From positions 1 through 61,471 of the forward strand of contig CASDOZ010000020.1 of the NCBI GenBank assembly GCA_949282265.1: a stretch of DNA of 61,471 nt. Direction: 5' to 3'. Position 1 is the stretch's first letter; each line of letters begins with the position of its first letter. Shown here piece by piece: positions 1 to 61,471 of this stretch. Below the pieces are notes generated by a model. The model worked only from the letters and a program-made list of their open reading frames with translations, was not told where the DNA came from and did no database searches. Source of the DNA: an uncultured Bacteroidales bacterium (lineage in GTDB: Bacteria; Bacteroidota; Bacteroidia; Bacteroidales; Paludibacteraceae). The translations under genes were made by a program, and so were the position numbers.

Positions 1-468
1 GTGGATGGCGTGGTCGTTGTTGATGTTCCCGTCCTCGTCCACCCGGCAGACAATGGCATGGAGGTGCGGTATGCCGCTCTTGGATTCCTCGTGCAACCAG
101 ACGCTGGACTTGCTGCCCGATACGTTGGTGCGTGGGGAAACAACATTGCCGTCCTTGTCCCGGATTTCCTGCTCGTCGAAAGCCGCCGCGAAGTCGTACC
201 ACAGTTGCCGCCAGTCATCCAAGGTGAAGTCTTCGGTATGTTCCATCGCCGGGCTAATCTCCATGCGGATGACATTGTTCTTGATGTTTGCGTGGTTCAT
301 GGTAGCGAACTTCATTTCCGTCCATATTCCCGTAGCGTCCATGCCCTGCGGCATGAAGTTGTCGCAGATGCGCGTTATCTTTTCGGGATGTTTCTTGTTC
401 CTCGATTCGCCCGATACATAGAGCATCGCCCTTATGCCGTGGGCTACCGCCTTTGCGTTGGCTATCAT
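1..468 (-). CDS. Relaxase / mobilization nuclease, partial (C-terminus beyond window)
   Basis: This reading frame is open from an ATG at 468 to the window edge, giving the first 156 residues. It contains the relaxase metal-binding signature GIPHLHAIVCR (a His-X-His pair) preceded by the family's N-terminal region with MIANAKAVAHG. Relaxases of Bacteroides mobilizable elements nick oriT and stay bound to the transferred strand. The ATG overlaps the stop of the upstream mobC-like gene in an ATGA arrangement, so the two are translationally coupled. Family assignment is from the motif and the MobC neighbour; which element (plasmid, NBU-like or Tn4555-like) cannot be decided because the rest lies outside the window. 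Confidence 0.85.
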   Translation of the reverse strand, partial: MIANAKAVAHGIRAMLYVSGESRNKKHPEKITRICDNFMPQGMDATGIWTEMKFATMNHANIKNNVIRMEISPAMEHTEDFTLDDWRQLWYDFAAAFDEQEIRDKDGNVVSPRTNVSGSKSSVWLHEESKSGIPHLHAIVCRVDEDGNINNDHAIH

Positions 469-902
469 GCGCCGTCCTCCTTATCTTCTTGGTTTGTTGT
501 CCCTGCCGGATAGCTGTTCGCCGTCTGCGTGGACTGCAGGAAGTCGGCGACATGGTTCGTGACATGGGCCACTTTTTCGTACCATTCAAGCATGGTCTCT
601 TCGTGCCGGAAAAGGCGTAGCTTCTCGTTGTCGGTCAGTCCGTGCAGGGCGTTGGCGAAGTTCACCATGTCCGTGCGGCAGGCCGCAAGCTGACGCAAAC
701 CGTCCAGTTCCCTGTCGGAAAGCCTTTGCCGTGCGAGTACCCTTGCCCGGATGAAATCACTGCGTGTCATGCCGCACCGGCTAGCGGTCTCTTTGATTTG
801 CGAAAGCTCCTGTTCCGTGACCTTGGTGACAACCACCTTGTCGCGCCTTATAACGAGCTTCTTTTGCTCATGCTCCTGACTGGAGGTATCTTCGTATTCC
901 AT
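465..902 (-). CDS. mobC: MobC-like plasmid mobilization relaxosome protein
   Basis: This 145-residue protein has the MobC/ribbon-helix-helix layout: a short basic N-terminus, TEQELSQIKETASRCGMT and RSDFIRARVLA, then a helical tail. MobC proteins help the relaxase bind and open oriT. The frame extends upstream to 980, but the ATG at 902 (MEYEDTSSQ) is preferred because the residues before it do not resemble the family and lie over the inverted repeats proposed as oriT. It is coupled by a 4-nt overlap to the relaxase gene. No integrase or cargo gene of the element is visible here. Confidence 0.75.
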   Translation of the reverse strand: MEYEDTSSQEHEQKKLVIRRDKVVVTKVTEQELSQIKETASRCGMTRSDFIRARVLARQRLSDRELDGLRQLAACRTDMVNFANALHGLTDNEKLRLFRHEETMLEWYEKVAHVTNHVADFLQSTQTANSYPAGTTNQEDKEDGA

Positions 903-977
903 ATACAACAGATGTCTTTGAAAAGTCGTGAAACGGTTTCTAAAAGAGGGATGATGCGAGCCTGCGAGCGGCAAGGA

Positions 978-1038
978 CAACAGTCTGCCGGACTGTTGCG
1001 AGGGCGTCGTGGTATTACTGTCCGAAGACGGTAATACC
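978..1038. other. Paired inverted repeats, candidate oriT region
   Basis: Two perfect 8-bp inverted repeats lie upstream of mobC: CAACAGTC/GACTGTTG at 978-985/991-998 and GGTATTAC/GTAATACC at 1011-1018/1031-1038. Origins of transfer usually lie beside the mob genes and carry inverted repeats next to the nick site. That this is oriT is an inference; the second repeat could also be an operator or terminator. Confidence 0.45.
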
Positions 1039-1195
1039 TCGGCATACCTCGCAACTGAACGCTACCGCTCCATTGAATCTATAAAAAAAGCAATAAAAGC
1101 ATATCAGCGGCTTCCGCTTTATCCGCATTTTCCAAGTCCATATCCTTTTTATGCGGCAGCAGAATCCACAACGAGCAACTTTCATTTTTTCTACC

Positions 1196-1203
1196 TATCT
1201 TTG
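1196..1203 (+). promoter_or_regulatory. Bacteroidetes -7 box upstream of uvrA
   Basis: TATCTTTG matches the TAnnTTTG consensus and lies about 84 nt before the uvrA ATG. No clear -33 TTG is seen. The chromosomal backbone must therefore resume before this point. Confidence 0.55.
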
Positions 1204-1286
1204 CAGCAAATACCGGCTGTACGTATACGAACAGTACGGCCGCTTGCAAACAACCATCCATTACGAACCTAAAAACTTATTGCACA

Positions 1287-4079
1287 ATGGATTTCATTCA
1301 CATAAAAGGCGCACGCGTAAACAACCTGAAAAACATCGAGGTGAAAATCCCGCGCGGGCAATTCGTGGTTATCACAGGCTTGTCGGGCAGCGGCAAGTCA
1401 AGCCTGGCGTTCGACACGCTGTATGCCGAGGGACAACGCCGCTATGTGGAAAGCCTGTCGGCCTATGCGCGGCAGTTTTTAGGACGTATGCAAAAGCCGG
1501 AAGTGGATTTTATCCGCGGCATTCCGCCCGCCATTGCCATTGAGCAGAAAGTGAGCACCCGCAACGCACGCTCCACCGTAGGCACAAGCACGGAAATTTA
1601 CGACTACCTGAAACTGCTGTTCGCGCGTGTCGGCAAGACCTATTCGCCCATTTCCGGCTGTTTGGTGCAGAAACACCAGCCGCAGGATGTCGTGGATTTT
1701 GCCATGCGGCAGCCCGAGGGGACGCGCATGATTCTATTCGCGCCGTTGGCGGAACACACTGACCGTACCATGCAGCAGCATTTGGAACTCCTTGCCACGC
1801 AAGGTTTCAGCCGCGTGCAAGTCAATGATGATTTGATACGCATACAGGAAATCACGGAAGGGAAACGGAACTTGCAGAAAAACGACCGTCTGCGGCTCAT
1901 GATTGACCGCATCGTAGCTGACGGCGAAGCAAGCACCGCCAACCGGTTTACTGATTCCGTGGAAACTGCTTTTTTTGAAGGCGATGGCAGTTGCATCTTG
2001 CAAGTATTCGACGGAAACGGACCGCATGAACATTATTTTTCCATCCGCTTTGAAGCCGACGGCATGACCTTCGAACTGCCGAGCCAGCACATGTTCGACT
2101 TCAACAACCCGTTGGGCGCCTGCCCTACCTGCGAAGGCTTCGGAAGCATTATCGGCATTGACCCCGACCTGGTCATTCCAAACAAAAGCCTGAGTATCTA
2201 CCAGGAAGCCATCGCCTGCTGGAAAGGCGAAAAAATGAGCCAATGGAACAAAGAGCTGATAACACATGCATCAAAATTCGGTTTCCCGATACACAAACCG
2301 TATTACGAGCTCACCCCCGAACAAAAACAACTGCTGTGGACGGGCAACGAATATTTCCACGGATTGAACGAATTTTTCAAAATGCTGGAAGAAAAAGCAT
2401 ACGCCAAAATACAATACCGCGTCATGCTGGCACGCTACCGCGGCAAAACCGTGTGCCCGACATGCGGAGGCGCACGCCTGCGGAAAGAAGCCAATTATGT
2501 CAAGTTCGGCGGGAAAAGCATTTCCGAACTGGTCTGCCTGCCCGTGACGAAATTGCTGGATTTCTTCAAGCAAATACAATTGGACGAAACCGACAAACTG
2601 GCGGCGCAGCGGTTGCTGCATGAAATCACATCGCGGCTGCAATTCCTGGCAGATGTCGGCCTCGGCTACCTGACGCTGAACCGCTTGTCCAACACGCTTT
2701 CCGGCGGCGAAAGCCAACGTATCAACCTGGCTACATCCTTGGGCAGCAGCCTGGTCGGTTCGCTGTACATTCTGGACGAGCCGAGCATCGGACTGCATCC
2801 GCGCGACACGCAACAGCTTATCTCCGTACTGGAACAACTCCGCGATTTGGGCAATACAGTCGTCGTCGTCGAGCACGACGAAGAAATCATGCGCGCGGCG
2901 GACTACATCATCGACATCGGCCCCGAGGCCGGACGACACGGCGGTGAAGTGGTCCTGGCCATGCCGGTCAAGGACATCAACAAGGCCACGCCGGAGCAGC
3001 TGGAACAATCCCATACGCTGGCTTATCTGACCGGCAAGGAAAAAATAGAAACGCCGAAGTTCCGCCGCAAATGGAACAACTATATCGAAGTCATAGGCGC
3101 TTGTGAGAACAACTTGAAAAATGTGAACGTCAAATTTCCGCTCAACGTCATGACCGTTGTAACCGGCGTTTCTGGCTCAGGAAAATCCAGTCTGGTGCGC
3201 CAGGTTTTCTACGCTGCACTCAAAAAATATTACGGCGGGGTTGCCGAACGGACGGGCGCATACGACACCCTGCGCGGCAGTATGCATCTGGCCAAAGACA
3301 TTGAAATCGTGGACCAGAACCCGATCGGACGTTCATCGCGTTCCAATCCGGTTACCTACATCAAGGCCTACGATGAAATCAGGAAGTTGTTTGCTGACCA
3401 GCAACTGTCCAAACAAATGGGTTACACGGCCGCCTATTTTTCCTTCAACACGCCGGGCGGACGCTGCGAAGAATGCCAGGGCGAAGGCACTGTTACGGTC
3501 GAAATGCAGTTCATGGCCGATTTAGTGCTGGAATGTGAACACTGCCACGGCAAACATTTCAAGCCGGACACGCTGGAAGTCATGTACAGAGGCCGGAATA
3601 TTTACGATGTGTTGAACATGACCGTCAACCAGGCCATCGAGTTTTTCGGGCAAGGGACGGGCAGCACGGAAAAGAAAATCGTCAGCAAACTGAAACCGTT
3701 GCAGGATGTCGGCATCGGCTACATCAAATTGGGGCAAAGCAGCAGCACGCTCTCGGGCGGTGAAAGCCAGCGCGTCAAATTAGCATCGATTTTAGCCTCC
3801 GAAAAGGCCACGCCGACCATTTTCGTCTTTGACGAGCCGACGACCGGCCTGCACTTCCATGACATAAAAACCTTGATGAAAGCCTTGAACGCGCTTATCG
3901 AACGCGGGCACACCGTCATCATCATTGAGCACAACACGGAAGTCATCAAATGTGCCGACCACGTCATCGATTTGGGGCCGGAAGGCGGTGAAAAAGGCGG
4001 CCACATCGTATTTGAAGGTACGCCCGAAGCACTTGCCAAATGCAAGGAAAGTTATACGGGACAAGCCATCAGGCTGTAA
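1287..4079 (+). CDS. uvrA: UvrABC excinuclease subunit A
   Basis: This 930-residue protein is full length for UvrA, the damage-recognition ATPase of nucleotide excision repair. It has two ABC ATPase modules: Walker A GLSGSGKSS at about residue 31 and GVSGSGKSS at about 625, with signature SGGESQR near 470 and 823. Cysteine pairs of the zinc-binding modules (CPTC, CPTCGG, CEECQG, CEHCHG) are present. The ATG at 1287 is followed by the family start MDFIHIKGARVNNLKNI. It stands alone, convergent with the glycosyltransferase gene 22 nt downstream. Bacteroidales often carry more than one uvrA; which paralog this is cannot be told here. uvrB is encoded about 17 kb away. Confidence 0.97.
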   Translation: MDFIHIKGARVNNLKNIEVKIPRGQFVVITGLSGSGKSSLAFDTLYAEGQRRYVESLSAYARQFLGRMQKPEVDFIRGIPPAIAIEQKVSTRNARSTVGTSTEIYDYLKLLFARVGKTYSPISGCLVQKHQPQDVVDFAMRQPEGTRMILFAPLAEHTDRTMQQHLELLATQGFSRVQVNDDLIRIQEITEGKRNLQKNDRLRLMIDRIVADGEASTANRFTDSVETAFFEGDGSCILQVFDGNGPHEHYFSIRFEADGMTFELPSQHMFDFNNPLGACPTCEGFGSIIGIDPDLVIPNKSLSIYQEAIACWKGEKMSQWNKELITHASKFGFPIHKPYYELTPEQKQLLWTGNEYFHGLNEFFKMLEEKAYAKIQYRVMLARYRGKTVCPTCGGARLRKEANYVKFGGKSISELVCLPVTKLLDFFKQIQLDETDKLAAQRLLHEITSRLQFLADVGLGYLTLNRLSNTLSGGESQRINLATSLGSSLVGSLYILDEPSIGLHPRDTQQLISVLEQLRDLGNTVVVVEHDEEIMRAADYIIDIGPEAGRHGGEVVLAMPVKDINKATPEQLEQSHTLAYLTGKEKIETPKFRRKWNNYIEVIGACENNLKNVNVKFPLNVMTVVTGVSGSGKSSLVRQVFYAALKKYYGGVAERTGAYDTLRGSMHLAKDIEIVDQNPIGRSSRSNPVTYIKAYDEIRKLFADQQLSKQMGYTAAYFSFNTPGGRCEECQGEGTVTVEMQFMADLVLECEHCHGKHFKPDTLEVMYRGRNIYDVLNMTVNQAIEFFGQGTGSTEKKIVSKLKPLQDVGIGYIKLGQSSSTLSGGESQRVKLASILASEKATPTIFVFDEPTTGLHFHDIKTLMKALNALIERGHTVIIIEHNTEVIKCADHVIDLGPEGGEKGGHIVFEGTPEALAKCKESYTGQAIRL

Positions 4080-4101
4080 AAAGATTTCGGCAAATATACC
4101 T

Positions 4102-5223
4102 TTATGCAAATCCCGCGCTGTTGCCACGGGATTTTTTCTGCGTGCCGAAACATGCGTGCAATACGGAAACCGACACGTAAAACGGATAAACCAACGAAAG
4201 CAAAAAAGACATGGCCGCGACATGCTTGTACGCGAAAAACGGCTGTGCCAGTTTCAGGAACAGGCCGTCAAGCAGCCACTTTACAAGGAAGACCGCCAGC
4301 CAGGACCATGCCAGCGCGACATTGAAAAAAGCCCCGAAGAACAACACCAGCCACAGCAGGTTGACAGCGAAAACCACCACGGCAACCGCAATCGTGTCCG
4401 CATCCGTGTAGTGTCCGGCCTTCGATGTCCAGCGCCCGCGCTGACGGACAAACGAACGCAAATCAGGGCAAGTGGACGTGTAAACCATTGCTTTACGGGA
4501 TTTCAGGAAACGAATCCGCAAGCCGCGCCTCTTGAAGCTGTGCAGCAAAAACATGTCATCACCCGAGGGCAATTCCCCATGCAAATCTGCCTGGCTTGCC
4601 AGCCATTCCTGCCGCCGGAACGCCAAGTTTGCACCGTTGCACATAATTGGATGCCGCCATGCTGCCATGGCTGCGCCCGATGCCACCAAAGTGGCAAACT
4701 CCAACTGCTGCAAGCGTGAGAAAAAGCCATCGCCCTGCATGGAAACCGGCAAAATCAGCAAGTCGAAAGGCTGCTGGACATAAGCGGCAGCTACCGTCTG
4801 CAACCACGTTTCCGGCACTATGCAATCGGCATCCGTGCACAAGACCAACTCCGAAGCCGCCGAGCGGATTCCTGTTGCCAAAGCCTTCTTTTTTGAGGAA
4901 CCGCCGGCCGTGGACAGCACGCGAATAGCGGAATAACGCGCAACATATCTATCCATGACAGCAGGCGTATCGTCTGTCGAATTATCGTTTACAAGGATTA
5001 TTTCCGCAGGAGAAAGCGTCTGCCTGACCAGACTGTCCAACAAAGCCGGTAAATGTTCCGCTTCGTTCCGGCAGGCCACCACGACGGCAACCGCGGGCAA
5101 CTGTTCCATTGGCATAACAGTATCTTGTGCCGCCTGCTCCGGCAAGCGTTTCCAGCCACACATGAACAGCAGCAACAAAACGGCGTATATGCCCATCACG
5201 ACAACAACCGGAACGACCCACAT
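4102..5223 (-). CDS. Family 2 glycosyltransferase, membrane-bound
   Basis: This 373-residue protein has an N-terminal membrane helix, then a GT-A catalytic domain with VVACRNEAEHLPALL, the NDNSTDDT segment, the metal-binding DAD in LCTDADC and the RQRGRW motif (the QxxRW signature of processive and related GT2 enzymes). Two to three hydrophobic segments follow at the C-terminus. It probably transfers a sugar to a lipid or cell-surface acceptor; the substrate is unknown. The frame runs to a TTG at 5232, but the ATG at 5223 (MWVVPVVVV) begins one base after the aroA stop and is preferred. It is probably cotranscribed with aroA. Confidence 0.85.
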   Translation of the reverse strand: MWVVPVVVVMGIYAVLLLLFMCGWKRLPEQAAQDTVMPMEQLPAVAVVVACRNEAEHLPALLDSLVRQTLSPAEIILVNDNSTDDTPAVMDRYVARYSAIRVLSTAGGSSKKKALATGIRSAASELVLCTDADCIVPETWLQTVAAAYVQQPFDLLILPVSMQGDGFFSRLQQLEFATLVASGAAMAAWRHPIMCNGANLAFRRQEWLASQADLHGELPSGDDMFLLHSFKRRGLRIRFLKSRKAMVYTSTCPDLRSFVRQRGRWTSKAGHYTDADTIAVAVVVFAVNLLWLVLFFGAFFNVALAWSWLAVFLVKWLLDGLFLKLAQPFFAYKHVAAMSFLLSLVYPFYVSVSVLHACFGTQKKSRGNSAGFA

Positions 5224-5224
5224 G

Positions 5225-6418
5225 TCAATCAAGCATCAGTTTGCGTTTTTCTTCCCAGAAACCCGGGTAGGATTTCGTAACCACTTCCGGGTGTTCAATC
5301 GTCATGCGGAAACGCATTGCCGCGGGAGCGAATGACATGGCCATACGATGGTCCTGATAAGTGGCTATGCTGACAGGTTCGGCCACAGGCACACGTGCAC
5401 CATCCCAACTCAACTCCCCGACATTCGTTTCCTGCAAGACGAAACCTAACTTGCCCAGTTCGGCTATCAAAGCCGCGATACGGTCTGTTTCCTTGATTTT
5501 AAGCGTTTGCAAACCACTGAACTTAAACGGAATTCCGCACAAACAACAAGCTACGGCAACCGTTTGGGCCAAATCCGGCTGATTGACAAAATCGTATGCG
5601 AAAGACGGCACATAACGGCCGCTCGCCGTAATTTGCACGCCTTCCGCCATATATTTAGTTTCCACACCCAAGGGGCGGAAAATATCCGCGACATGCGAAT
5701 CCCCCTGCAAACTGTCCGCATACAGATGCGGCAAAAAAATGCTCCCTTCACCGGCAACCGCCAGCCACTCGTACCAATAAGAAGCAGCCGACCAATCATT
5801 TTCAACCGTAAAAACAGCCGGGGAATACGGTTTTATTCCTACCGCAATGTGCAGATAATCCACCTGCAATTCCGCACCGAAAGCGCGCATCAAAGCCGCT
5901 GTCATATCGACATAGGAACGGCTGACCAGATTACCACGCAATTCCATTTGCAGGCCATCGCGCATATAAGGCGCCACCATCATCAAGGCTGAAATATACT
6001 GGCTGCTCACACTGCCGTCCAATGCCAATGAACCGCCCTGCAAAACCTTCCCCTTGATTCTCAAAGGCGGGAAACCGTCCGCTTCCAAGTAAGCAATATC
6101 CGCACCCAGGCTGTTCAGGGCATCGACCAATATCCGAATGGGACGCTGTTTCATGCGTGCGCTGCCGGTCAATGTCCATTCGCTGGGAGTTCCGGCAAGC
6201 AAAGCCGTCAGGAAACGCATGGCTGTACCGGCCGCGCCAATATCAAAGACAGTTTTCCCGGAACGCATGTCCGAAAGTGCACGCTGCATGGCCTGCGTAT
6301 CATCGCAATCGGACAGGTTCCTGACTTCCTGCGGCCGCGCCGACAAGGCATTCATTAAAAGCACGCGGTTGCAAATGCTTTTCGATGCCGGCAAATTGAT
6401 TGTAACAGTCGGTTGCAT
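5225..6418 (-). CDS. aroA: 3-phosphoshikimate 1-carboxyvinyltransferase (EPSP synthase)
   Basis: AroA joins phosphoenolpyruvate to shikimate-3-phosphate in chorismate synthesis. The 397-residue product has PASKSICNR near the N-terminus (the catalytic Lys of the substrate loop), a GTAMRFL segment, KETDR and the C-terminal DHRMAMSFA motif. The frame can be extended to 6448, but a -7 box at 6443-6436 puts the transcript start between the two ATGs, so the start at 6418 (MQPTVTINLPASKS) is chosen. It is shorter than E. coli AroA (427), as is usual in Bacteroidales. The next pathway enzyme, aroC, lies at 40.7 kb. Confidence 0.95.
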   Translation of the reverse strand: MQPTVTINLPASKSICNRVLLMNALSARPQEVRNLSDCDDTQAMQRALSDMRSGKTVFDIGAAGTAMRFLTALLAGTPSEWTLTGSARMKQRPIRILVDALNSLGADIAYLEADGFPPLRIKGKVLQGGSLALDGSVSSQYISALMMVAPYMRDGLQMELRGNLVSRSYVDMTAALMRAFGAELQVDYLHIAVGIKPYSPAVFTVENDWSAASYWYEWLAVAGEGSIFLPHLYADSLQGDSHVADIFRPLGVETKYMAEGVQITASGRYVPSFAYDFVNQPDLAQTVAVACCLCGIPFKFSGLQTLKIKETDRIAALIAELGKLGFVLQETNVGELSWDGARVPVAEPVSIATYQDHRMAMSFAPAAMRFRMTIEHPEVVTKSYPGFWEEKRKLMLD

Positions 6419-6435
6419 AAAATGTTTTATCGCGG

Positions 6436-6443
6436 CAAAAATA
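6436..6443 (-). promoter_or_regulatory. -7 box for aroA
   Basis: On the minus strand TATTTTTG matches TAnnTTTG. It lies 18 nt before the ATG at 6418, giving a very short leader and excluding the upstream ATG at 6448. Confidence 0.6.
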
Positions 6444-6604
6444 CGCAAATAGGGTCACTGTTGCAAGAGGTTTGCGAATTGCAGACATTCCGGCAATCGT
6501 ATTGCACTCATTTTTATAGCTGAAAAACAATGCCAACACCAAGCAAAACAGGCATAACTGACATAAAATTCAGCTGTTCCCTGTTTTTATAACGGGACAT
6601 TTTG

Positions 6605-6612
6605 TATTTTTG
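6605..6612 (+). promoter_or_regulatory. -7 box for the methyltransferase gene
   Basis: TATTTTTG followed by CAG lies 38 nt before the ATG at 6650 and just downstream of the in-frame alternative start at 6602, which it therefore argues against. Confidence 0.55.
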
Positions 6613-6649
6613 CAGAAACAAATTCGGCATAGCCAACATTCACGAACCA

Positions 6650-7549
6650 ATGGAACGTATCACATTACATACATGCCCGCTTTGCGGAAATGACTATCTG
6701 GAACCCGTCATGGAGTGCAAGGATTATTATGCCAGCGGGGAAACATACGGACTGGCAAAATGCAGCAAATGCGGATTCCTGCTCACGCAAAACGTGCCGG
6801 ACGAAACGGAAATAGGACGTTACTACGAAACTCCCGCCTATATATCACACTCGGACACACGGAAAGGACTGACAAACAGCCTGTACCACATTGTCAGGAA
6901 ACACATGCTCAAACGCAAACGCCGGTTAGTGGAAAATATTTCAGGACGGACAAACGGCAACTTGCTTGATTACGGGACTGGAACCGGCTATTTTGCACAG
7001 GCCATGAAAGAAGCCGGCTGGCATGTTACCGCCATTGAAAAAAGCGAGCAGGCACGCAAAACCGCACTGGACAACTTCGGTTTGCAAGTAGGCAGCGAAC
7101 AAACCTTCGGTCAATTGCCAACGGGAACGTTCCATGTCATCACGTTGTGGCACGTCCTGGAGCATCTGCAAAACCTGAACGAAATGTGGGAACAACTCCG
7201 CCAACTGTTAGCACCTGGTGGCTGTCTGATTATCGCCGTGCCCAATTGCCAATCGGCTGATGCCGGATATTACGGCAACACATGGGCTGCTTATGATGTT
7301 CCGCGCCACCTGTGGCATTTCTCGCCGGATACCATGCGGCAATTTGCCGAAAAACACGGTTTCCGCCTTATCCGGACACTGCCCATGCCGTTCGATGCCT
7401 TTTACGTATCCATCCTTTCAGAAAAATACAGGCAAGCAGGCTTGCCATTCGTCAAAGGAATGTACAGCGGCCTGCGGGCATGGTTCCAGGCACGCAAGCA
7501 GCCCGATAAAAGCAGTTCGCTGATTTATGTTCTCCGTGTTGGGGAATAG
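6650..7549 (+). CDS. SAM-dependent methyltransferase with N-terminal zinc-ribbon
   Basis: This 299-residue protein begins with a four-cysteine zinc-ribbon-like element (CPLCGN and CSKCGF). A class I methyltransferase domain follows with motif I LLDYGTGTGYFA, an acidic residue in VTAIEKSE, and HVLEHLQN followed by LAPGGCLIIAVPN. This architecture is common among methyltransferases of surface-sugar and small-molecule pathways; the acceptor is unknown. The ATG at 6650 is used because the promoter -7 box lies upstream of it. It is monocistronic, convergent with the secreted-protein gene at 7633. Confidence 0.85.
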   Translation: MERITLHTCPLCGNDYLEPVMECKDYYASGETYGLAKCSKCGFLLTQNVPDETEIGRYYETPAYISHSDTRKGLTNSLYHIVRKHMLKRKRRLVENISGRTNGNLLDYGTGTGYFAQAMKEAGWHVTAIEKSEQARKTALDNFGLQVGSEQTFGQLPTGTFHVITLWHVLEHLQNLNEMWEQLRQLLAPGGCLIIAVPNCQSADAGYYGNTWAAYDVPRHLWHFSPDTMRQFAEKHGFRLIRTLPMPFDAFYVSILSEKYRQAGLPFVKGMYSGLRAWFQARKQPDKSSSLIYVLRVGE

Positions 7550-7558
7550 CAAAAAATA

Positions 7559-7585
7559 AACCGGCCCATTGCACATGAGCCGGTT
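7559..7585 (-). terminator. Terminator hairpin for the GH29 operon
   Basis: AACCGGC/GCCGGTT form a 7-bp stem. On the minus strand the stem is followed by TATTTTTTGC, a usable T tract, just past the stop of the secreted-protein gene. Confidence 0.6.
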
Positions 7586-7632
7586 CCACAATCTGAATAA
7601 TCCGTTTTTTATACTTCATCCGGGCTTTCGAG

Positions 7633-9303
7633 TCAACGGACAAGATATTTCTGCCCATTGACAATATACACGCCGGAAGGAAGACCGATTACCTTTTCTC
7701 CACTCAGGACACTTTTATCCATTACAATGCCACTTGCATTCACAATGCAATATTCCTGGGCTGAGTTGCTTTTCAAAGTCAAATTTCCTTTTCCTGGCAA
7801 TACATTCAGCCCATCGGCCTGCTGTGATGAAAGGCCGGTCGGATTCTTGTTGGTGAACTTTATCTCTATGGAAACATTACCATCGACATATTCTGCAGGA
7901 ATAGTAATTAATCCATCTTCACTCAACGCAATTTTTTCTACCTGCCACTGGCGGTTTTCGCATACATATTGTTCACCTGTGAAATTGTAGCCATGCTTGA
8001 TTTCCAATCCCGTGATTTCATAATCGCCATCCATTTCAACATTAAAGCTAAATGCCTGACCAAATGGAATCTGGGCGGGAAGTTGTCCGCCATCGGCAGC
8101 AGTAACATCACACATACGGGCCGTAACCGACAGGTTGACATTCTCCATATGGACATTGGCAAGCAAGTCAACTATCGCGCCACCATTATTGATAATAAGA
8201 TTGCCCGAAGCCGTATTACCACCAGCATCATCGCTGTTCCAGTCAACCTTGCAACGAATCCGGTAGAACCCCGGTTCCATATCTGCCGGTATCGTAAATG
8301 CTGGCGGATCGGCATGAGTATCCTTAGAAGCACTGACACCATTACTATTATATCCATTATCTTCATTTTCTCCCAAGAACGAATATGCCACAAGATCGCT
8401 ATTTGCCGTAGGCCTGTTGCCGCTTATCTCAGGCGTAAACTTGCCATCATTACCCTTGTCCAAATAAACATACCTATGCATCCAATCGCCTTTATAATTA
8501 AATTGCGCCGTTATTTGTTCACCTACCAGAACTTCAAGGGGTTCTGCATCAATCTTATCTATATAGGCTGTCTTATAACTTGAAAGATCAAAAGTCAAAT
8601 TGGCTCCTTTATTACCTGTAAATGTAAGGCCGTTTAGCTTTCTTTCGCTTTCCCTTATGTTTTTCTGTTCTTTGTCAAACGAAAGAGGATAAACCTCCGT
8701 GGAGAACCGAGGTTGTGCATCATCGTTGTGGATTATCTCATCAAAATAAACGATATAGTCATCATCGGTAGGCAACATGGATTTTGTATCCGGAACAATC
8801 ACAAGGCTATGTAGCTGTGCCGCTGCATTTCCAGAGATTTTGAATACAGCATCCGCCCATTTCCCGGCGGGTATTTCCTTGGTCGATACCCTTACCAACT
8901 GGAAAACCTCCGCACTCTGTGCCGGCCAGTCATTCCGTTTGCCAAGACCAATCAAAGCAAGGGAACCTTTCTTCGGGGTTTTCACCAGCACGTGTATATA
9001 AGATTGCGTGCTGGACAACTGGATTGGGGTCTGCAAATCGATTCTTGCGCCATAAAGATGACTGCCGTACCTTGACCGGTTAAAAGCCAAAACTTTCGCT
9101 GTTTCGTTTACTCCCTCCTCCGGGGACGGGTTGTCAATAATCTCAACTTGGCCTGCAAGCTCACCGGTACGGAACGGGGAATCCACCCAATAATCATAGG
9201 TTGAAATGGCCTTATGATTATTTTCTTCAAAATTTATGGTCTGTGCCATGCCCGCCATGGTTATCATTGAGACGGACAATATGGATAATATGTATTTTTT
9301 CAT
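7633..9303 (-). CDS. Secreted protein with C-terminal sorting-type domain, partner of GH29 fucosidase
   Basis: This 556-residue protein has a signal peptide (MKKYILSILSVSMITMAGMAQ). A lectin-like or beta-sandwich region follows, then a segment resembling GEVED-type modules (YVYLDKGNDGKFTPE to GFYRIRCKVDWNSDDAGG). The last 65 residues (GIVMDKSVLSGEKVIGLPSGVYIVNGQKYLV) look like the short type A C-terminal domains of type IX secretion cargo and of many gut Bacteroidales proteins. The ATG at 9303 is used because the longer frame begins at a TTG. It lies 21 nt downstream of the fucosidase gene, so it probably helps bind or process fucosylated glycans. No catalytic motif is recognised. Confidence 0.7.
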   Translation of the reverse strand: MKKYILSILSVSMITMAGMAQTINFEENNHKAISTYDYWVDSPFRTGELAGQVEIIDNPSPEEGVNETAKVLAFNRSRYGSHLYGARIDLQTPIQLSSTQSYIHVLVKTPKKGSLALIGLGKRNDWPAQSAEVFQLVRVSTKEIPAGKWADAVFKISGNAAAQLHSLVIVPDTKSMLPTDDDYIVYFDEIIHNDDAQPRFSTEVYPLSFDKEQKNIRESERKLNGLTFTGNKGANLTFDLSSYKTAYIDKIDAEPLEVLVGEQITAQFNYKGDWMHRYVYLDKGNDGKFTPEISGNRPTANSDLVAYSFLGENEDNGYNSNGVSASKDTHADPPAFTIPADMEPGFYRIRCKVDWNSDDAGGNTASGNLIINNGGAIVDLLANVHMENVNLSVTARMCDVTAADGGQLPAQIPFGQAFSFNVEMDGDYEITGLEIKHGYNFTGEQYVCENRQWQVEKIALSEDGLITIPAEYVDGNVSIEIKFTNKNPTGLSSQQADGLNVLPGKGNLTLKSNSAQEYCIVNASGIVMDKSVLSGEKVIGLPSGVYIVNGQKYLVR

Positions 9304-9324
9304 TCTATTCAAGATTTAAAGTGT

Positions 9325-10821
9325 TTAAAATACTGATACTGTATGAATAAGAGGACATTCCTTACTGTCTGTTATGTTGACTCTGATATAACGTGCCGAT
9401 TGTCCGGAGCCGTACGATGTAGTGTCATCGTTTTTGGCCATTATGCGCTTGTATCCGATAGTCGTGCCAGTTGCAAATGTAGTCCAGGATGCATTGTCCG
9501 TACTGGTTTCTATGGTGAAGGATTTTACCCTTTGCCCGAGGCGGATATATTCCTGAAGCATTACGTAATGGATTGTTTTTGTTTGCCCAAGGTCAATAAC
9601 AAACGAACCGGTTTTCTGCCCGTCATTGGTTGCCCAATAGGTATTTTTATCATTGTCCGTAATGTTGCTTGCTGCAAAACTTCCCGGGGTACGTGTTTTG
9701 TCTGCCGTAACCGTTTTGTTCAATGCAAAGTCGTTTGTCAGTCTTGTTTGCAACAACTGCCCAAGCCCTTGAAGGCTCGTTACGACCTGCGTCGGAAGGA
9801 CACCCGATGTGTTCGGGGCGCAATTCATGATAAGTGTTGCGTTGCGGCCGACACTTTCAAGGTAAATTTGGAACAGCCGTTCAGCAGATTTTACAACATT
9901 GTCCTGATCCGATGTCCAGAACCATTTATTAGTTGTCCTGACATCCACTTCGGAGGGAATAAACATCAACCCATCCTCTATTCCGCTGTTGTTGGCACCT
10001 TCAATGGTAACTTCTGCTATATCGAAATTCGACCAGCAGGTTTTGCCGGAATATCCATCTTCGTTGCCGCACCATCTGAACTCACGTCCCCAAACAACGC
10101 AGTTTGGCTGCATTTTGTGTATGGAGTCCAGCAAATTGTCCCAGTCGTAATAAGTAGCTTTGTCTATCGTCCTATTTGTCATATAACTGCCACCATAATA
10201 GCCGCTACCACCATTTGCGCCATCAAACCATATTTCAAACAGTTCACCATAATTCGTACACAACTCCGTAATCTGTTTCATAAACACATCGGTAATGTAT
10301 TCCGGCTTGGCATAATGTTCATTGCTGGCGTCCCATGGGGAAAGATAAACGCCGAACTTCATGCCATATTTTTTGCACGCTTCCGAAACAAGTTTAGGTA
10401 TATCCGTTTGCGGGCCTGCACCAGCACTGTTAATCACATTGAAGTCCGTACTTTTTGTCGGCCACAGGCAGAAACCATCGTGGTGCTTGCAAATGACCAC
10501 CATACCTTTCATTCCTGCATCGTGCATTGCCGAAACCCACTGGTCGCAATTAGGAACAGATGACGGTGCAAATTCTCTCGCATTCGGTTTTCTGTTATTT
10601 CCCCATTCTGACCCAACAAAGGTATTCGGGCCATAATGCGAGAAACCATAAAATTCTGTTTCAAACCAGCTCATTTGCCGTTCATTCGGAACAGGGAACA
10701 CAGGAGCCGGCGTGTTGTCTGGGTTAGCTAAATTCTGGTCCGCAAAGTTTTGTGCGCTTATGCACACTGGCATTATCATCAGCATAGATAATGCTGTCCA
10801 ACATTTAAAGTTTAGTTTCAT
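9325..10821 (-). CDS. Alpha-L-fucosidase (GH29) with F5/8 type C (CBM32-like) domain
   Basis: This 498-residue secreted enzyme starts with a signal peptide ending near CISAQ. The GH29 barrel has SWFETEFYGFSHYGPNTF, KHHDGFCLWPT, FGVYLSPWD and EIWFDGANG, where Asp200 is the expected nucleophile. A discoidin-type carbohydrate-binding module follows from about residue 365 (NKTVTADKTRTPGSFAASN to YIRVNITD). GH29 enzymes release alpha-linked fucose from mucin, milk or plant glycans with retention. It is first in a two-gene operon with the secreted protein at 7633 and has its own -7 box at 10955-10948. Absence of a SusC/D pair means this is not a full polysaccharide utilization locus. Confidence 0.92.
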   Translation of the reverse strand: MKLNFKCWTALSMLMIMPVCISAQNFADQNLANPDNTPAPVFPVPNERQMSWFETEFYGFSHYGPNTFVGSEWGNNRKPNAREFAPSSVPNCDQWVSAMHDAGMKGMVVICKHHDGFCLWPTKSTDFNVINSAGAGPQTDIPKLVSEACKKYGMKFGVYLSPWDASNEHYAKPEYITDVFMKQITELCTNYGELFEIWFDGANGGSGYYGGSYMTNRTIDKATYYDWDNLLDSIHKMQPNCVVWGREFRWCGNEDGYSGKTCWSNFDIAEVTIEGANNSGIEDGLMFIPSEVDVRTTNKWFWTSDQDNVVKSAERLFQIYLESVGRNATLIMNCAPNTSGVLPTQVVTSLQGLGQLLQTRLTNDFALNKTVTADKTRTPGSFAASNITDNDKNTYWATNDGQKTGSFVIDLGQTKTIHYVMLQEYIRLGQRVKSFTIETSTDNASWTTFATGTTIGYKRIMAKNDDTTSYGSGQSARYIRVNITDSKECPLIHTVSVF

Positions 10822-10947
10822 AAAAAAGTGTATTTGGATTAAGGAATATAAGAAATGAATCTATCTACATATTTTTCATGGCCGGTTTTTCAAAGACAAA
10901 TCAATAATAACTATGTTGTAAGGACGCTACTATCCTTTTGATTTTTG

Positions 10948-10955
10948 CAAAGGTA
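10948..10955 (-). promoter_or_regulatory. -7 box for the GH29 operon
   Basis: The minus strand reads TACCTTTG, a full TAnnTTTG match. It implies a leader of about 120 nt before the ATG at 10821. Confidence 0.55.
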
Positions 10956-11090
10956 TAAAAAAACGAAAAATTAAGGTGTTAATATTTGTGTATAATGATT
11001 AAGGGGGCTTCAATTCGTGGTAAAATTATTCTTCCCAAAAGGAAAACTTGGACATCTTTGTTTTTTGGAAAAGTTTTTCCAAAACCAATT

Positions 11091-11837
11091 TTAAAAATTA
11101 ATAGTCAGCTCATTATCCGGTTTCGGCAAATCACTTTCCGGGGTCAGTTCTTTTTCACCCCTCCGGTAATAATAAATCAGTCCGTATTCTTTGCATTTGC
11201 AAAGTTTTTCATAAGGTTTGCAATCCTTGAAATGCTCCTCCACCTGGTTCCAAATATCCAGAATAATGGCATCGGCTTTTTCCCGCAGGCTGTTCAATTC
11301 TTCCCAATTACGGGCTGTCGCATTTTGATGGAATTTCTGCGTGGCCTGGTATTCCTTGAAAATCTCATAATGCACTTTGACCTTGGCAATAGTCGGATTA
11401 TAAATAGGCAAGCCTCCGCGCCGCAAACGCTCGTTTTCGCCATCAATAATGCACTTTCCCCATTTCAGCAACGCCGCTTCCGTCGATAAGTCCGGCAAAA
11501 CATGCACATTCGTGTCCAAACCGTAAAGTTCCTTGTATTCTTTCTTGATGTCTCCCCGGATAACGGCCAAATTGAATACCTGGATAAAATGCGAAATATA
11601 CATGTGGGCCTTGGCCATGATGTGTTTATAACGCCTGTTGGAAGCCACCTGATTCTCCAATGTTTGTTGGTATTGCTGTAAATGTTTCTCAAAAATGATC
11701 AAAAAACTTTTGGCTTCATTGAGTGTCTTGAAAGAAATGATCTGTTCCGTAAAGCTCGTTTCATTGGCTTTTTTTATGGCTCCGTTCAAGGCTCTGAAAC
11801 GGGCTTGGTCAGTATTTGGAAGACGGCGATAAGGCAT
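11091..11837 (-). CDS. Conserved hypothetical protein (Bacteroidales type)
   Basis: This 248-residue soluble protein starts MPYRRLPNTDQARFRALNGAIKKA. It is largely helical, without signal peptide or membrane segment, and contains many charged residues and a CKCKEYG segment near the C-terminus. I recognise it only as a conserved protein of Bacteroidales with no assigned function. It is monocistronic: a -7 box (TATCTTTG) lies at 11872-11865 in the 42-nt gap from the polyprenyl synthetase gene. Confidence 0.75.
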   Translation of the reverse strand: MPYRRLPNTDQARFRALNGAIKKANETSFTEQIISFKTLNEAKSFLIIFEKHLQQYQQTLENQVASNRRYKHIMAKAHMYISHFIQVFNLAVIRGDIKKEYKELYGLDTNVHVLPDLSTEAALLKWGKCIIDGENERLRRGGLPIYNPTIAKVKVHYEIFKEYQATQKFHQNATARNWEELNSLREKADAIILDIWNQVEEHFKDCKPYEKLCKCKEYGLIYYYRRGEKELTPESDLPKPDNELTINF

Positions 11838-11864
11838 GGCAACTCGATTTTAAGATTTTGCACG

Positions 11865-11872
11865 CAAAGATA
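11865..11872 (-). promoter_or_regulatory. -7 box for the 11091-11837 gene
   Basis: The minus strand reads TATCTTTG 28 nt before the ATG at 11837, giving a short leader. Confidence 0.55.
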
Positions 11873-11879
11873 AAAAAAT

Positions 11880-12851
11880 TTATTCATTCCGCAACATCAA
11901 CCGTTCCGCTAACGTTCTCAATTCATGTTTTTTAGCTTCTATAATATTGATTTTATCAAGATTTGCGACTGCTTTTTGGAAATAAATGTTCATGGCATCT
12001 TCGCATTTTTCGTTTATACGAAGCGTATTATAGATACCAGTAACGGCAGAAATTTTAGCGGCATTGTCCGTCGAATCGGCCAGCCAACGCTCTAATTCGC
12101 GTTTAGTCGCACCATCGGCGGTATTCAAAGCCGATATCAGCATATATGTCTTTTTGTTGCACAAAATATCGCCGCCAATCGCTTTGCCAAATGTCTTCTC
12201 ATCTCCATAAACATCCAAATAATCATCTTTCAGTTGGAATGCCAGACCGATATTAATACCGAATTGATACAGTTCTTCAATATCGGCTTGGGGAGCATCG
12301 GCCAGATCCGCCCCGACCTGCAACGCCATGCCCAGCAACACCGCCGTTTTCAGGCGGATCATTTCCATGTACTCCAGCACACTGACATTTTGCCGCATCT
12401 CAAACTCCATATCATATTGCTGGCCTTCACAAATTTCACAAGCTGTTTTCGAAAAAATATCCAACGTTGCTTTCAAATGGCGTTCGGGTACTTGCGCCAG
12501 CAATTTATAGGCCTCTATCAACATCGTGTCTCCTGACAAGATAGCCGTGTTGTCATTCCATTTGACATGTACAGTCGGCCGGCCACGGCGAATCGGCGCC
12601 TTGTCCATGATATCATCATGAAGCAGAGTAAAATTATGGAACACTTCCAAAGCCAAAGCCGCCGGCATTGCTTCCTTCAAATTGCCATTAAACATATCAT
12701 TGGCTAACAAAACCAAAGCAGGACGGATGCGTTTGCCACCCAAAGCCAGAATATAACCAATGGGCTCATACAACCCGACTGGCTTCCTGCTCCAATCCAG
12801 TTTGTTCAACTCTTCCGTGAACAGTGCTTGTATTTCCGCAAAAGTTTTCAT
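11880..12851 (-). CDS. Polyprenyl diphosphate synthase (trans-isoprenyl type)
   Basis: This 323-residue enzyme has the two aspartate-rich motifs of chain-elongating prenyltransferases, LLHDDIMD (FARM) and FQLKDDYLD (SARM), plus GGKRIRP for IPP binding. It condenses isopentenyl diphosphate with an allylic diphosphate to make farnesyl, geranylgeranyl or longer chains; product length cannot be fixed from these motifs alone. It overlaps the ddl stop by an ATGA junction, so ddl and this gene form an operon linking peptidoglycan precursor and lipid-carrier or quinone precursor supply. Confidence 0.93.
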   Translation of the reverse strand: MKTFAEIQALFTEELNKLDWSRKPVGLYEPIGYILALGGKRIRPALVLLANDMFNGNLKEAMPAALALEVFHNFTLLHDDIMDKAPIRRGRPTVHVKWNDNTAILSGDTMLIEAYKLLAQVPERHLKATLDIFSKTACEICEGQQYDMEFEMRQNVSVLEYMEMIRLKTAVLLGMALQVGADLADAPQADIEELYQFGINIGLAFQLKDDYLDVYGDEKTFGKAIGGDILCNKKTYMLISALNTADGATKRELERWLADSTDNAAKISAVTGIYNTLRINEKCEDAMNIYFQKAVANLDKINIIEAKKHELRTLAERLMLRNE

Positions 12852-13831
12852 GAGTTGCCTATATTGTTTTCTATAATATCAGTCAATACATCTTTTATAT
12901 CCAGTCCGGCAGCACGTATCTGCTGGGGAATGAAACTGGTTGCCGTCATTCCAGGCGTTGTATTGATTTCCAGCAGGTTGATAACTTCGCCATCCGTTAT
13001 GATGTAATCGATCCTGATAATGCCTTTGCAACCCAGAATGTCATATATATGCGATGTCAGTTGCTGCACGCGCTGTGTCAGTTCTTCGGAAATACGGGCC
13101 GGCGTGATTTCCTGCACCTGTCCGTTATACTTCGCATCGTAATCGAAAAACTCGTTTGCGGAAACAACCTCCGTTATCGGGAAAACCGTCGTTTTTGTTG
13201 CTGTTTTATAGACACCGCACGTAATTTCCGTACCGGGCATATAAGCCTCCAAAATCACTTCGTCGCCTTCGGCAAAGGCGGCGGCAATGGCCGGCTGGAT
13301 TTGTTCCGCCGTTTTCACCTTGGTAACCCCGAAACTGCTGCCGCCTACATTGCTTTTGACAAAACAAGGCAAACCAATGCGCCCGACAACATCCTTGCCA
13401 TCAATGTGCTGCCCCTTCCTGAGCAGGATTGCATCCGCGACGCGCACACCGAAATTGCTGAGATAACGGTTGCAAGCAAACTTGTTGAATGTCAAAGCGG
13501 CAGCCAAAACACCGCAACAGGAATATGGAATCCGCAACATGTCGAAATAGCCTTGCAACAATCCGTTTTCGCCCGGCGTGCCGTGTATGGTTATGTATGC
13601 AAAATCAAATTTCGTCTTCACACCGTTCCACGTAAAGGAAAAATCGTTTTTATCGACCGGACAGGTTTCCGCATCGGAAACACGGGCATTCCAATCCGTG
13701 CCATGCAGGGTTACGATGGTCACATCATATTTTTCCTTATCAATGAACGAATACAATCCGGCGGCACTCCGAAGCGAAACTTCATACTCGGAAGAATTTC
13801 CGCCGGCAACAAGAGCTATGTTTTTTTTCAT
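12848..13831 (-). CDS. ddl: D-alanine--D-alanine ligase
   Basis: Ddl makes D-Ala-D-Ala for peptidoglycan. The 327-residue ATP-grasp enzyme has the N-terminal ALVAGGNSSEYEVSLRSA motif, KSNVGGSSFGV for ATP binding, and the C-terminal GCKGIIRIDYI and LLEINTTPGMT metal-binding region. A longer frame reaches 13903, but the -7 box at 13865-13858 lies between the two starts, so ATG 13831 (MKKNIALVAGG) is used. It is cotranscribed with the polyprenyl synthase gene; its product is used by MurF encoded at 27.2 kb. Confidence 0.95.
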   Translation of the reverse strand: MKKNIALVAGGNSSEYEVSLRSAAGLYSFIDKEKYDVTIVTLHGTDWNARVSDAETCPVDKNDFSFTWNGVKTKFDFAYITIHGTPGENGLLQGYFDMLRIPYSCCGVLAAALTFNKFACNRYLSNFGVRVADAILLRKGQHIDGKDVVGRIGLPCFVKSNVGGSSFGVTKVKTAEQIQPAIAAAFAEGDEVILEAYMPGTEITCGVYKTATKTTVFPITEVVSANEFFDYDAKYNGQVQEITPARISEELTQRVQQLTSHIYDILGCKGIIRIDYIITDGEVINLLEINTTPGMTATSFIPQQIRAAGLDIKDVLTDIIENNIGNS

Positions 13832-13857
13832 TTTTCTGTAAATTTTATTTCTGCCCG

Positions 13858-13865
13858 CAAAGGTA
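13858..13865 (-). promoter_or_regulatory. -7 box for the ddl operon
   Basis: The minus strand reads TACCTTTG 27 nt before the chosen ATG, which fixes the ddl start at 13831. Confidence 0.6.
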
Positions 13866-13900
13866 AGAAAAAAGGACAGATATTGTCCTTCCAGAAAATA

Positions 13901-13932
13901 CAAAAAACGGGCTGCACCGAAGTACAGCCCGT
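13901..13932 (-). terminator. Rho-independent terminator of mdh
   Basis: ACGGGCTG/CAGCCCGT form an 8-bp stem at 13907-13914/13925-13932, followed on the minus strand by TTTTTTG. It lies 22 nt after the mdh stop and before the ddl promoter. Confidence 0.8.
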
Positions 13933-13954
13933 CAATCTTTACCGGAACAATGGT

Positions 13955-14896
13955 TTAAAGTACACCTAGTTCGGTCAATATGCCATTGGTTTTGCGAACG
14001 GCAGCTTCGCTGGCAGCCAATTTGGCTTTTTCTTCTGCATTCAACTCCAGTTCAACGATTTTCTCGATACCGTTTTTACCAATAATAACCGGAACACCGA
14101 TCATAATGTCGTTCATACCATATTCACCTTCCAACGAAGCGGCACAAACAATCATCTTCTTCTGATCTTTGATAATGGATTCAACCAGGAACGATGTGGC
14201 TGCACCCGGAGCCATCCAAGCAGATGTGCCAAGCAGTTTCGTCAAAGTCGCGCCACCAACCATTGTCGATTGAGCAACTTCTTCCAGCTTTTCAGCCGGC
14301 AACAACTGGGTTACAGGAATACCTTTGTAAGTAGCCAGACGGGTCAAAGGAATCATGGTCGTGTCGCCGTGTCCGCCGATAACCAAACCTTCCACTTCGT
14401 TTGCATTGCAATTCAAAGCCTGGCTCAAGAAATATTTGAAACGCGAGCTATCCAACGCACCACCCATACCAATAACACGGTTACGCGGCAATCCGAGTGA
14501 TTTCAAAGTCAAATAAGCCATCGGGTCCATAGGATTGGAGACGATAACCAGAATAGCATTCGGCGAGTATTTCAATACATTTCCAGCTACGCTCTTAACG
14601 ATACCGGCATTTACGCCTATCAGTTCTTCACGTGTCATGCCCGGTTTGCGGGGAAGACCGGAAGTGATTACGACAACATCAGAATCAGCTGTCTTGCTGT
14701 AATCGTTCGTTACACCTGTTACGACCGTATCAAAACCCATCAACTGGGCTGTCTGCATAATGTCCATGGCTTTACCTTCGGCAAGACCTTCCTTGATGTC
14801 GATCAATACAACCTGGTTAGCTACTTCGTTCACTGCTAATACATTGGCGCACGTAGCACCTACGTTACCTGCACCTACAACTGTTACTTTTGACAT
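13955..14896 (-). CDS. mdh: Malate dehydrogenase (LDH-like type)
   Basis: This 313-residue NAD-dependent enzyme interconverts malate and oxaloacetate. It has VVGAGNVGATCANVLA for NAD binding, the substrate loop SGLPRKPGMTREEL with the arginines typical of malate rather than lactate specificity, and the catalytic histidine in VIGGHGDTTM. In Bacteroidales it serves the fumarate-reductive branch of the TCA cycle leading to succinate and propionate. It is monocistronic, with its own promoter (-7 at 14956-14949) and a strong terminator. Confidence 0.95.
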   Translation of the reverse strand: MSKVTVVGAGNVGATCANVLAVNEVANQVVLIDIKEGLAEGKAMDIMQTAQLMGFDTVVTGVTNDYSKTADSDVVVITSGLPRKPGMTREELIGVNAGIVKSVAGNVLKYSPNAILVIVSNPMDPMAYLTLKSLGLPRNRVIGMGGALDSSRFKYFLSQALNCNANEVEGLVIGGHGDTTMIPLTRLATYKGIPVTQLLPAEKLEEVAQSTMVGGATLTKLLGTSAWMAPGAATSFLVESIIKDQKKMIVCAASLEGEYGMNDIMIGVPVIIGKNGIEKIVELELNAEEKAKLAASEAAVRKTNGILTELGVL

Positions 14897-14948
14897 AATT
14901 GATATTTTTAGTTGGTTCTACTTCTAAACAATTATTCTAAACGGACAG

Positions 14949-14956
14949 CAAAAGTA
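14949..14956 (-). promoter_or_regulatory. -7 box for mdh
   Basis: The minus strand reads TACTTTTG 53 nt before the mdh ATG. Confidence 0.55.
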
Positions 14957-15087
14957 ATACTTTCCGTTCAATTAAAGAAAAATTTCTGTAATTAATTTTT
15001 GGAATAAGCAATAAAAAAAGATTATATGCAATCAGAACATTATATAATGGACTTGAACAAAGGGAATGAGCAGAAAAACAAGGTTGT

Positions 15088-15120
15088 AAAAAAAAGCGTC
15101 CGGCAAATTGTCGGACGCTT
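15088..15120 (-). terminator. Rho-independent terminator of tRNA-Asn
   Basis: AAGCGTCCG/CGGACGCTT form a 9-bp stem at 15094-15102/15112-15120. On the minus strand the stem is followed by a run of T, directly downstream of the tRNA. Confidence 0.85.
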
Positions 15121-15123
15121 TTG

Positions 15124-15197
15124 CTCTCCCTCTTGGACTTGAACCAAGGACCCTCTGATTAACAGTCAGATGCTCTAACCAACTGAGCTAAGGAAGA
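15124..15197 (-). tRNA. tRNA-Asn (anticodon GTT)
   Basis: The minus strand folds into a complete cloverleaf: acceptor TCTTCCT/AGGGAGA with one G-U pair, D stem GCTC/GAGC, anticodon stem TCTGA/TCAGA around loop CTGTTAA (anticodon GTT), T arm CTTGG-TTCAAGT-CCAAG and discriminator G. CCA is not encoded, as is common in Bacteroidetes. A -7 box (TACTTTTG at 15226-15219) and a strong terminator flank it, so it is a single-gene unit. No integration scar is seen at its 3' end. Confidence 0.95.
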
Positions 15198-15218
15198 ATT
15201 TTTTCTCGAATGCGGGGA

Positions 15219-15226
15219 CAAAAGTA
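15219..15226 (-). promoter_or_regulatory. -7 box for tRNA-Asn
   Basis: The minus strand reads TACTTTTG 22 nt before the tRNA 5' end. Confidence 0.5.
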
Positions 15227-15249
15227 GATGTTTTCTCGGAAATATGCAA

Positions 15250-15257
15250 TATCTTTG
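15250..15257 (+). promoter_or_regulatory. -7 box for the PfkB kinase gene
   Basis: TATCTTTG followed by CCG lies 22 nt before ATG 15280. It excludes the in-frame ATG at 15244. Confidence 0.6.
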
Positions 15258-15279
15258 CCGAAAAAATAATGATTTTTTT

Positions 15280-16251
15280 ATGAAAAGGATAATTGGCATA
15301 GGAAACGCACTGACGGATATTTTATTCCAGGTAGATGATAATGCTCTGAAAACGTTCAACTTACCAAAAGGAAGTATGCAATTGGTGGATGCGGAACTTT
15401 CAGCAGCCATACAAAAAACATTTTCATCAATTCCCAAATCAATGGTAGCCGGCGGATCGGCATCGAACACAATAAACGGCATTGCCCGTTTAGGCGGGGC
15501 AACGGCTTTTATCGGAAAAGTAGGAAAAGATGAAATTGGTGCATTTTATACCGCCGACACGAAAAAGAACGGCGTCCATCCGCTGCTGCTGACAAGCGAC
15601 ACGCCATCGGGAAACTGCACGGTCTTGGTTTCGCCGGACGGCGAACGAACCATGTGCACCTATCTGGGCGCATCATGCGAACTGTCGGCCAGCGACCTGA
15701 CACCGGATTTGTTTTCCGACTGTTCCATTTTCCACATAGAAGGCTATCTGGTCCAAAACACCGATTTAATCAGCACAGCCGCACAAATGGCCAAGGCGGC
15801 AGGCGCACTGGTTTCCATCGACATGGCCAGCTACAACGTGGTGGAAGAAAACCTGGATTTCCTGAAAAAATTAGTGAAGGAGCATATCGATATCGTTTTT
15901 GCCAACGAGGAAGAAGCCAAGGCATTTACAGGGCAAGAAGCCCGCGAAGCACTTGACACCATCGCCGAACTCTGTGATATTGCCGTGGTCAAAACCGGCA
16001 AAAATGGCTCCTACATAAAACACAACGGACAAACCATACGCATTGCGTCCATCCCGGCAGAATGTATCGACTCAACCGGCGCCGGCGATTTGTATGCAGC
16101 GGGTTTCCTGTACGGGCTGTCCCAAAACTATGATTTGGAAAAATGCGGCAAATTGGGTTCGCTCGTTGCCGGAAAAACAGTGGAAATTGTCGGGCCTAAA
16201 CTTTCGGATAGCACATGGAATGCCATTAAATTGCAAGAAAACGCATTATAA
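15280..16251 (+). CDS. PfkB-family kinase, adenosine kinase-like
   Basis: This 323-residue protein is a ribokinase/PfkB-fold sugar or nucleoside kinase. It has GIGNALTDILFQVD at the N-terminus, the GGSASNTINGIARLGG substrate-binding signature and the C-terminal IDSTGAGDLYAAGF anion hole with the catalytic aspartate. The overall pattern is closest to bacterial adenosine kinase-like members, but substrate cannot be assigned with certainty. ATG 15280 is used because the promoter lies after the upstream ATG. plsC follows after 11 nt, suggesting an operon. Confidence 0.88.
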   Translation: MKRIIGIGNALTDILFQVDDNALKTFNLPKGSMQLVDAELSAAIQKTFSSIPKSMVAGGSASNTINGIARLGGATAFIGKVGKDEIGAFYTADTKKNGVHPLLLTSDTPSGNCTVLVSPDGERTMCTYLGASCELSASDLTPDLFSDCSIFHIEGYLVQNTDLISTAAQMAKAAGALVSIDMASYNVVEENLDFLKKLVKEHIDIVFANEEEAKAFTGQEAREALDTIAELCDIAVVKTGKNGSYIKHNGQTIRIASIPAECIDSTGAGDLYAAGFLYGLSQNYDLEKCGKLGSLVAGKTVEIVGPKLSDSTWNAIKLQENAL

Positions 16252-16262
16252 GAACCGGGGTT

Positions 16263-16988
16263 ATGAAAAAAGTGCTTTGGGGAATATACCAATATCTGAT
16301 TGCTTTCCCCATTCTATTGATAATCACCATATTGACAGCAATATTGACCATTATCATAACGCCTTTCGGCGCGAACACGGTTGTGGCTTACTTCCCTGCC
16401 CGCTTTTGGAGCAGGGCCATTTGCGCCCTTTTGTTCGTAAAAGTCGAGATTTCCGGCCTGGAACACATTGACAAAAAACAGTCCTGCGTGTTTGTATGCA
16501 ACCACCAAAGCATGTTCGATGTTTTTGTCATCTACGGCTGGCTGCCCGTGTTTTTCAAATGGGTCATGAAAGCTGAATTGCGACGTATCCCGTTTGTCGG
16601 CAAAGCGTGTGAAGCGGCCGGGCACATTTTCCTGAACAGGAGCAACCCGAAAGCCATCCAGCGGAGTTTAGAGAAAGCGGAAAAGCAACTGAAAAACGGC
16701 GTGTCGGTGGTTATTTTCCCCGAAGGGACACGCACATACGACGGTTCAGTCAAAAAGTTCAAGCGCGGCGCTTTCATGATTGCCACCGACTTGAAATTGC
16801 CTGTCGTCCCTATTACCATCGACGGCGCATTTGAACGCCTGAAACGCAATTCTGCCTATGTCCACCCCGGTATCATCCGCACGACAGTGCATCCTGCCGT
16901 ACGAATAGAAGCCTATTTACCAGACAAGCAACAACAGCTGGCCGATGAATGCCACGACATCGTGGTTTCCGGGATGGGGAAAAAGTAA
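16263..16988 (+). CDS. plsC: 1-acyl-sn-glycerol-3-phosphate acyltransferase
   Basis: This 241-residue membrane acyltransferase has an N-terminal hydrophobic region (residues 10-40), the catalytic NHQSMFD (HX4D) motif and FPEGTR for phosphate binding. PlsC acylates lysophosphatidate to phosphatidate in phospholipid synthesis. It lies 11 nt after the PfkB kinase gene and is convergent with corA, with only 2 nt between the stops, so no terminator is visible between them. Confidence 0.92.
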   Translation: MKKVLWGIYQYLIAFPILLIITILTAILTIIITPFGANTVVAYFPARFWSRAICALLFVKVEISGLEHIDKKQSCVFVCNHQSMFDVFVIYGWLPVFFKWVMKAELRRIPFVGKACEAAGHIFLNRSNPKAIQRSLEKAEKQLKNGVSVVIFPEGTRTYDGSVKKFKRGAFMIATDLKLPVVPITIDGAFERLKRNSAYVHPGIIRTTVHPAVRIEAYLPDKQQQLADECHDIVVSGMGKK

Positions 16989-16990
16989 AC

Positions 16991-17941
16991 TCACAGCCAT
17001 TTTTTCCAACGGAACAACAACAGAATTGCCCCGCAGAAGGCAATCATCAGAAAAACAGCAAATGGATAGCCGAACCGCCAATGCAACTCAGGCATAATGT
17101 CGAAGTTCATTCCATACAGACCGGTTATCAAGGTCGGCGGCAGAAAGATGACCGTAACCACCGTAAAGATTTTGATGATTTTGTTCTGTTGCAAATTTAC
17201 AAGACCGAGGAACGTATCTTGCAGGTAATCAAGCCTGTCAAAACCGAAACGGGTGTATTCGAACAGTGAATTTATATCTTTCACGATCATCGTCAGGCGC
17301 GGGCGCAATTCTTCCGGGAAGAAATCGCATTTTAACATGTTGCTTACCACACGCTGTTTGTCGATAATATTCTGCCTGATAATCATGACTTTTTCCTGCA
17401 AGTCCTTGATTTGTATCAGAATATCCTCATCTATGCTGTCGCTGTTTGCGTTCATGCTTTTGGACAAGTTCGTTATCAATTCCGTCGTATCCTCAATCAT
17501 GTCGGCATCATATTCCACACGGGTTTCAAGCAAAGAAACGAGCACATGGTAGCCGCTCGGGAAGCCTTTGGTGTTGACAAACATCTTTTTGACCGTTTCG
17601 TTGAACGATTTCAGTTCCACATTGCGCACCGACACCAAAATGCCGTTCTTAATGATAAATGAAACGGGCTCTATCTGGAAACTGTCCAACAAGAAATTCG
17701 AGTTGGCCACAATGCTGTCATCCGTTTGTATGTAGCGCGAGCTCATCTCAATCTCTTCAATTTCATCATCTTCCTGGATATAAATTTTCAGGAATTGCTC
17801 CAATTCGCTTTCCACTTCAAGCGCTACGTCAATCAGATCAATCCAGATAATATCTTTTTTGTCTATTTTTTTCAGGATATCCAGACTTTTCGATATTTTG
17901 ATTTTTGTCCCCTCCTGATAAAAAAGCCTGAGTTCTGCCAT
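16991..17941 (-). CDS. corA: CorA-type Mg2+/Co2+ transporter
   Basis: This 316-residue protein has the long helical cytoplasmic domain of CorA, followed by two C-terminal membrane helices with the YGMNF motif at the pore entrance and the basic tail RWKKWL. CorA pentamers import magnesium and cobalt. It starts 9 nt after the rsmA stop and is probably cotranscribed with it. Confidence 0.93.
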   Translation of the reverse strand: MAELRLFYQEGTKIKISKSLDILKKIDKKDIIWIDLIDVALEVESELEQFLKIYIQEDDEIEEIEMSSRYIQTDDSIVANSNFLLDSFQIEPVSFIIKNGILVSVRNVELKSFNETVKKMFVNTKGFPSGYHVLVSLLETRVEYDADMIEDTTELITNLSKSMNANSDSIDEDILIQIKDLQEKVMIIRQNIIDKQRVVSNMLKCDFFPEELRPRLTMIVKDINSLFEYTRFGFDRLDYLQDTFLGLVNLQQNKIIKIFTVVTVIFLPPTLITGLYGMNFDIMPELHWRFGYPFAVFLMIAFCGAILLLFRWKKWL

Positions 17942-17950
17942 GTTCTTGTC

Positions 17951-18724
17951 CTATTTTCCGGTTGCTATTAAGTTTGTTAATTCTACAAATTGCCGTACAC
18001 CGAGTTGCTCGGGTCGCAAATTGAAGATTTCATGCGCCAAAAGCTCCGTATTGTTATCTACAAGTGCCCTCAGCGAATTACGCATGGTCTTGCGCCGTTG
18101 GTTGAAGGCTGTTTTCACTACTGTCCTGAATAATTTCTCGTCACAATCAAGCTGGCGGACATCATTGCGGGTCAAGCGAATAACAGCCGACTTGACCTTG
18201 GGCGGAGGGTCAAAGACGTGCTCATGAACCGTAAAAAGATATTCTATATTATAATAGGCTTGCAAAAAGACGCTCAAAATACCATACGTCTTGTTTCCCG
18301 GCGGTGCAGCGATGCGTTCTGCCACCTCTTTCTGAATCATGCCGGACAAACAAGGAATCCGGTCTTTGTTGTCCAGAACCTTGAAAAATATCTGGCTGGA
18401 AATATTATAGGGGAAATTGCCAATTATGCAGAATTTACCGGGATATAACGCCTGCAAATCCATTTTCAGGAAATCGGCTTCTATCAGATGGAGTGTCGGG
18501 TAAAGTTGGCGCAGATAGGCCACCGATTCGCGATCCAATTCCACACAAGTAAGGTCGATTTGCGGATTCTGGAGCAGATATTGCGTAAGCACACCCGTTC
18601 CCGGCCCGATTTCAAGCACGGGCATCCGCCCGTCGAAAACCAGACTTCCAGCAATACGCTGGGCCACATCCAAATCTTTCAGGAAATGCTGGCCCAGAAA
18701 CTTCTTGGCTCTTACTTGCATCAT
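17951..18724 (-). CDS. rsmA: 16S rRNA (adenine1518-N6/adenine1519-N6)-dimethyltransferase
   Basis: RsmA (KsgA) dimethylates two adjacent adenines near the 3' end of 16S rRNA. The 257-residue protein has KKFLGQHFL at the N-terminus, SAM motif I LEIGPGTGVLTQ, GNFPYNISSQIF (the NxPY-type catalytic motif) and the basic FNQRRKTMRNSL in the C-terminal domain. Two consecutive methionines make the start 18724 or 18721. Its loss gives kasugamycin resistance in other bacteria. It heads an operon with corA. Confidence 0.95.
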   Translation of the reverse strand: MMQVRAKKFLGQHFLKDLDVAQRIAGSLVFDGRMPVLEIGPGTGVLTQYLLQNPQIDLTCVELDRESVAYLRQLYPTLHLIEADFLKMDLQALYPGKFCIIGNFPYNISSQIFFKVLDNKDRIPCLSGMIQKEVAERIAAPPGNKTYGILSVFLQAYYNIEYLFTVHEHVFDPPPKVKSAVIRLTRNDVRQLDCDEKLFRTVVKTAFNQRRKTMRNSLRALVDNNTELLAHEIFNLRPEQLGVRQFVELTNLIATGK

Positions 18725-18791
18725 GTTGGTGGTAATCGTCCGGCATTGTTTGTTGTTTTAGATAACTAAAAAACTGCGACACGGCTGCTTC

Positions 18792-18799
18792 CAAAGATA
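18792..18799 (-). promoter_or_regulatory. -7 box for rsmA-corA
   Basis: The minus strand reads TATCTTTG, 68 nt before the rsmA start. It is arranged divergently with the GtrA-gene box at 18837. Confidence 0.5.
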
Positions 18800-18836
18800 A
18801 AATGTCCGATAGAAAAATTACAAAAAAAAAAAACCG

Positions 18837-18844
18837 TATCTTTG
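18837..18844 (+). promoter_or_regulatory. -7 box for the GtrA-flippase-like operon
   Basis: TATCTTTG followed by CAGC lies 59 nt before the ATG at 18903, right after an A-rich tract. Confidence 0.55.
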
Positions 18845-18902
18845 CAGCAATACTTTTTTTACGGCCACAAAAGTATTTATAAAAGTTGAAGAAAGCAAAC
18901 CT

Positions 18903-19388
18903 ATGAGGAAGTTTTTTGAATCGACTGCCCGTATTATCACCAACATAATCGATTTTTTCTACCCTTTATGCAGGAAATGGTGCTCACCGCAATTTTTCCG
19001 TTACGGCGTATGCGGGGCCGGCAACATGGTATTGGATTGGGTATTGTATTTCATCGTTTATAACTTCATCCTGCAACACCGCATGTTGCATTTGGGTTTC
19101 GTGACGCTCAGTTCACACATTGCCACTTTGTGCGTCGTTTTCCCAATAACCTTGCTTACAGGTTTCTACCTGTCCAAATACGTTACATTCACCAATTCCA
19201 ACCTGCGCGGCAAAGTACAATTGATACGCTACATCGCTATCGTCCTTATCAACTTGCTTGTCAATTACGCCGGACTGAAACTGTTTGTGGACGTCTGCGG
19301 CATTTATCCGACACCGTCCAAAATGCTGATAACCGTCATAACGGTTACTTTCAGCTATTTTGCACAAAAATATTTCACTTTCAAATGA
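18903..19388 (+). CDS. GtrA-like membrane protein
   Basis: This 161-residue protein has four predicted membrane helices and the GtrA family pattern (FFRYGVCGAGNMVLDWVLYF, GFYLSKYVTF, QKYFTFK at the C-terminus). GtrA-like proteins are thought to move polyprenyl-linked sugars across the inner membrane for cell-surface glycan modification. Its stop overlaps the start of the next gene in an ATGA junction, so the two membrane proteins are coupled. Confidence 0.88.
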   Translation: MRKFFESTARIITNIIDFFYPLCRKWCSPQFFRYGVCGAGNMVLDWVLYFIVYNFILQHRMLHLGFVTLSSHIATLCVVFPITLLTGFYLSKYVTFTNSNLRGKVQLIRYIAIVLINLLVNYAGLKLFVDVCGIYPTPSKMLITVITVTFSYFAQKYFTFK

Positions 19389-20332
19389 CCAGACCTTCCC
19401 GAACGCAAGTTGTAAAAGCCATCCAATACGTATGCGCCTTGGCGGCTTACGCGTTTTTGGCATACAAACTAATCCGGTTCGAGGGCTATGCGGAGCTGGC
19501 TGCCTATTTCCGGTCCATTCCGCTCCCTGATTATGGCTGGCTATTGGCCATGTTGGCTTTGCTGGTGGTGAATATCGGTATAGAAGCGGCCAAATGGCGC
19601 CATATTGTGTCGCCCATAAGCAAACTTTCATTCGCGGAATCACTCAAAAGCGTGTTGGCGGGTTGGGTTGCCGCTTTTGTTACACCCAACCGCATAGGTG
19701 AAATTCCAGGACGCTCATTGTTTGTTTACCAACAAAACGACAAATGTGTAAAATCCATCGTGTTCGGTTGGATTGGCTCGTTTGCCTCAATATGGGTCAC
19801 CATTTTATGCGGCTTGCCTGCTTGTATCGGCTTGTTGCAGCAGCAGCAAATTTTCAGGAATCCCGCCACATATCCTGTTTGCTGCCTTATAATCCTGATT
19901 TTGTTATGTTTATTTATTTTCCGGCTGCCCAAAACCGCCGCATGGCTTGGCCGACGATGCAAATGGCGAAAATCCGTGCAAGACATTCTGGCCGCCGTCA
20001 GCCAACTGCACACCGGTTATATCTGGAAAATCTGCGGGCTGTCCTTTTTGCGATACGCCGTTTTTTGCACGCAATTCTGGATTATGCTCCAATTTTTCGG
20101 CATCAGCCTGTCAACTTTTGAAGCGGCCATTGCCATTCCTGTCTATTACTTGTTCGTGACTTTCACACCATCCATCGGATTGTCTGAACCGGTCATACGC
20201 GGTTCGTGGGCGATTGTTGCACTGCAAGCCTTCACCACCAACACGGCAGGAACAGCTTTTGCCGCTGTCGCCGTATGGCTAATCAACCAAGTGTTACCCA
20301 TGCTGGCAGGCTGCCTAATGCGGAAAGGATGA
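19385..20332 (+). CDS. Lysylphosphatidylglycerol synthase TM-domain-like (UPF0104) membrane protein
   Basis: This 315-residue protein has about eight hydrophobic segments and the UPF0104/LPG-synthase flippase-domain pattern: VNIGIEAAKWRHIV, VTPNRIGEIPGR and FTPSIGLSEPVIRGS. It lacks the cytoplasmic synthase domain of MprF, so a lipid-flipping or transport role is more likely than aminoacylation. The frame is open to 19130, but the ATG at 19385 overlapping the GtrA stop is clearly the start. Cotranscription with gtrA suggests a shared role with lipid-linked sugars (inference). Confidence 0.82.
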   Translation: MTRPSRTQVVKAIQYVCALAAYAFLAYKLIRFEGYAELAAYFRSIPLPDYGWLLAMLALLVVNIGIEAAKWRHIVSPISKLSFAESLKSVLAGWVAAFVTPNRIGEIPGRSLFVYQQNDKCVKSIVFGWIGSFASIWVTILCGLPACIGLLQQQQIFRNPATYPVCCLIILILLCLFIFRLPKTAAWLGRRCKWRKSVQDILAAVSQLHTGYIWKICGLSFLRYAVFCTQFWIMLQFFGISLSTFEAAIAIPVYYLFVTFTPSIGLSEPVIRGSWAIVALQAFTTNTAGTAFAAVAVWLINQVLPMLAGCLMRKG

Positions 20333-20345
20333 ACCGAGGCTATGC

Positions 20346-21167
20346 CTATTTTTCCTCCGCCAAAAATTTCCCTATCGTGTAATTGGCTTTCTGGATTTCT
20401 TTTTCCAAACGGGCAATATCACGCATAACGATGGCAAAATGGTAAGTCTCGCCCAAAGCTTTTTTCTCGCTGTCCATCAAATAGTAAACGTAGCTTTTCC
20501 CGCCCAGCAGGCTTACTTTTATCCGGTCTTGCTGATGTGTGGAAATGAAATTGAGCAGGCTCAAAGCAGCCTCGTCTTTTAATGAAAGCATTTGCCACGT
20601 AAGGCCGCCATCGGCGAACGAATGGTTTGCCACATTGTCAAGCGGCACTTCCTCGCTGTGCACGGTTTCCTCGCCGGAGGCCAGTTCCACACGCGTGTAT
20701 TTTATCGCACCGGCACCGCAATAAGTGCTTTTCAGCGTTATTTCGGCTTTTTCCGATACAGTCGCCTGCAAATAACAACGTTCCGCGTTGCTTTCCGTAC
20801 GCAACAATTTGTAAACATAATTTCCGACATCCTGATAACGTTCATCCTTGTCCAAACGGAAATTCTTTTTCAGTTTTTCCGCTTCAGCTTGTTTCAGTAC
20901 GAGCATACTGTCGCAATAAGCCAACATACGTTTGCTTTCCATGTAATCTATGCTGTCTGCCAAGTATTTGGCCACGCGGCGCATCGGTACCTGGCGCGGA
21001 TAAAGCACATGCACGCTGTCCAACTCCATACGGGCATTATTCAGTTGGTTCATGGATATCAAACGACGCGCTTCACTTATACGTAAAGCCGCTTTTTCCT
21101 CATCTGTGAGTCGGGAGCCACATGCAGCCAACATTATGCCCAAACCCAATAACAAAAATTTTTTCAC
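20346..21167 (-). CDS. Putative lipoprotein, helical
   Basis: This 273-residue protein starts at a GTG (VKKFLLLGLGIMLAACGS), giving a lipoprotein signal with lipobox LAAC. The rest has coiled-coil-like helices (about residues 30-120) and a beta-rich middle, and it ends in another helical stretch. The frame extends to an ATG at 21251, but that lies upstream of a -7 box at 21197-21190, and the GTG directly precedes the signal peptide. Function is unknown; similar lipoproteins are common in Bacteroidales. It is divergent from uvrB. Confidence 0.75.
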   Translation of the reverse strand: MKKFLLLGLGIMLAACGSRLTDEEKAALRISEARRLISMNQLNNARMELDSVHVLYPRQVPMRRVAKYLADSIDYMESKRMLAYCDSMLVLKQAEAEKLKKNFRLDKDERYQDVGNYVYKLLRTESNAERCYLQATVSEKAEITLKSTYCGAGAIKYTRVELASGEETVHSEEVPLDNVANHSFADGGLTWQMLSLKDEAALSLLNFISTHQQDRIKVSLLGGKSYVYYLMDSEKKALGETYHFAIVMRDIARLEKEIQKANYTIGKFLAEEK

Positions 21168-21189
21168 ACTCTTACCATTTAGTTTGCCG

Positions 21190-21197
21190 CAAAAATA
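21190..21197 (-). promoter_or_regulatory. -7 box for the lipoprotein gene
   Basis: The minus strand reads TATTTTTG, 23 nt before the GTG start. It rules out the ATG at 21251. Confidence 0.55.
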
Positions 21198-21210
21198 CAA
21201 TAAAAAATCG

Positions 21211-21218
21211 TTTCTTTG
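21211..21218 (+). promoter_or_regulatory. Variant -7 box for uvrB
   Basis: TTTCTTTG differs from TAnnTTTG only in position 2. It lies 27 nt before the TTG proposed as the uvrB start. The same TTnnTTTG variant occurs upstream of acpP, the beta-helix gene and the first bspA-like gene. Confidence 0.4.
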
Positions 21219-21244
21219 CAACTGGATTCTATTTCGCGGTTTTC

Positions 21245-23278
21245 TTGGCACATTTATTTAAACTGACATCCAAATTCAAGCCGACTGGCGACCAGCCGGA
21301 AGCCATCCGGCAACTGTCAGACGGTATCCAGCAAGGTGTTCCTTACCAAACCTTGCTGGGCGTTACCGGCTCCGGAAAGACATTTACGATTGCCAATGTC
21401 GTGCAGGAAATCCAGCGCCCGACACTCGTGTTGAGCCACAACAAAACCCTGGCCGCCCAATTATACACGGAATTCAAGAACTTTTTCCCTGACAACGCAG
21501 TCGAATATTTCGTATCATATTACGATTATTACCAGCCGGAGGCTTACCTGCCAAGCACGGATACCTACATCGAAAAAGATTTGTCCATCAACTCAGAAAT
21601 CGAAAAGCTGCGCCTTGCGGCCACATCCGCCTTGCTGTCTGGACGACGCGACGTGCTGATTGTTTCGTCCGTTTCATGCCTGTACGGCATTGGCAATCCA
21701 GATGATTTCACCAGCAACATGATTGAAATCCAATGCGGCAAGAAACTGGTGCGCAACGACTTCTTGCGCATGTTGGTTGACAGTTTGTACACGCGCAACG
21801 AAATCGAGTTGAACCGCGGCAACTTCCGCGTGAAAGGCGACACGGTGGACATCTTCCTGGCATACGCCGACTATGTGCTCCGCGTGGTATTCTGGGGTGA
21901 TGAAGTGGATGAAATCATGAGCATAGAGCCGGCCAACGGCCATATTTTAGATAATTTCGACTCATTCAATATTTATCCAGCCAGCATTTTCGTAACCACC
22001 AAGGAACGTATCCGGAAAGCCGTTGAGGAAATCCGCCGTGATTTGGCGTTGCAAGTTAAGTTTTTTGAAGACCAAGGGCGCATGTACGAGGCCAAACGCA
22101 TCAACGAACGGGTCCGTTACGATTTGGAAATGATCCAGGAACTGGGCTACTGTTCCGGCATAGAAAACTATTCGCGCTATTTTGACGGGCGTCCGCCGGG
22201 TAGCCGGCCATTCTGCCTGCTCGACTATTTCCCGAAAGATTTCGTCCTGGTCATTGACGAAAGCCACGTAACCGTGCCGCAGATACACGCCATGTACGGC
22301 GGGGATGCCGCCCGCAAAAAAAACCTAGTGGAATACGGTTTCCGGCTGCCGGCTGCCAAAGACAACCGCCCTTTAAAATTTGAGGAATTTGAGGCCCTTG
22401 TCCCGCAGACTATTTATGTGAGCGCCACTCCCGGTGAGTACGAATTGGAAAAATCACAAGGCATAGTCATCGACCAACTGATAAGGCCGACCGGCCTGCT
22501 TGACCCGGTTATTGATGTACGCCCGAGCCTGAATCAGATTGACGACCTGCTCGAAGAAATTACCGTCCGCGCGGAAAAAGACGAGCGCGTTTTGGTAACG
22601 ACATTGACCAAACGCATGGCCGAGGAATTGACTGCTTACCTGCTAAAAATGGGCGTGCGGTGCACGTACATACACTCCGATGTGGATACGCTGGAACGTG
22701 TGCAGATTATGGACGACCTGCGGCGCGGCTTGTATGATGTCTTGGTGGGCGTGAACCTGCTGCGCGAAGGTCTGGATTTGCCGGAAGTCAGCCTGGTTGC
22801 CATTCTGGATGCCGACAAAGAGGGATTCCTGCGCAACCACCGCTCACTGACGCAAACGGCAGGAAGAGCCGCACGCCATCTGGATGGACGGGTCATCATG
22901 TATGCCGACAAGATCACCGAAAGTATGCGCATAACCATAGACGAGACCAACCGCCGCCGCGAAAAACAAATGGCCTACAACGAAGCGCACGGCATCACGC
23001 CGCAAGCCATCCGCAAGGGTTTTGCCAATTCGTTAAGCACAGCACCGGCAACGAATCAGCAGCCGACTGCTTATATCCCGCCCGAACATCCTTCCATTGC
23101 TGCCGACCCCGTTGTGCAATACATGAGCAAACCCGCCCTGGAAAAAGCCATTGCACACACACGCAAGCTAATGCTCGATGCCGCCAAAGAACTGGACTTC
23201 CTGGCTGCCGCCCAATACCGCGACGAACTGATGAAACTGGAAGAGAAACTGAGTGAGGGCGGAGAAAAAATGGAATGA
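21245..23278 (+). CDS. uvrB: UvrABC excinuclease subunit B
   Basis: UvrB verifies DNA damage and recruits UvrC. The 677-residue protein has the family start [17 protein letters not shown], Walker A GVTGSGKT, the beta-hairpin region [10 protein letters not shown], helicase motifs [15 protein letters not shown] and QTAGRAARH, and the C-terminal UVR coiled coil. No ATG lies near the conserved N-terminus: the first upstream ATG (21122) is inside the divergent lipoprotein gene and before the promoter. The TTG at 21245 gives the right length and is proposed as the start. Confidence 0.93.
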
Positions 23279-23560
23279 GCAATATTTTTTTGTATGCCTA
23301 AATCATTCCATTAGTCATCATTAAAAGATTTTTACAAAAACATTTAATTAAAAACAACGATTGCCTATTTAAAAACTTATAAGTATCTTTGCCGCAAAGA
23401 AGTGCTACAATATATTTTACTTAACAATAAGAGGTTTTTAGTAAGAGATTTTACACTTGTGGTTAGAGTGGAATAATTGTGTTTAATTAAAAAATTAACA
23501 ATTGCCTATGGAATAAATCTGCCTTTTTAGGCGCATCTTGAAAACATATTGGAAAAGCGT
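23279..23560. other. Intergenic region with a second promoter and repeated AT-rich segment
   Basis: A -33/-7 pair, TTG at 23361-23363 and TATCTTTG at 23384-23391 with a 20-bp spacer, directs rightward transcription into a stretch with no open frame. A segment with the motif ATTGCCTAT occurs at about 23359 and again at about 23501, both preceded by TTTAATTAAAAA, forming an imperfect direct repeat. Its inverted form (TAGGCAATTAAT) occurs near 23791. What this transcript does is not apparent. Confidence 0.45.
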
Positions 23561-23568
23561 TAGCTTTG
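23538..23568 (+). promoter_or_regulatory. -33/-7 promoter of the structured RNA
   Basis: TTG at 23538-23540 and TAGCTTTG at 23561-23568 are separated by 20 bp, the full Bacteroidetes promoter pattern. The expected transcript start falls at the first stem base pair of the RNA. Confidence 0.65.
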
Positions 23569-23571
23569 TTC

Positions 23572-23730
23572 TTGCTTATTGAAACTTAGGAACTTTCACG
23601 GCAGCCAAGAAGTAAAGTTTGAACGCTCACGCATTTTTGCGTGGGCTTTACTTTAATATATTTGGTTGCCACGGTATCCTAAGACCTCAATAAGCAAATA
23701 GATTCAGAGTTGAGTCCCACGCTTTTTTAT
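23572..23730 (+). ncRNA. Rod-like structured RNA candidate, 6S-like architecture
   Basis: The region 23572-23697 folds on itself almost end to end. Stems are TTGCTTATTGA/TCAATAAGCAA (11 bp), CTTAGGA/TCCTAAG (7 bp), GGCAGCCAA/TTGGTTGCC (9 bp, one G-U), AAGTAAAG/CTTTACTT (8 bp) and an apical hairpin around TCACGCA/TGCGTGG. An 8 x 6-nt internal loop separates the two outer stems from the third, and a one-sided 8-nt bulge lies above it. A full promoter sits immediately upstream. A short hairpin (GATTCA/TGAGTC, 23701-23716) is followed six bases later by T6 and could be the terminator. A long rod with an internal bubble is the shape of 6S RNA, but family membership is an inference. It could instead be the leader of the WG-repeat gene. 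Confidence 0.6.
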
Positions 23731-23823
23731 GCGCTTATTTTAATACGATAAAGGGACAGCGGATTAGCCCAAAACCGCAAAAAAAAAGAGTAGGCAATTA
23801 ATAACTCTGACTAATATAAAATT

Positions 23824-25533
23824 ATGAATACTACACATTTAAAAAATTTTTTGCTCTATATTTCAATAATTGGTTTCATGTGCTCATGTGGTTCTAAATC
23901 AGATATAAAAGGTTTATACACAGATGACTTGCGCTATTTGCCCGTCCAAATTGTTGACAATCACTATGAGGAAGATTATCCTTACGAAGAAGAATATTAT
24001 ACCTATGTCGACACAAAGACAGGAGAAGAAAAAGGACATTACGAATATGCAACATTATTCCGCGATGGTTGTGCTTTGGTTGCTGATACGGCAGGCTTAT
24101 TTTTCATTGACCATTCACATAAAAAAATATGTGGGCCTTACGTTGATGCTACCACTTTTAATGAAGGAATCGCATGGGTTACTTCCGAAGGGAAACCGCT
24201 TACGGCAATAAACAAAAAAGGAAAAGCCATATTTGAATTTCCCCAAGCAGAAAAAGCCTTCATTTTTAATGAGGGACTTTCTGTATTTATGAGTTCCGAA
24301 AACGGATTGTGGGGCGTAGTAGATAATAAAGGCAAAATTATAGCAGAACCTACATTTAATGAGACTTTTGGATTATATATCAATGGATTATTAGCAGTTC
24401 AATCCGTAAAATCGGATACGTGGGGATTTATTAACAGAAAGGGAGAATTGGTTATCCCTTTCCAATTCGATGAATTTGGCATAGATGGCGATGATTATTA
24501 TAATGAAGATTTCGCTATTAATGCAAATTTGTGGCAAGCATTTGCAGAAGGACGGATTCCTGTAGAAAAAGGAGGAAAATGGGGAGTTATAAATCTAAAA
24601 GGCAATTACATTATCAATCCTCAATTTGACTATATAAGGCTTGACGGCGACAACTACCTGTTCCGCAAAGATGACAAATATGGTTGGTGCGATAAAGATG
24701 GTAAATATATCATCAATCCTCAATACGATGGAGCATATCCATTTGATGGAGGCGATTTAGCCGGTATTTTCATCTACGACAGAGAACACAGATACGATGA
24801 AAAATTCGGATATATTAACAAAAAAGGAGAGACTGTTATCCCTGCACAATTCGATGAATTTGCCATGCCTTTCTGGACGAATGGTTTGGCTATAGCAGCA
24901 ATGGATGATGAGTTCGGATTAATCGACAACAAAGGGCATTGGGCTGTCAATCCTCAGTTTAAAGAAATTGTACCTTATGGAAACATGTATATAGTTGAAG
25001 ACAACTCATATAATTGGGGAGTAATTGATGCCAAAGGTAAATATATTGTCAATCCCAAATACAATAAAGTTTCACATGATGTTGAGGCGAACCTTTGGGG
25101 ATCACCAACTAATGTTTTGGCAATAAGCGATTATATGGATATAAATCCGATTGTTGACAGGCTTGTTACATTGGCAACAGACATGCAAACACTCAAAATA
25201 GGTGATCTTTGTGAAAGGTTTAGCCTAATCAGTTCTAATTTGCCCAAAAGCAAAAAAAAGCAACAACTATATTCCGATACAGACAGACACATGAGCATAA
25301 AATTGAGCACGACAACTGACCACATATGGCAAAAAGTATCGGACGGATGGTGGGGCTATAATTATGTTATGAAAGACGATGCCGTAATTAATAGTTATTA
25401 TATCGATGTAGAGTTCTACGGTAATGCAGCTAAACATATTAAGGAAATTACCAATGCCATTCAACAAAAACTACCTTCTGCCCAAATAGAGCAAAAACGC
25501 AAAGAAATAACGTTGCACATAACTACGAAATAA
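23824..25533 (+). CDS. WG-repeat lipoprotein
   Basis: This 569-residue protein has a lipoprotein-type signal (LLYISIIGFMCSCGS, lipidated at Cys20 or Cys22) and at least eight WG (KWG) repeats. Examples are LWGVVDNKGKIIAEPTF, TWGFINRKGELVIPFQF, KWGVINLKGNYIINPQF and FGYINKKGETVIPAQF. WG repeats form a beta-propeller-like scaffold; no catalytic residues are seen. The C-terminal 130 residues are a separate, unrecognised domain. No -7 box lies directly upstream, so expression may depend on read-through from the structured RNA. Codon use is more AT-rich than in the flanking uvrB and murF, and the next gene (Sel1 repeat) follows after 3 nt. Confidence 0.85.
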   Translation: MNTTHLKNFLLYISIIGFMCSCGSKSDIKGLYTDDLRYLPVQIVDNHYEEDYPYEEEYYTYVDTKTGEEKGHYEYATLFRDGCALVADTAGLFFIDHSHKKICGPYVDATTFNEGIAWVTSEGKPLTAINKKGKAIFEFPQAEKAFIFNEGLSVFMSSENGLWGVVDNKGKIIAEPTFNETFGLYINGLLAVQSVKSDTWGFINRKGELVIPFQFDEFGIDGDDYYNEDFAINANLWQAFAEGRIPVEKGGKWGVINLKGNYIINPQFDYIRLDGDNYLFRKDDKYGWCDKDGKYIINPQYDGAYPFDGGDLAGIFIYDREHRYDEKFGYINKKGETVIPAQFDEFAMPFWTNGLAIAAMDDEFGLIDNKGHWAVNPQFKEIVPYGNMYIVEDNSYNWGVIDAKGKYIVNPKYNKVSHDVEANLWGSPTNVLAISDYMDINPIVDRLVTLATDMQTLKIGDLCERFSLISSNLPKSKKKQQLYSDTDRHMSIKLSTTTDHIWQKVSDGWWGYNYVMKDDAVINSYYIDVEFYGNAAKHIKEITNAIQQKLPSAQIEQKRKEITLHITTK

Positions 25534-25536
25534 ATC

Positions 25537-26448
25537 ATGAGAAAAGTCATATTTAGTATTATTTTTATTTTGTCTGCTCACATTATGTGGGCAGACAATC
25601 TAACAAGAGGAAAAGAGTATTATGAATGGAGAAACTATTCCAATGCCATTCCATACCTTCAATCAGCTGCAAAAGAAGGCTATGGCGAGGCTTGCTATCT
25701 ACTCGGTAATATATATTTGTTAGGGCTTGGAGTGACCGAAAATTATGAGATTGCAATGCGTATGTATCAACGCGGGCTTGAATTTGGCTTTTTATCTGGA
25801 GATGCTGAAATTGGTTATATGTATAAAAATGGGCTCGGCGTTCAAAAAGATATACATAAAGCTGTTTCTTATTATCAGAAAAGTGCACGTAAAGGAATCG
25901 CGGATGGAAAACTACTTTTGGGCTATTGTTACTGGAATGGAGATGGGATAATTCAAAATAAAGATTCAGCTTTTATGTTTATACGTGAGGCTATTGATTC
26001 CGCGAACGAACTTACTTTCGATAGTAATTACGGATATCATATCCTGGGACAATGCTATGAATACGGTTATGGAACCCGTGTCAATATCCCTCAGGCAATA
26101 AATTGTTATAGTCAAGATTATATATATAATTATCGGAATGATTATAATGACATGCTTAGAGCAGTACTCCTTATGCATTATAATAAGATGAATAGCGTCG
26201 AAATAGATGATAGATCATATCTTTCAATTGCCATAGAACTCGGTTGTTCAGATCCTGAAGTTCTATATTTATCATATATTTGGCTTAAATGCAAAAATTG
26301 CGATGATTTGCGTGCCCTGCACTTCGCACTATATCAAAATATTATACAGAAGGTATTGGTACATCTGTTAATTACATCAAAGCCAAGGAATGTTCTGAGA
26401 TGGCTGATAAATGGTTTGCTGTTAATGAATCAACATATATCGATTTAG
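25537..26448 (+). CDS. Sel1-repeat protein, N-terminal part of a frameshifted gene
   Basis: This 303-residue frame has a signal peptide (MRKVIFSIIFILSAHIMWA) and Sel1/TPR-like repeats such as ACYLLGNIYLLGLGVTENYE, AEIGYMYKNGLGVQKD and LLGYCYWNGDGII. The repeat pattern is lost after about residue 265: the last 35 residues do not resemble the family. Meanwhile the other frame resumes with YYTEGIGTSVNYIKAKECSE, a clear Sel1 repeat, from 26340. The shift point lies between 26307 and 26345, where one base would restore a single protein of about 520 residues. It follows the WG-repeat gene by 3 nt, so the two are an operon. Confidence 0.75.
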   Translation: MRKVIFSIIFILSAHIMWADNLTRGKEYYEWRNYSNAIPYLQSAAKEGYGEACYLLGNIYLLGLGVTENYEIAMRMYQRGLEFGFLSGDAEIGYMYKNGLGVQKDIHKAVSYYQKSARKGIADGKLLLGYCYWNGDGIIQNKDSAFMFIREAIDSANELTFDSNYGYHILGQCYEYGYGTRVNIPQAINCYSQDYIYNYRNDYNDMLRAVLLMHYNKMNSVEIDDRSYLSIAIELGCSDPEVLYLSYIWLKCKNCDDLRALHFALYQNIIQKVLVHLLITSKPRNVLRWLINGLLLMNQHISI

Positions 26449-27101
26449 AACGTGTTGATAATGATGTAAATTATCGTAATTCAAAAGGAATTTATTTTGT
26501 AGATGATACATATACACGTAATGATAGTTTATATAAGGTTACGGTTGTCAATGCTAATGGTAAACCATTGATGGTAAAGAATCTTACAAGAATAAAAATA
26601 CAGGACAGTATTCGATTGGCAGAACGTCAAAAAGTATTAGCGGAAAAAAAACGTATAGAAGACGATGTCGCTTATCGAAATTCGAAAGGGATTTATCGTT
26701 TTGGGGATTTATGGCATGATAGAAAAGGAACTTATTATATCGTATTATCAATTGAATCAAATGGAGAACCAAAAGAGTTAATGCTTATAGAACATAAAAG
26801 TATTAGCTTTGAGGAATACCAACAAGGAATGCAAAAAAATGTACTATCCCCTGGCGATTTAGAGAAAGTATCTGAAAAATTTGATACAATCAATGCAACT
26901 CTTGCAGAACACGGACTCCCTGTTCTTGTAAGATATAAATATACAACTAATTTCACTACGGGTAGTGTCGTTTGGCAACAAACTTTTACTTCATCACGCG
27001 TTGGAAACTATATTGAAAAAAGGGATCTTGTAGGAAAAAATATAAATGTCATGCTTAAATTCACATTAACAGAACTTCGCATTGCAGGACTTGCTCATTA
27101 A
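26400..27101 (+). CDS. C-terminal part of the frameshifted Sel1-repeat gene
   Basis: This 233-residue frame begins inside the preceding one. Its true continuation upstream to about 26340 encodes a Sel1 repeat that belongs to the N-terminal part. It then has two copies of a motif, NDVNYRNSKGIYFVDD and DDVAYRNSKGIYRFGD, joined by a charged helix. A beta-rich C-terminal domain follows (VLVRYKYTTNFTTGSVVWQQ to FTLTELRIAGLAH) that I do not recognise. The ATG at 26400 may not be used. If the shift is real, this part is not made or is made by frameshifting. Confidence 0.6.
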   Translation: MADKWFAVNESTYIDLERVDNDVNYRNSKGIYFVDDTYTRNDSLYKVTVVNANGKPLMVKNLTRIKIQDSIRLAERQKVLAEKKRIEDDVAYRNSKGIYRFGDLWHDRKGTYYIVLSIESNGEPKELMLIEHKSISFEEYQQGMQKNVLSPGDLEKVSEKFDTINATLAEHGLPVLVRYKYTTNFTTGSVVWQQTFTSSRVGNYIEKRDLVGKNINVMLKFTLTELRIAGLAH

Positions 27102-27107
27102 AATCAG

Positions 27108-27143
27108 GTTTACAATGCTGCAAATAAGGGCAGCATTGTAAAC
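27108..27143 (+). terminator. Perfect 14-bp hairpin after the Sel1 gene
   Basis: GTTTACAATGCTGC and GCAGCATTGTAAAC pair perfectly around an 8-nt loop. It sits between convergent genes 7 nt after the Sel1-gene stop and 25 nt from the murF stop, so it may stop transcription from both sides. The T tract is weak. Confidence 0.6.
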
Positions 27144-27167
27144 TTATAAGTGTTTATTTCAATATTC

Positions 27168-28517
27168 TTACAACACCTCTAGCGCTTCTTCCAATTTGAT
27201 GCCGCGGGAGCCTTTCAGCAGGATATGGCTTCCTGTAATGGGATGTTCCGCCAGGTAGGCACGCAACGAAGCCACCGTATCGAAATGCGGGAAAGGCGGC
27301 TGAATGCTGCAAAACTGCGACCCGACCAAAAAGACTTGCTCGAAACCGCATGATTCCAGCAACTCCACAATTGCCCGGTGCTCTGTTTCGCTTTGTTCAC
27401 CCAGTTCCAGCATGTCGCCCAGAATCAGCGTCCGGTGCGGCACACGCATCTGCGCAAAATTCAGCAGGGCAGCGCGCATACTAGTCGGATTGGCATTGTA
27501 CGCATCCACGACAACTGTGTTGCGTTCCGTTTTCTTCAGCATGGAACGGTTGTTTTGCGGCACGTAAGTTTCTATGCCTGCACGGATTTGTCCGGCCGTC
27601 AGGCCGAAAACAGTACCGACCGTAACCGCCACCAACACATTCTCTGCGTTGTATGCGCCAATCAAGTTAGTTTTTACACGAAATGTTTCTTCTGCCGCGT
27701 GGATGTCCATCTCCAAAAACGTCTCGCAAGCCGTAACCTGTCCCCAGACGGGTGCACCTTGCGGTTTCAAGCTGTAGCCGTATGTCGGCAAGTCGCCTGC
27801 CATTTCCGCCAAATCCGGATTGTCCACATTGCGGAAAATGAACCCGCCCGTGGAACGGATATAATCATATAGTTCACCCTTCGTTTTTTTCACGCCCTCG
27901 AAACTGCCGAAACCGAGCAAATGTGCCTTGCCCACATTGGTAATCAAGCCGGCATTCGGACATGCAATTTCCACCAGTTCCTGAATATCGCCGGGGTGGC
28001 TGGCTCCCATTTCGATAATCCCGATTTCATCTTCCGGCTGCATTTTAAGCAAGGTCAACGGCACGCCGATATGGTTATTCAGGTTTCCCTGCGTATAATG
28101 CACGCGGTATTTCTGTTTGAGCACGGCAGCCAACAGTTCTTTCGTCGTCGTCTTGCCGTTCGTGCCCGTAATGCCGATAACCGGCTTTCCCAAATAAACT
28201 CGATGCATCCGCGCCAGTTGCTGCAAGGCTCTCAACACATTGTCCACCAGAACAAAACGCTCATCAACGGCATATTGCGGTTCATCCACGACTGCACAAA
28301 CCGCCCCTTGTTCCAAGGCTTTGGCCGCATAGGCATTCCCGTTGAAATTCTCGCCTTTCAATGCAAAAAACATCGAACCTTGCGGGCAATTCCGGCTATC
28401 CGTCGTAACGCACGAACAACCGCCCTCGGGTGTATTGCCCTGTGCCGCCAAAAACTGTTTATTCAGTCGGGCAAACAATGCGTACAACGCATCCGCATCT
28501 GTAATTTTCTGTGCCAT
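27168..28517 (-). CDS. murF: UDP-N-acetylmuramoyl-tripeptide--D-alanyl-D-alanine ligase
   Basis: MurF adds D-Ala-D-Ala to UDP-MurNAc-tripeptide, completing the cytoplasmic peptidoglycan precursor. The 449-residue enzyme has CVTTDSRNC in the N-terminal uracil-binding domain, the P-loop GITGTNGKTTTKE, EMGASHPGDI and VDAYNANPTSM. Two ATGs are possible, 28526 (MGNMAQK) and 28517 (MAQKITD). A still longer frame begins inside a terminator hairpin and is rejected. It is last in the lepB-wbqC-like-ilvE-murF cluster. Its substrate comes from Ddl encoded at 12.8 kb. Confidence 0.95.
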   Translation of the reverse strand: MAQKITDADALYALFARLNKQFLAAQGNTPEGGCSCVTTDSRNCPQGSMFFALKGENFNGNAYAAKALEQGAVCAVVDEPQYAVDERFVLVDNVLRALQQLARMHRVYLGKPVIGITGTNGKTTTKELLAAVLKQKYRVHYTQGNLNNHIGVPLTLLKMQPEDEIGIIEMGASHPGDIQELVEIACPNAGLITNVGKAHLLGFGSFEGVKKTKGELYDYIRSTGGFIFRNVDNPDLAEMAGDLPTYGYSLKPQGAPVWGQVTACETFLEMDIHAAEETFRVKTNLIGAYNAENVLVAVTVGTVFGLTAGQIRAGIETYVPQNNRSMLKKTERNTVVVDAYNANPTSMRAALLNFAQMRVPHRTLILGDMLELGEQSETEHRAIVELLESCGFEQVFLVGSQFCSIQPPFPHFDTVASLRAYLAEHPITGSHILLKGSRGIKLEEALEVL

Positions 28518-28525
28518 ATTTCCCA

Positions 28526-28555
28526 TAAAAAGAGGCGAATCGCACAATCCGCCTC
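28526..28555 (-). terminator. Terminator-like hairpin abutting the murF start
   Basis: GAGGCG/CGCCTC at 28532-28537/28550-28555 form a stem followed on the minus strand by TTTTT. The murF ATG at 28526 begins immediately after these Ts. It lies between ilvE and murF, so it could end ilvE transcripts or attenuate murF. Confidence 0.65.
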
Positions 28556-28579
28556 GTTAAAAAAATAATTTCCTGTTTT

Positions 28580-29605
28580 TTATTCCACAACCGTAACCCA
28601 ACCGAACGGGTCGGCAACATCGCCATATTGGATGGCACGCAGACGGTTATACAGTTTCTCGCATACCTTGCCCGGCTTGCCATCCTTGCTGAACACGTAA
28701 GTTTTCTTTGTGTCGTAATCGTCGATACGTTCGATAGGACTGATAACGGCTGCCGTACCACATGCACCGGCCTCGTCGAACTCTGCAAGTTCTTCCACCG
28801 GAATATGGCGGCGTTCCACCGTCATGCCCATTTCTTCGGCCAAAGTCATCAGGCTCTTGTTGGTAATTGATGGCAGGATGGAAGTCGATTTGGGCGTCAC
28901 GTATGTATTGCCCTTGATGGCAAAGAAGTTGGCCGCGCCACATTCGTCGATATATTTCTTTTCTTTGGCATCCAAATAGAAAATATTGGAATAACCCAAC
29001 TGGTGGGCATGTTCACCGGCAACTAAACTGGCGGCATAGTTTCCACCGACTTTGTAGATTCCCGTGCCCAATGGGGCTGAACGGTCGTATTCACGCATGA
29101 TAACAAACGGCGTGGTCTGGAACCCGCCCTTGAAATAAGGCCCGACCGGCGTCACGAACAGGATAAACTCATATTCTGTTGCCGGTTTCACGCCCACCTG
29201 CGGGCTTGTCCCAATCAGCAACGGACGGATATAAAGCGATGCGCCTGATTCGTAAGGAGGCACAAAACGTTTGTTTTCCTGCACGGCCATGATAACCGCA
29301 TCGCGGAATTTTTCTTCCGGGAATTCCGCCATCATAATGCCCCGGCAAGACGACTGCAAGCGTTTTGCGTTTTCATCCAACCGGAAAATGCGGATTTTCC
29401 CGTCCTTGCCCATAAAGGCTTTCAGCCCTTCAAATGCTTCCTGGCCATAATGCAAACAAGTTGCCGCCATGTGCAAGCTGATTTGCCGGTCCGTACATTT
29501 CCGCAGTTCACCCCATGCGCCATTGGCATACGTGCAGCGGATATTTACATCGGTCGGAATGTAACCGAAACCGATATTGCTCCAATCAATGTCTGGTCGT
29601 TCCAT
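28580..29605 (-). CDS. ilvE: Branched-chain amino acid aminotransferase
   Basis: IlvE is a PLP enzyme interconverting leucine, isoleucine and valine with their 2-oxo acids. The 341-residue protein has the fold-type IV features GQEAFEGLKAF, TGIYKVGGNYAAS (with the PLP-binding Lys) and ECGAANFFAIKGNTYVTP. The frame is open upstream to a TTG at 29635, but the ATG at 29605 (MERPDIDWSNIGFGY) gives the usual length. It lies 48 nt after the WbqC-like gene, with no clear promoter between them. Confidence 0.95.
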   Translation of the reverse strand: MERPDIDWSNIGFGYIPTDVNIRCTYANGAWGELRKCTDRQISLHMAATCLHYGQEAFEGLKAFMGKDGKIRIFRLDENAKRLQSSCRGIMMAEFPEEKFRDAVIMAVQENKRFVPPYESGASLYIRPLLIGTSPQVGVKPATEYEFILFVTPVGPYFKGGFQTTPFVIMREYDRSAPLGTGIYKVGGNYAASLVAGEHAHQLGYSNIFYLDAKEKKYIDECGAANFFAIKGNTYVTPKSTSILPSITNKSLMTLAEEMGMTVERRHIPVEELAEFDEAGACGTAAVISPIERIDDYDTKKTYVFSKDGKPGKVCEKLYNRLRAIQYGDVADPFGWVTVVE

Positions 29606-29653
29606 AATCAAAACCTTCTTTGCGCCGTCCTCCAAAGTCCGGCATATTTTTGT

Positions 29654-30301
29654 TTAATGTCCTAAAAAATCCTCCGTAAACCGGCAACCAACCTTCAGCA
29701 CCAACTGGGCTTCATTACCCATGTTGAACAGCAAATCGACAATACTCAAATCCGGCAGGAAGCCATATTTTTCTTGAAAAACCTGATAGTAAGGCCGGAT
29801 TGTGAACCCGCAATCATGCTTCGGATGAAATTGCCCGCGCAAATCTACAACTTTTTTATGATAATCCGCGACATATCCCGCCGTAAATCCGATACTTTTC
29901 CGCACATCCAACAATTCAAGCACTTTTTCGAGCAAAGCCATGTTGAAATCGAGCAGGAAATCCCATTTTTGATGGAAAAAAGGCGCAAAATCATCTTCGT
30001 AGTACTCGAAAAAAGGCGTCGTGTTATATGCCGAAACGATGGACTTCCAATGTTGCCGTTGCCAATCATCATGCTCCGAAACGCGGACATCTTTCATGCA
30101 TTTCTTTTCGGTTCCGGTACGCTCCACCGGAATGCTCAACGCCATCAGACCGTTGGCCGCCGCAATATGGCAACGGTTCCGGTAGCTCTGCTTCTGATAG
30201 TGTTCCCATTGTTCCACCTCCACGTTTCCCGCATTCACCAACGCGGACACATAAGAAACCGGCGGCAAATAAGCCGTGGAAAAAAGAACAGTTTCCGGCA
30301 T
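29654..30301 (-). CDS. WbqC-like family protein
   Basis: This 215-residue protein matches the WbqC-like family: FSTAYLPPVSYVSALVNAG at the N-terminus, HYQKQSYRNRCHIAAANG, and later KDVRVSEHDDWQRQHWKSI. The family is often found near surface polysaccharide genes or lepB in Bacteroidales, and its reaction is not established. The frame continues to 30433, but ATG 30301 (MPETVLFSTAYLPP) lies 2 nt after the lepB stop and matches the family start, so translation is probably coupled to lepB. Confidence 0.85.
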   Translation of the reverse strand: MPETVLFSTAYLPPVSYVSALVNAGNVEVEQWEHYQKQSYRNRCHIAAANGLMALSIPVERTGTEKKCMKDVRVSEHDDWQRQHWKSIVSAYNTTPFFEYYEDDFAPFFHQKWDFLLDFNMALLEKVLELLDVRKSIGFTAGYVADYHKKVVDLRGQFHPKHDCGFTIRPYYQVFQEKYGFLPDLSIVDLLFNMGNEAQLVLKVGCRFTEDFLGH

Positions 30302-30303
30302 GG

Positions 30304-31737
30304 CTACTGTTTCGCATTTTTGAAGAAACGTTCCCAGCGTATCCTGCCCGTGAACCAGCCTTTGTCCTTGTCCAACGACAGCCAAACGCAAACCGGCCGC
30401 CCAACAATATGATCTTCCGGGACATGGCCCCAATAGCGCGAATCCGCGGAATTATGGCGGTTATCACCCATCATCCAATAATAATCCATCTGGAACGTAT
30501 AACTGTCAGCCGGCGCGCCGTTGATATAAACCGTACTGTCTTTCAAGGCAATCTGCTGATGTTCATAGTTGCGTATCAAACGCTCGTAAACGGCATAATT
30601 GGCCGGAGTTATGTCCAACTTGTCACCTTTGCGCGGCATGTAAATCGGACCGTAATTGTCGCGTGTCCAATCGGTTTTCCCAAGCGGATAGACATCGCCG
30701 CCGCGCCATGCCGGCTCAACCTTGATGGCCTTGATCATCTGGTTTTTGGACAACGCCTGGTAATTAGCTTTGGTCAGAGGCAAGTGATATACCGGCAAAG
30801 CAGGATCCAAGTCCATAGCCGCTATTTCCTGTGCGCCTGCCTGCGTCCTGCCATCTATGAAACGGCGGTCGGCTACACTGATGTCCATTTTTTCAAACAT
30901 GCTCGAGGTTATCAGCGAACCGTTTGTCTGGACATAATAGTTGTACTGCACACCATCGTGGTCTTCCAGCACTTGCCCGTTTATATAAATCTGGTTATCA
31001 ATAATCTGCAACGTATCTCCCGGCAAGCCGACACAACGTTTCACATAATTCTCCCGCCTGTCCACCGGCCGGTAAATTATTTCACCGAAAATATCCTTTC
31101 GCTGATGCACAACTTCTTTCCCGTAATAATAACACAGGCTGTAATAATCCGGATTTTGTTGTTTCAGCGCCACCGTATCGCCGGCAGGAAAGTTGAACAC
31201 GACAATATCGCCGCGCTTGACCTGCGCCAGGCCCTTCAGGCGGCGATATTCCCATTGCGGTTTGTCAAAATACGATTTTCCGCCTCCCAACCACGCAGGA
31301 AATGTATTCTGCACCAAGGGGAATGACAACGGCGTGTTCGGGATGCGCGGGCCATAGCTCGCCTTGCTGACAAACAGGAAATCACCGACCAGCAAGGTTT
31401 TTTCCAACGAGGAAGTCGGAATCTGATAATTCTGGAACAAATACAAATTGATAAAATAAACCGCCACCAACGCAAAAACAATCGCATCAATCCAACTGCA
31501 AATGGAATACAGCGTCTTGTTTTTAGTCCGTTTCCAAAAATCCCAAGGAATATAACGCGTGATAAACAAATCAAGTATCAGCGGCAACAGGAACAACCAC
31601 CAGAAATTGCCTACCCAGGCAATAAAAAGCACATAAACAAGTCCCCATACGGCAAATTTGACCCATTGCTTTACGGGAACATTTTTGAAACCCTTGCGAC
31701 GCGGCTGCTGTTCCGCTGTGTTATTGGCACGTTCCAT
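30304..31737 (-). CDS. lepB: Signal peptidase I (Bacteroidales type with large insertion)
   Basis: LepB removes signal peptides from exported proteins at the outer face of the inner membrane. The 477-residue protein has N-terminal membrane helices (residues about 25-105), IPTSSLEKTLLVGDF with catalytic Ser110, YVKRCVGLPGD with catalytic Lys233, and a C-terminal MGDNRHNSADSR box. A long insertion of about 170 residues separates Lys233 from the last box, as is usual in Bacteroidales and unlike the shorter E. coli enzyme (324 residues). It heads the cluster with the wbqC-like gene. Confidence 0.95.
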   Translation of the reverse strand: MERANNTAEQQPRRKGFKNVPVKQWVKFAVWGLVYVLFIAWVGNFWWLFLLPLILDLFITRYIPWDFWKRTKNKTLYSICSWIDAIVFALVAVYFINLYLFQNYQIPTSSLEKTLLVGDFLFVSKASYGPRIPNTPLSFPLVQNTFPAWLGGGKSYFDKPQWEYRRLKGLAQVKRGDIVVFNFPAGDTVALKQQNPDYYSLCYYYGKEVVHQRKDIFGEIIYRPVDRRENYVKRCVGLPGDTLQIIDNQIYINGQVLEDHDGVQYNYYVQTNGSLITSSMFEKMDISVADRRFIDGRTQAGAQEIAAMDLDPALPVYHLPLTKANYQALSKNQMIKAIKVEPAWRGGDVYPLGKTDWTRDNYGPIYMPRKGDKLDITPANYAVYERLIRNYEHQQIALKDSTVYINGAPADSYTFQMDYYWMMGDNRHNSADSRYWGHVPEDHIVGRPVCVWLSLDKDKGWFTGRIRWERFFKNAKQ

Positions 31738-31776
31738 TTTTAAATTATTTTATCAAGAAACAGACTATTTAAAGGG

Positions 31777-31784
31777 CAAAAATA
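31777..31784 (-). promoter_or_regulatory. -7 box for the lepB cluster
   Basis: The minus strand reads TATTTTTG, 40 nt before the lepB ATG. Confidence 0.55.
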
Positions 31785-31979
31785 CAAAAAAGATAATTTC
31801 CGTAAAACCGCATCATGCTCGGCTTAACAAAATGCTATAAGATTACATTTTTTTAAAACAGGAAAAACAAAAAGGAAGCATTACAAAGCCCAAAAATCAA
31901 AAAAAATATCCCCGAAAAGAATGAAAACGATGAAAATGCACAAAAAAATCCGATTTTTGCAGAAAAAACCGATTTTATC

Positions 31980-32357
31980 ATGAAACGTATCATTTCCACC
32001 CCGAATGCGCCGGCAGCCATTGGGCCATACAGCCAAGCTGTCGAAATCAATAACACGTTATATATTTCCGGCCAATTGCCGGTCAATCCGGCAAGCGGGA
32101 AAATCGAAGGCACCACCGTGGCTGAACAAGCCGCCCAAGCATTCGAAAACATCGGTGCCATTCTGGAAGCTGCCGGTTACACATACGCCGATGTCGTCAA
32201 ATCGACTGTTTTCCTCAGCGACATGAGCCTGTTCGCCGAAATGAACGAAGAATACAAGAAAGTATATACGCAAGACTTTCCTGCACGTTCAGCCTTTGCA
32301 GTAAAGGCCTTGCCCATGGGTGCGCTGGTTGAGGTGGAAACGATAGCTGCAAAATAA
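31980..32357 (+). CDS. ridA: RidA family enamine/imine deaminase
   Basis: This 125-residue protein is the usual RidA length with APAAIGPYSQAV, LYISGQLPVNP, VVKSTVFLSDM and ARSAFAVKALPMGALVEVE (including the catalytic-site Arg). RidA hydrolyses reactive 2-aminoacrylate and related enamines formed by PLP enzymes such as threonine dehydratase. lipA follows after 19 nt. The best -7 candidate (GATTTTTG just upstream) is a one-mismatch box. Confidence 0.93.
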   Translation: MKRIISTPNAPAAIGPYSQAVEINNTLYISGQLPVNPASGKIEGTTVAEQAAQAFENIGAILEAAGYTYADVVKSTVFLSDMSLFAEMNEEYKKVYTQDFPARSAFAVKALPMGALVEVETIAAK

Positions 32358-32376
32358 AAGAAAGCGGGAACATATC

Positions 32377-33255
32377 ATGGAACAGCACAAGCAACCAACG
32401 ACGCAACCGGCATCGGACCGGCGCAAACCGGCATGGCTCAAAATTTCGCGCCGGAACACCGCCCAATATGCCAAAGTGCACCAACTGCTTGCCGACAACT
32501 GCCTGCACACGATTTGTGAAAGCGGACGTTGCCCCAACCAATGCGAATGCTGGAACCGCGGCACAGCCACATTCATGATTTTAGGCGAAATATGCACACG
32601 AGGCTGCCGTTTTTGCAACACGCGCACAGGAAAACCGTTGCCACCCGTGCCGGAAGAATCGCAACAACTGGCTGCTTCCGTAAAAGCCATGGGGCTGAAA
32701 CATGTCGTCGTTACATCTGTTACCCGCGACGACCTGCCGGACGAAGGCGCACGGCATTGGCACGAATGCATAAAAGCCATCCGGGAAACCAACCCGACGA
32801 CAACCATCGAGGTGCTGATTCCTGACTTCAATGGCAGGCATGAACTCCTGGATATTATTCTGGAAGCCCAGCCGGACATTATTGGCCATAATCTGGAAAC
32901 CGTGTGCAGGCTAACGCCAATAGTCAGAAGCAGAGCGAAATATGAATGCAGTCTGGATGTCTTAAAGTATTTACACGACCACCATGCCATTACAAAAACC
33001 GGAATCATGGCCGGATTGGGCGAGACACAAGAAGAAGTGTTACAGCTTATGGACGATGTCCTACAAACCGGCTGCCAGATTCTGACCATCGGCCAATACC
33101 TGCAACCCGACCGTATGCACATACCCGTAGCCGAATACATCACACCGGAACAATTCAGCTATTACAAAAAAATCGGAATTGAAAAAGGCTTCAAACACGT
33201 GGAAAGCGCGCCGCTTGTGCGTTCCAGCTACCACGCTGAAATGCAAATACAATAA
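32377..33255 (+). CDS. lipA: Lipoyl synthase
   Basis: LipA is a radical SAM enzyme inserting two sulfurs into protein-bound octanoyl groups. The 292-residue protein has the auxiliary cluster motif CESGRCPNQCECW, the radical SAM CTRGCRFC motif, and the C-terminal region QYLQPDRMHIPV and ESAPLVRSSYHA. It is cotranscribed with ridA and convergent with dnaA (4 nt between stops). Confidence 0.96.
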   Translation: MEQHKQPTTQPASDRRKPAWLKISRRNTAQYAKVHQLLADNCLHTICESGRCPNQCECWNRGTATFMILGEICTRGCRFCNTRTGKPLPPVPEESQQLAASVKAMGLKHVVVTSVTRDDLPDEGARHWHECIKAIRETNPTTTIEVLIPDFNGRHELLDIILEAQPDIIGHNLETVCRLTPIVRSRAKYECSLDVLKYLHDHHAITKTGIMAGLGETQEEVLQLMDDVLQTGCQILTIGQYLQPDRMHIPVAEYITPEQFSYYKKIGIEKGFKHVESAPLVRSSYHAEMQIQ

Positions 33256-33259
33256 TCAT

Positions 33260-34654
33260 TTACGATTTCAATTTGCTTTCGATTTGCTGGACGGTAGCAC
33301 GGAAATGCTTGTCTATTTCCATTTGGTCGGCCACAATCTTGCACGCATGGAGCACCGTTGCATGGTCACGTTGCCCGATAGTGGTACCGATTGAAGACAA
33401 CGAACTTTTAGTCAGTTGCTTTGACAAATACATGGCAATCTGACGTGCCTGTACGACTTCACGTTTCCGCGATTTTGTGGAAATGGAATCAACCGACAGG
33501 GCAAAATGCTCACAAACCAAATCACGGATTTTCTCCACTGTAAGCACTTTTGGAGTAATTTTCACAATACGACTGACTACCTGACGGGCCAAATCCAGAT
33601 CAATAGGCGTATTTTCCAGCGTGGAGTGCGCCATCAAAGAAACCAGGACACCTTCCAAATCACGTACATTGTCCACCACATTTTCTGCTATGAAATCAAT
33701 CACCGCTTCGGATATATCCAAACCATCACGATAAATCTTGCTTTTCAGGATGTCTTTCCTAAGTTGGAAATCCGGTTTCTCAATTTCTGCCGAAAGTCCC
33801 CATTTGAAACGTGTAAGCAGACGTTGTTCCAAACCGGCCAACATGGCTGGAGCTCGATCAGCGGTCAGAATCAACTGCTTGCCGGACAAGTGTAAATGAT
33901 TGAATATATGGAAAAATGTATTCTGGGTTGCAGTCTTTCCAGCAAATTCATGGATGTCATCGATAATCAGCAAATCGATGGTCTGGTAAAAGTTCAAAAA
34001 ATCGTTCACCGTATTATTACGCACGGCATCCGTATATTGGATTTGGAATGTATTTGCCGGAACATACAGCACCCGTTTCTCCGGGTGTTGCTGTTTGGTC
34101 ATAATACCGATGGCATTGACCAAATGAGTCTTGCCTACACCAGACTGCCCGTAAACGAACAACGGACTGAAAATGGTTTTCCCCGGTTCATTGGCGATGC
34201 TGATACCAGCTGTACGTGCCAACTTATTGCTACGCCCTTCTATCAAATTGTTGAACGTATAAGCCGAATTCAGTTGCGGATCCAGATCCGGTAATTGCAC
34301 AACTCTGTCATACGGAGTGGACATGCTGCGACTCACTGCCTTATTGGCATCAGCAGAAGAAGTCTCCTCTATTTTGGAAGTACCGGAAATCGTTTCACCC
34401 GCAATCGGAATCTTATATTCCAACTGTGTGCCTACACCAAATTCACGGTAGATGGCCGCCCGCAACAATTCAATATATTTTTCTTCTATATATTCCACGA
34501 AGAAAAGGCTCGGCACCTGCAAAACAAGTACCTTGTCCTCATATTGCAACGGGACAATAGGAGCAAACCACGTTTTATACGCAGTATCGCTTAAGTTGTC
34601 TTTAATCAGCGTCAAACAACGCTTCCACGGCTCTACACAAACTTGATTCTCCAT
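33260..34654 (-). CDS. dnaA: Chromosomal replication initiator DnaA
   Basis: DnaA binds oriC and opens the duplex. The 464-residue protein has domain I (WKRCLTLIKDNLSDTAYKTW), Walker A GQSGVGKTH, Walker B LLIIDDIHEF, and the domain IV DNA-binding signature GQRDHATVLHACK. The ATG at 34654 (MENQVCVEPW) is the family start. The neighbours are lipA and an MCE gene, not dnaN or recF, which is usual in Bacteroidales. The -7 box at 34960-34953 gives a leader of almost 300 nt. Confidence 0.97.
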   Translation of the reverse strand: MENQVCVEPWKRCLTLIKDNLSDTAYKTWFAPIVPLQYEDKVLVLQVPSLFFVEYIEEKYIELLRAAIYREFGVGTQLEYKIPIAGETISGTSKIEETSSADANKAVSRSMSTPYDRVVQLPDLDPQLNSAYTFNNLIEGRSNKLARTAGISIANEPGKTIFSPLFVYGQSGVGKTHLVNAIGIMTKQQHPEKRVLYVPANTFQIQYTDAVRNNTVNDFLNFYQTIDLLIIDDIHEFAGKTATQNTFFHIFNHLHLSGKQLILTADRAPAMLAGLEQRLLTRFKWGLSAEIEKPDFQLRKDILKSKIYRDGLDISEAVIDFIAENVVDNVRDLEGVLVSLMAHSTLENTPIDLDLARQVVSRIVKITPKVLTVEKIRDLVCEHFALSVDSISTKSRKREVVQARQIAMYLSKQLTKSSLSSIGTTIGQRDHATVLHACKIVADQMEIDKHFRATVQQIESKLKS

Positions 34655-34952
34655 AAATTCACTTCCAACAAAGCACGGTGGACCTCTCTTTTATTCTTGA
34701 TTTTCTAAACAATAAATTAATTGATTTTGCTTTTAAAAACACCCTTCCGAAAAGGGGATATTCCGCACCACAAAAGTCCGAAACTTTTTCCAAATAAAAA
34801 AACTTTTCAACAACCCCTGCAAGCACAAAAAGTCCATCTATTTTAGAATCAGCCCATTAAATAAAACAAGCTGAAAAACAGCTTTTTAAAAAGTCCAGAA
34901 AAACAACAACAAGCTGAAAAACAGAATATTCACATTTTGATAGCAATTTCGC
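34655..34952 (-). promoter_or_regulatory. Long dnaA leader with direct repeats
   Basis: The roughly 300-nt leader holds no gene. It has two identical 17-bp direct repeats, AACAAGCTGAAAAACAG at 34865-34881 and 34908-34924, the first extended to a small hairpin (AAGCTG/CAGCTT). AAAAGTCC also recurs three times. No good match to the DnaA box TTATCCACA is seen, so it is not evidently oriC. It could be a site for regulation of dnaA. Confidence 0.45.
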
Positions 34953-34960
34953 CAAAAGTA
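34953..34960 (-). promoter_or_regulatory. -7 box for dnaA
   Basis: The minus strand reads TACTTTTG. It is the only good TAnnTTTG match found in the dnaA upstream region; no -33 TTG is found at the right spacing. Confidence 0.4.
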
Positions 34961-35060
34961 GAACCGGAAAGGGCTGAAGTGCCTATGGTCAAAGAGGTTT
35001 CACCTGCTTACTTAATGGAGCAAAAAAATTTTTGTTATTTAGAACAATTCTACAAAACAT

Positions 35061-35972
35061 TCAATCCTTGTCTTTTTTGCCGCCAAACAACGAAAAATGT
35101 ACATATCGCTTTGGATGACTCTGTAAATCAATCAGCAACTTATCTGCACTTGACAACGTATTTGATAAATTCAAATAAAGTTCTTTGTCATTCATAAGTA
35201 AGCCAAGTGTTCCATCCGTATCGTTCAGTTTTGATGTCAGGGTTTGTAAATTATCCAAAGTCCCGTTCACTTTGCCGAATGTCGTCTGGAAATCGACCTG
35301 TTTCAAATTTGCCCCTACAAATTTCAAATCGTTTACCGCCAATTGGACATCTGCCAATAACTGCGGTACATCTTGTTTCATAAGGTTCCTGAGTTCGCCG
35401 GAAGAAGCCGCCAGATTTGCGGTTGTCCTTTCAACAGAAGCCATCGTATTCTGCAACTCTTGTCCGGACAAAATCATTTGCGCCGCGCATACCAATGAAT
35501 CCACGTGGTCCAATGTGGTATGCAACGCCGGAAGCATAGCTGCCGCATCGGCAAACATACCTTCAGCTACTTTCGAGTCCAAAGTATCCTTGGAAACATG
35601 TAGCCGGGCTGTACGGTCTTCCGGAAAAACTATCCGAATCATCTTATCACCCAACAAACCATCGTCCGCAAGTTCCATTCTCGTCCCAATCGGAAACTGC
35701 AAATCCTTATTGACTGATATACGGACTCTAAAAGCCGGTGAAGCCGAGAAATCATACAAAATTTCATCGACCTGCCCCACTTTGTAACCTTGGATATACA
35801 CAGGCGCGGACTCTATCAAACCATCCACATTATCATACACGCCATAATAGTACTGGGTTGGAGAAAAGACATTTATGCCTTTCAAAAAATTCAGCCCAAA
35901 ATACAAAACAGCAATGGTTATCACCGCAACGATGCCTAATCTTACTTCACGAGTAAAAAAAATCTTTTTCAT
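35061..35972 (-). CDS. MCE family protein (MlaD-like lipid-transport subunit)
   Basis: This 303-residue protein has one N-terminal membrane helix (residues about 12-30) and a single MCE domain (YYYGVYDNVDGLIESAPVYIQGYKVGQV to ELADDGLLGDKMI). A long helical C-terminal part follows that could form a needle or channel. MlaD-like proteins bind lipid in the periplasm for ABC-driven transport between membranes. No MlaE/F genes are adjacent. It follows the amidase gene by 26 nt, so both are probably one transcript from the promoter at 37174. Confidence 0.87.
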   Translation of the reverse strand: MKKIFFTREVRLGIVAVITIAVLYFGLNFLKGINVFSPTQYYYGVYDNVDGLIESAPVYIQGYKVGQVDEILYDFSASPAFRVRISVNKDLQFPIGTRMELADDGLLGDKMIRIVFPEDRTARLHVSKDTLDSKVAEGMFADAAAMLPALHTTLDHVDSLVCAAQMILSGQELQNTMASVERTTANLAASSGELRNLMKQDVPQLLADVQLAVNDLKFVGANLKQVDFQTTFGKVNGTLDNLQTLTSKLNDTDGTLGLLMNDKELYLNLSNTLSSADKLLIDLQSHPKRYVHFSLFGGKKDKD

Positions 35973-35998
35973 TGTTTCTATTTCGATTTATTATTCAC

Positions 35999-37126
35999 CT
36001 ATTTCATTCCACGTGCTTCCTTTACCGATATTTTTTCCCCATTCAGGAACGCGACCACAAAAGCATCGGGAAATTTCTTTTTCAGACTCATACGGATATT
36101 TTCTATTTTTTGAAAATCAGTTTCTTCACCCACCGTATATTTATACCACCCGTTTTCTTTGTAATAATTTGTATTTTTGACCCCTTTGAAAGCCGGATCT
36201 TTGGAGTCCAATACGGATTTCACGGAAAAAATCTGTATTTTATACACTGGTTTCCCATTTGTTTGCACAACAGCCACATCCCGCGACTTTTGCGTCGTTG
36301 ATTTGGAAGATTCCTGCACATTCAATGCTGTTTTTTTTTCAACTTGGTGCTTATATTCCACGAACGCATCATAAATGGCATCCGCCATGGTCTGCTGCCC
36401 CTTGGCCGAATGCAAGAATTGTTCCTCCGCCTTGTTGGTTATAAAGCCCAGTTCTATCAACACACTCGGACAAGCTGACTTGTGCAACACCCAAAATGCT
36501 GCCTGGCGTACTCCCCTGTCCTTCCGATGATATTGCTGGGTAAACTGTTCTTGTACAGATGAGGCAAAACTCAAACTGCGGTCAATATATTGATCCTGCA
36601 TAAATTCGAACATTATATATGATTCCACCGAATTGGGGTCAAATCCTTGGTATGTAGTCTTATAATCCTCTTCAAGCAACATAACGGAGTTTTCACGCAT
36701 GGCCACATCCAGGTTGGAAGCCAGCTTGTCCAATCCAAGTGTAAACGTTTCCGCACCGGCCACATCCCTGTTTTCCGCCGCATTGGTATGAATGCAAATG
36801 AACAAATCCGCACTGTTCTGGTTTACAAAATTTGCCCGTTCCTGTAAAGTCAAGAAGACATCCGTCTTACGGGTATAAAGCACATTGACATCTTTAAAAT
36901 TTGCTGCTATTTTTTGTCCCAGTTTCAGTGCAACACCCAGATTGATATTTTTTTCTTGGGCAATCTGCCCCATTGCCCCTGGATCACGCCCGCCATGTCC
37001 GGCATCAATCACCACGGTAAACTTTGGGGAAACAGCCGCCTGCACGCCCAAACACGAAAAGCAGAACATAGCCGCCAAAAAAATATGTGAAACGAACAAC
37101 TTGTTTATTACAATACGTTTAAACAT
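35999..37126 (-). CDS. N-acetylmuramoyl-L-alanine amidase with SPOR domain
   Basis: This 375-residue protein has a signal peptide (to about QAAVS), an Amidase_3 domain with the zinc ligands in VVIDAGHGGRDPG, the downstream glutamate and the second histidine in ICIHTNAAE, and VLIELGFITNKAEE. A C-terminal SPOR-like domain (about residues 295-365, VYKIQIFSVKSVLDS) may bind denuded glycan strands. It cleaves the stem peptide from peptidoglycan during cell separation or remodelling. It is divergent from the lptD-like gene. Confidence 0.93.
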   Translation of the reverse strand: MFKRIVINKLFVSHIFLAAMFCFSCLGVQAAVSPKFTVVIDAGHGGRDPGAMGQIAQEKNINLGVALKLGQKIAANFKDVNVLYTRKTDVFLTLQERANFVNQNSADLFICIHTNAAENRDVAGAETFTLGLDKLASNLDVAMRENSVMLLEEDYKTTYQGFDPNSVESYIMFEFMQDQYIDRSLSFASSVQEQFTQQYHRKDRGVRQAAFWVLHKSACPSVLIELGFITNKAEEQFLHSAKGQQTMADAIYDAFVEYKHQVEKKTALNVQESSKSTTQKSRDVAVVQTNGKPVYKIQIFSVKSVLDSKDPAFKGVKNTNYYKENGWYKYTVGEETDFQKIENIRMSLKKKFPDAFVVAFLNGEKISVKEARGMK

Positions 37127-37166
37127 AGTATTATCTGTTTTGAATTTTACTTGCAGAAATCTTCTG

Positions 37167-37174
37167 CAAAAATA
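37167..37174 (-). promoter_or_regulatory. -7 box for amidase-MCE operon
   Basis: The minus strand reads TATTTTTG, 41 nt before the amidase ATG. Confidence 0.55.
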
Positions 37175-37270
37175 AGGATTTCCGCTTAATTATGCAGAAA
37201 CATTAGAGGGCTATTATTAAATTAACTTATAAAAATTACGGTTTTATCAGTCGATACTACTTTTTTTGAG

Positions 37271-37278
37271 TACCTTTG
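37271..37278 (+). promoter_or_regulatory. -7 box for the lptD-like gene
   Basis: TACCTTTG lies 31 nt before ATG 37309; the TTG at 37276, which would open a longer frame, is part of this box. Confidence 0.6.
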
Positions 37279-37308
37279 TCCCCTCTAAATTTCTGCCGAC
37301 AACAAGGG

Positions 37309-40086
37309 ATGCGAATCCACAAGCGATATAACAATCCGTTTTTATTTGCATGGTGCGTGTTTTTAATGCCCGCACTCTTTGTTTCTATACAAAGCAATGC
37401 GCAGGAAAACCCAACAGACAGCATCTCTGTTTTACCAGCTGATTCCATTCAAATCCAACCGCAAGATTCTGTTGTGACAGACTCCATCGAACCAGCAGAA
37501 AAAAAAGAAGTACTTGATGCCCCGATAACATACGAGGCCCAAGATTCCATCGTTTTTCTGGGTAACGGTACTGGATTCTTATATGGTTCAGCTGCCATGC
37601 AATATAAAGAAATAGATTTGAAAGCCAATTTCATACGGGTCAATATGGACAGTACTACCATATATGCATCCGGAACGACAGACAGCACGGGCGTAGTTAG
37701 CGGTTCTCCGATTTTCACAGAAAAAGAATCATCCTACGAGGCCAAGGAAATGACTTACAACCTGAATACGAAAAAAGGATTTATACGTCAAGTCGTTACA
37801 CAGCAAGGCGAAGGTTACATCATTAGCGACAAAACAAAGAAAGATGAGAATGATTTATTATGCATGGTCGATGGGAAATACACCACTTGCGATAACCACG
37901 AACATCCGCATTTCTATTTGCAACTGACCAAAGCAAAAGTAAAACCAGGAGAATACGTGGCCGCCGGCCCAGCATATTTGGTTGTGGCCGATGTTCCTTT
38001 ACCGTTAGCCATCCCTTTCGGATTTTTCCCATTCACAAGCCAATATTCATCCGGAATAATCATGCCTAATTATGGAGATGACTCTTCACGTGGATTTTAT
38101 TTACAAGGCGGAGGGTACTATTTTGCCATAAATGATTATTTCGACCTTGAACTACTGGGTGACATTTATACAAAAGGGACTTGGGCAATAACCGCAAATA
38201 CAAATTACGTGAAACGTTATAAATTCCGAGGCAGTTTCAATTTGACTTACCGGAACGACGTTACCAGCGAAAAAGATTTGCCAGACTATTCTGTCGCCAA
38301 GAACTTGAGCATCAGATGGTCACATTCACAAGACGCAAAAGCCAATCCATACAGCACTTTTTCTGCAAGTGTCAATTTCTCGACCAGCGGCTACAACCGC
38401 AGCAACATCAACAGCTATTACAACCCGGAATTGAACTCGGAAAACACAAAAAGTTCGTCCGTATCGTTTACACAACGATTTCCTGACAGTCCCTGGAGCC
38501 TCTCGGGAAGTGCCATGGTCACTCAACGCACTAAAGATTCCACCATTAATATGACTTTACCAAGCCTAAGCGTAACCATGAGCCGCATATATCCGTTCAA
38601 ACGCAAAAATCCGGTCGGGAAAGAACGATGGTATGAGAAAATCTCATTAAGCTATACTGGAACCATGAGCAACAGCATCGAGACCAAAGAAAACATGTTG
38701 TTGCATTCGTCACTGACCAAAGACTGGAAAAATGGTATTAACCATAATATCCCCATATCCGCCTCATTCAATGTCCTGAAATACATCAATATATCACCAT
38801 CTGCCAGTTACACCGAACGATGGTATTTCAAACGGGTAGATCAAAGTTGGGACGAGGAAAACAACGAAGTAAAAATGGATACGACAAACGGGTTTTACCG
38901 TGTATACAATTTCAATGTCGGTGTTTCCGCATCCACAAAATTATATGGATTTTTCATTCCGAACCGTAAGATTTTCGGCGACAAGATAGACCGTTTCAGG
39001 CATGTGCTCACTCCAAGTATCGGTTTTACATGGGCACCGGATTTCGGGAACAGCTGGTTCAACTATTATGGAACATACGACAAGCCTGTGACTAATTATG
39101 TGACTGGAGAACCGGATATTGAAACTATAACATATTCGCGCTATGCAGGAGCATTATACGGGACACCAGGACAAGGAAAAACCGGAAGCATCAATTTTTC
39201 ACTCGCCAATAACCTGGAAATGAAAGTGAGGAACGATCGGGACACCACAGGAGACAACCCATTCAAAGTCATTAGTTTAATAGACAATTTTTCTATAAAC
39301 GGCTCATACAATATAGCTGCCGACTCCATGAAATGGTCCAATTTCAATGCGACCTTACGTATAAAACTAAAAAATTATTCACTTAACCTGACCGGTTCGT
39401 TCGACCCATATATGTACGGTCTGACAACATCAGGCAGTCCGGTACGTATCAATGAACTGAGATGGAACCACGGCAAATTCCCGCGTTTTCTCGGAACAAG
39501 CACGTCATACAGCTACACGTTCAATAACGACACATTCAAAAAATGGTTTGGTAAAAAAGGCAAAAACACAGACACCGAGAACCCTGACGGGACGACCGAC
39601 GACCCAGACAACCCAGACAACCCCGCATCAGACAACCCGCCGAACAGCAACGGCAACAACACGAACGGCACCGGCAATACCGACTCCCGGACAATCGATG
39701 CGGATGGATACGCCAAAGTCAGCATACCATGGAGCATATCCGTAAGCTACACGCTCCGATATGCGCAAAGCAGTAATTTTAACTATGACAAAATGGAATA
39801 TGACATGAAATTCACGCATAACCTGAATCTATCCGGCAGCATAGGCCTTGGAGCAGGCTGGAAAATTAGCACCAGCACTTCATACGATTTTGAAGCCAAA
39901 AAATTCTCATATTCCAGTTTCAACGTCAGCAGGAGCCTGCACTGCTGGAGCATGAGCGGCAGCTTCGTCCCGTTCGGCATATACAAGTCCTATAATTTCA
40001 AAATCGGCGTAAACGCCAGTATGCTGGCCGACCTGAAATATGAAAAGCAAAGCGAATACGGCCGTTCCAATGTAAATTGGTGGTAA
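37309..40086 (+). CDS. lptD: LptD-like LPS-assembly outer membrane protein
   Basis: This 925-residue protein has a signal peptide (ending near SNAQE), a periplasmic OstA/LptA-like jelly-roll domain (about 60-250, e.g. GFLYGSAAMQYKEIDLKANFIRV and MVDGKYTTCDNHEHPHFYLQ) and a long beta-barrel region ending in an aromatic residue (VNWW), typical of outer-membrane barrels. LptD inserts lipopolysaccharide into the outer leaflet. Near residues 755-800 there is a low-complexity run rich in Asp, Asn, Pro and Gly, probably in a surface loop. slyD and aroC follow. Confidence 0.88.
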   Translation: MRIHKRYNNPFLFAWCVFLMPALFVSIQSNAQENPTDSISVLPADSIQIQPQDSVVTDSIEPAEKKEVLDAPITYEAQDSIVFLGNGTGFLYGSAAMQYKEIDLKANFIRVNMDSTTIYASGTTDSTGVVSGSPIFTEKESSYEAKEMTYNLNTKKGFIRQVVTQQGEGYIISDKTKKDENDLLCMVDGKYTTCDNHEHPHFYLQLTKAKVKPGEYVAAGPAYLVVADVPLPLAIPFGFFPFTSQYSSGIIMPNYGDDSSRGFYLQGGGYYFAINDYFDLELLGDIYTKGTWAITANTNYVKRYKFRGSFNLTYRNDVTSEKDLPDYSVAKNLSIRWSHSQDAKANPYSTFSASVNFSTSGYNRSNINSYYNPELNSENTKSSSVSFTQRFPDSPWSLSGSAMVTQRTKDSTINMTLPSLSVTMSRIYPFKRKNPVGKERWYEKISLSYTGTMSNSIETKENMLLHSSLTKDWKNGINHNIPISASFNVLKYINISPSASYTERWYFKRVDQSWDEENNEVKMDTTNGFYRVYNFNVGVSASTKLYGFFIPNRKIFGDKIDRFRHVLTPSIGFTWAPDFGNSWFNYYGTYDKPVTNYVTGEPDIETITYSRYAGALYGTPGQGKTGSINFSLANNLEMKVRNDRDTTGDNPFKVISLIDNFSINGSYNIAADSMKWSNFNATLRIKLKNYSLNLTGSFDPYMYGLTTSGSPVRINELRWNHGKFPRFLGTSTSYSYTFNNDTFKKWFGKKGKNTDTENPDGTTDDPDNPDNPASDNPPNSNGNNTNGTGNTDSRTIDADGYAKVSIPWSISVSYTLRYAQSSNFNYDKMEYDMKFTHNLNLSGSIGLGAGWKISTSTSYDFEAKKFSYSSFNVSRSLHCWSMSGSFVPFGIYKSYNFKIGVNASMLADLKYEKQSEYGRSNVNWW

Positions 40087-40137
40087 ATCGGATTACAAAT
40101 ACAACAAATAAGAACGATAAATAAAACAGCAAGAAAA

Positions 40138-40677
40138 ATGATTATCTCGGAAAAGAAAATGGTAAAAGTCTGCTACGAACTATTCGTAGATGGTGAAAAC
40201 GGACAGGAAGAATTGATGGAACGTGCGACGGAACAAGCCCCGCTGAGTTTCTGCTTTGGCATAGGCATGATGTTGCCCATGTTCGAAGCGAACCTGGCCG
40301 GCAAGAAAGCAAACGAGGCGTTCGATTTCCGCATCGAACACCGCGATGCATACGGCGAATACGATGAACAGAATGTTATCGACTTGGACAAAAATATCTT
40401 TATGGTCGATGGCAAATTGGACACCAAATACATTTATCCGGGCAATGTGGTCCCGCTCATGGACAACGAAGGCAACCGTATCAATGCCGCTATTGTCGAA
40501 GTAAAGGATGATACCGTACAAGTTGACCTGAACCATCCTCTGGCCGGCGAGAACTTGCACTTCGTTGGCAAAGTCCTGGAAGTCCGCGATGCGACAGAAC
40601 AAGAGTTGAACCACCTGCTGGGCGGCTGCCACTGCGACAGTTGCCACTGCGACAGCGACTGCGGCTGCTGCCATTGA
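40138..40677 (+). CDS. slyD: SlyD-like FKBP-type peptidyl-prolyl isomerase with Cys/His-rich tail
   Basis: This 179-residue protein has the FKBP domain split by an IF chaperone insertion (APLSFCFGIGMMLPMFEANLAGKK, then DLNHPLAGENLHFVGKVLEV). It ends in a tail with seven cysteines and three histidines within 16 residues (CHCDSCHCDSDCGCCH). SlyD is a metallochaperone-isomerase that delivers nickel for hydrogenase in enterobacteria; the tail would bind metal. The start could also be Met8 (40159). It lies between lptD and aroC. Confidence 0.92.
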   Translation: MIISEKKMVKVCYELFVDGENGQEELMERATEQAPLSFCFGIGMMLPMFEANLAGKKANEAFDFRIEHRDAYGEYDEQNVIDLDKNIFMVDGKLDTKYIYPGNVVPLMDNEGNRINAAIVEVKDDTVQVDLNHPLAGENLHFVGKVLEVRDATEQELNHLLGGCHCDSCHCDSDCGCCH

Positions 40678-40711
40678 TAACAAAATCCATAAATAACAAA
40701 ACCAATCGAAC

Positions 40712-41770
40712 ATGAACACTTTCGGCACAAAATTCCGGTTCACTTCATTCGGCGAATCACACGGAACCGCCATCGGCGGCATCATAGACGGCTGTCCTGC
40801 CGGCGTGGAACTTGACATGTCTTCCATACAAGACGAACTGGACCGCCGCAGGCCGGGCCAATCGGCCGTAAGCACGGCACGCAAGGAAAACGACAAGGTC
40901 GAGTTCCTTTCCGGCATTTTTGAAGGCAAAACGACCGGAAGCCCGATTGCTTTTGTTATTTGGAACCAAAACCAACATTCCGCCGATTATGAACATTTGA
41001 AGGACCTGTTCCGGCCGTCGCACGCCGATTTTACTTATCAGCAGAAATACGGCATCCGCGACTACCGCGGCGGCGGGCGCAGTTCCGCCCGCGAGACGGC
41101 CGGGCGTGTCGTTGCCGGCGCGATAGCCAAGCAGATATTGGAACAACAGGGCATACGCATAACCGCGTACACGTCCCAAATCGGGCCAATTACCTTGGAC
41201 AACGATTATCGGAAATACGATTTTTCCCTTATTGAAACCAATATCGTGCGTTGCCCGGACACGGAAAAAGCCGCACAAATGATTGGATTGGTCGAAAAAA
41301 TGAAAAAAGAGGGTGATTCCATCGGAGGCACCGTGACTTGCGTCATCGAGCACGTCCCCGCCGGTGTCGGAAACCCGATTTTCGGGAAACTGCAAGCTAC
41401 ATTGGCCAGTGCCATCATGAGCATCAATGCCGTGAAAGGATTTGAATACGGTTGCGGGTTCAATTACCTGGATTGTCCCGGTTCCGAGTTGAACGATGCT
41501 TTCTGCATGGAAGACGGACAAGTTTCCACCCGTACCAATTATTCCGGCGGCATTCAGGGCGGTATCAGCAACGGGCAACCTATCTATTTCCGTGTCGCGT
41601 TCAAACCCACGCCCTCCATCAGCAAGACGCAGCAAACCGTCAATATGCAAGGCGAAGAAACCGAGCTGTCCATCCACGGACGCCACGACCCCTGCATCCT
41701 GCCGCGCGCCGTCCCCGTGGTGGAGGCCATGACAGCCATTGCCTTGTTGGATTGCATGATGAACGGCTGA
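40712..41770 (+). CDS. aroC: Chorismate synthase
   Basis: AroC makes chorismate from EPSP with reduced FMN. The 352-residue enzyme has all family motifs: the N-terminal [52 protein letters not shown] and [13 protein letters not shown]. It acts directly after AroA, whose gene lies 34 kb upstream. It is last of the lptD-slyD-aroC run and convergent with purN (41-nt gap). Confidence 0.97.
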
Positions 41771-41811
41771 CAACCGAACGCAATAGAGCCAAGAAAGCAA
41801 GCCGCCGGATC

Positions 41812-42375
41812 TCACCCGAAAACCTGTTCTATGATTTCCGGATAATAGCGGTATTCCAGCTCGTGCACCTTGGCGGCAATATCCTCCGGAGTGTCCGTCA
41901 GCAGAACCGGGCATTTTGCCTGGAAAATGATATTGCCTTCGTCATAATTCTCATTTATATAATGTATCGTAATGCCGGTTTCCGTTTCACCGGCATTTTT
42001 TACGGCCTCATGCACATGGTGTCCGTACATGCCCTTGCCGCCATATTTCGGCAACAAGGCTGGATGAATATTGATAATCTTGTTGGGAAAGGCATCCAGC
42101 AGGGGTTGGGAAATTTTCAGCATGAAACCGGCCAAAACAATACCATCAATTGCGTATTTTTGCAACAAATCCAAGACAAGTTTAGCTTCCGCAAACTCGT
42201 TTTTGGTGAAAAAATAGGATGGAATCCCCATTTTTTGTGCCCTTTCATGCACATAAGCATGCTCATTATTGGACAAAACCAGCGGGAAATCAAGTGTTTT
42301 CCGCACGTTAAAATAGTTAAAGATGTTTTCCACGTTTGAGCCTGAACCAGAGGCAAGAAGAGCTATCCTATTCAT
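41812..42375 (-). CDS. purN: Phosphoribosylglycinamide formyltransferase
   Basis: PurN transfers formyl from 10-formyl-THF to glycinamide ribonucleotide in purine synthesis. The 187-residue protein has the N-terminal phosphate loop LLASGSGSNVENI, the catalytic Asn-His motif NIHPALLPKYGGKGMYG, and the C-terminal TPEDIAAKVHELEYRYYP. It has its own -7 box at 42426-42419 and is divergent from acpP. Confidence 0.95.
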   Translation of the reverse strand: MNRIALLASGSGSNVENIFNYFNVRKTLDFPLVLSNNEHAYVHERAQKMGIPSYFFTKNEFAEAKLVLDLLQKYAIDGIVLAGFMLKISQPLLDAFPNKIINIHPALLPKYGGKGMYGHHVHEAVKNAGETETGITIHYINENYDEGNIIFQAKCPVLLTDTPEDIAAKVHELEYRYYPEIIEQVFG

Positions 42376-42418
42376 ATTTTTTAAATGTTAAATACTGCAC
42401 AAGGGGGTATGGCTTGTG

Positions 42419-42426
42419 CAAAAATA
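42419..42426 (-). promoter_or_regulatory. -7 box for purN
   Basis: The minus strand reads TATTTTTG 44 nt before the purN ATG. Confidence 0.55.
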
Positions 42427-42530
42427 ATCAGCCTAATTTGCACTTTTTATGGTCAAGTGAAAAAAAATGCTTTACTTTGCACCCGCAAAATTAATAAAAC
42501 AATTTTTATATCACACTAAAACGAAAAATT

Positions 42531-42770
42531 ATGTCAGAAGTTGCATCAAAAGTAAAAGCTATTATCGTTGAAAAATTAGGTGTAGATGAAGCTGAAGTTA
42601 CAATGGAAGCCAGTTTCACAAACGACTTGGGTGCCGATTCTTTGGATACCGTTGAATTGATCATGGAATTTGAAAAAGAATTCGGGATTTCTATTCCTGA
42701 TGAAGCAGCAGAAAAAATCGCAACTGTAGGCGATGCTGTAAACTATATTGAAGCGAACGCTCAAGCTTAA
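42531..42770 (+). CDS. acpP: Acyl carrier protein
   Basis: AcpP carries growing acyl chains on 4'-phosphopantetheine. The 79-residue acidic protein has the attachment site [15 protein letters not shown], with the modified serine in DSL. fabF follows after 28 nt, then rnc and fadD, forming a fatty-acid operon. A TTACTTTG box lies about 50 nt upstream. Confidence 0.97.
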
Positions 42771-42798
42771 AAATGCTCTAATTTTATTTCGACAACTT

Positions 42799-44058
42799 AT
42801 GGAATTAAAAAGAGTTGTTGTAACCGGTTTAGGTGCTCTTACACCAATAGGCAATACCGTTCCCGAATTTTGGGAAAATCTGGTTGCCGGTGTAAGCGGC
42901 GCCGGCCCGATTACACATTTTGATGCGTCAAATTTTAAGACACAGTTTGCCTGTGAAGTAAAAAATTTTGACCCACTTACACTTTTTGACCGGAAAGAAG
43001 CCCGCAAATACGACCGCTTCGCGCAATATGCCATTGCCGTTGCCAAACAAGGCGTGGAAGATGCAGGTTTCGATCTGGAAAAAGAAGATTTAGATAGAAT
43101 AGGTGTTATATGGGGTTCCGGCATCGGCGGATTGAGAACCTTCGAAGAAGAAATGGAATACTTTGTCACCAACGGCAAGATTCCCAAATTCAATCCGTTC
43201 TTCATCCCGAAAATGATTGTCGATATTGCCGCCGGCAACATCTCCATCATGTACGGTTTCCGCGGGCCCAATTATGCCACGGTATCGGCTTGCGCGTCTT
43301 CGTCCCACGCCATTGGCGATGCATTCAACTACATCCGCCTCGGCAAAGCGAACGCCATCGTAACAGGCGGTTCCGAATCGACCATTACCGTATCGGGCGT
43401 AGGCGGTTTCACGGCCATGCACGCACTGTCCACACGCAATGATTCGCCGCTGACGGCCTCGCGCCCGTTCAGCAAGAGCCGCGACGGCTTCGTAATCGGT
43501 GAAGGCGGGGCATGTCTTGTATTGGAAGAGCTGGAACACGCCAAAGCACGCGGTGCGAAAATCTATGCGGAAATCATCGGTGCCGGCTTCTCGGCAGATG
43601 CGCACCACATCACAGCCCCGCACCCGGAAGGAATCGGCGCGGAAAAAGTAATGCAGTACGCACTGGATGATGCAGGTATCAAACCCGAAGAAATCGACTA
43701 TATCAACGTGCATGGAACTTCGACCCCGTTAGGGGACATTTCGGAAGTAAAAGCCATCAAAAACATATTCGGCGACCATGCTTACAAGTTGAACATCAGT
43801 TCGACCAAATCCATGACAGGGCACATGCTCGGGGCAACCGGAGCCGCAGAAGCCATTGCGAGCATTCTGGCTATCCAGCACGGTATCGTTCCGCCGACTA
43901 TAAACTTTACGGAAGGTGATGAAGACCCTGAAATTGATTACAATTTGAATTTCACATTCAATAAGGCACAAAAACGCACTGTCAATGCCGCACTGTCAAA
44001 TACGTTCGGTTTCGGAGGACATAATGCCAGTCTTATTTTCAGAAGATTTGAAGAATAA
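42799..44058 (+). CDS. fabF: 3-oxoacyl-ACP synthase II
   Basis: FabF extends acyl-ACP with malonyl-ACP. The 419-residue enzyme has the catalytic Cys in VSACASSSHAIG, His in NVHGTSTPLGD and His in KSMTGHMLGATG. A longer frame begins at 42748 inside acpP; the ATG at 42799 (MELKRVVVTGLGA) is the family start. The rnc start lies inside its last codons. Confidence 0.97.
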   Translation: MELKRVVVTGLGALTPIGNTVPEFWENLVAGVSGAGPITHFDASNFKTQFACEVKNFDPLTLFDRKEARKYDRFAQYAIAVAKQGVEDAGFDLEKEDLDRIGVIWGSGIGGLRTFEEEMEYFVTNGKIPKFNPFFIPKMIVDIAAGNISIMYGFRGPNYATVSACASSSHAIGDAFNYIRLGKANAIVTGGSESTITVSGVGGFTAMHALSTRNDSPLTASRPFSKSRDGFVIGEGGACLVLEELEHAKARGAKIYAEIIGAGFSADAHHITAPHPEGIGAEKVMQYALDDAGIKPEEIDYINVHGTSTPLGDISEVKAIKNIFGDHAYKLNISSTKSMTGHMLGATGAAEAIASILAIQHGIVPPTINFTEGDEDPEIDYNLNFTFNKAQKRTVNAALSNTFGFGGHNASLIFRRFEE

Positions 44059-44848
44059 ACATTCAAACATTGTTTCTCTTTTTCGCATAAGGTTCTTTTC
44101 GAAACATCGAGAAGAACCTTATATGTTTTGGCGCGAACTGTTAGGCTTTCCGCCACACGACCCCGGTTTGTACGAAGCAGCCATGTGCCACAAATCGGCC
44201 ATACAACCCGACACGAGGAAGGAACAGTACACAAACGAACGGTTGGAGTTCCTGGGCGATGCCATCCTCAGTGCTGTTTTTGCCGACATCTTGCTGGAAA
44301 AGTTCCCAATGCAGCCGGAAGGTTTCCTGACACGCACACGCGCCAAAATCGTATGCAGGGCTACACTGAACGAACTTGCCAGGCAGTTGGGACTTGACAA
44401 ACGGATCAAAAAAGCCCCTTACGTTGACAGGAACATTGAAAACCTGTACGGGAATGCCTTCGAGGCCTTGATCGGGGCCATTTACGTGGACTACGGCTAC
44501 GCGCATTGCAAACAGTTTGTGGAACGGATTATCCGCCAGAAATACATCAACATAGAAAAAATAGCACGCTCCGAAGTGGATTTCAAATCCAGGCTGTTGG
44601 AATGGGGACAACGGCACCAATTGCAAATCCGTTTCCTGCTGGCAGGCGAGTCATTCAACGAGAAAACCAACGGACACATATTCCACTACCAGATTGACAT
44701 AAATGGTACGGTAGTAGCAGAAGCCAAAGGCGCAACAAAAAGGGAAGCGCAGCAGGCTGCCGCCGCAATCGCACTGAAAAACATAAACAGACAACAGAAT
44801 ACCACCAAATTTCATAGACAGATACACTCAAAAACAACAATCGCATGA
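44024..44848 (+). CDS. rnc: Ribonuclease III
   Basis: RNase III cuts double-stranded RNA, including rRNA precursors. The protein has the catalytic NERLEFLGDAIL signature, the second acidic site in NAFEALIGAIYVDYG, and a C-terminal double-stranded RNA-binding domain (VDFKSRLLEWGQ to KGATKREAQQAAAAIALKN). The frame opens at 43985, but ATG 44024 gives a 274-residue product and is preferred; an ATG at 44122 (MFWRELLGF) is also possible. It overlaps fabF at its start and fadD at its end (ATGA). Confidence 0.95.
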   Translation: MPVLFSEDLKNKHSNIVSLFRIRFFSKHREEPYMFWRELLGFPPHDPGLYEAAMCHKSAIQPDTRKEQYTNERLEFLGDAILSAVFADILLEKFPMQPEGFLTRTRAKIVCRATLNELARQLGLDKRIKKAPYVDRNIENLYGNAFEALIGAIYVDYGYAHCKQFVERIIRQKYINIEKIARSEVDFKSRLLEWGQRHQLQIRFLLAGESFNEKTNGHIFHYQIDINGTVVAEAKGATKREAQQAAAAIALKNINRQQNTTKFHRQIHSKTTIA

Positions 44849-46671
44849 ACACAACGCATTTCGCAACCCTGATATTCTCCCAGGCAGAGAAGTACGGGAA
44901 CCGGACAGCACTCCGCTATCGCCGGAACGGTGAAAACAAATGGCGGGAAATGTCATGGAAAAAATTTGCCAGCCGGATCGAAACCATTGCCAAGGCGCTG
45001 GTCGAACTCGGAGTAGCCGAAAGCGACCCCGTGGGGCAATTCTCGCAAAACATGCCCGAAAACCTGATTGTCGATTTCGCCCTGTATGCAAACCGAGCGG
45101 TGATGGTTCCCATCTACGCGACCTCATCGGCCGACCAGGTTTCCTACATCGTGGACGATGCCAAGTTGAGAATCCTGTTCGTGGGCGAGCAGCAGCAGTA
45201 CGATGTCGCCACCAAGGTGCTGGAAACTTCCGAAACCTTGCAGCACATCATCGCCCTGGACAAAAACATTGTTTTCTCCGAAAAGGAACATTCCATGTAC
45301 TTTTCCGACCTGCTGGCCATGGGCGAGGCATCGCAACAGCAGGATGTCGTCGAGGCACGGCAGGCGGAGGCCAGCGAGAGCGACATGGCAGCCATCCTAT
45401 ACACATCCGGGACGACGGGCAACCCGAAAGGCGTAATCCTCATGCACTCCGGGTTCAACCAGGCCATGCGCATCCACGACATGCGCCTGACCACACTGAC
45501 CGACAAAGACCGCTCCATTGCTTTCCTGCCATTGTCGCATGTGTTTGAACGCATGTGGTGCTATTTCTGCCTGCACAGGGGGATAGAAATCACCCTCAAC
45601 ATGCACCCGACCGAAATACAACAGACCATCAAGGAAATACGCCCGACGGTGATGTGCGCCGTGCCCCGTTTCTGGGAAAAAGTGTATATCGGCATCAAGG
45701 AGAACCTGTCGCAATACTCGGAATTCATGCTGGGCGTCGTAATATGGGCCATTGCAGTAGGGCGCAAATACAACATAGAGCACTTACGGGTCGGCAAAAA
45801 ACCGAACTGGTGGCTCCGCGCACGGTACAGGTTTGCCGACAAGTTCATTTTCTCCAAAGTGAAAAACACTGTCGGCATAGAGAACGGCGTCTTGTTCCCG
45901 ACCGCCGGCGCGGCATTGGCCGACCACATAACCGTATTTTTCAGGAGCATCGGCATTCCTATCTGTTACGGATACGGGCTTACGGAAAGCTATGCAACCG
46001 TTTCCTGTTTCGATTACACGGGTTATGAAATCGGTTCGGTAGGAAGCATTATGCCGGAAGTGGAAGTGCGTATCGGCGAGGACAACGAAATACAGCTGCG
46101 CGGCAAAACCGTATTCCAGGGATATTACAACAAGCCGGAAATCACGCAGCAATCCTTCACGGAAGACGGATTTTTCAAGACGGGCGATGCAGGCTACATA
46201 AAAGGCAACCACCTGTACCTGACGGAACGCATCAAAGACCTGTTCAAGACATCGAACGGCAAATACATCGCCCCGCAGCAAATAGAAACCCTGCTGACGA
46301 CGGACAAATACATCGAGCAAGTGGCAGTCATCGGCGACCAGCGGAACTACGTCACGGCCATCATCGTGCCCAACCTGGCATTGCTGGAAAAATACGCCAA
46401 GGAAAACAGCATCGGGTATGCCAACACGGACGAGCTGCTGAACAACCCGCAAATACACCAAATGATTGAAGAACATATCCTGAAATTGCAGGCCAAAATG
46501 GCGCATTTCGAGGTCATCAAGAAATTCACGTTAATCAAGAAAGGATTCACCATTGAAACCGGCGAGCTGACCAACACGCTTAAATTGCGCCGTGCCATCA
46601 TCATGCAAAAGTACGCGCAAATCATTGATTCCATGTATGAGCAACCCGACAAGGCGGACTTGCTGAAATAA
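44845..46671 (+). CDS. fadD: Long-chain fatty acid--CoA ligase (AMP-forming)
   Basis: This 608-residue member of the ANL superfamily activates fatty acids to acyl-CoA through an acyl-AMP intermediate. It has the P-loop ILYTSGTTGNPKGV, GYGLTESYATVS and the hinge region YLTERIKDLFKTSNGKYIAP. The size and KKFTLIKKGFTIETGELTNTLKLRR ending fit the bacterial long-chain type. It is the last gene of acpP-fabF-rnc-fadD and ends in a strong terminator; its ATG overlaps the rnc stop. Confidence 0.93.
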   Translation: MNTTHFATLIFSQAEKYGNRTALRYRRNGENKWREMSWKKFASRIETIAKALVELGVAESDPVGQFSQNMPENLIVDFALYANRAVMVPIYATSSADQVSYIVDDAKLRILFVGEQQQYDVATKVLETSETLQHIIALDKNIVFSEKEHSMYFSDLLAMGEASQQQDVVEARQAEASESDMAAILYTSGTTGNPKGVILMHSGFNQAMRIHDMRLTTLTDKDRSIAFLPLSHVFERMWCYFCLHRGIEITLNMHPTEIQQTIKEIRPTVMCAVPRFWEKVYIGIKENLSQYSEFMLGVVIWAIAVGRKYNIEHLRVGKKPNWWLRARYRFADKFIFSKVKNTVGIENGVLFPTAGAALADHITVFFRSIGIPICYGYGLTESYATVSCFDYTGYEIGSVGSIMPEVEVRIGEDNEIQLRGKTVFQGYYNKPEITQQSFTEDGFFKTGDAGYIKGNHLYLTERIKDLFKTSNGKYIAPQQIETLLTTDKYIEQVAVIGDQRNYVTAIIVPNLALLEKYAKENSIGYANTDELLNNPQIHQMIEEHILKLQAKMAHFEVIKKFTLIKKGFTIETGELTNTLKLRRAIIMQKYAQIIDSMYEQPDKADLLK

Positions 46672-46688
46672 ACCGGAAACAACCAGGG

Positions 46689-46716
46689 CGGCGGGCATTT
46701 GTCCGCCGTTTTTTTT
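46689..46716 (+). terminator. Rho-independent terminator of the acpP-fadD operon
   Basis: CGGCGG/CCGCCG form a 6-bp GC stem at 46689-46694/46703-46708, followed by eight T. Confidence 0.85.
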
Positions 46717-47269
46717 GTATCCCCGCCGCTGGCGGACGCACCATCCCTTTCTCCCCCGCCCGTTCCCTCTCCGCCGTCATGCTGCATTTAATGCGCGGTT
46801 CTGACATTGACAGAAAAAGTATCCCACACACACGAAATCCACCTAAAATCTTTATATCCTTATACTTGCAACAACAGCAAAACAAGCATAAGAATAGACA
46901 AGAGTATAGAGTGCATATATGGAAACAAGTCTCACATTGCGAACCCGGCTTTCTGAACAATCGCAAAAATTCGATGACAACAGAAAGCAAAATACTTGAA
47001 CCTATACAAATTGTTTATGATATTGATTCGCAGAAAACCTTCGATTGCAAAATCCAACCCTTATCCTGGCAACAAGATCGCCCAACTGCAAGAATCTGAT
47101 CAAGTATAAGTATCAATAAAAAAGAATAAAAACACAACGCATATAAAGTCAATAGTTTAATGACTATTCTCATTAAAAAGTTCCGCAGGGATTTTTCTGT
47201 TGGTGCATAATCATTATCTTTGCCTCGGGAAATCTAAAGAAAATATAACTTGTAACAAATCAGTAATTA
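46717..47269. other. Long intergenic region before the hybrid regulator
   Basis: No convincing gene is seen. An open frame of 106 codons at 46779-47099 has unnatural composition at its N-terminus; its last 41 codons, starting at an ATG near 46973, could be a small peptide but match nothing I know. The regulator promoter lies at 47215-47222. Confidence 0.5.
47215..47222 (+). promoter_or_regulatory. -7 box for the hybrid regulator
   Basis: TATCTTTG followed by CCTC lies 48 nt before the ATG at 47270. Confidence 0.5.
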
Positions 47270-50077
47270 ATGAAGAAAACACTGATACTGATAGCTTTTG
47301 CATTCATTATATCATGCAAGGGGCACAATGAAGATATATCTTATGCCAATCATATCAAGCAGATTGACAGCATCGTATCCGCCAACGACAATATAGAAGC
47401 CCTCGAAGGCCTTTTGTCCGGCTACGAGGCCAGCCGTGATGATGTGGGCAGGATGGCGGTAATGAGGGAACTCGGAAAAATCCATCGTGAATCTGCCAAT
47501 TTCAACTGCGCCCTGGACTATCATGAAAGAGCATTGTCGCTGGCCAAGTCACTGAAGGACACCGCCAATATCATCTATATACTGAACCAGCTCGGGACAG
47601 ACTTCAGGCGTCTTGGAATCCTGGATGAGGCAGCAGTCAGGCATTATGAGGCACTTTCCTACTGCGAAAAATACAGCGACCAGTCCTCGACCAGAGCTAA
47701 AAAGCACAAAGTAGTATCGCTCAATGGCATAGGAAATATCCAGCTCACTTTTCAGAACAACGATGCCGCAGAAAAAGTTTTCAGACAGGCTCTTGCCGGA
47801 GAGAAAAGTCTTGGAAGCCACATTGGGCAGGCCATCAACTACGCAAATATCGGCTATGTCAAAGAAGCCAATGGAGAAAAAGACTCGGCATGGATCTATT
47901 ACCAATATTCCATGGAGCAAAACCGTCTTGCCAACTCAAAGCTCGGCATATCATTGTGTTATAACCATTTCGGCCGGTTGGCAGAGCAGGAGGGCAATTA
48001 CAGCGAAGCGCTAGAATCATTCAAAAACTCCTATAAACTGATGACTGGGGACAAAGACAAATGGCACTGGTTGGAATCATGTCTTTCAATAGCGAAGGTC
48101 TATCTTGCAATGGAACAACCCGAAAATGCCCGCCGCTACCTCAACGAGGGGTTGAAAACATCAACGGAGATCAATTCATGGGAACATCTTGCTGAAGCAT
48201 ATCGTTTAAAGGCCGTATTTGAAGAAAAAACAGGCAATTACAAGGCATCGCTTGAAAATTACAGGAAATATCTGGCATATACCGACAGTGTGGACAACGA
48301 AAAAAACATCAACCATCTGAGCAATATTCGGGTGAATTATATAATGGAGAAAGGGAACAAGGAAAAAGAAGTTGTCAGCCAAGCATACATAAGCGAGCAA
48401 CAAAAAAAGAAGACAATCCTTTATTTACTCGTCATCGTCCTGCTTGTTTCAGCCGTAGCGATTTCGTCTCTCATTTATGCTTTGAGAGTCAAGGCCAAGA
48501 TGCAGAATATCATCAAAAAAGCAAGTCTTGCAAGACAAGAATTTTTCACCAATGTTACGCACGAATTCCGTACACCTCTCACCGTAATCCTCGGTTGCGC
48601 GGAAGAACTAAAATCAAAGGCCAGGAATAAGGAAACAGCAACAGAAATCGATGCCATTTCAAGGCAGGGGCAAAGGCTGCTGACTCTGGTGAACCAACTT
48701 TTGGATATAGCAAAGGTGCGATCGGCCATTGGCAAGGCCAACTGGAAAACCGGCAACATGACTGCCTTCATCCAAATGGTTGTAGAGAATATTCGCCCTC
48801 AAGCAATAAAGAGTCTCATCGAAATCGAATATTTCGCCAATGAAAAAGAGGCCGAAATAGATTTCGTGCCCGATTTCATGTGCAAGATTTTAACGAATAT
48901 TCTATCCAATGCACTAAAATTCACCCCCAAAGGAGGAAAGATAACCATTTGTAGCATGGTTGACAAGAAAGCCCTGATGATAAGTATTGAGGACACCGGT
49001 TGTGGCATCAAGCCGGAAAACCTGCCCCGTGTTTTCGAGCCTTTTTTCCAGGCCGAGTCGTATTCCGATGCCGGCACAGGCATAGGCCTGGCTTTGACAA
49101 AACAGATGACCGAGGCCATGGGCGGCAGTATTAAAGTTTCCAGCAGGCCGGGAGAAGGCACCACGTTCGTCTTGTCTATTCCGACAAGACACGGAGAGAA
49201 TAAGCTTGAAAGATGGATTCCCGATTTCGAAGCGAAGGCAACCTGCAACGAAGCGCCGGCCTACGATGACACCGAGGAAATTGCCAACCACGACGAGATC
49301 ATATCGAAAGAGGCGGACATCGCCCTCGTGGTTGAAGACAACGAAGACATAGCACGCTACATCGGGAACATCATCAAAGACAACTTCTCCGTCGTCTATG
49401 CGCGCAACGGCAAGGAGGGAATCATCAAAGCGGAAGAATATGTCCCGGATGTCATCATCACAGACATCATGATGCCCGAATACGATGGCCTGGAGATGAC
49501 ACGCGACATTCGGAAATCCGAGCTCCTCAATCACATACCAATCATCATCGTCACGGCAAAAAGCGATGACGCGCACAAGTTGCAAGGCCTTGACTGCGGA
49601 GCCGATGCCTATCTGATAAAGCCGTTCAGTCCCGATGAACTGAAAATGCGGATCCACAAACTGGTCGAATACCGCAGTTTGCTCAGAAAGAAATACAGCC
49701 AGATACTAACTGAGGGAGGAGAGATTTCAAAAGAACAGGATGCTCCGGAATTGGAGAAAAAATTCCTCGTCAAGCTCAACAGTTTCATATCTTCCAACAT
49801 CTCCCTTTCCAATCTGAACTCCGAAATGCTGGCAGACAACATGTGCTTAAGCAAGTCACAGCTCAACCGGAAAGTAAAGTCCATAACAGGAATAAATACA
49901 GCTGCATACATCAAGCAATCAAAACTGGTCCATGCCCAGCTCCTTCTGAGAGACCCGGGAAATACAATCGGGGACATCGTCTTGATGTGCGGTTTTGAAT
50001 CCGCAAGTTATTTCACCAAACAGTTCAGGGAAAAATTTGGCATGACACCATCCCAATACAGGAAAGAGAACTCCTGA
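47270..50077 (+). CDS. Hybrid two-component regulator: TPR sensor, histidine kinase, receiver, AraC
   Basis: This 935-residue protein has an N-terminal lipobox-like signal (FAFIISCKG) and TPR repeats over about residues 60-335. One membrane helix follows at about 382-405, then HisKA with His431 in VTHEFRTPLT, HATPase with NALKFTPKGG and TGIGLAL, a receiver domain with phospho-acceptor Asp732 (IITDIMMPEYDG) and Lys784, and a C-terminal AraC-type HTH (about 835-930, CGFESASYFTKQFREKFG). Sensor, kinase, receiver and DNA binding thus lie in one chain, as in Bacteroidales hybrid systems, but with TPRs rather than a beta-propeller sensor. It probably controls the following secreted-protein gene. 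Confidence 0.93.
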   Translation: MKKTLILIAFAFIISCKGHNEDISYANHIKQIDSIVSANDNIEALEGLLSGYEASRDDVGRMAVMRELGKIHRESANFNCALDYHERALSLAKSLKDTANIIYILNQLGTDFRRLGILDEAAVRHYEALSYCEKYSDQSSTRAKKHKVVSLNGIGNIQLTFQNNDAAEKVFRQALAGEKSLGSHIGQAINYANIGYVKEANGEKDSAWIYYQYSMEQNRLANSKLGISLCYNHFGRLAEQEGNYSEALESFKNSYKLMTGDKDKWHWLESCLSIAKVYLAMEQPENARRYLNEGLKTSTEINSWEHLAEAYRLKAVFEEKTGNYKASLENYRKYLAYTDSVDNEKNINHLSNIRVNYIMEKGNKEKEVVSQAYISEQQKKKTILYLLVIVLLVSAVAISSLIYALRVKAKMQNIIKKASLARQEFFTNVTHEFRTPLTVILGCAEELKSKARNKETATEIDAISRQGQRLLTLVNQLLDIAKVRSAIGKANWKTGNMTAFIQMVVENIRPQAIKSLIEIEYFANEKEAEIDFVPDFMCKILTNILSNALKFTPKGGKITICSMVDKKALMISIEDTGCGIKPENLPRVFEPFFQAESYSDAGTGIGLALTKQMTEAMGGSIKVSSRPGEGTTFVLSIPTRHGENKLERWIPDFEAKATCNEAPAYDDTEEIANHDEIISKEADIALVVEDNEDIARYIGNIIKDNFSVVYARNGKEGIIKAEEYVPDVIITDIMMPEYDGLEMTRDIRKSELLNHIPIIIVTAKSDDAHKLQGLDCGADAYLIKPFSPDELKMRIHKLVEYRSLLRKKYSQILTEGGEISKEQDAPELEKKFLVKLNSFISSNISLSNLNSEMLADNMCLSKSQLNRKVKSITGINTAAYIKQSKLVHAQLLLRDPGNTIGDIVLMCGFESASYFTKQFREKFGMTPSQYRKENS

Positions 50078-50104
50078 TTCCTGGATTTCAGGAATTGTAA
50101 ACCC

Positions 50105-50149
50105 ACATGCCGGATAAAATTCTATTAAACAGAATCTTATCCGGCATGT
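50105..50149 (+). terminator. Long hairpin after the hybrid regulator gene
   Basis: ACATGCCGGATAA and TTATCCGGCATGT pair perfectly, with an inner ATTCT/AGAAT pairing. It lies 28 nt after the regulator stop and immediately before the conserved upstream element. The T tract is short (TTT after one base). Confidence 0.55.
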
Positions 50150-50150
50150 T

Positions 50151-50260
50151 TGCGTCATGTGTTATAATTGGCGTAGTGTTATTCGCTCCAGACTTACCAT
50201 TTTCATCTCCATTATGCGTTGTATGTTCTAACAAGTTTATCTGCCATCCGTTTACTTTGC
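50151..50260 (+). promoter_or_regulatory. Conserved 110-bp upstream element, copy A
   Basis: This element aligns without gaps to 55810-55919 upstream of the first bspA-like gene, 88 of 110 positions identical. It holds the related half-sites TGTTATAAT and TGTTCTAAC 64 bp apart and ends in TTACTTTG, a variant -7 box. The sequences after it diverge. A shared operator and promoter is the simplest reading. Confidence 0.7.
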
Positions 50261-50363
50261 AACTACGATTGAACACTTATATCGGATACCAGAACTTGAT
50301 GTGTAAGAACCATGCGTTAAGCTAACAATAATCCCTAATTTTAATCCTTAAACAAAAAACGAG

Positions 50364-51884
50364 ATGGAAACAAAAAGATTTAGAAGAAGTGTGCTGATGG
50401 CGACAATGTTGCTTGCCACAAGTATAGTAGCCGAAGCACAAATCGGTAAAAGCCTCATCGACAGGGCAAAAAATGCAACAACGACAAGAACAACCATGGC
50501 AGCCGACCGTGCAATAAACGATGGTCTTGACAAGGTGTTCGAAAACGACAAGACCAAGCAGGCAACCAATGCCAATGCACTGCAAAATGCCAGCGAACAA
50601 TCGGCAGCCGCCGTCACCAACGGCAACATCTATTATGTGAACCTTGAAAGAGGTAGCGCCAGGGCGGCCGGTACAAAAGAAGCTCCGATGAAAGATATTC
50701 AGAAAGCCATTGACATGGCAGCCGACGGCGACCTCATCCGTATTGCACAAGGCAACTATCTCGGCAACCTGGACAGAGGCTGGATTGAAATAAAGGGCAA
50801 ATATGTAAGCCTCGAAGGTGGGTGGAACGATGACTTCAGCGAACGAAATCCGGTCAAGTACATCACACGCATACAGCCTACCGTAGATCAGAGAGGCACT
50901 ATCGGACAAGGTTTGCTCATGATTGATGCCACCGCAAAAAGAAATGCTCAAATCATCATCGACGGCATATTCTTCGACCTCGGTCTCGTACATGAATACG
51001 CCAAGGCCGACCCGACCGACGCACGCTTCGGATGTCCCGAAGGCTGCGAAACGGGACGCATTATGCCGGTGGGCAACCCGCCCAACAAGACTATCCGTCT
51101 TATCGGTGGAAAAATGGCAGGCAAACTCGTTATCCGCAACTGCATGTTCCTCAACGCCTCGTTCAATGCCATTATCATGACCAACATGGGCGGTGCGTGG
51201 GAAATTTACAACAACGTATTTGTGGCCAACCTCTACGCAGCCTGCGAAATCAACGGAGGTTTGAACCAAAACACCGGGGCACACCAATCCACTGTGGACT
51301 TCCACCACAACACTGTATTGTTCTCCTGGCCCACCACCAAGGAAATGGAAAGCATGGGCTACGGCTACCGCTTCAAAAACAGCGTTGACCACAATGTCCA
51401 CCACAACATTTTCGGTTGCAACAATTTCGGAGCATTGGACGGTGGATGGGACGATTCCAACTTGCCGGCTGACAAACGCAAAATCTGTTCGGCTTACGAC
51501 AACCTCTTCTTCATGAACAAGGGCGACTTTGTTATGGCCGGAACAAGCGGCGGCAAATGGCTTTACGTACCGGGCAAACGCTTCGACGAAGTGGAAATGC
51601 TTACCAAGTATGAAAACAACAGGGAGCTGCCTTCAACCAGCAAATTCAAGGATGTAATCGACCAGCCTTACCTCAAGGGATATGCTTCACTCGAAATCAT
51701 CACAACGGAAAGCTATGACCCCAACTCGGCAGCCAACCTTTACAGAGAAGCACACGGCTTGAACAAGCAGGGCACCATGACCACACGCGTATCCATGTTC
51801 GGCAACCGCTACAACTTCGACAAGGCCGTGCAGTTGTTCGGGGCAGAACCCGAATACGGCGCACAGCTGCCAGCCGGCAATTGA
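50364..51884 (+). CDS. Secreted right-handed beta-helix protein
   Basis: This 506-residue protein has a signal peptide (MLLATSIVAEAQ), a low-complexity Ala/Thr/Asn-rich segment (residues 30-85) and then a parallel beta-helix domain of the DUF1565/PbH1 type. Examples are GTKEAPMKDIQKAIDMAADG, RIAQGNYLG, LVIRNCMFLNASFNAIIMTN and WEIYNNVFVANL. Such folds occur in polysaccharide lyases and adhesins, but I see no lyase active-site signature. It follows the hybrid regulator and has the conserved 110-bp element upstream, so it is a probable target of that regulator. Confidence 0.78.
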   Translation: METKRFRRSVLMATMLLATSIVAEAQIGKSLIDRAKNATTTRTTMAADRAINDGLDKVFENDKTKQATNANALQNASEQSAAAVTNGNIYYVNLERGSARAAGTKEAPMKDIQKAIDMAADGDLIRIAQGNYLGNLDRGWIEIKGKYVSLEGGWNDDFSERNPVKYITRIQPTVDQRGTIGQGLLMIDATAKRNAQIIIDGIFFDLGLVHEYAKADPTDARFGCPEGCETGRIMPVGNPPNKTIRLIGGKMAGKLVIRNCMFLNASFNAIIMTNMGGAWEIYNNVFVANLYAACEINGGLNQNTGAHQSTVDFHHNTVLFSWPTTKEMESMGYGYRFKNSVDHNVHHNIFGCNNFGALDGGWDDSNLPADKRKICSAYDNLFFMNKGDFVMAGTSGGKWLYVPGKRFDEVEMLTKYENNRELPSTSKFKDVIDQPYLKGYASLEIITTESYDPNSAANLYREAHGLNKQGTMTTRVSMFGNRYNFDKAVQLFGAEPEYGAQLPAGN

Positions 51885-51970
51885 CAAGAAGGAACACAAG
51901 CATATAAATTTTGTGAATTATACGAATCCTCTGGTTGGGATATGTTTGTTTGTCTGTGAGAACTCTTCTT

Positions 51971-51996
51971 TAGCCCCTCCCCCAAAGGGAGGGCTA
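51971..51996. repeat. GC-rich imperfect hairpin
   Basis: TAGCCCCTCCC and GGGAGGGCTA pair with one bulged C. It lies between the beta-helix and TMEM43-family genes and could act as a terminator or be a dispersed intergenic repeat. Confidence 0.45.
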
Positions 51997-52063
51997 AGAA
52001 GGGTTTGATAGCGAACGGATGCTGCATTCCAACTCCCGATTCATAGAATAAAAAAATTAGTAT

Positions 52064-53296
52064 ATGGCATATCAAGAAACAAAAAACATATCCTATGGCA
52101 CGCGGGTGTCCAACTCGGTAAAAGGCATCGGTACGGGATTCATGATGCTGTTGGCCGCAACCATTATGTTGTGGTGGAACGAAGGGCGTGCCGTAAAGAC
52201 CACAAAAATGCTCAATGAAGCAGAAAAGGTCACCGTGCATGTGGAAGACGTGTCAGAAGCGGACCCGTCCTTAAACGGCAAGCTGATTCATGCAACAGCT
52301 TTCACCCACACGGACGATTCCCTCTGTGACAGAAATTTCGGCATAGGAGCCGTGGCTGTCAAACTGGAACGGGAAGTGCAATATTACCAATGGGTGGAAT
52401 ACAAGGAGACAGAAACGAAGGACAAAATTGGAGGAAGCCAGGAAGAAGTGACCACCTACACCTACAAACAGGAATGGGTAGGAGCTCCGGTCGATTCACG
52501 GGAGTTCAAGGACCCGGCCTACCAACAATCGAATTTTATCGTCATGAACGTGGAAGACAAATGCTATGTGGCCGACAATGTAACGTTCGGTGCATACCGG
52601 CTGCCGAAAAACCTGATTCACGCCATTTCCGGGAATATTCCCGTGGAGTTGGATTTCAGCAAAGAGCAGATTGAAAACTGGAACAAGGATGTCAAGACTA
52701 TCTTTGAGAGCAAGGCAAGCAACCAAACAGACTCGCTGGCTAAGCCGGAGGCCGCTTATGTCCACGTAAACGGAAACGTGCTTTATTTCGGCAAGCAACC
52801 GAACAGCCCGCACATCGGTGACATGTCCATTACCTTTACGAAAGTATTGCCGGGAGAGGCATCAGTCATTGCCGAGGTAAACGGAACCAACCTGAGGCCC
52901 TTTGTGGCAAAAAACGGCAAGGAGTTTTCCGCGTTGACTATGGGAACAGCAAGCATGGAAGAAATGTACCAAAGCGAACACACAATAAACAAAAACATAA
53001 CCTGGATATTGCGTATCGCAGGACTGCTGCTGGTCATCTTGGGGCTGAAAGGCATTTTCAGTATCTTGACAACCTTGTTGAAGGTGTTGCCCTTCCTGGC
53101 CAATATTGCCGAACTGGGTGTCAACTTGGTGTGCAGTGTGTTAGGGTTGGTATGGTCACTTCTTGTCATTGCTTTGGCATGGCTGTTCTATCGGCCTGTC
53201 ATTGCAGGGGTGTTGTTGGTTGTAATTATTGCGCTCGTTGTTTTCCTTGTAAGAAAGGGAAAGAGCGAGAAGCATACAGAGGAGACTGTTGTTTAA
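52064..53296 (+). CDS. TMEM43 family membrane protein
   Basis: This 410-residue protein has one membrane helix near the N-terminus (about residues 24-43) followed by the TMEM43 motif LWWNEGRAVKTTKML. A large extracytoplasmic domain spans about 45-310, and three to four hydrophobic segments lie at the C-terminus. Bacterial members of this family have no established biochemical role. The architecture matches the eukaryotic LUMA/TMEM43 proteins. It has an ATG at 52064 and no close partner gene. Confidence 0.85.
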   Translation: MAYQETKNISYGTRVSNSVKGIGTGFMMLLAATIMLWWNEGRAVKTTKMLNEAEKVTVHVEDVSEADPSLNGKLIHATAFTHTDDSLCDRNFGIGAVAVKLEREVQYYQWVEYKETETKDKIGGSQEEVTTYTYKQEWVGAPVDSREFKDPAYQQSNFIVMNVEDKCYVADNVTFGAYRLPKNLIHAISGNIPVELDFSKEQIENWNKDVKTIFESKASNQTDSLAKPEAAYVHVNGNVLYFGKQPNSPHIGDMSITFTKVLPGEASVIAEVNGTNLRPFVAKNGKEFSALTMGTASMEEMYQSEHTINKNITWILRIAGLLLVILGLKGIFSILTTLLKVLPFLANIAELGVNLVCSVLGLVWSLLVIALAWLFYRPVIAGVLLVVIIALVVFLVRKGKSEKHTEETVV

Positions 53297-53414
53297 CAAA
53301 GCATCTTTCATACGCCCTTCCTTTTCTGATATTCATTGGATATAGGACAGGGTTGTGAGATTTGTCAAAACACACATTATCATTCGCGACCATCTTGTCG
53401 GTACAGACATGCAG

Positions 53415-53453
53415 AGGGGTTGTGTCAAAATGAACCATTTTGACGCAGCCCCT
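53415..53453 (+). terminator. 18-bp hairpin after the TMEM43-family gene
   Basis: AGGGGTTGTGTCAAAATG pairs with CATTTTGACGCAGCCCCT around a 3-nt loop, with two G-U pairs. TGTCAAAAT occurs once more 10 nt later. It may terminate transcription; the repeat also resembles ends of some insertion sequences, but no transposase is present. Confidence 0.55.
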
Positions 53454-53543
53454 TTAAGGTATGTCAAAATATGTAAGATAAATTCCAGCACACATTCTTT
53501 AATATAACAGATAATTACTATTTTTGCGTTTGATGCAATAAAA

Positions 53544-53603
53544 ATGGCAGAAACCATGAAAGATTTGAATCCTATTGAAGTAGTTCTCATAGAAAATGAA
53601 TAG
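53544..53603 (+). pseudogene. Remnant of an HTH regulator gene upstream of the ATP-binding protein gene
   Basis: A 19-codon frame, MAETMKDLNPIEVVLIENE, is preceded by a good -7 box (TATTTTTG, 53519-53526). It matches the N-terminus of small HTH regulators of Bacteroidales that begin with a KDLNxIKVVLVE pattern and are often found beside ATP-binding AlbA-domain proteins (from memory). The helix-turn-helix part is missing. Degraded sequence continues to 53690. Confidence 0.45.
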
Positions 53604-53679
53604 AATATGTGGATATGGGCGACTTATTGGCTCATGAGATTGAAACATCGCTTCGATGAGGGTGTAAGGAATAGGATAG

Positions 53680-53687
53680 TATATTTG
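53680..53687 (+). promoter_or_regulatory. -7 box for the AlbA/Schlafen-type gene
   Basis: TATATTTG lies 24 nt before ATG 53711. No clear -33 TTG is seen. Confidence 0.45.
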
Positions 53688-53710
53688 TAATTGATTAGAA
53701 ATTCTTGAAT

Positions 53711-55456
53711 ATGAAGAAATACACGATAGAAGAGTTACGGCTTCAACGAGAGTCAGAAGATCATGTTGAGTTTAAGGAAGCTGAGAATGGGAATTTCTCG
53801 TACAATGGGGCAAGCAAAACAGAACCTAAAGATCGCAGAAAATGTATTTTAGGATATGTTGTTGCATTATGTAATGAAAAAGGTGGACGACTGGTGTTGG
53901 GAATGCATGATGCGTATCCACATGCAGTTGTCGGCACAACTCAATCATTGAATGAAATCGGAATATTAGAAAGTAAAATCTATAAGGATTTGGGAATTCG
54001 TCCAATGATTTATGAACTTTATGACGAAAACAGGAAAAGAGTCTTGGTTATAGAAGTTCCACCTCGTCCAACAGGGAAATTATATAAATTTGAAGACGTT
54101 CCATTAATGCGAGTTGGTGAAGAGCTCAAACCAATGGATGATAAAACCTATATCTCTATCATTCAAGAACAAGAGCCTGACTTTTCAGAAAGTATTTGTG
54201 ATAAAGCCACATTTAACGATTTGGATTTAGAAGCTATCGAAATTCTTAAAGAAAAATATTCAATCAAACAGAAAAACCCTTCTTTCGCTTCGTTATCTCC
54301 TTTCCAAGCTCTAAGTGATTTAGGATTGATTAAAGAAGGAAAGGTAACTAATGCCGCAGTTTTGCTTGTCGGAAAAGAAGATGTCTTAAATAAGATTTTT
54401 CCACAAGCCAAAGTAATGCTTGAATTTAGAAGAACAGAAGGACAAATAGAATTTAATAATAGGAAAGAGTTTGGGCAACCTTTCTATAAACTAATTGATT
54501 TAGTTTGGGCTGAAATAAATGAAAAGAATGGATCTTTCCCTGTTAGGGAAGGTGCCTATATTTTTGACATCCCTTATTTCAATGAAGATGTTATAAGAGA
54601 AATCATAAACAATGCTTTTGCACACCGTGACTATAGACGTAATAGTGAAATAGTTATTAAATTATATCCTACCAGGTTGGATATAATCAATGCTGGTGGA
54701 TTTCCTCAAGGAGTTTCATTGGAAAATCTTTTGACTGTGCCAAGTACTCCAAGAAATCGTCTTTTAGCAGATGTCTTGTCAAAAACTGGTATCGTAGAAC
54801 GTTCCGGCCAAGGAATGGACAAAATTTTCTTATATACCCTTGCGGAGGGTAAACCGGAACCCGATTATTCTAAATCTGACGACTTTGATGTTACCGCCAT
54901 TTTATCAGCTTTAGTGAAAGACGCCAGTTTTGCTCTTTTTGTACAAACTATTCAGCGTGATTTACCAGACAATGAAAAGCTGACTGTTTTTGATGTCATC
55001 GAGATGTGTAAAATTAGAGATGGTCAACATAAAAATATCGATAAGAATATTGCCAAAAGACTAGAAGAAAAGAATTGTATTGAAAAGCACGGTAAAACCA
55101 ATGCTCAGTTCTATACTCTTGCTAGGCATTATTATGAAGTTGCCGGTAAAACTGCCGATTATTCTAAGCTTGTAGATTGGACGGCCACTCAGGTTCTTGC
55201 CGTATTAGCTCCATATCTTGAAAAATATGGTAAAGCTAAAAAATCAGATATATTAAAAATTGTGGGTGATCATATCACGGATAAGCAATTAAGAAACTTT
55301 TTAGACCAATTAAAAAAGTCCGAACTAATAAAGACAGAAGGAGAAAGAGGAAAAATGGTTTATATGCTTGGTGAGAAATATAAAAAACAAAATGATATTA
55401 TTGCTAAAGCTTTAAACATTGGACTAAAAGCTCTTGAAGAAAATGGAGAACTATAA
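53711..55456 (+). CDS. ATP-binding protein with N-terminal AlbA_2/Schlafen domain
   Basis: This 581-residue protein has an N-terminal AlbA_2 (Schlafen-type) domain with EDHVEFKEAENG and CNEKGGRLVLGMHD. A middle GHKL-like ATP-binding half follows (FNEDVIREIINNAFAHRDYRRNSEIVIKLYP, then GFPQGV and VERSGQGMDKIF) and a C-terminal winged-helix-like region. Members of this family are scattered and often linked to HTH regulators or defence islands; function is not established here. The base composition is clearly more AT-rich than its neighbours, suggesting transfer. ATG 53711 is preferred over TTG 53705. The frame continues for 37 codons past the stop. Confidence 0.85.
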   Translation: MKKYTIEELRLQRESEDHVEFKEAENGNFSYNGASKTEPKDRRKCILGYVVALCNEKGGRLVLGMHDAYPHAVVGTTQSLNEIGILESKIYKDLGIRPMIYELYDENRKRVLVIEVPPRPTGKLYKFEDVPLMRVGEELKPMDDKTYISIIQEQEPDFSESICDKATFNDLDLEAIEILKEKYSIKQKNPSFASLSPFQALSDLGLIKEGKVTNAAVLLVGKEDVLNKIFPQAKVMLEFRRTEGQIEFNNRKEFGQPFYKLIDLVWAEINEKNGSFPVREGAYIFDIPYFNEDVIREIINNAFAHRDYRRNSEIVIKLYPTRLDIINAGGFPQGVSLENLLTVPSTPRNRLLADVLSKTGIVERSGQGMDKIFLYTLAEGKPEPDYSKSDDFDVTAILSALVKDASFALFVQTIQRDLPDNEKLTVFDVIEMCKIRDGQHKNIDKNIAKRLEEKNCIEKHGKTNAQFYTLARHYYEVAGKTADYSKLVDWTATQVLAVLAPYLEKYGKAKKSDILKIVGDHITDKQLRNFLDQLKKSELIKTEGERGKMVYMLGEKYKKQNDIIAKALNIGLKALEENGEL

Positions 55457-55809
55457 GTTAGTAAAGGGCGAATAAAAGGGCAAATAGTTACAGATAAACA
55501 AGCAAATTACAACTATAAACACCTGAAAATCAACAATACAGAAGGGCAAATAAAAGGGCGAATAAAATGAAACATAAAACCATAGAGGTAATAGATAGCC
55601 CCCACTCAACACATATAATTCGCTAAAATATAGTTCCCCCGTCATCCCGCACTTGCTGCGAACTCCAGGCGTTTTGCTTCTTGCGTGGCATATACCCCCC
55701 CCTCAAAAACAAGCATAAAGAGCTGAAAAAACCGTACAGCTGTCCTTCCCGATTTGTAAATTTATTCCATATACAAAACATTGTATATCAATTTCTTAGT
55801 ATGCTCTCG
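55457..55809. other. Intergenic region with repeats and an in-frame extension
   Basis: After the TAA, the same frame stays open to TGA 55568-55570 and reads KGRIKGQI near its start and EGQIKGRIK at its end, matching a pair of direct DNA repeats. Further right there is a C-run (7 C) near 55692 and an inverted repeat ATATACAA/TTGTATAT at 55769-55776/55781-55788. No gene is seen between 55571 and 55809. Confidence 0.5.
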
Positions 55810-55919
55810 TGCGCCGTATGTTATAATACTCATAGTGTAATTTGCTCCAGGCTGACCATTTTCAGCTGCATTATGCGTTGCACGTTCTAACAAGATAAGC
55901 GGCAATCCGTTTTCTTTGT
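55810..55919 (+). promoter_or_regulatory. Conserved 110-bp upstream element, copy B
   Basis: This is the partner of 50151-50260 (88/110 identical, no gaps). It has half-sites TGTTATAAT at 55819-55827 and CGTTCTAAC at 55883-55891 with the same 64-bp spacing as copy A, and ends in TTTCTTTG, the same -7 variant. It lies 81 nt before the bspA-like ATG. Confidence 0.7.
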
Positions 55920-56000
55920 ATTAGCAAGCAAACAGAAACCAACCGCAGCACCAGCTGCCAACAAATAACAACAGTACAAACCCCTAAAAAACAAAACAGT

Positions 56001-56315
56001 ATGAAAAAGACATTATTTACTCTCATTGTTGCCCTCTTGGCCGCCACAGGCGCATGGGCACAAACCACATTCACCGACAATGGCCTGAAATACACGGTTA
56101 CCGACGCAACCACAGTGGAACTGACCGGCTATGAGACCGCACCGACGGGTGCGCTCACCATTCCCGCCACCGTAACCAACGGCGGCACGATCTACAGCGT
56201 GACCAGCATCGGATACGAGGCATTTAGTAATTGCAAGGCACTTACGTCAGTCTCGGAGCATGGTCATTCTACGGCTGCGAGGCACTGGAACAGGCAAGCC
56301 TGCCCGAAAGTCTGA
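56001..56315 (+). CDS. BspA-like LRR surface protein, N-terminal part of a frameshifted gene
   Basis: The 104-codon frame has a signal peptide (MKKTLFTLIVALLAATGAWAQ) and the module start GLKYTVTDATTVELTGYETA to IYSVTSIGYEAFSNCKALTSV. It then leaves the repeat pattern, which resumes in another frame from 56231. The repeat cysteine spacing across the junction is 44 nt instead of 69 nt, so 25 nt are missing relative to one repeat. The natural gene would span 56001-60271 as one protein of about 1,420 residues. Confidence 0.75.
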   Translation: MKKTLFTLIVALLAATGAWAQTTFTDNGLKYTVTDATTVELTGYETAPTGALTIPATVTNGGTIYSVTSIGYEAFSNCKALTSVSEHGHSTAARHWNRQACPKV

Positions 56316-59300
56316 CAACCATTGAGGAAATGGTGTTCAGCACCTGTACTTTCCTCGCACAGGTAAACATTCCCAAGCATGTGACAAGCATGGGCAGAGG
56401 TGTATTCCAAAACACCGCCCTTACGCAAGTAACCTTGCCCGAAAGCCTGACAAGCGTTGCGGCAGATCTATTCTTCCACTGTTCTTCCCTGACGCAAGTG
56501 AACCTTCCCAATACCATAACAAGCATTGAACAAGCGGCATTCTACGATTGCGCCTTACTCACGCAAATCACCCTGCCCGAAAGCCTGACAAGAATTGGAG
56601 AGAGTGCTTTCTATTCCTGTAGCGCCCTCACACAAATCACCCTGCCCGGCAACGTCACGAACATAGAAAAGTCGGTCTTCGCCCAATGTAGCGCACTCAC
56701 CCAAGTCAATCTGCACGAAAATGTAAGAAACATTGGTGCGGCTGCGTTCTCCGGTTGCACCTTGCTTACACAAATCAACATCCCCGAAGGCCTAAGAAGC
56801 ATCGGAACGGAGGCATTCATGAACTGCACCCGTCTTAAGCAAATCACGATACCCGGCCAGGTGACACAGATTGAAGACTATACATTTTCCGGTTGTTCCG
56901 CCCTCACGAAAATCACCATACCCGCCAATGTGACAAACATTGGAAACTATGCCTTCAGCAACTGTACCGCCCTTACGGAAATGACCGTACTTGCCAACTT
57001 ACCGCCTTATTTGGGAGAAAATACGTTTGAGAATGTCAACCGCAGCATTCCCGTATATGTACGCACAACGTCCTTGACGAATTATCAGGGGATGAACATT
57101 TGGAGAGATTTCGACCTGCAAGCACTGGAACCGGCCTTCACTGTCGATTATCTGAAATACATCGTAACAGACGAAAACACAGTGGAACTGAACGGCTATG
57201 AAACCGGATTGGCAGGAGAAGTGAACATACCCGCCACCGTGGAATATGAAGGCACGGCATACAGTGTGACCAGCATTTCAAGCAATGCGCTCACCTTCTG
57301 TTCCACCATCACAAAAGTGACCCTGCCCGAAAGCCTGACATACATCGGCATGTCGGCGTTCAGTTACTGCTCAGAACTTACGGAAGTGAATATCGGCAAC
57401 GGCGTGACCACCATCGATTTCAATGCCTTCCGCGACTGCAGCGCCCTTACAACCGTGACCTTGGGCAGCGGCCTGACAAGCATTGGAGGAGATGCGTTCT
57501 ACGGCTGTACGTCACTCACGCAATTCAACATATCCGAAAACGTGAACAGCATCGGAAACGGTGCGTTTGCCAAATGTACCGCCCTCACGCACATCAATGT
57601 GGACGAAGGCAACACCACCTATTGCTCCGACAGCGGCGTGTTGTTCAACAAGAACAAAACCACGCTGCTGCAATATCCTGCCAGAAAGCCGGAAACCACC
57701 TATGCCGTTCCCGCCGGCGTGAACACCATTGAAAGGAATGCGTTTGCCCATAGCACGGCACTCAAGCAAGTGACCCTGCCCGAAAGCCTGACCAGAATAG
57801 CGGAACAGGCCTTTATGGAATGTCCGGCACTCACCACCGTGACCCTGCCCGACAAGCTGGCACGCATTGAAAACTACGTATTCGCCAATTGCTCCACCCT
57901 CGCGCAAATCAACCTGCCCGAAAGCCTGACATATATTGGATTTTCGGCGTTTGAAAACTGCTCCGCGCTCACACAAGTAGTCTTTCCGGCAAGCGTGGAT
58001 ACCATTGAAAACCATTCCTTCAGCGGCTGCAATGCGCTCGCAAAGATGACCGTACTGGCCGTCCAACCGCCTTTTGTGTGGGAAAGCACATTTAATGGCA
58101 TCGGCAATGACATACCCGTATATGTACTCTCCGACGCCCTGTCAAGCTACCAGTCAGCAACAGTGTGGGCAGGCTTCAACCTGCAAGCCTACGAATTGCC
58201 TGTATTCACAGTGGGAAACCTGAAATACACCGTAATAAGCCCGACCTCCACCCATGTGGAAGTGAGCGGCTATGAAACCGCACTGGCAGGAGAAGTGAAC
58301 ATACCCGCCACTGTGGAATATGAAGGCACGACCTACAACGTGACCAGCATCAGAGGCAATGCGTTCAACAGCTGCAACACACTTACGGCAGTGAACATTG
58401 CCGAAGGCGTAAACGATATCGGGGCCTATGCGTTCGCCTATTGTTCCGCACTCACACAAGTGAACCTGCCCGCCAGCGTGGCACGCATTGGAGGGGAGGC
58501 GTTCTGCGGCAGTACCGCCCTCACGCAAATCAATGTAAACGAAATGAATACGGCCTATTGCTCCGAAAACGGTGTATTGTTCAACAAGGACAAAACCACG
58601 CTGCTGCAATATCCTGCCGGCAAGGCGGAAACCGCCTATGTAGTTCCCGACGGCGTGAACACCATTGAAAGGAATGCGTTTGCCCGTAGCACGGCACTCT
58701 CACAAGTGACCCTGCCCGACGGCGTAACCAGAGTAGAGGAACAGGCCTTTATGGAATGTCAGGCACTCACCACCGTGAACCTGCCCAACAGCCTGGCACG
58801 CATTGAAAACTCCGTATTTGCCAACTGCTCCGCCCTCGCGCAAATCACCCTGCCCGAAAGCCTGACATACATTGGAAACTCGGCGTTCTCCTATTGCACG
58901 TCACTCACACAAGTGACCATACCGGCAAGAGTTGATACCATTGGAGACTATGCCTTCAGCAACTGCAATGCACTCACAGGAATGACCGTATTGGCCATCA
59001 GGCCGCCCCTTGTGTGGGAAAACACATTTTTTGGCATCGGCAATGACATGCCCGTGTATGTACCGGCAACAGCATTGGGCAACTACCAGGCGGCAGAAGT
59101 ATGGAAAGAGTTCATCAACCTGCAAAGCTTTGACCTGAGCGAATTCACCGTCAATAACCTTATCTACACCGTGACCAGCGCCACCACAAACACGGTGAAG
59201 CTGACCGGCTATGACACCGCGCCGACGAACGTGCTGGACATTCCTGCCACCGTTAGCTATGCGGGCAAGGAATACCATGTCACGGGCATCGGAAACAACG

Positions 59301-60271
59301 CGTTCAGCAACTGCGGCGCACTTACGACAGTGAACATTGCCGAAGGCGTAAACAATATCGGAGAGTTTGTATTCGAACATTGCGACGCACTCACAACCGT
59401 GAACATACCCGCAAGCCTGACAAGCATTGGAGTATATGCGTTCAGCGGTTGCGGAGCTCTCACGCACATCAATGTGGACGGAATGAACGCGGCTTATAGT
59501 TCTGAAAACGGCATCCTGTTCAACAAGAACAAAACCACGCTGCTGCAATATCCTGCCGGCAAGCCGGAAACCGACTATGTCGTACCCGCGAGTGTGACGG
59601 CCATTGAAGAAAGAGCATTTTTCAGCTGCACCTCCCTCACGCAAATAACCCTGCCTAACGGACTGACAAGCATTGGAGCAGGGGCGTTCTATAGTTGCAC
59701 CGCCCTCACGGAAATGAACATTCCTGAAGGCGTGACAAGCATTGGAGCAGAGGCGTTCTATAGTTGCACTGCCCTCATGGAAATAAACATTCCTGAAGGC
59801 GTGACAAGCATTGAATCAGGGGCATTCTATAGTTGCACCTCCCTCATGGCAATAACCCTCCACGAGGGTGTGGCAAACATCAACTACAATGCGTTCAGCG
59901 AATGTAGCGCACTCGCGCAAATGACCGTGCTCGCCACCACACCGCCCGTGGTAGAAGGCAAGGCATTTTATAACGTCAACCGTAACATACCTGTGTATGT
60001 GCCTGCGTCAGCATTCACCGGCTATCTGACAGCAGCCGTTTGGAATGAATTCAACCTGAAAGCCATAGGCACCACCGGCCTGCCAACGGCAGTTATGCCG
60101 GAGAGCATACGCATTTATAACGGCACGCTGCACAACCCGCAACAACTGCACCTGACCCTCTACGACATGCAGGGACGCCAGGTGTATAGCGGCACCGCCG
60201 CCACCGTAAGCCAGCCCGCAGGCGTGTATGTAGTGCGTTGCAACGGCGCCAGCGGCAAGGTGCTGTTCTGA
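56231..60271 (+). CDS. BspA-like LRR_5 surface protein, main part
   Basis: This 1346-codon frame has many 23-residue BspA-type LRR_5 repeats (CxALTxVxLPxSLTxIGxxAF pattern). Counting the N-terminal piece, it forms four large modules. Each begins with a LKYTVT...GYETA...IPATV header and ends with a DIPVYVPxxxLxxYQxxxVW footer. The last 60 residues (IRIYNGTLHNPQQLHLTLYDMQ onward to PAGVYVVRCN) resemble a type A sorting domain. BspA-like proteins bind host proteins or other bacteria in oral species; binding here is unproven. The ATG at 56231 is probably not a natural start. Confidence 0.82.
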   Translation: MQGTYVSLGAWSFYGCEALEQASLPESLTTIEEMVFSTCTFLAQVNIPKHVTSMGRGVFQNTALTQVTLPESLTSVAADLFFHCSSLTQVNLPNTITSIEQAAFYDCALLTQITLPESLTRIGESAFYSCSALTQITLPGNVTNIEKSVFAQCSALTQVNLHENVRNIGAAAFSGCTLLTQINIPEGLRSIGTEAFMNCTRLKQITIPGQVTQIEDYTFSGCSALTKITIPANVTNIGNYAFSNCTALTEMTVLANLPPYLGENTFENVNRSIPVYVRTTSLTNYQGMNIWRDFDLQALEPAFTVDYLKYIVTDENTVELNGYETGLAGEVNIPATVEYEGTAYSVTSISSNALTFCSTITKVTLPESLTYIGMSAFSYCSELTEVNIGNGVTTIDFNAFRDCSALTTVTLGSGLTSIGGDAFYGCTSLTQFNISENVNSIGNGAFAKCTALTHINVDEGNTTYCSDSGVLFNKNKTTLLQYPARKPETTYAVPAGVNTIERNAFAHSTALKQVTLPESLTRIAEQAFMECPALTTVTLPDKLARIENYVFANCSTLAQINLPESLTYIGFSAFENCSALTQVVFPASVDTIENHSFSGCNALAKMTVLAVQPPFVWESTFNGIGNDIPVYVLSDALSSYQSATVWAGFNLQAYELPVFTVGNLKYTVISPTSTHVEVSGYETALAGEVNIPATVEYEGTTYNVTSIRGNAFNSCNTLTAVNIAEGVNDIGAYAFAYCSALTQVNLPASVARIGGEAFCGSTALTQINVNEMNTAYCSENGVLFNKDKTTLLQYPAGKAETAYVVPDGVNTIERNAFARSTALSQVTLPDGVTRVEEQAFMECQALTTVNLPNSLARIENSVFANCSALAQITLPESLTYIGNSAFSYCTSLTQVTIPARVDTIGDYAFSNCNALTGMTVLAIRPPLVWENTFFGIGNDMPVYVPATALGNYQAAEVWKEFINLQSFDLSEFTVNNLIYTVTSATTNTVKLTGYDTAPTNVLDIPATVSYAGKEYHVTGIGNNAFSNCGALTTVNIAEGVNNIGEFVFEHCDALTTVNIPASLTSIGVYAFSGCGALTHINVDGMNAAYSSENGILFNKNKTTLLQYPAGKPETDYVVPASVTAIEERAFFSCTSLTQITLPNGLTSIGAGAFYSCTALTEMNIPEGVTSIGAEAFYSCTALMEINIPEGVTSIESGAFYSCTSLMAITLHEGVANINYNAFSECSALAQMTVLATTPPVVEGKAFYNVNRNIPVYVPASAFTGYLTAAVWNEFNLKAIGTTGLPTAVMPESIRIYNGTLHNPQQLHLTLYDMQGRQVYSGTAATVSQPAGVYVVRCNGASGKVLF

Positions 60272-60285
60272 AACCTTTCGGAAAG

Positions 60286-60318
60286 GACACCCGCAACCGC
60301 CATCGGGTTGCGGGCATG
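60286..60318 (+). terminator. GC-rich hairpin after the first BspA-like gene
   Basis: CCCGCAACC/GGTTGCGGG form 9 bp at 60290-60298/60306-60314, and GGACA/TGTCC just outside extend the stem past a small bulge. No T tract follows, so it may be a processing or partial termination site. Confidence 0.5.
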
Positions 60319-60394
60319 TCCCTGACCCAGTAAGGCAAACAACAGCGGCGAAAGCCGCAAAAAACAAATTATAAACCACAAAATTCAAAGAATT

Positions 60395-61471
60395 ATGAAA
60401 AAGAAATTGTTAACATTAGCAGTTGCCCTCTTGGCCGCCACAGGCGCATGGGCACAGGAATTTACGTTTGATAACCTGAAATACACGGTTACCGACGCGG
60501 AAGCCAAAACCGTGGAACTCACCGGCTATGTAACCGCACCGGAAGGCGCGCTCACCATTCCCGCCACCGTAACCAACGAGAGCACGGAATACAGCGTGAC
60601 CAGCATCGGCAGCTATGCGTTCTCCGGCTGCGCTTCCCTTACGGCAGTGACCATACCCGCCAGCGTGACTAATATCGGCAGCAGGGCGTTCTCACGGTGC
60701 CCTCGACTTACGGCAGTGACCATACCCGAGGGAGTAGCTACCATCGGAAGTTACGCATTCGAAAGGTGCTCCTCCCTCACGGCAGTGACCATACCCGCCA
60801 GCGCAATTAACATTGGCGTTTGGGTGTTCGACTATTGCTCCGCCCTGACAGCCATCCATGTGGCCGAAGACAACACTGCCTACAGTTCGGAGGACGGCGT
60901 CCTGTTCAATAAGGACAAAACCAAATTGGTGTGCTATCCTATCGGCAAGCCGGAAACTACCTATACCGTTCCTGCCACAGTGACAACCTTTACAACCTCG
61001 GCCTTTGAAAACTGCACCGCCCTTGCACAAATAAACCTCCCCAACAGCCTGACTGACATGGCGAGTAGGACATTCTACGGCTGCACCTCCCTTACGGAAG
61101 TGACCCTGCCTGATGGTGTGACACAACTTATGGGCTCTAACTTCACCGATTGCTCCGCCCTTGAAAAAGTGACCCTGCCCGAGGGCATAACATATATTGG
61201 CAACGGAGCATTTAAAAATTGCTCCGCCCTTACGGAGCTGACCGTGCTTGCCACCACTCCGCCGACATTGAGAACCGACGTATTCCTGAATGTCAGCCGC
61301 GACATACCCGTATATGTGCCCGCCGCATCGCTGGCAACCTACCAGGCAGCTGACGTATGGAGTGAATTCAATCTGCAAGCCATAAGCACTACCGGCCTGC
61401 AAACACCGGCCATGCCGGAGAGCATAGCTGTATATGATGGAATGCTCCACAATCCGCAAGCCCTTGAAGTG
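60395..61471 (+). CDS. BspA-like LRR surface protein, paralog, truncated by the window end
   Basis: The frame is open from ATG 60395 through all 359 codons to the window edge. It has a signal peptide (MKKKLLTLAVALLAATGAWA) nearly identical to the preceding gene, one module header (FDNLKYTVTDAEAKTVELTGY), about ten LRR_5 repeats, a DIPVYVPAASLATYQAADVW footer and the beginning of the C-terminal domain (MPESIAVYDGMLHNPQALEV). So it is a one-module version of the larger neighbour, intact as far as seen. No conserved 110-bp element lies upstream; it may be cotranscribed with the gene before it. Confidence 0.85.
   Translation, partial: MKKKLLTLAVALLAATGAWAQEFTFDNLKYTVTDAEAKTVELTGYVTAPEGALTIPATVTNESTEYSVTSIGSYAFSGCASLTAVTIPASVTNIGSRAFSRCPRLTAVTIPEGVATIGSYAFERCSSLTAVTIPASAINIGVWVFDYCSALTAIHVAEDNTAYSSEDGVLFNKDKTKLVCYPIGKPETTYTVPATVTTFTTSAFENCTALAQINLPNSLTDMASRTFYGCTSLTEVTLPDGVTQLMGSNFTDCSALEKVTLPEGITYIGNGAFKNCSALTELTVLATTPPTLRTDVFLNVSRDIPVYVPAASLATYQAADVWSEFNLQAISTTGLQTPAMPESIAVYDGMLHNPQALEV

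Follow-up and report, generated by a model that had tools for sequence, protein, structure and literature searches.

Why do two neighboring surface-protein genes share a stretch of upstream DNA, and what reads it? The window analyzed here comprises 61,471 nucleotides from an uncultured Bacteroidales bacterium, and positions 50151–50260 (copy 1) and 55810–55919 (copy 2) of its forward strand had been reported to align without gaps at 88 of 110 positions. Recomputation gave the same identity, and the next-best ungapped plus-strand match of copy 1 in the window reaches 49 of 110. The genome search with the 110-bp element proposed in the initial annotation covered 2.47 Mb of an 89% complete genome and returned two full copies only, these same two, the second at E = 2.7e-23, both before surface-protein genes. 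Copy 1 precedes the beta-helix gene and copy 2 the BspA-like gene, in agreement with the annotated downstream open reading frames. Within the window the copies diverge on both sides, as first described; in a genome of the same genus (G001), however, the BspA-side copy matches window copy 1 at 79.5% over 171 bp, extending to the left through a hairpin. The window copies thus align over 110 bp, but the module is longer in relatives.

The core of the element is a 17-bp site with the consensus TGCGYYGYAYGTTMTAA, which is directly repeated as sites A and B in each window copy and is also present in loci with diverged spacers. In copy 1, site A (TGCGTCATGTGTTATAA) lies at 50151–50167 and site B (TGCGTTGTATGTTCTAA) at 50215–50231, over the expected −33 place; in copy 2, site A (TGCGCCGTATGTTATAA) is found at 55810–55826 and site B (TGCGTTGCACGTTCTAA) at 55874–55890, all on the plus strand. 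The half-sites of type GTTNTAA that had been noticed 64 bp apart are present in both copies (GTTATAA and GTTCTAA at 50161 and 50225, and at 55820 and 55884), although GTTNTAA is not the unit itself and makes up only the right half of the 17-bp repeat. The variant −7 boxes were found as well, TTACTTTG at 50252–50259 and TTTCTTTG at 55911–55918 on the plus strand, each 20 bp past site B. The −33 place of both window copies is occupied by site B and contains no TTTG. Inside a single window element, the best 17-mer repeats have 13 and 12 matches, values reached by 16 and 45 of 300 shuffles, respectively. The A/B repeat is hence not significant within one element, and the case rests on comparison between loci.

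For this comparison, we used 16 elements from the window, from eight further loci (L048–L055, four of them contigs of G001, G057, G058 and G076) and from G091 (L044). A distance of 63–65 bp separates sites A and B in 15 of 16 elements. The exception is G091, where three tandem copies of the 17-bp sequence lie next to the regulator gene, with an outer site distance of 55 bp (34 + 21). The end of site B and the −7-like octamer are separated by exactly 20 bp in every element, and all 16 are oriented toward the downstream gene. Averaged over all pairs of eight non-redundant elements, identity is 76% for site A, 80% for site B and 82% for the −7 box; it is 49–64% for the spacers and the middle region and 56% between site B and the −7 box. 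The left flank, where the hairpin lies, has 69% and the right flank 32%. Sites in L051 and L052 match at 14 of 17 positions.

Furthermore, the spacer may hold the remains of another site. At offset +33 most elements show a TGCTCC-like start, and the best spacer score falls at +32 or +33 in 8 of 15 elements. In four of the 15 (L049 copy 1, L050, and L053 copies 1 and 3) a middle site beats shuffles at 0.05 or better, with 11.9 bits in L050 and L053 copy 1 (1 of 1000 shuffles), and in G091 it lies at +34, intact except for the last base. The corresponding plus-strand positions of the window, 50183–50200 and 55842–55859, are degenerate, and their spacer scores are not significant. The middle site may reasonably be regarded as a degenerate or decayed third site, perhaps an ancestral one.

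At the left boundary of copy 1, directly beside site A, the window contains a terminator-like hairpin (50106–50148, plus strand; fold z −6.5). Of the 16 elements, 12 have a hairpin of at least 17 pairs at this position; the remaining four form at most 8 pairs (the second copies in the window, in L055 and in L049) or 12 pairs (G091). The gene preceding the hairpin varies and may be the regulator, a TMEM43 or a BspA-type gene. An alignment of 10 sequences, which included the decayed window copy 2, showed changes on both sides in 10 of 18 stem pairs; stem cells pair at 91.1% vs 36.7–48.3% in slid controls, and the covariation score was reached by none of 500 shuffles. A hairpin pattern allowing up to three mismatches found six places in G000, G001, G058 and G748, each counted on both strands and all at elements, with a reversed control of zero; the pattern misses the third G748 hairpin and the decayed copy-2 hairpins. 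We infer that the hairpin is a terminator. A TTGTAAA-like word precedes it at 50095–50101 of the window and in relatives, and 15 of 16 elements have GTAAA ahead of the hairpin position. In an Rfam scan of the window, the threshold was reached by a tRNA elsewhere only. An attC-like or otherwise folded single-strand element was considered and rejected because the fold is no better than that of shuffles (z 0.24 to 2.11).

The genes behind the elements differ. Window copy 1 is followed by a secreted beta-helix-type protein of 506 amino acids (50364–51884, plus strand), which shows weak DUF1565 similarity below cut-off and an NCBIfam surface-protein match far below cut-off, and then by a TMEM43-family gene (52064–53296, plus strand; Pfam E = 4.4e-73) that probably shares its transcription unit. 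A TMEM43-like open reading frame is also found downstream in L049, L053, L054 and L055, as judged by N-terminal sequence, Pfam having been applied to the window gene only. Window copy 2 is followed by two plus-strand genes for BspA-type LRR_5 proteins, known from the open reading frame list and Pfam, at 56001–60271 and at 60395–61471, where the second runs off the window end; no element was found directly upstream of this second gene. Copy 2 of L049 and of L055 likewise precedes LRR_5 genes, and L053 has one of its three elements upstream of a beta-helix-type gene and the other two upstream of LRR_5 genes. The G091 sites are followed by a 50-aa open reading frame and an LRR_4 lipoprotein-like gene, those of L051 by a protein that has an outer-membrane barrel domain and matches OmpA-like sequences weakly, and those of L052 by a protein of the L051 type, as judged by its identical start. 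One BspA-type protein has a T9SS sorting-domain match below cutoff. From one genome to another the targets thus vary, but from their sequences they look like envelope or surface proteins, and the geometry of the element is the same before these differing genes. Among the seven window open reading frames scanned from 47270 to 61471, no susC/susD-like gene was present, so the locus does not have the gene content of a PUL.

Next to copy 1 lies the gene of a hybrid two-component regulator (47270–50077, plus strand). Its 935 residues contain, by Pfam, a TPR sensor, HisKA, HATPase, a receiver and an AraC-type HTH_18 domain (residues 854–932); sensor, histidine kinase, receiver and AraC-type domain are hence combined in one protein, as in the HTCS class. 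The alignment showed the kinase histidine and the receiver aspartate motifs. The DNA-binding domain is 78–98% identical in nine site-carrying relatives, and the segment LSKSQLNRKVK in its first helix-turn-helix is invariant in 10 of 10 proteins, window included; in two homologs from G007 the domain is 32–34% identical. The receiver reads NHIP in the window and in the nine relatives and departs from the S/C-HIP motif. According to PMC11253607, S or C occupies the first position in about 84% of HTCSs, which is not a strict rule, and the receiver of most HTCSs holds the DNA-binding domain back before phosphorylation, a behavior linked there to S/C-HIP. With NHIP, such a restraint is possible but not assured.

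Element and regulator occur in the same genomes. At E ≤ 1e-15 the element was found in 5 of 300 family genomes, with nine copies in total, and 17 further genomes gave short, weak matches only (E 0.006–0.05). Regulator orthologs of at least 75% identity are present in six genomes, namely the five element carriers and G091, which has three intact sites beside the regulator. A seventh genome, G007, contains two regulator homologs at 39–40% identity; their loci (L046, L047) were scanned and showed other repeats and no equivalent paired site. A relaxed pair pattern found eight true pairs (in G000, G001, G058 and G076) and two unrelated matches in 358 family genomes, with none in the reversed control, and, besides G000 and G001, one unrelated match in 393 order genomes, with two in the control. 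The G057 element escapes this pattern because its site A starts with TACG. Single sites with at most one mismatch numbered 25 in ten regulator-carrying genomes, 23 of them at the regulator locus and two elsewhere (G058 contig 15, G057 contig 94), against five in the reversed control; among these ten, the genomes of L051 and L052 gave no site within one mismatch. Elsewhere in G000, five places match at two mismatches, four of them covered by open reading frames of at least 90 amino acids. All five were rejected as targets, as within 120 bp they have no second site above 12 of 17. The three-mismatch pattern in G000 did no better than its control (94 vs 124). The regulon hence looks restricted to the regulator locus. 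Because the carriers are relatives of one another, the element is physically linked to the regulator and L048–L055 were found through the regulator, these co-occurrences represent few independent events.

Taken together, it is quite probable that the 110-bp copies are operator-promoters of the adjacent hybrid regulator and form a local surface-protein regulon, where binding and regulation are deduced from sequence. The shared operator beside an AraC-type hybrid regulator, as the initial annotation had put it, is supported by co-occurrence, confinement of the sites, fixed geometry and the conserved DNA-binding domain. The proposed surface-protein regulon also stands as a reading, in the narrower form of a regulon at the regulator locus. 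One 17-bp site, in which TGCG and GTTMTAA lie one helical turn apart, would suit a single AraC-type domain, which has two helix-turn-helix motifs. We may thus envisage that the TPR sensor, once triggered, lets the kinase phosphorylate the receiver, and that the DNA-binding domains would then bind to site B, which covers the −33 place and ends 20 bp short of the −7 box, and also to site A, some six turns farther upstream on that DNA face. The bound regulator could recruit RNA polymerase to a promoter that has no TTTG −33 box, so that the beta-helix/TMEM43 genes and the BspA genes would be switched on together, while the hairpin would stop transcription arriving from the upstream gene. By analogy with AraC-type activators in general, site B on a −33 place without TTTG is the layout to be expected of an activator-dependent promoter. 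Dependence on phosphorylation, activation and the role of the proteins are presumptive in this scheme.

Comparison with described systems assigns the module to a known type of switch, unusual in its site spacing and in its targets. In the cited papers, hybrid regulators are described as glycan sensors for polysaccharide loci. Direct repeats have been predicted as the motifs of 16 of 36 HTCSs of B. thetaiotaomicron, with an average distance of 21 bp (PMC3878776). The elements resemble these predicted operators as a two-site direct repeat on one DNA face near genes neighboring an HTCS with an AraC-type domain. In contrast, their spacing is not about 21 bp but 63–65 bp, sometimes with a third site, and only G091, with 34 + 21 bp, includes such a distance. 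Moreover, the HTCSs analyzed in that paper sit with susC/susD-like genes, and their sensors are mostly COG3292, whereas the sites here precede surface-protein genes and the sensor is TPR. SusR operators are direct repeats as well; their two sites share one DNA face and are separated by six or seven helical turns, at 67 or 77 bp according to the same source, distances that our 63–65 bp do not equal. SusR, however, is presented there as a membrane regulator with a DNA-binding domain said to be unlike any other known, in contrast to the hybrid kinase with AraC domain of this locus. The −7-like boxes are related to TAnnTTTG, the −7 consensus of Bacteroides sigma-ABfr promoters (PMC7366714), but read TTACTTTG and TTTCTTTG, and site B takes the place of the TTTG that this paper puts near −33. 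In the passages cited from these papers, the site spacing seen here is undescribed for the HTCS class, and none of the titles listed in our literature search mentions an HTCS regulon of such surface proteins, which at title level is no proof of absence. The hybrid regulator seems to be reserved for envelope proteins, among them BspA-like and beta-helix ones. Since the 17-bp site is exact, its distance to the promoter fixed and the set of targets small, binding and spacing rules become directly testable.

We may speculate further, with more doubt than conviction, that the TPR-sensor hybrid regulators of this clade work with a portable module, made of the hairpin, an originally three-site array over about six helical turns and a promoter without −33 box, that is copied before whichever surface protein joins the locus and whose long-spaced sites act via a loop or higher-order assembly. 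If true, this would be a self-contained surface-protein switch, unlike the 21-bp dimer sites of the HTCS class.

Alternatively, the operator could be real but read by another regulator, for example a SusR-like or AraC-type protein encoded elsewhere. The spacing of 63–65 bp is indeed nearer to the 67 or 77 bp of SusR than to the 21 bp of HTCSs (PMC3878776), and the regulator frame of L053 is split. We consider this improbable, as element and hybrid regulator co-occur and adjoin, and near-exact sites are confined to the regulator locus. Considerably less probable still is a duplicated promoter region that has been kept by descent or gene exchange and has no dedicated regulator. Exchange does occur: copy 2 is 99–100% identical over 109 bp in three other genomes (L006, L009, L010), across genera, which may reflect exchange or else an element conserved unusually strongly over its full length, and between 54966–55740 of the window and a genome of another genus (G058; L033) identity is 99.0%, which suggests recent exchange. 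The G001 copies share the hairpin too; both flanks of copy 2 differ in that genome. Yet in diverged loci the sites and the −7 box outlast the spacers, the geometry is fixed while the downstream genes are unrelated, and the three sites of G091 are kept in a different arrangement. A mobile repeat, an attC-like recombination site or an invertible promoter, which the 5.7-kb block between two direct copies and the long inverted repeat beside most copies might suggest, is scarcely credible, given that a mobile repeat at random places, named beforehand as the case that would speak against an operator, was looked for and not seen, that the genome holds two copies and not copies at many unrelated places, that the pair pattern occurs off-locus only in two unrelated matches among the 358 family and one among the 393 order genomes, that copy 1 gave no plasmid match and copy 2 no phage match (one copy per database), and that all 16 elements point at their downstream gene.

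The operator-promoter module of a local HTCS regulon for surface proteins is hence the most likely reading, and some observations on the locus and its relatives may be added. The first BspA-type gene after copy 2 consists of two overlapping frames (56001–56315 and 56231–60271), and a same-genus genome has one long open reading frame at this position (L031 4095–8459); the split may be due to an assembly error, mutation or phase variation. A Schlafen/AlbA-type gene lies between TMEM43 and copy 2 (53705–55740) and is absent from the same-genus locus. In L053, where the regulator is split into two open reading frames (9944–12808), three elements are kept. Finally, in G007 (L046 2749–3825 and 4819–4895) a 40% regulator homolog is found close to a divergent LRR gene that has a T9SS tail. 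In the gap before this homolog a 23-bp sequence is repeated directly and exactly, 54 bp apart, which may be a like design that uses a different site.
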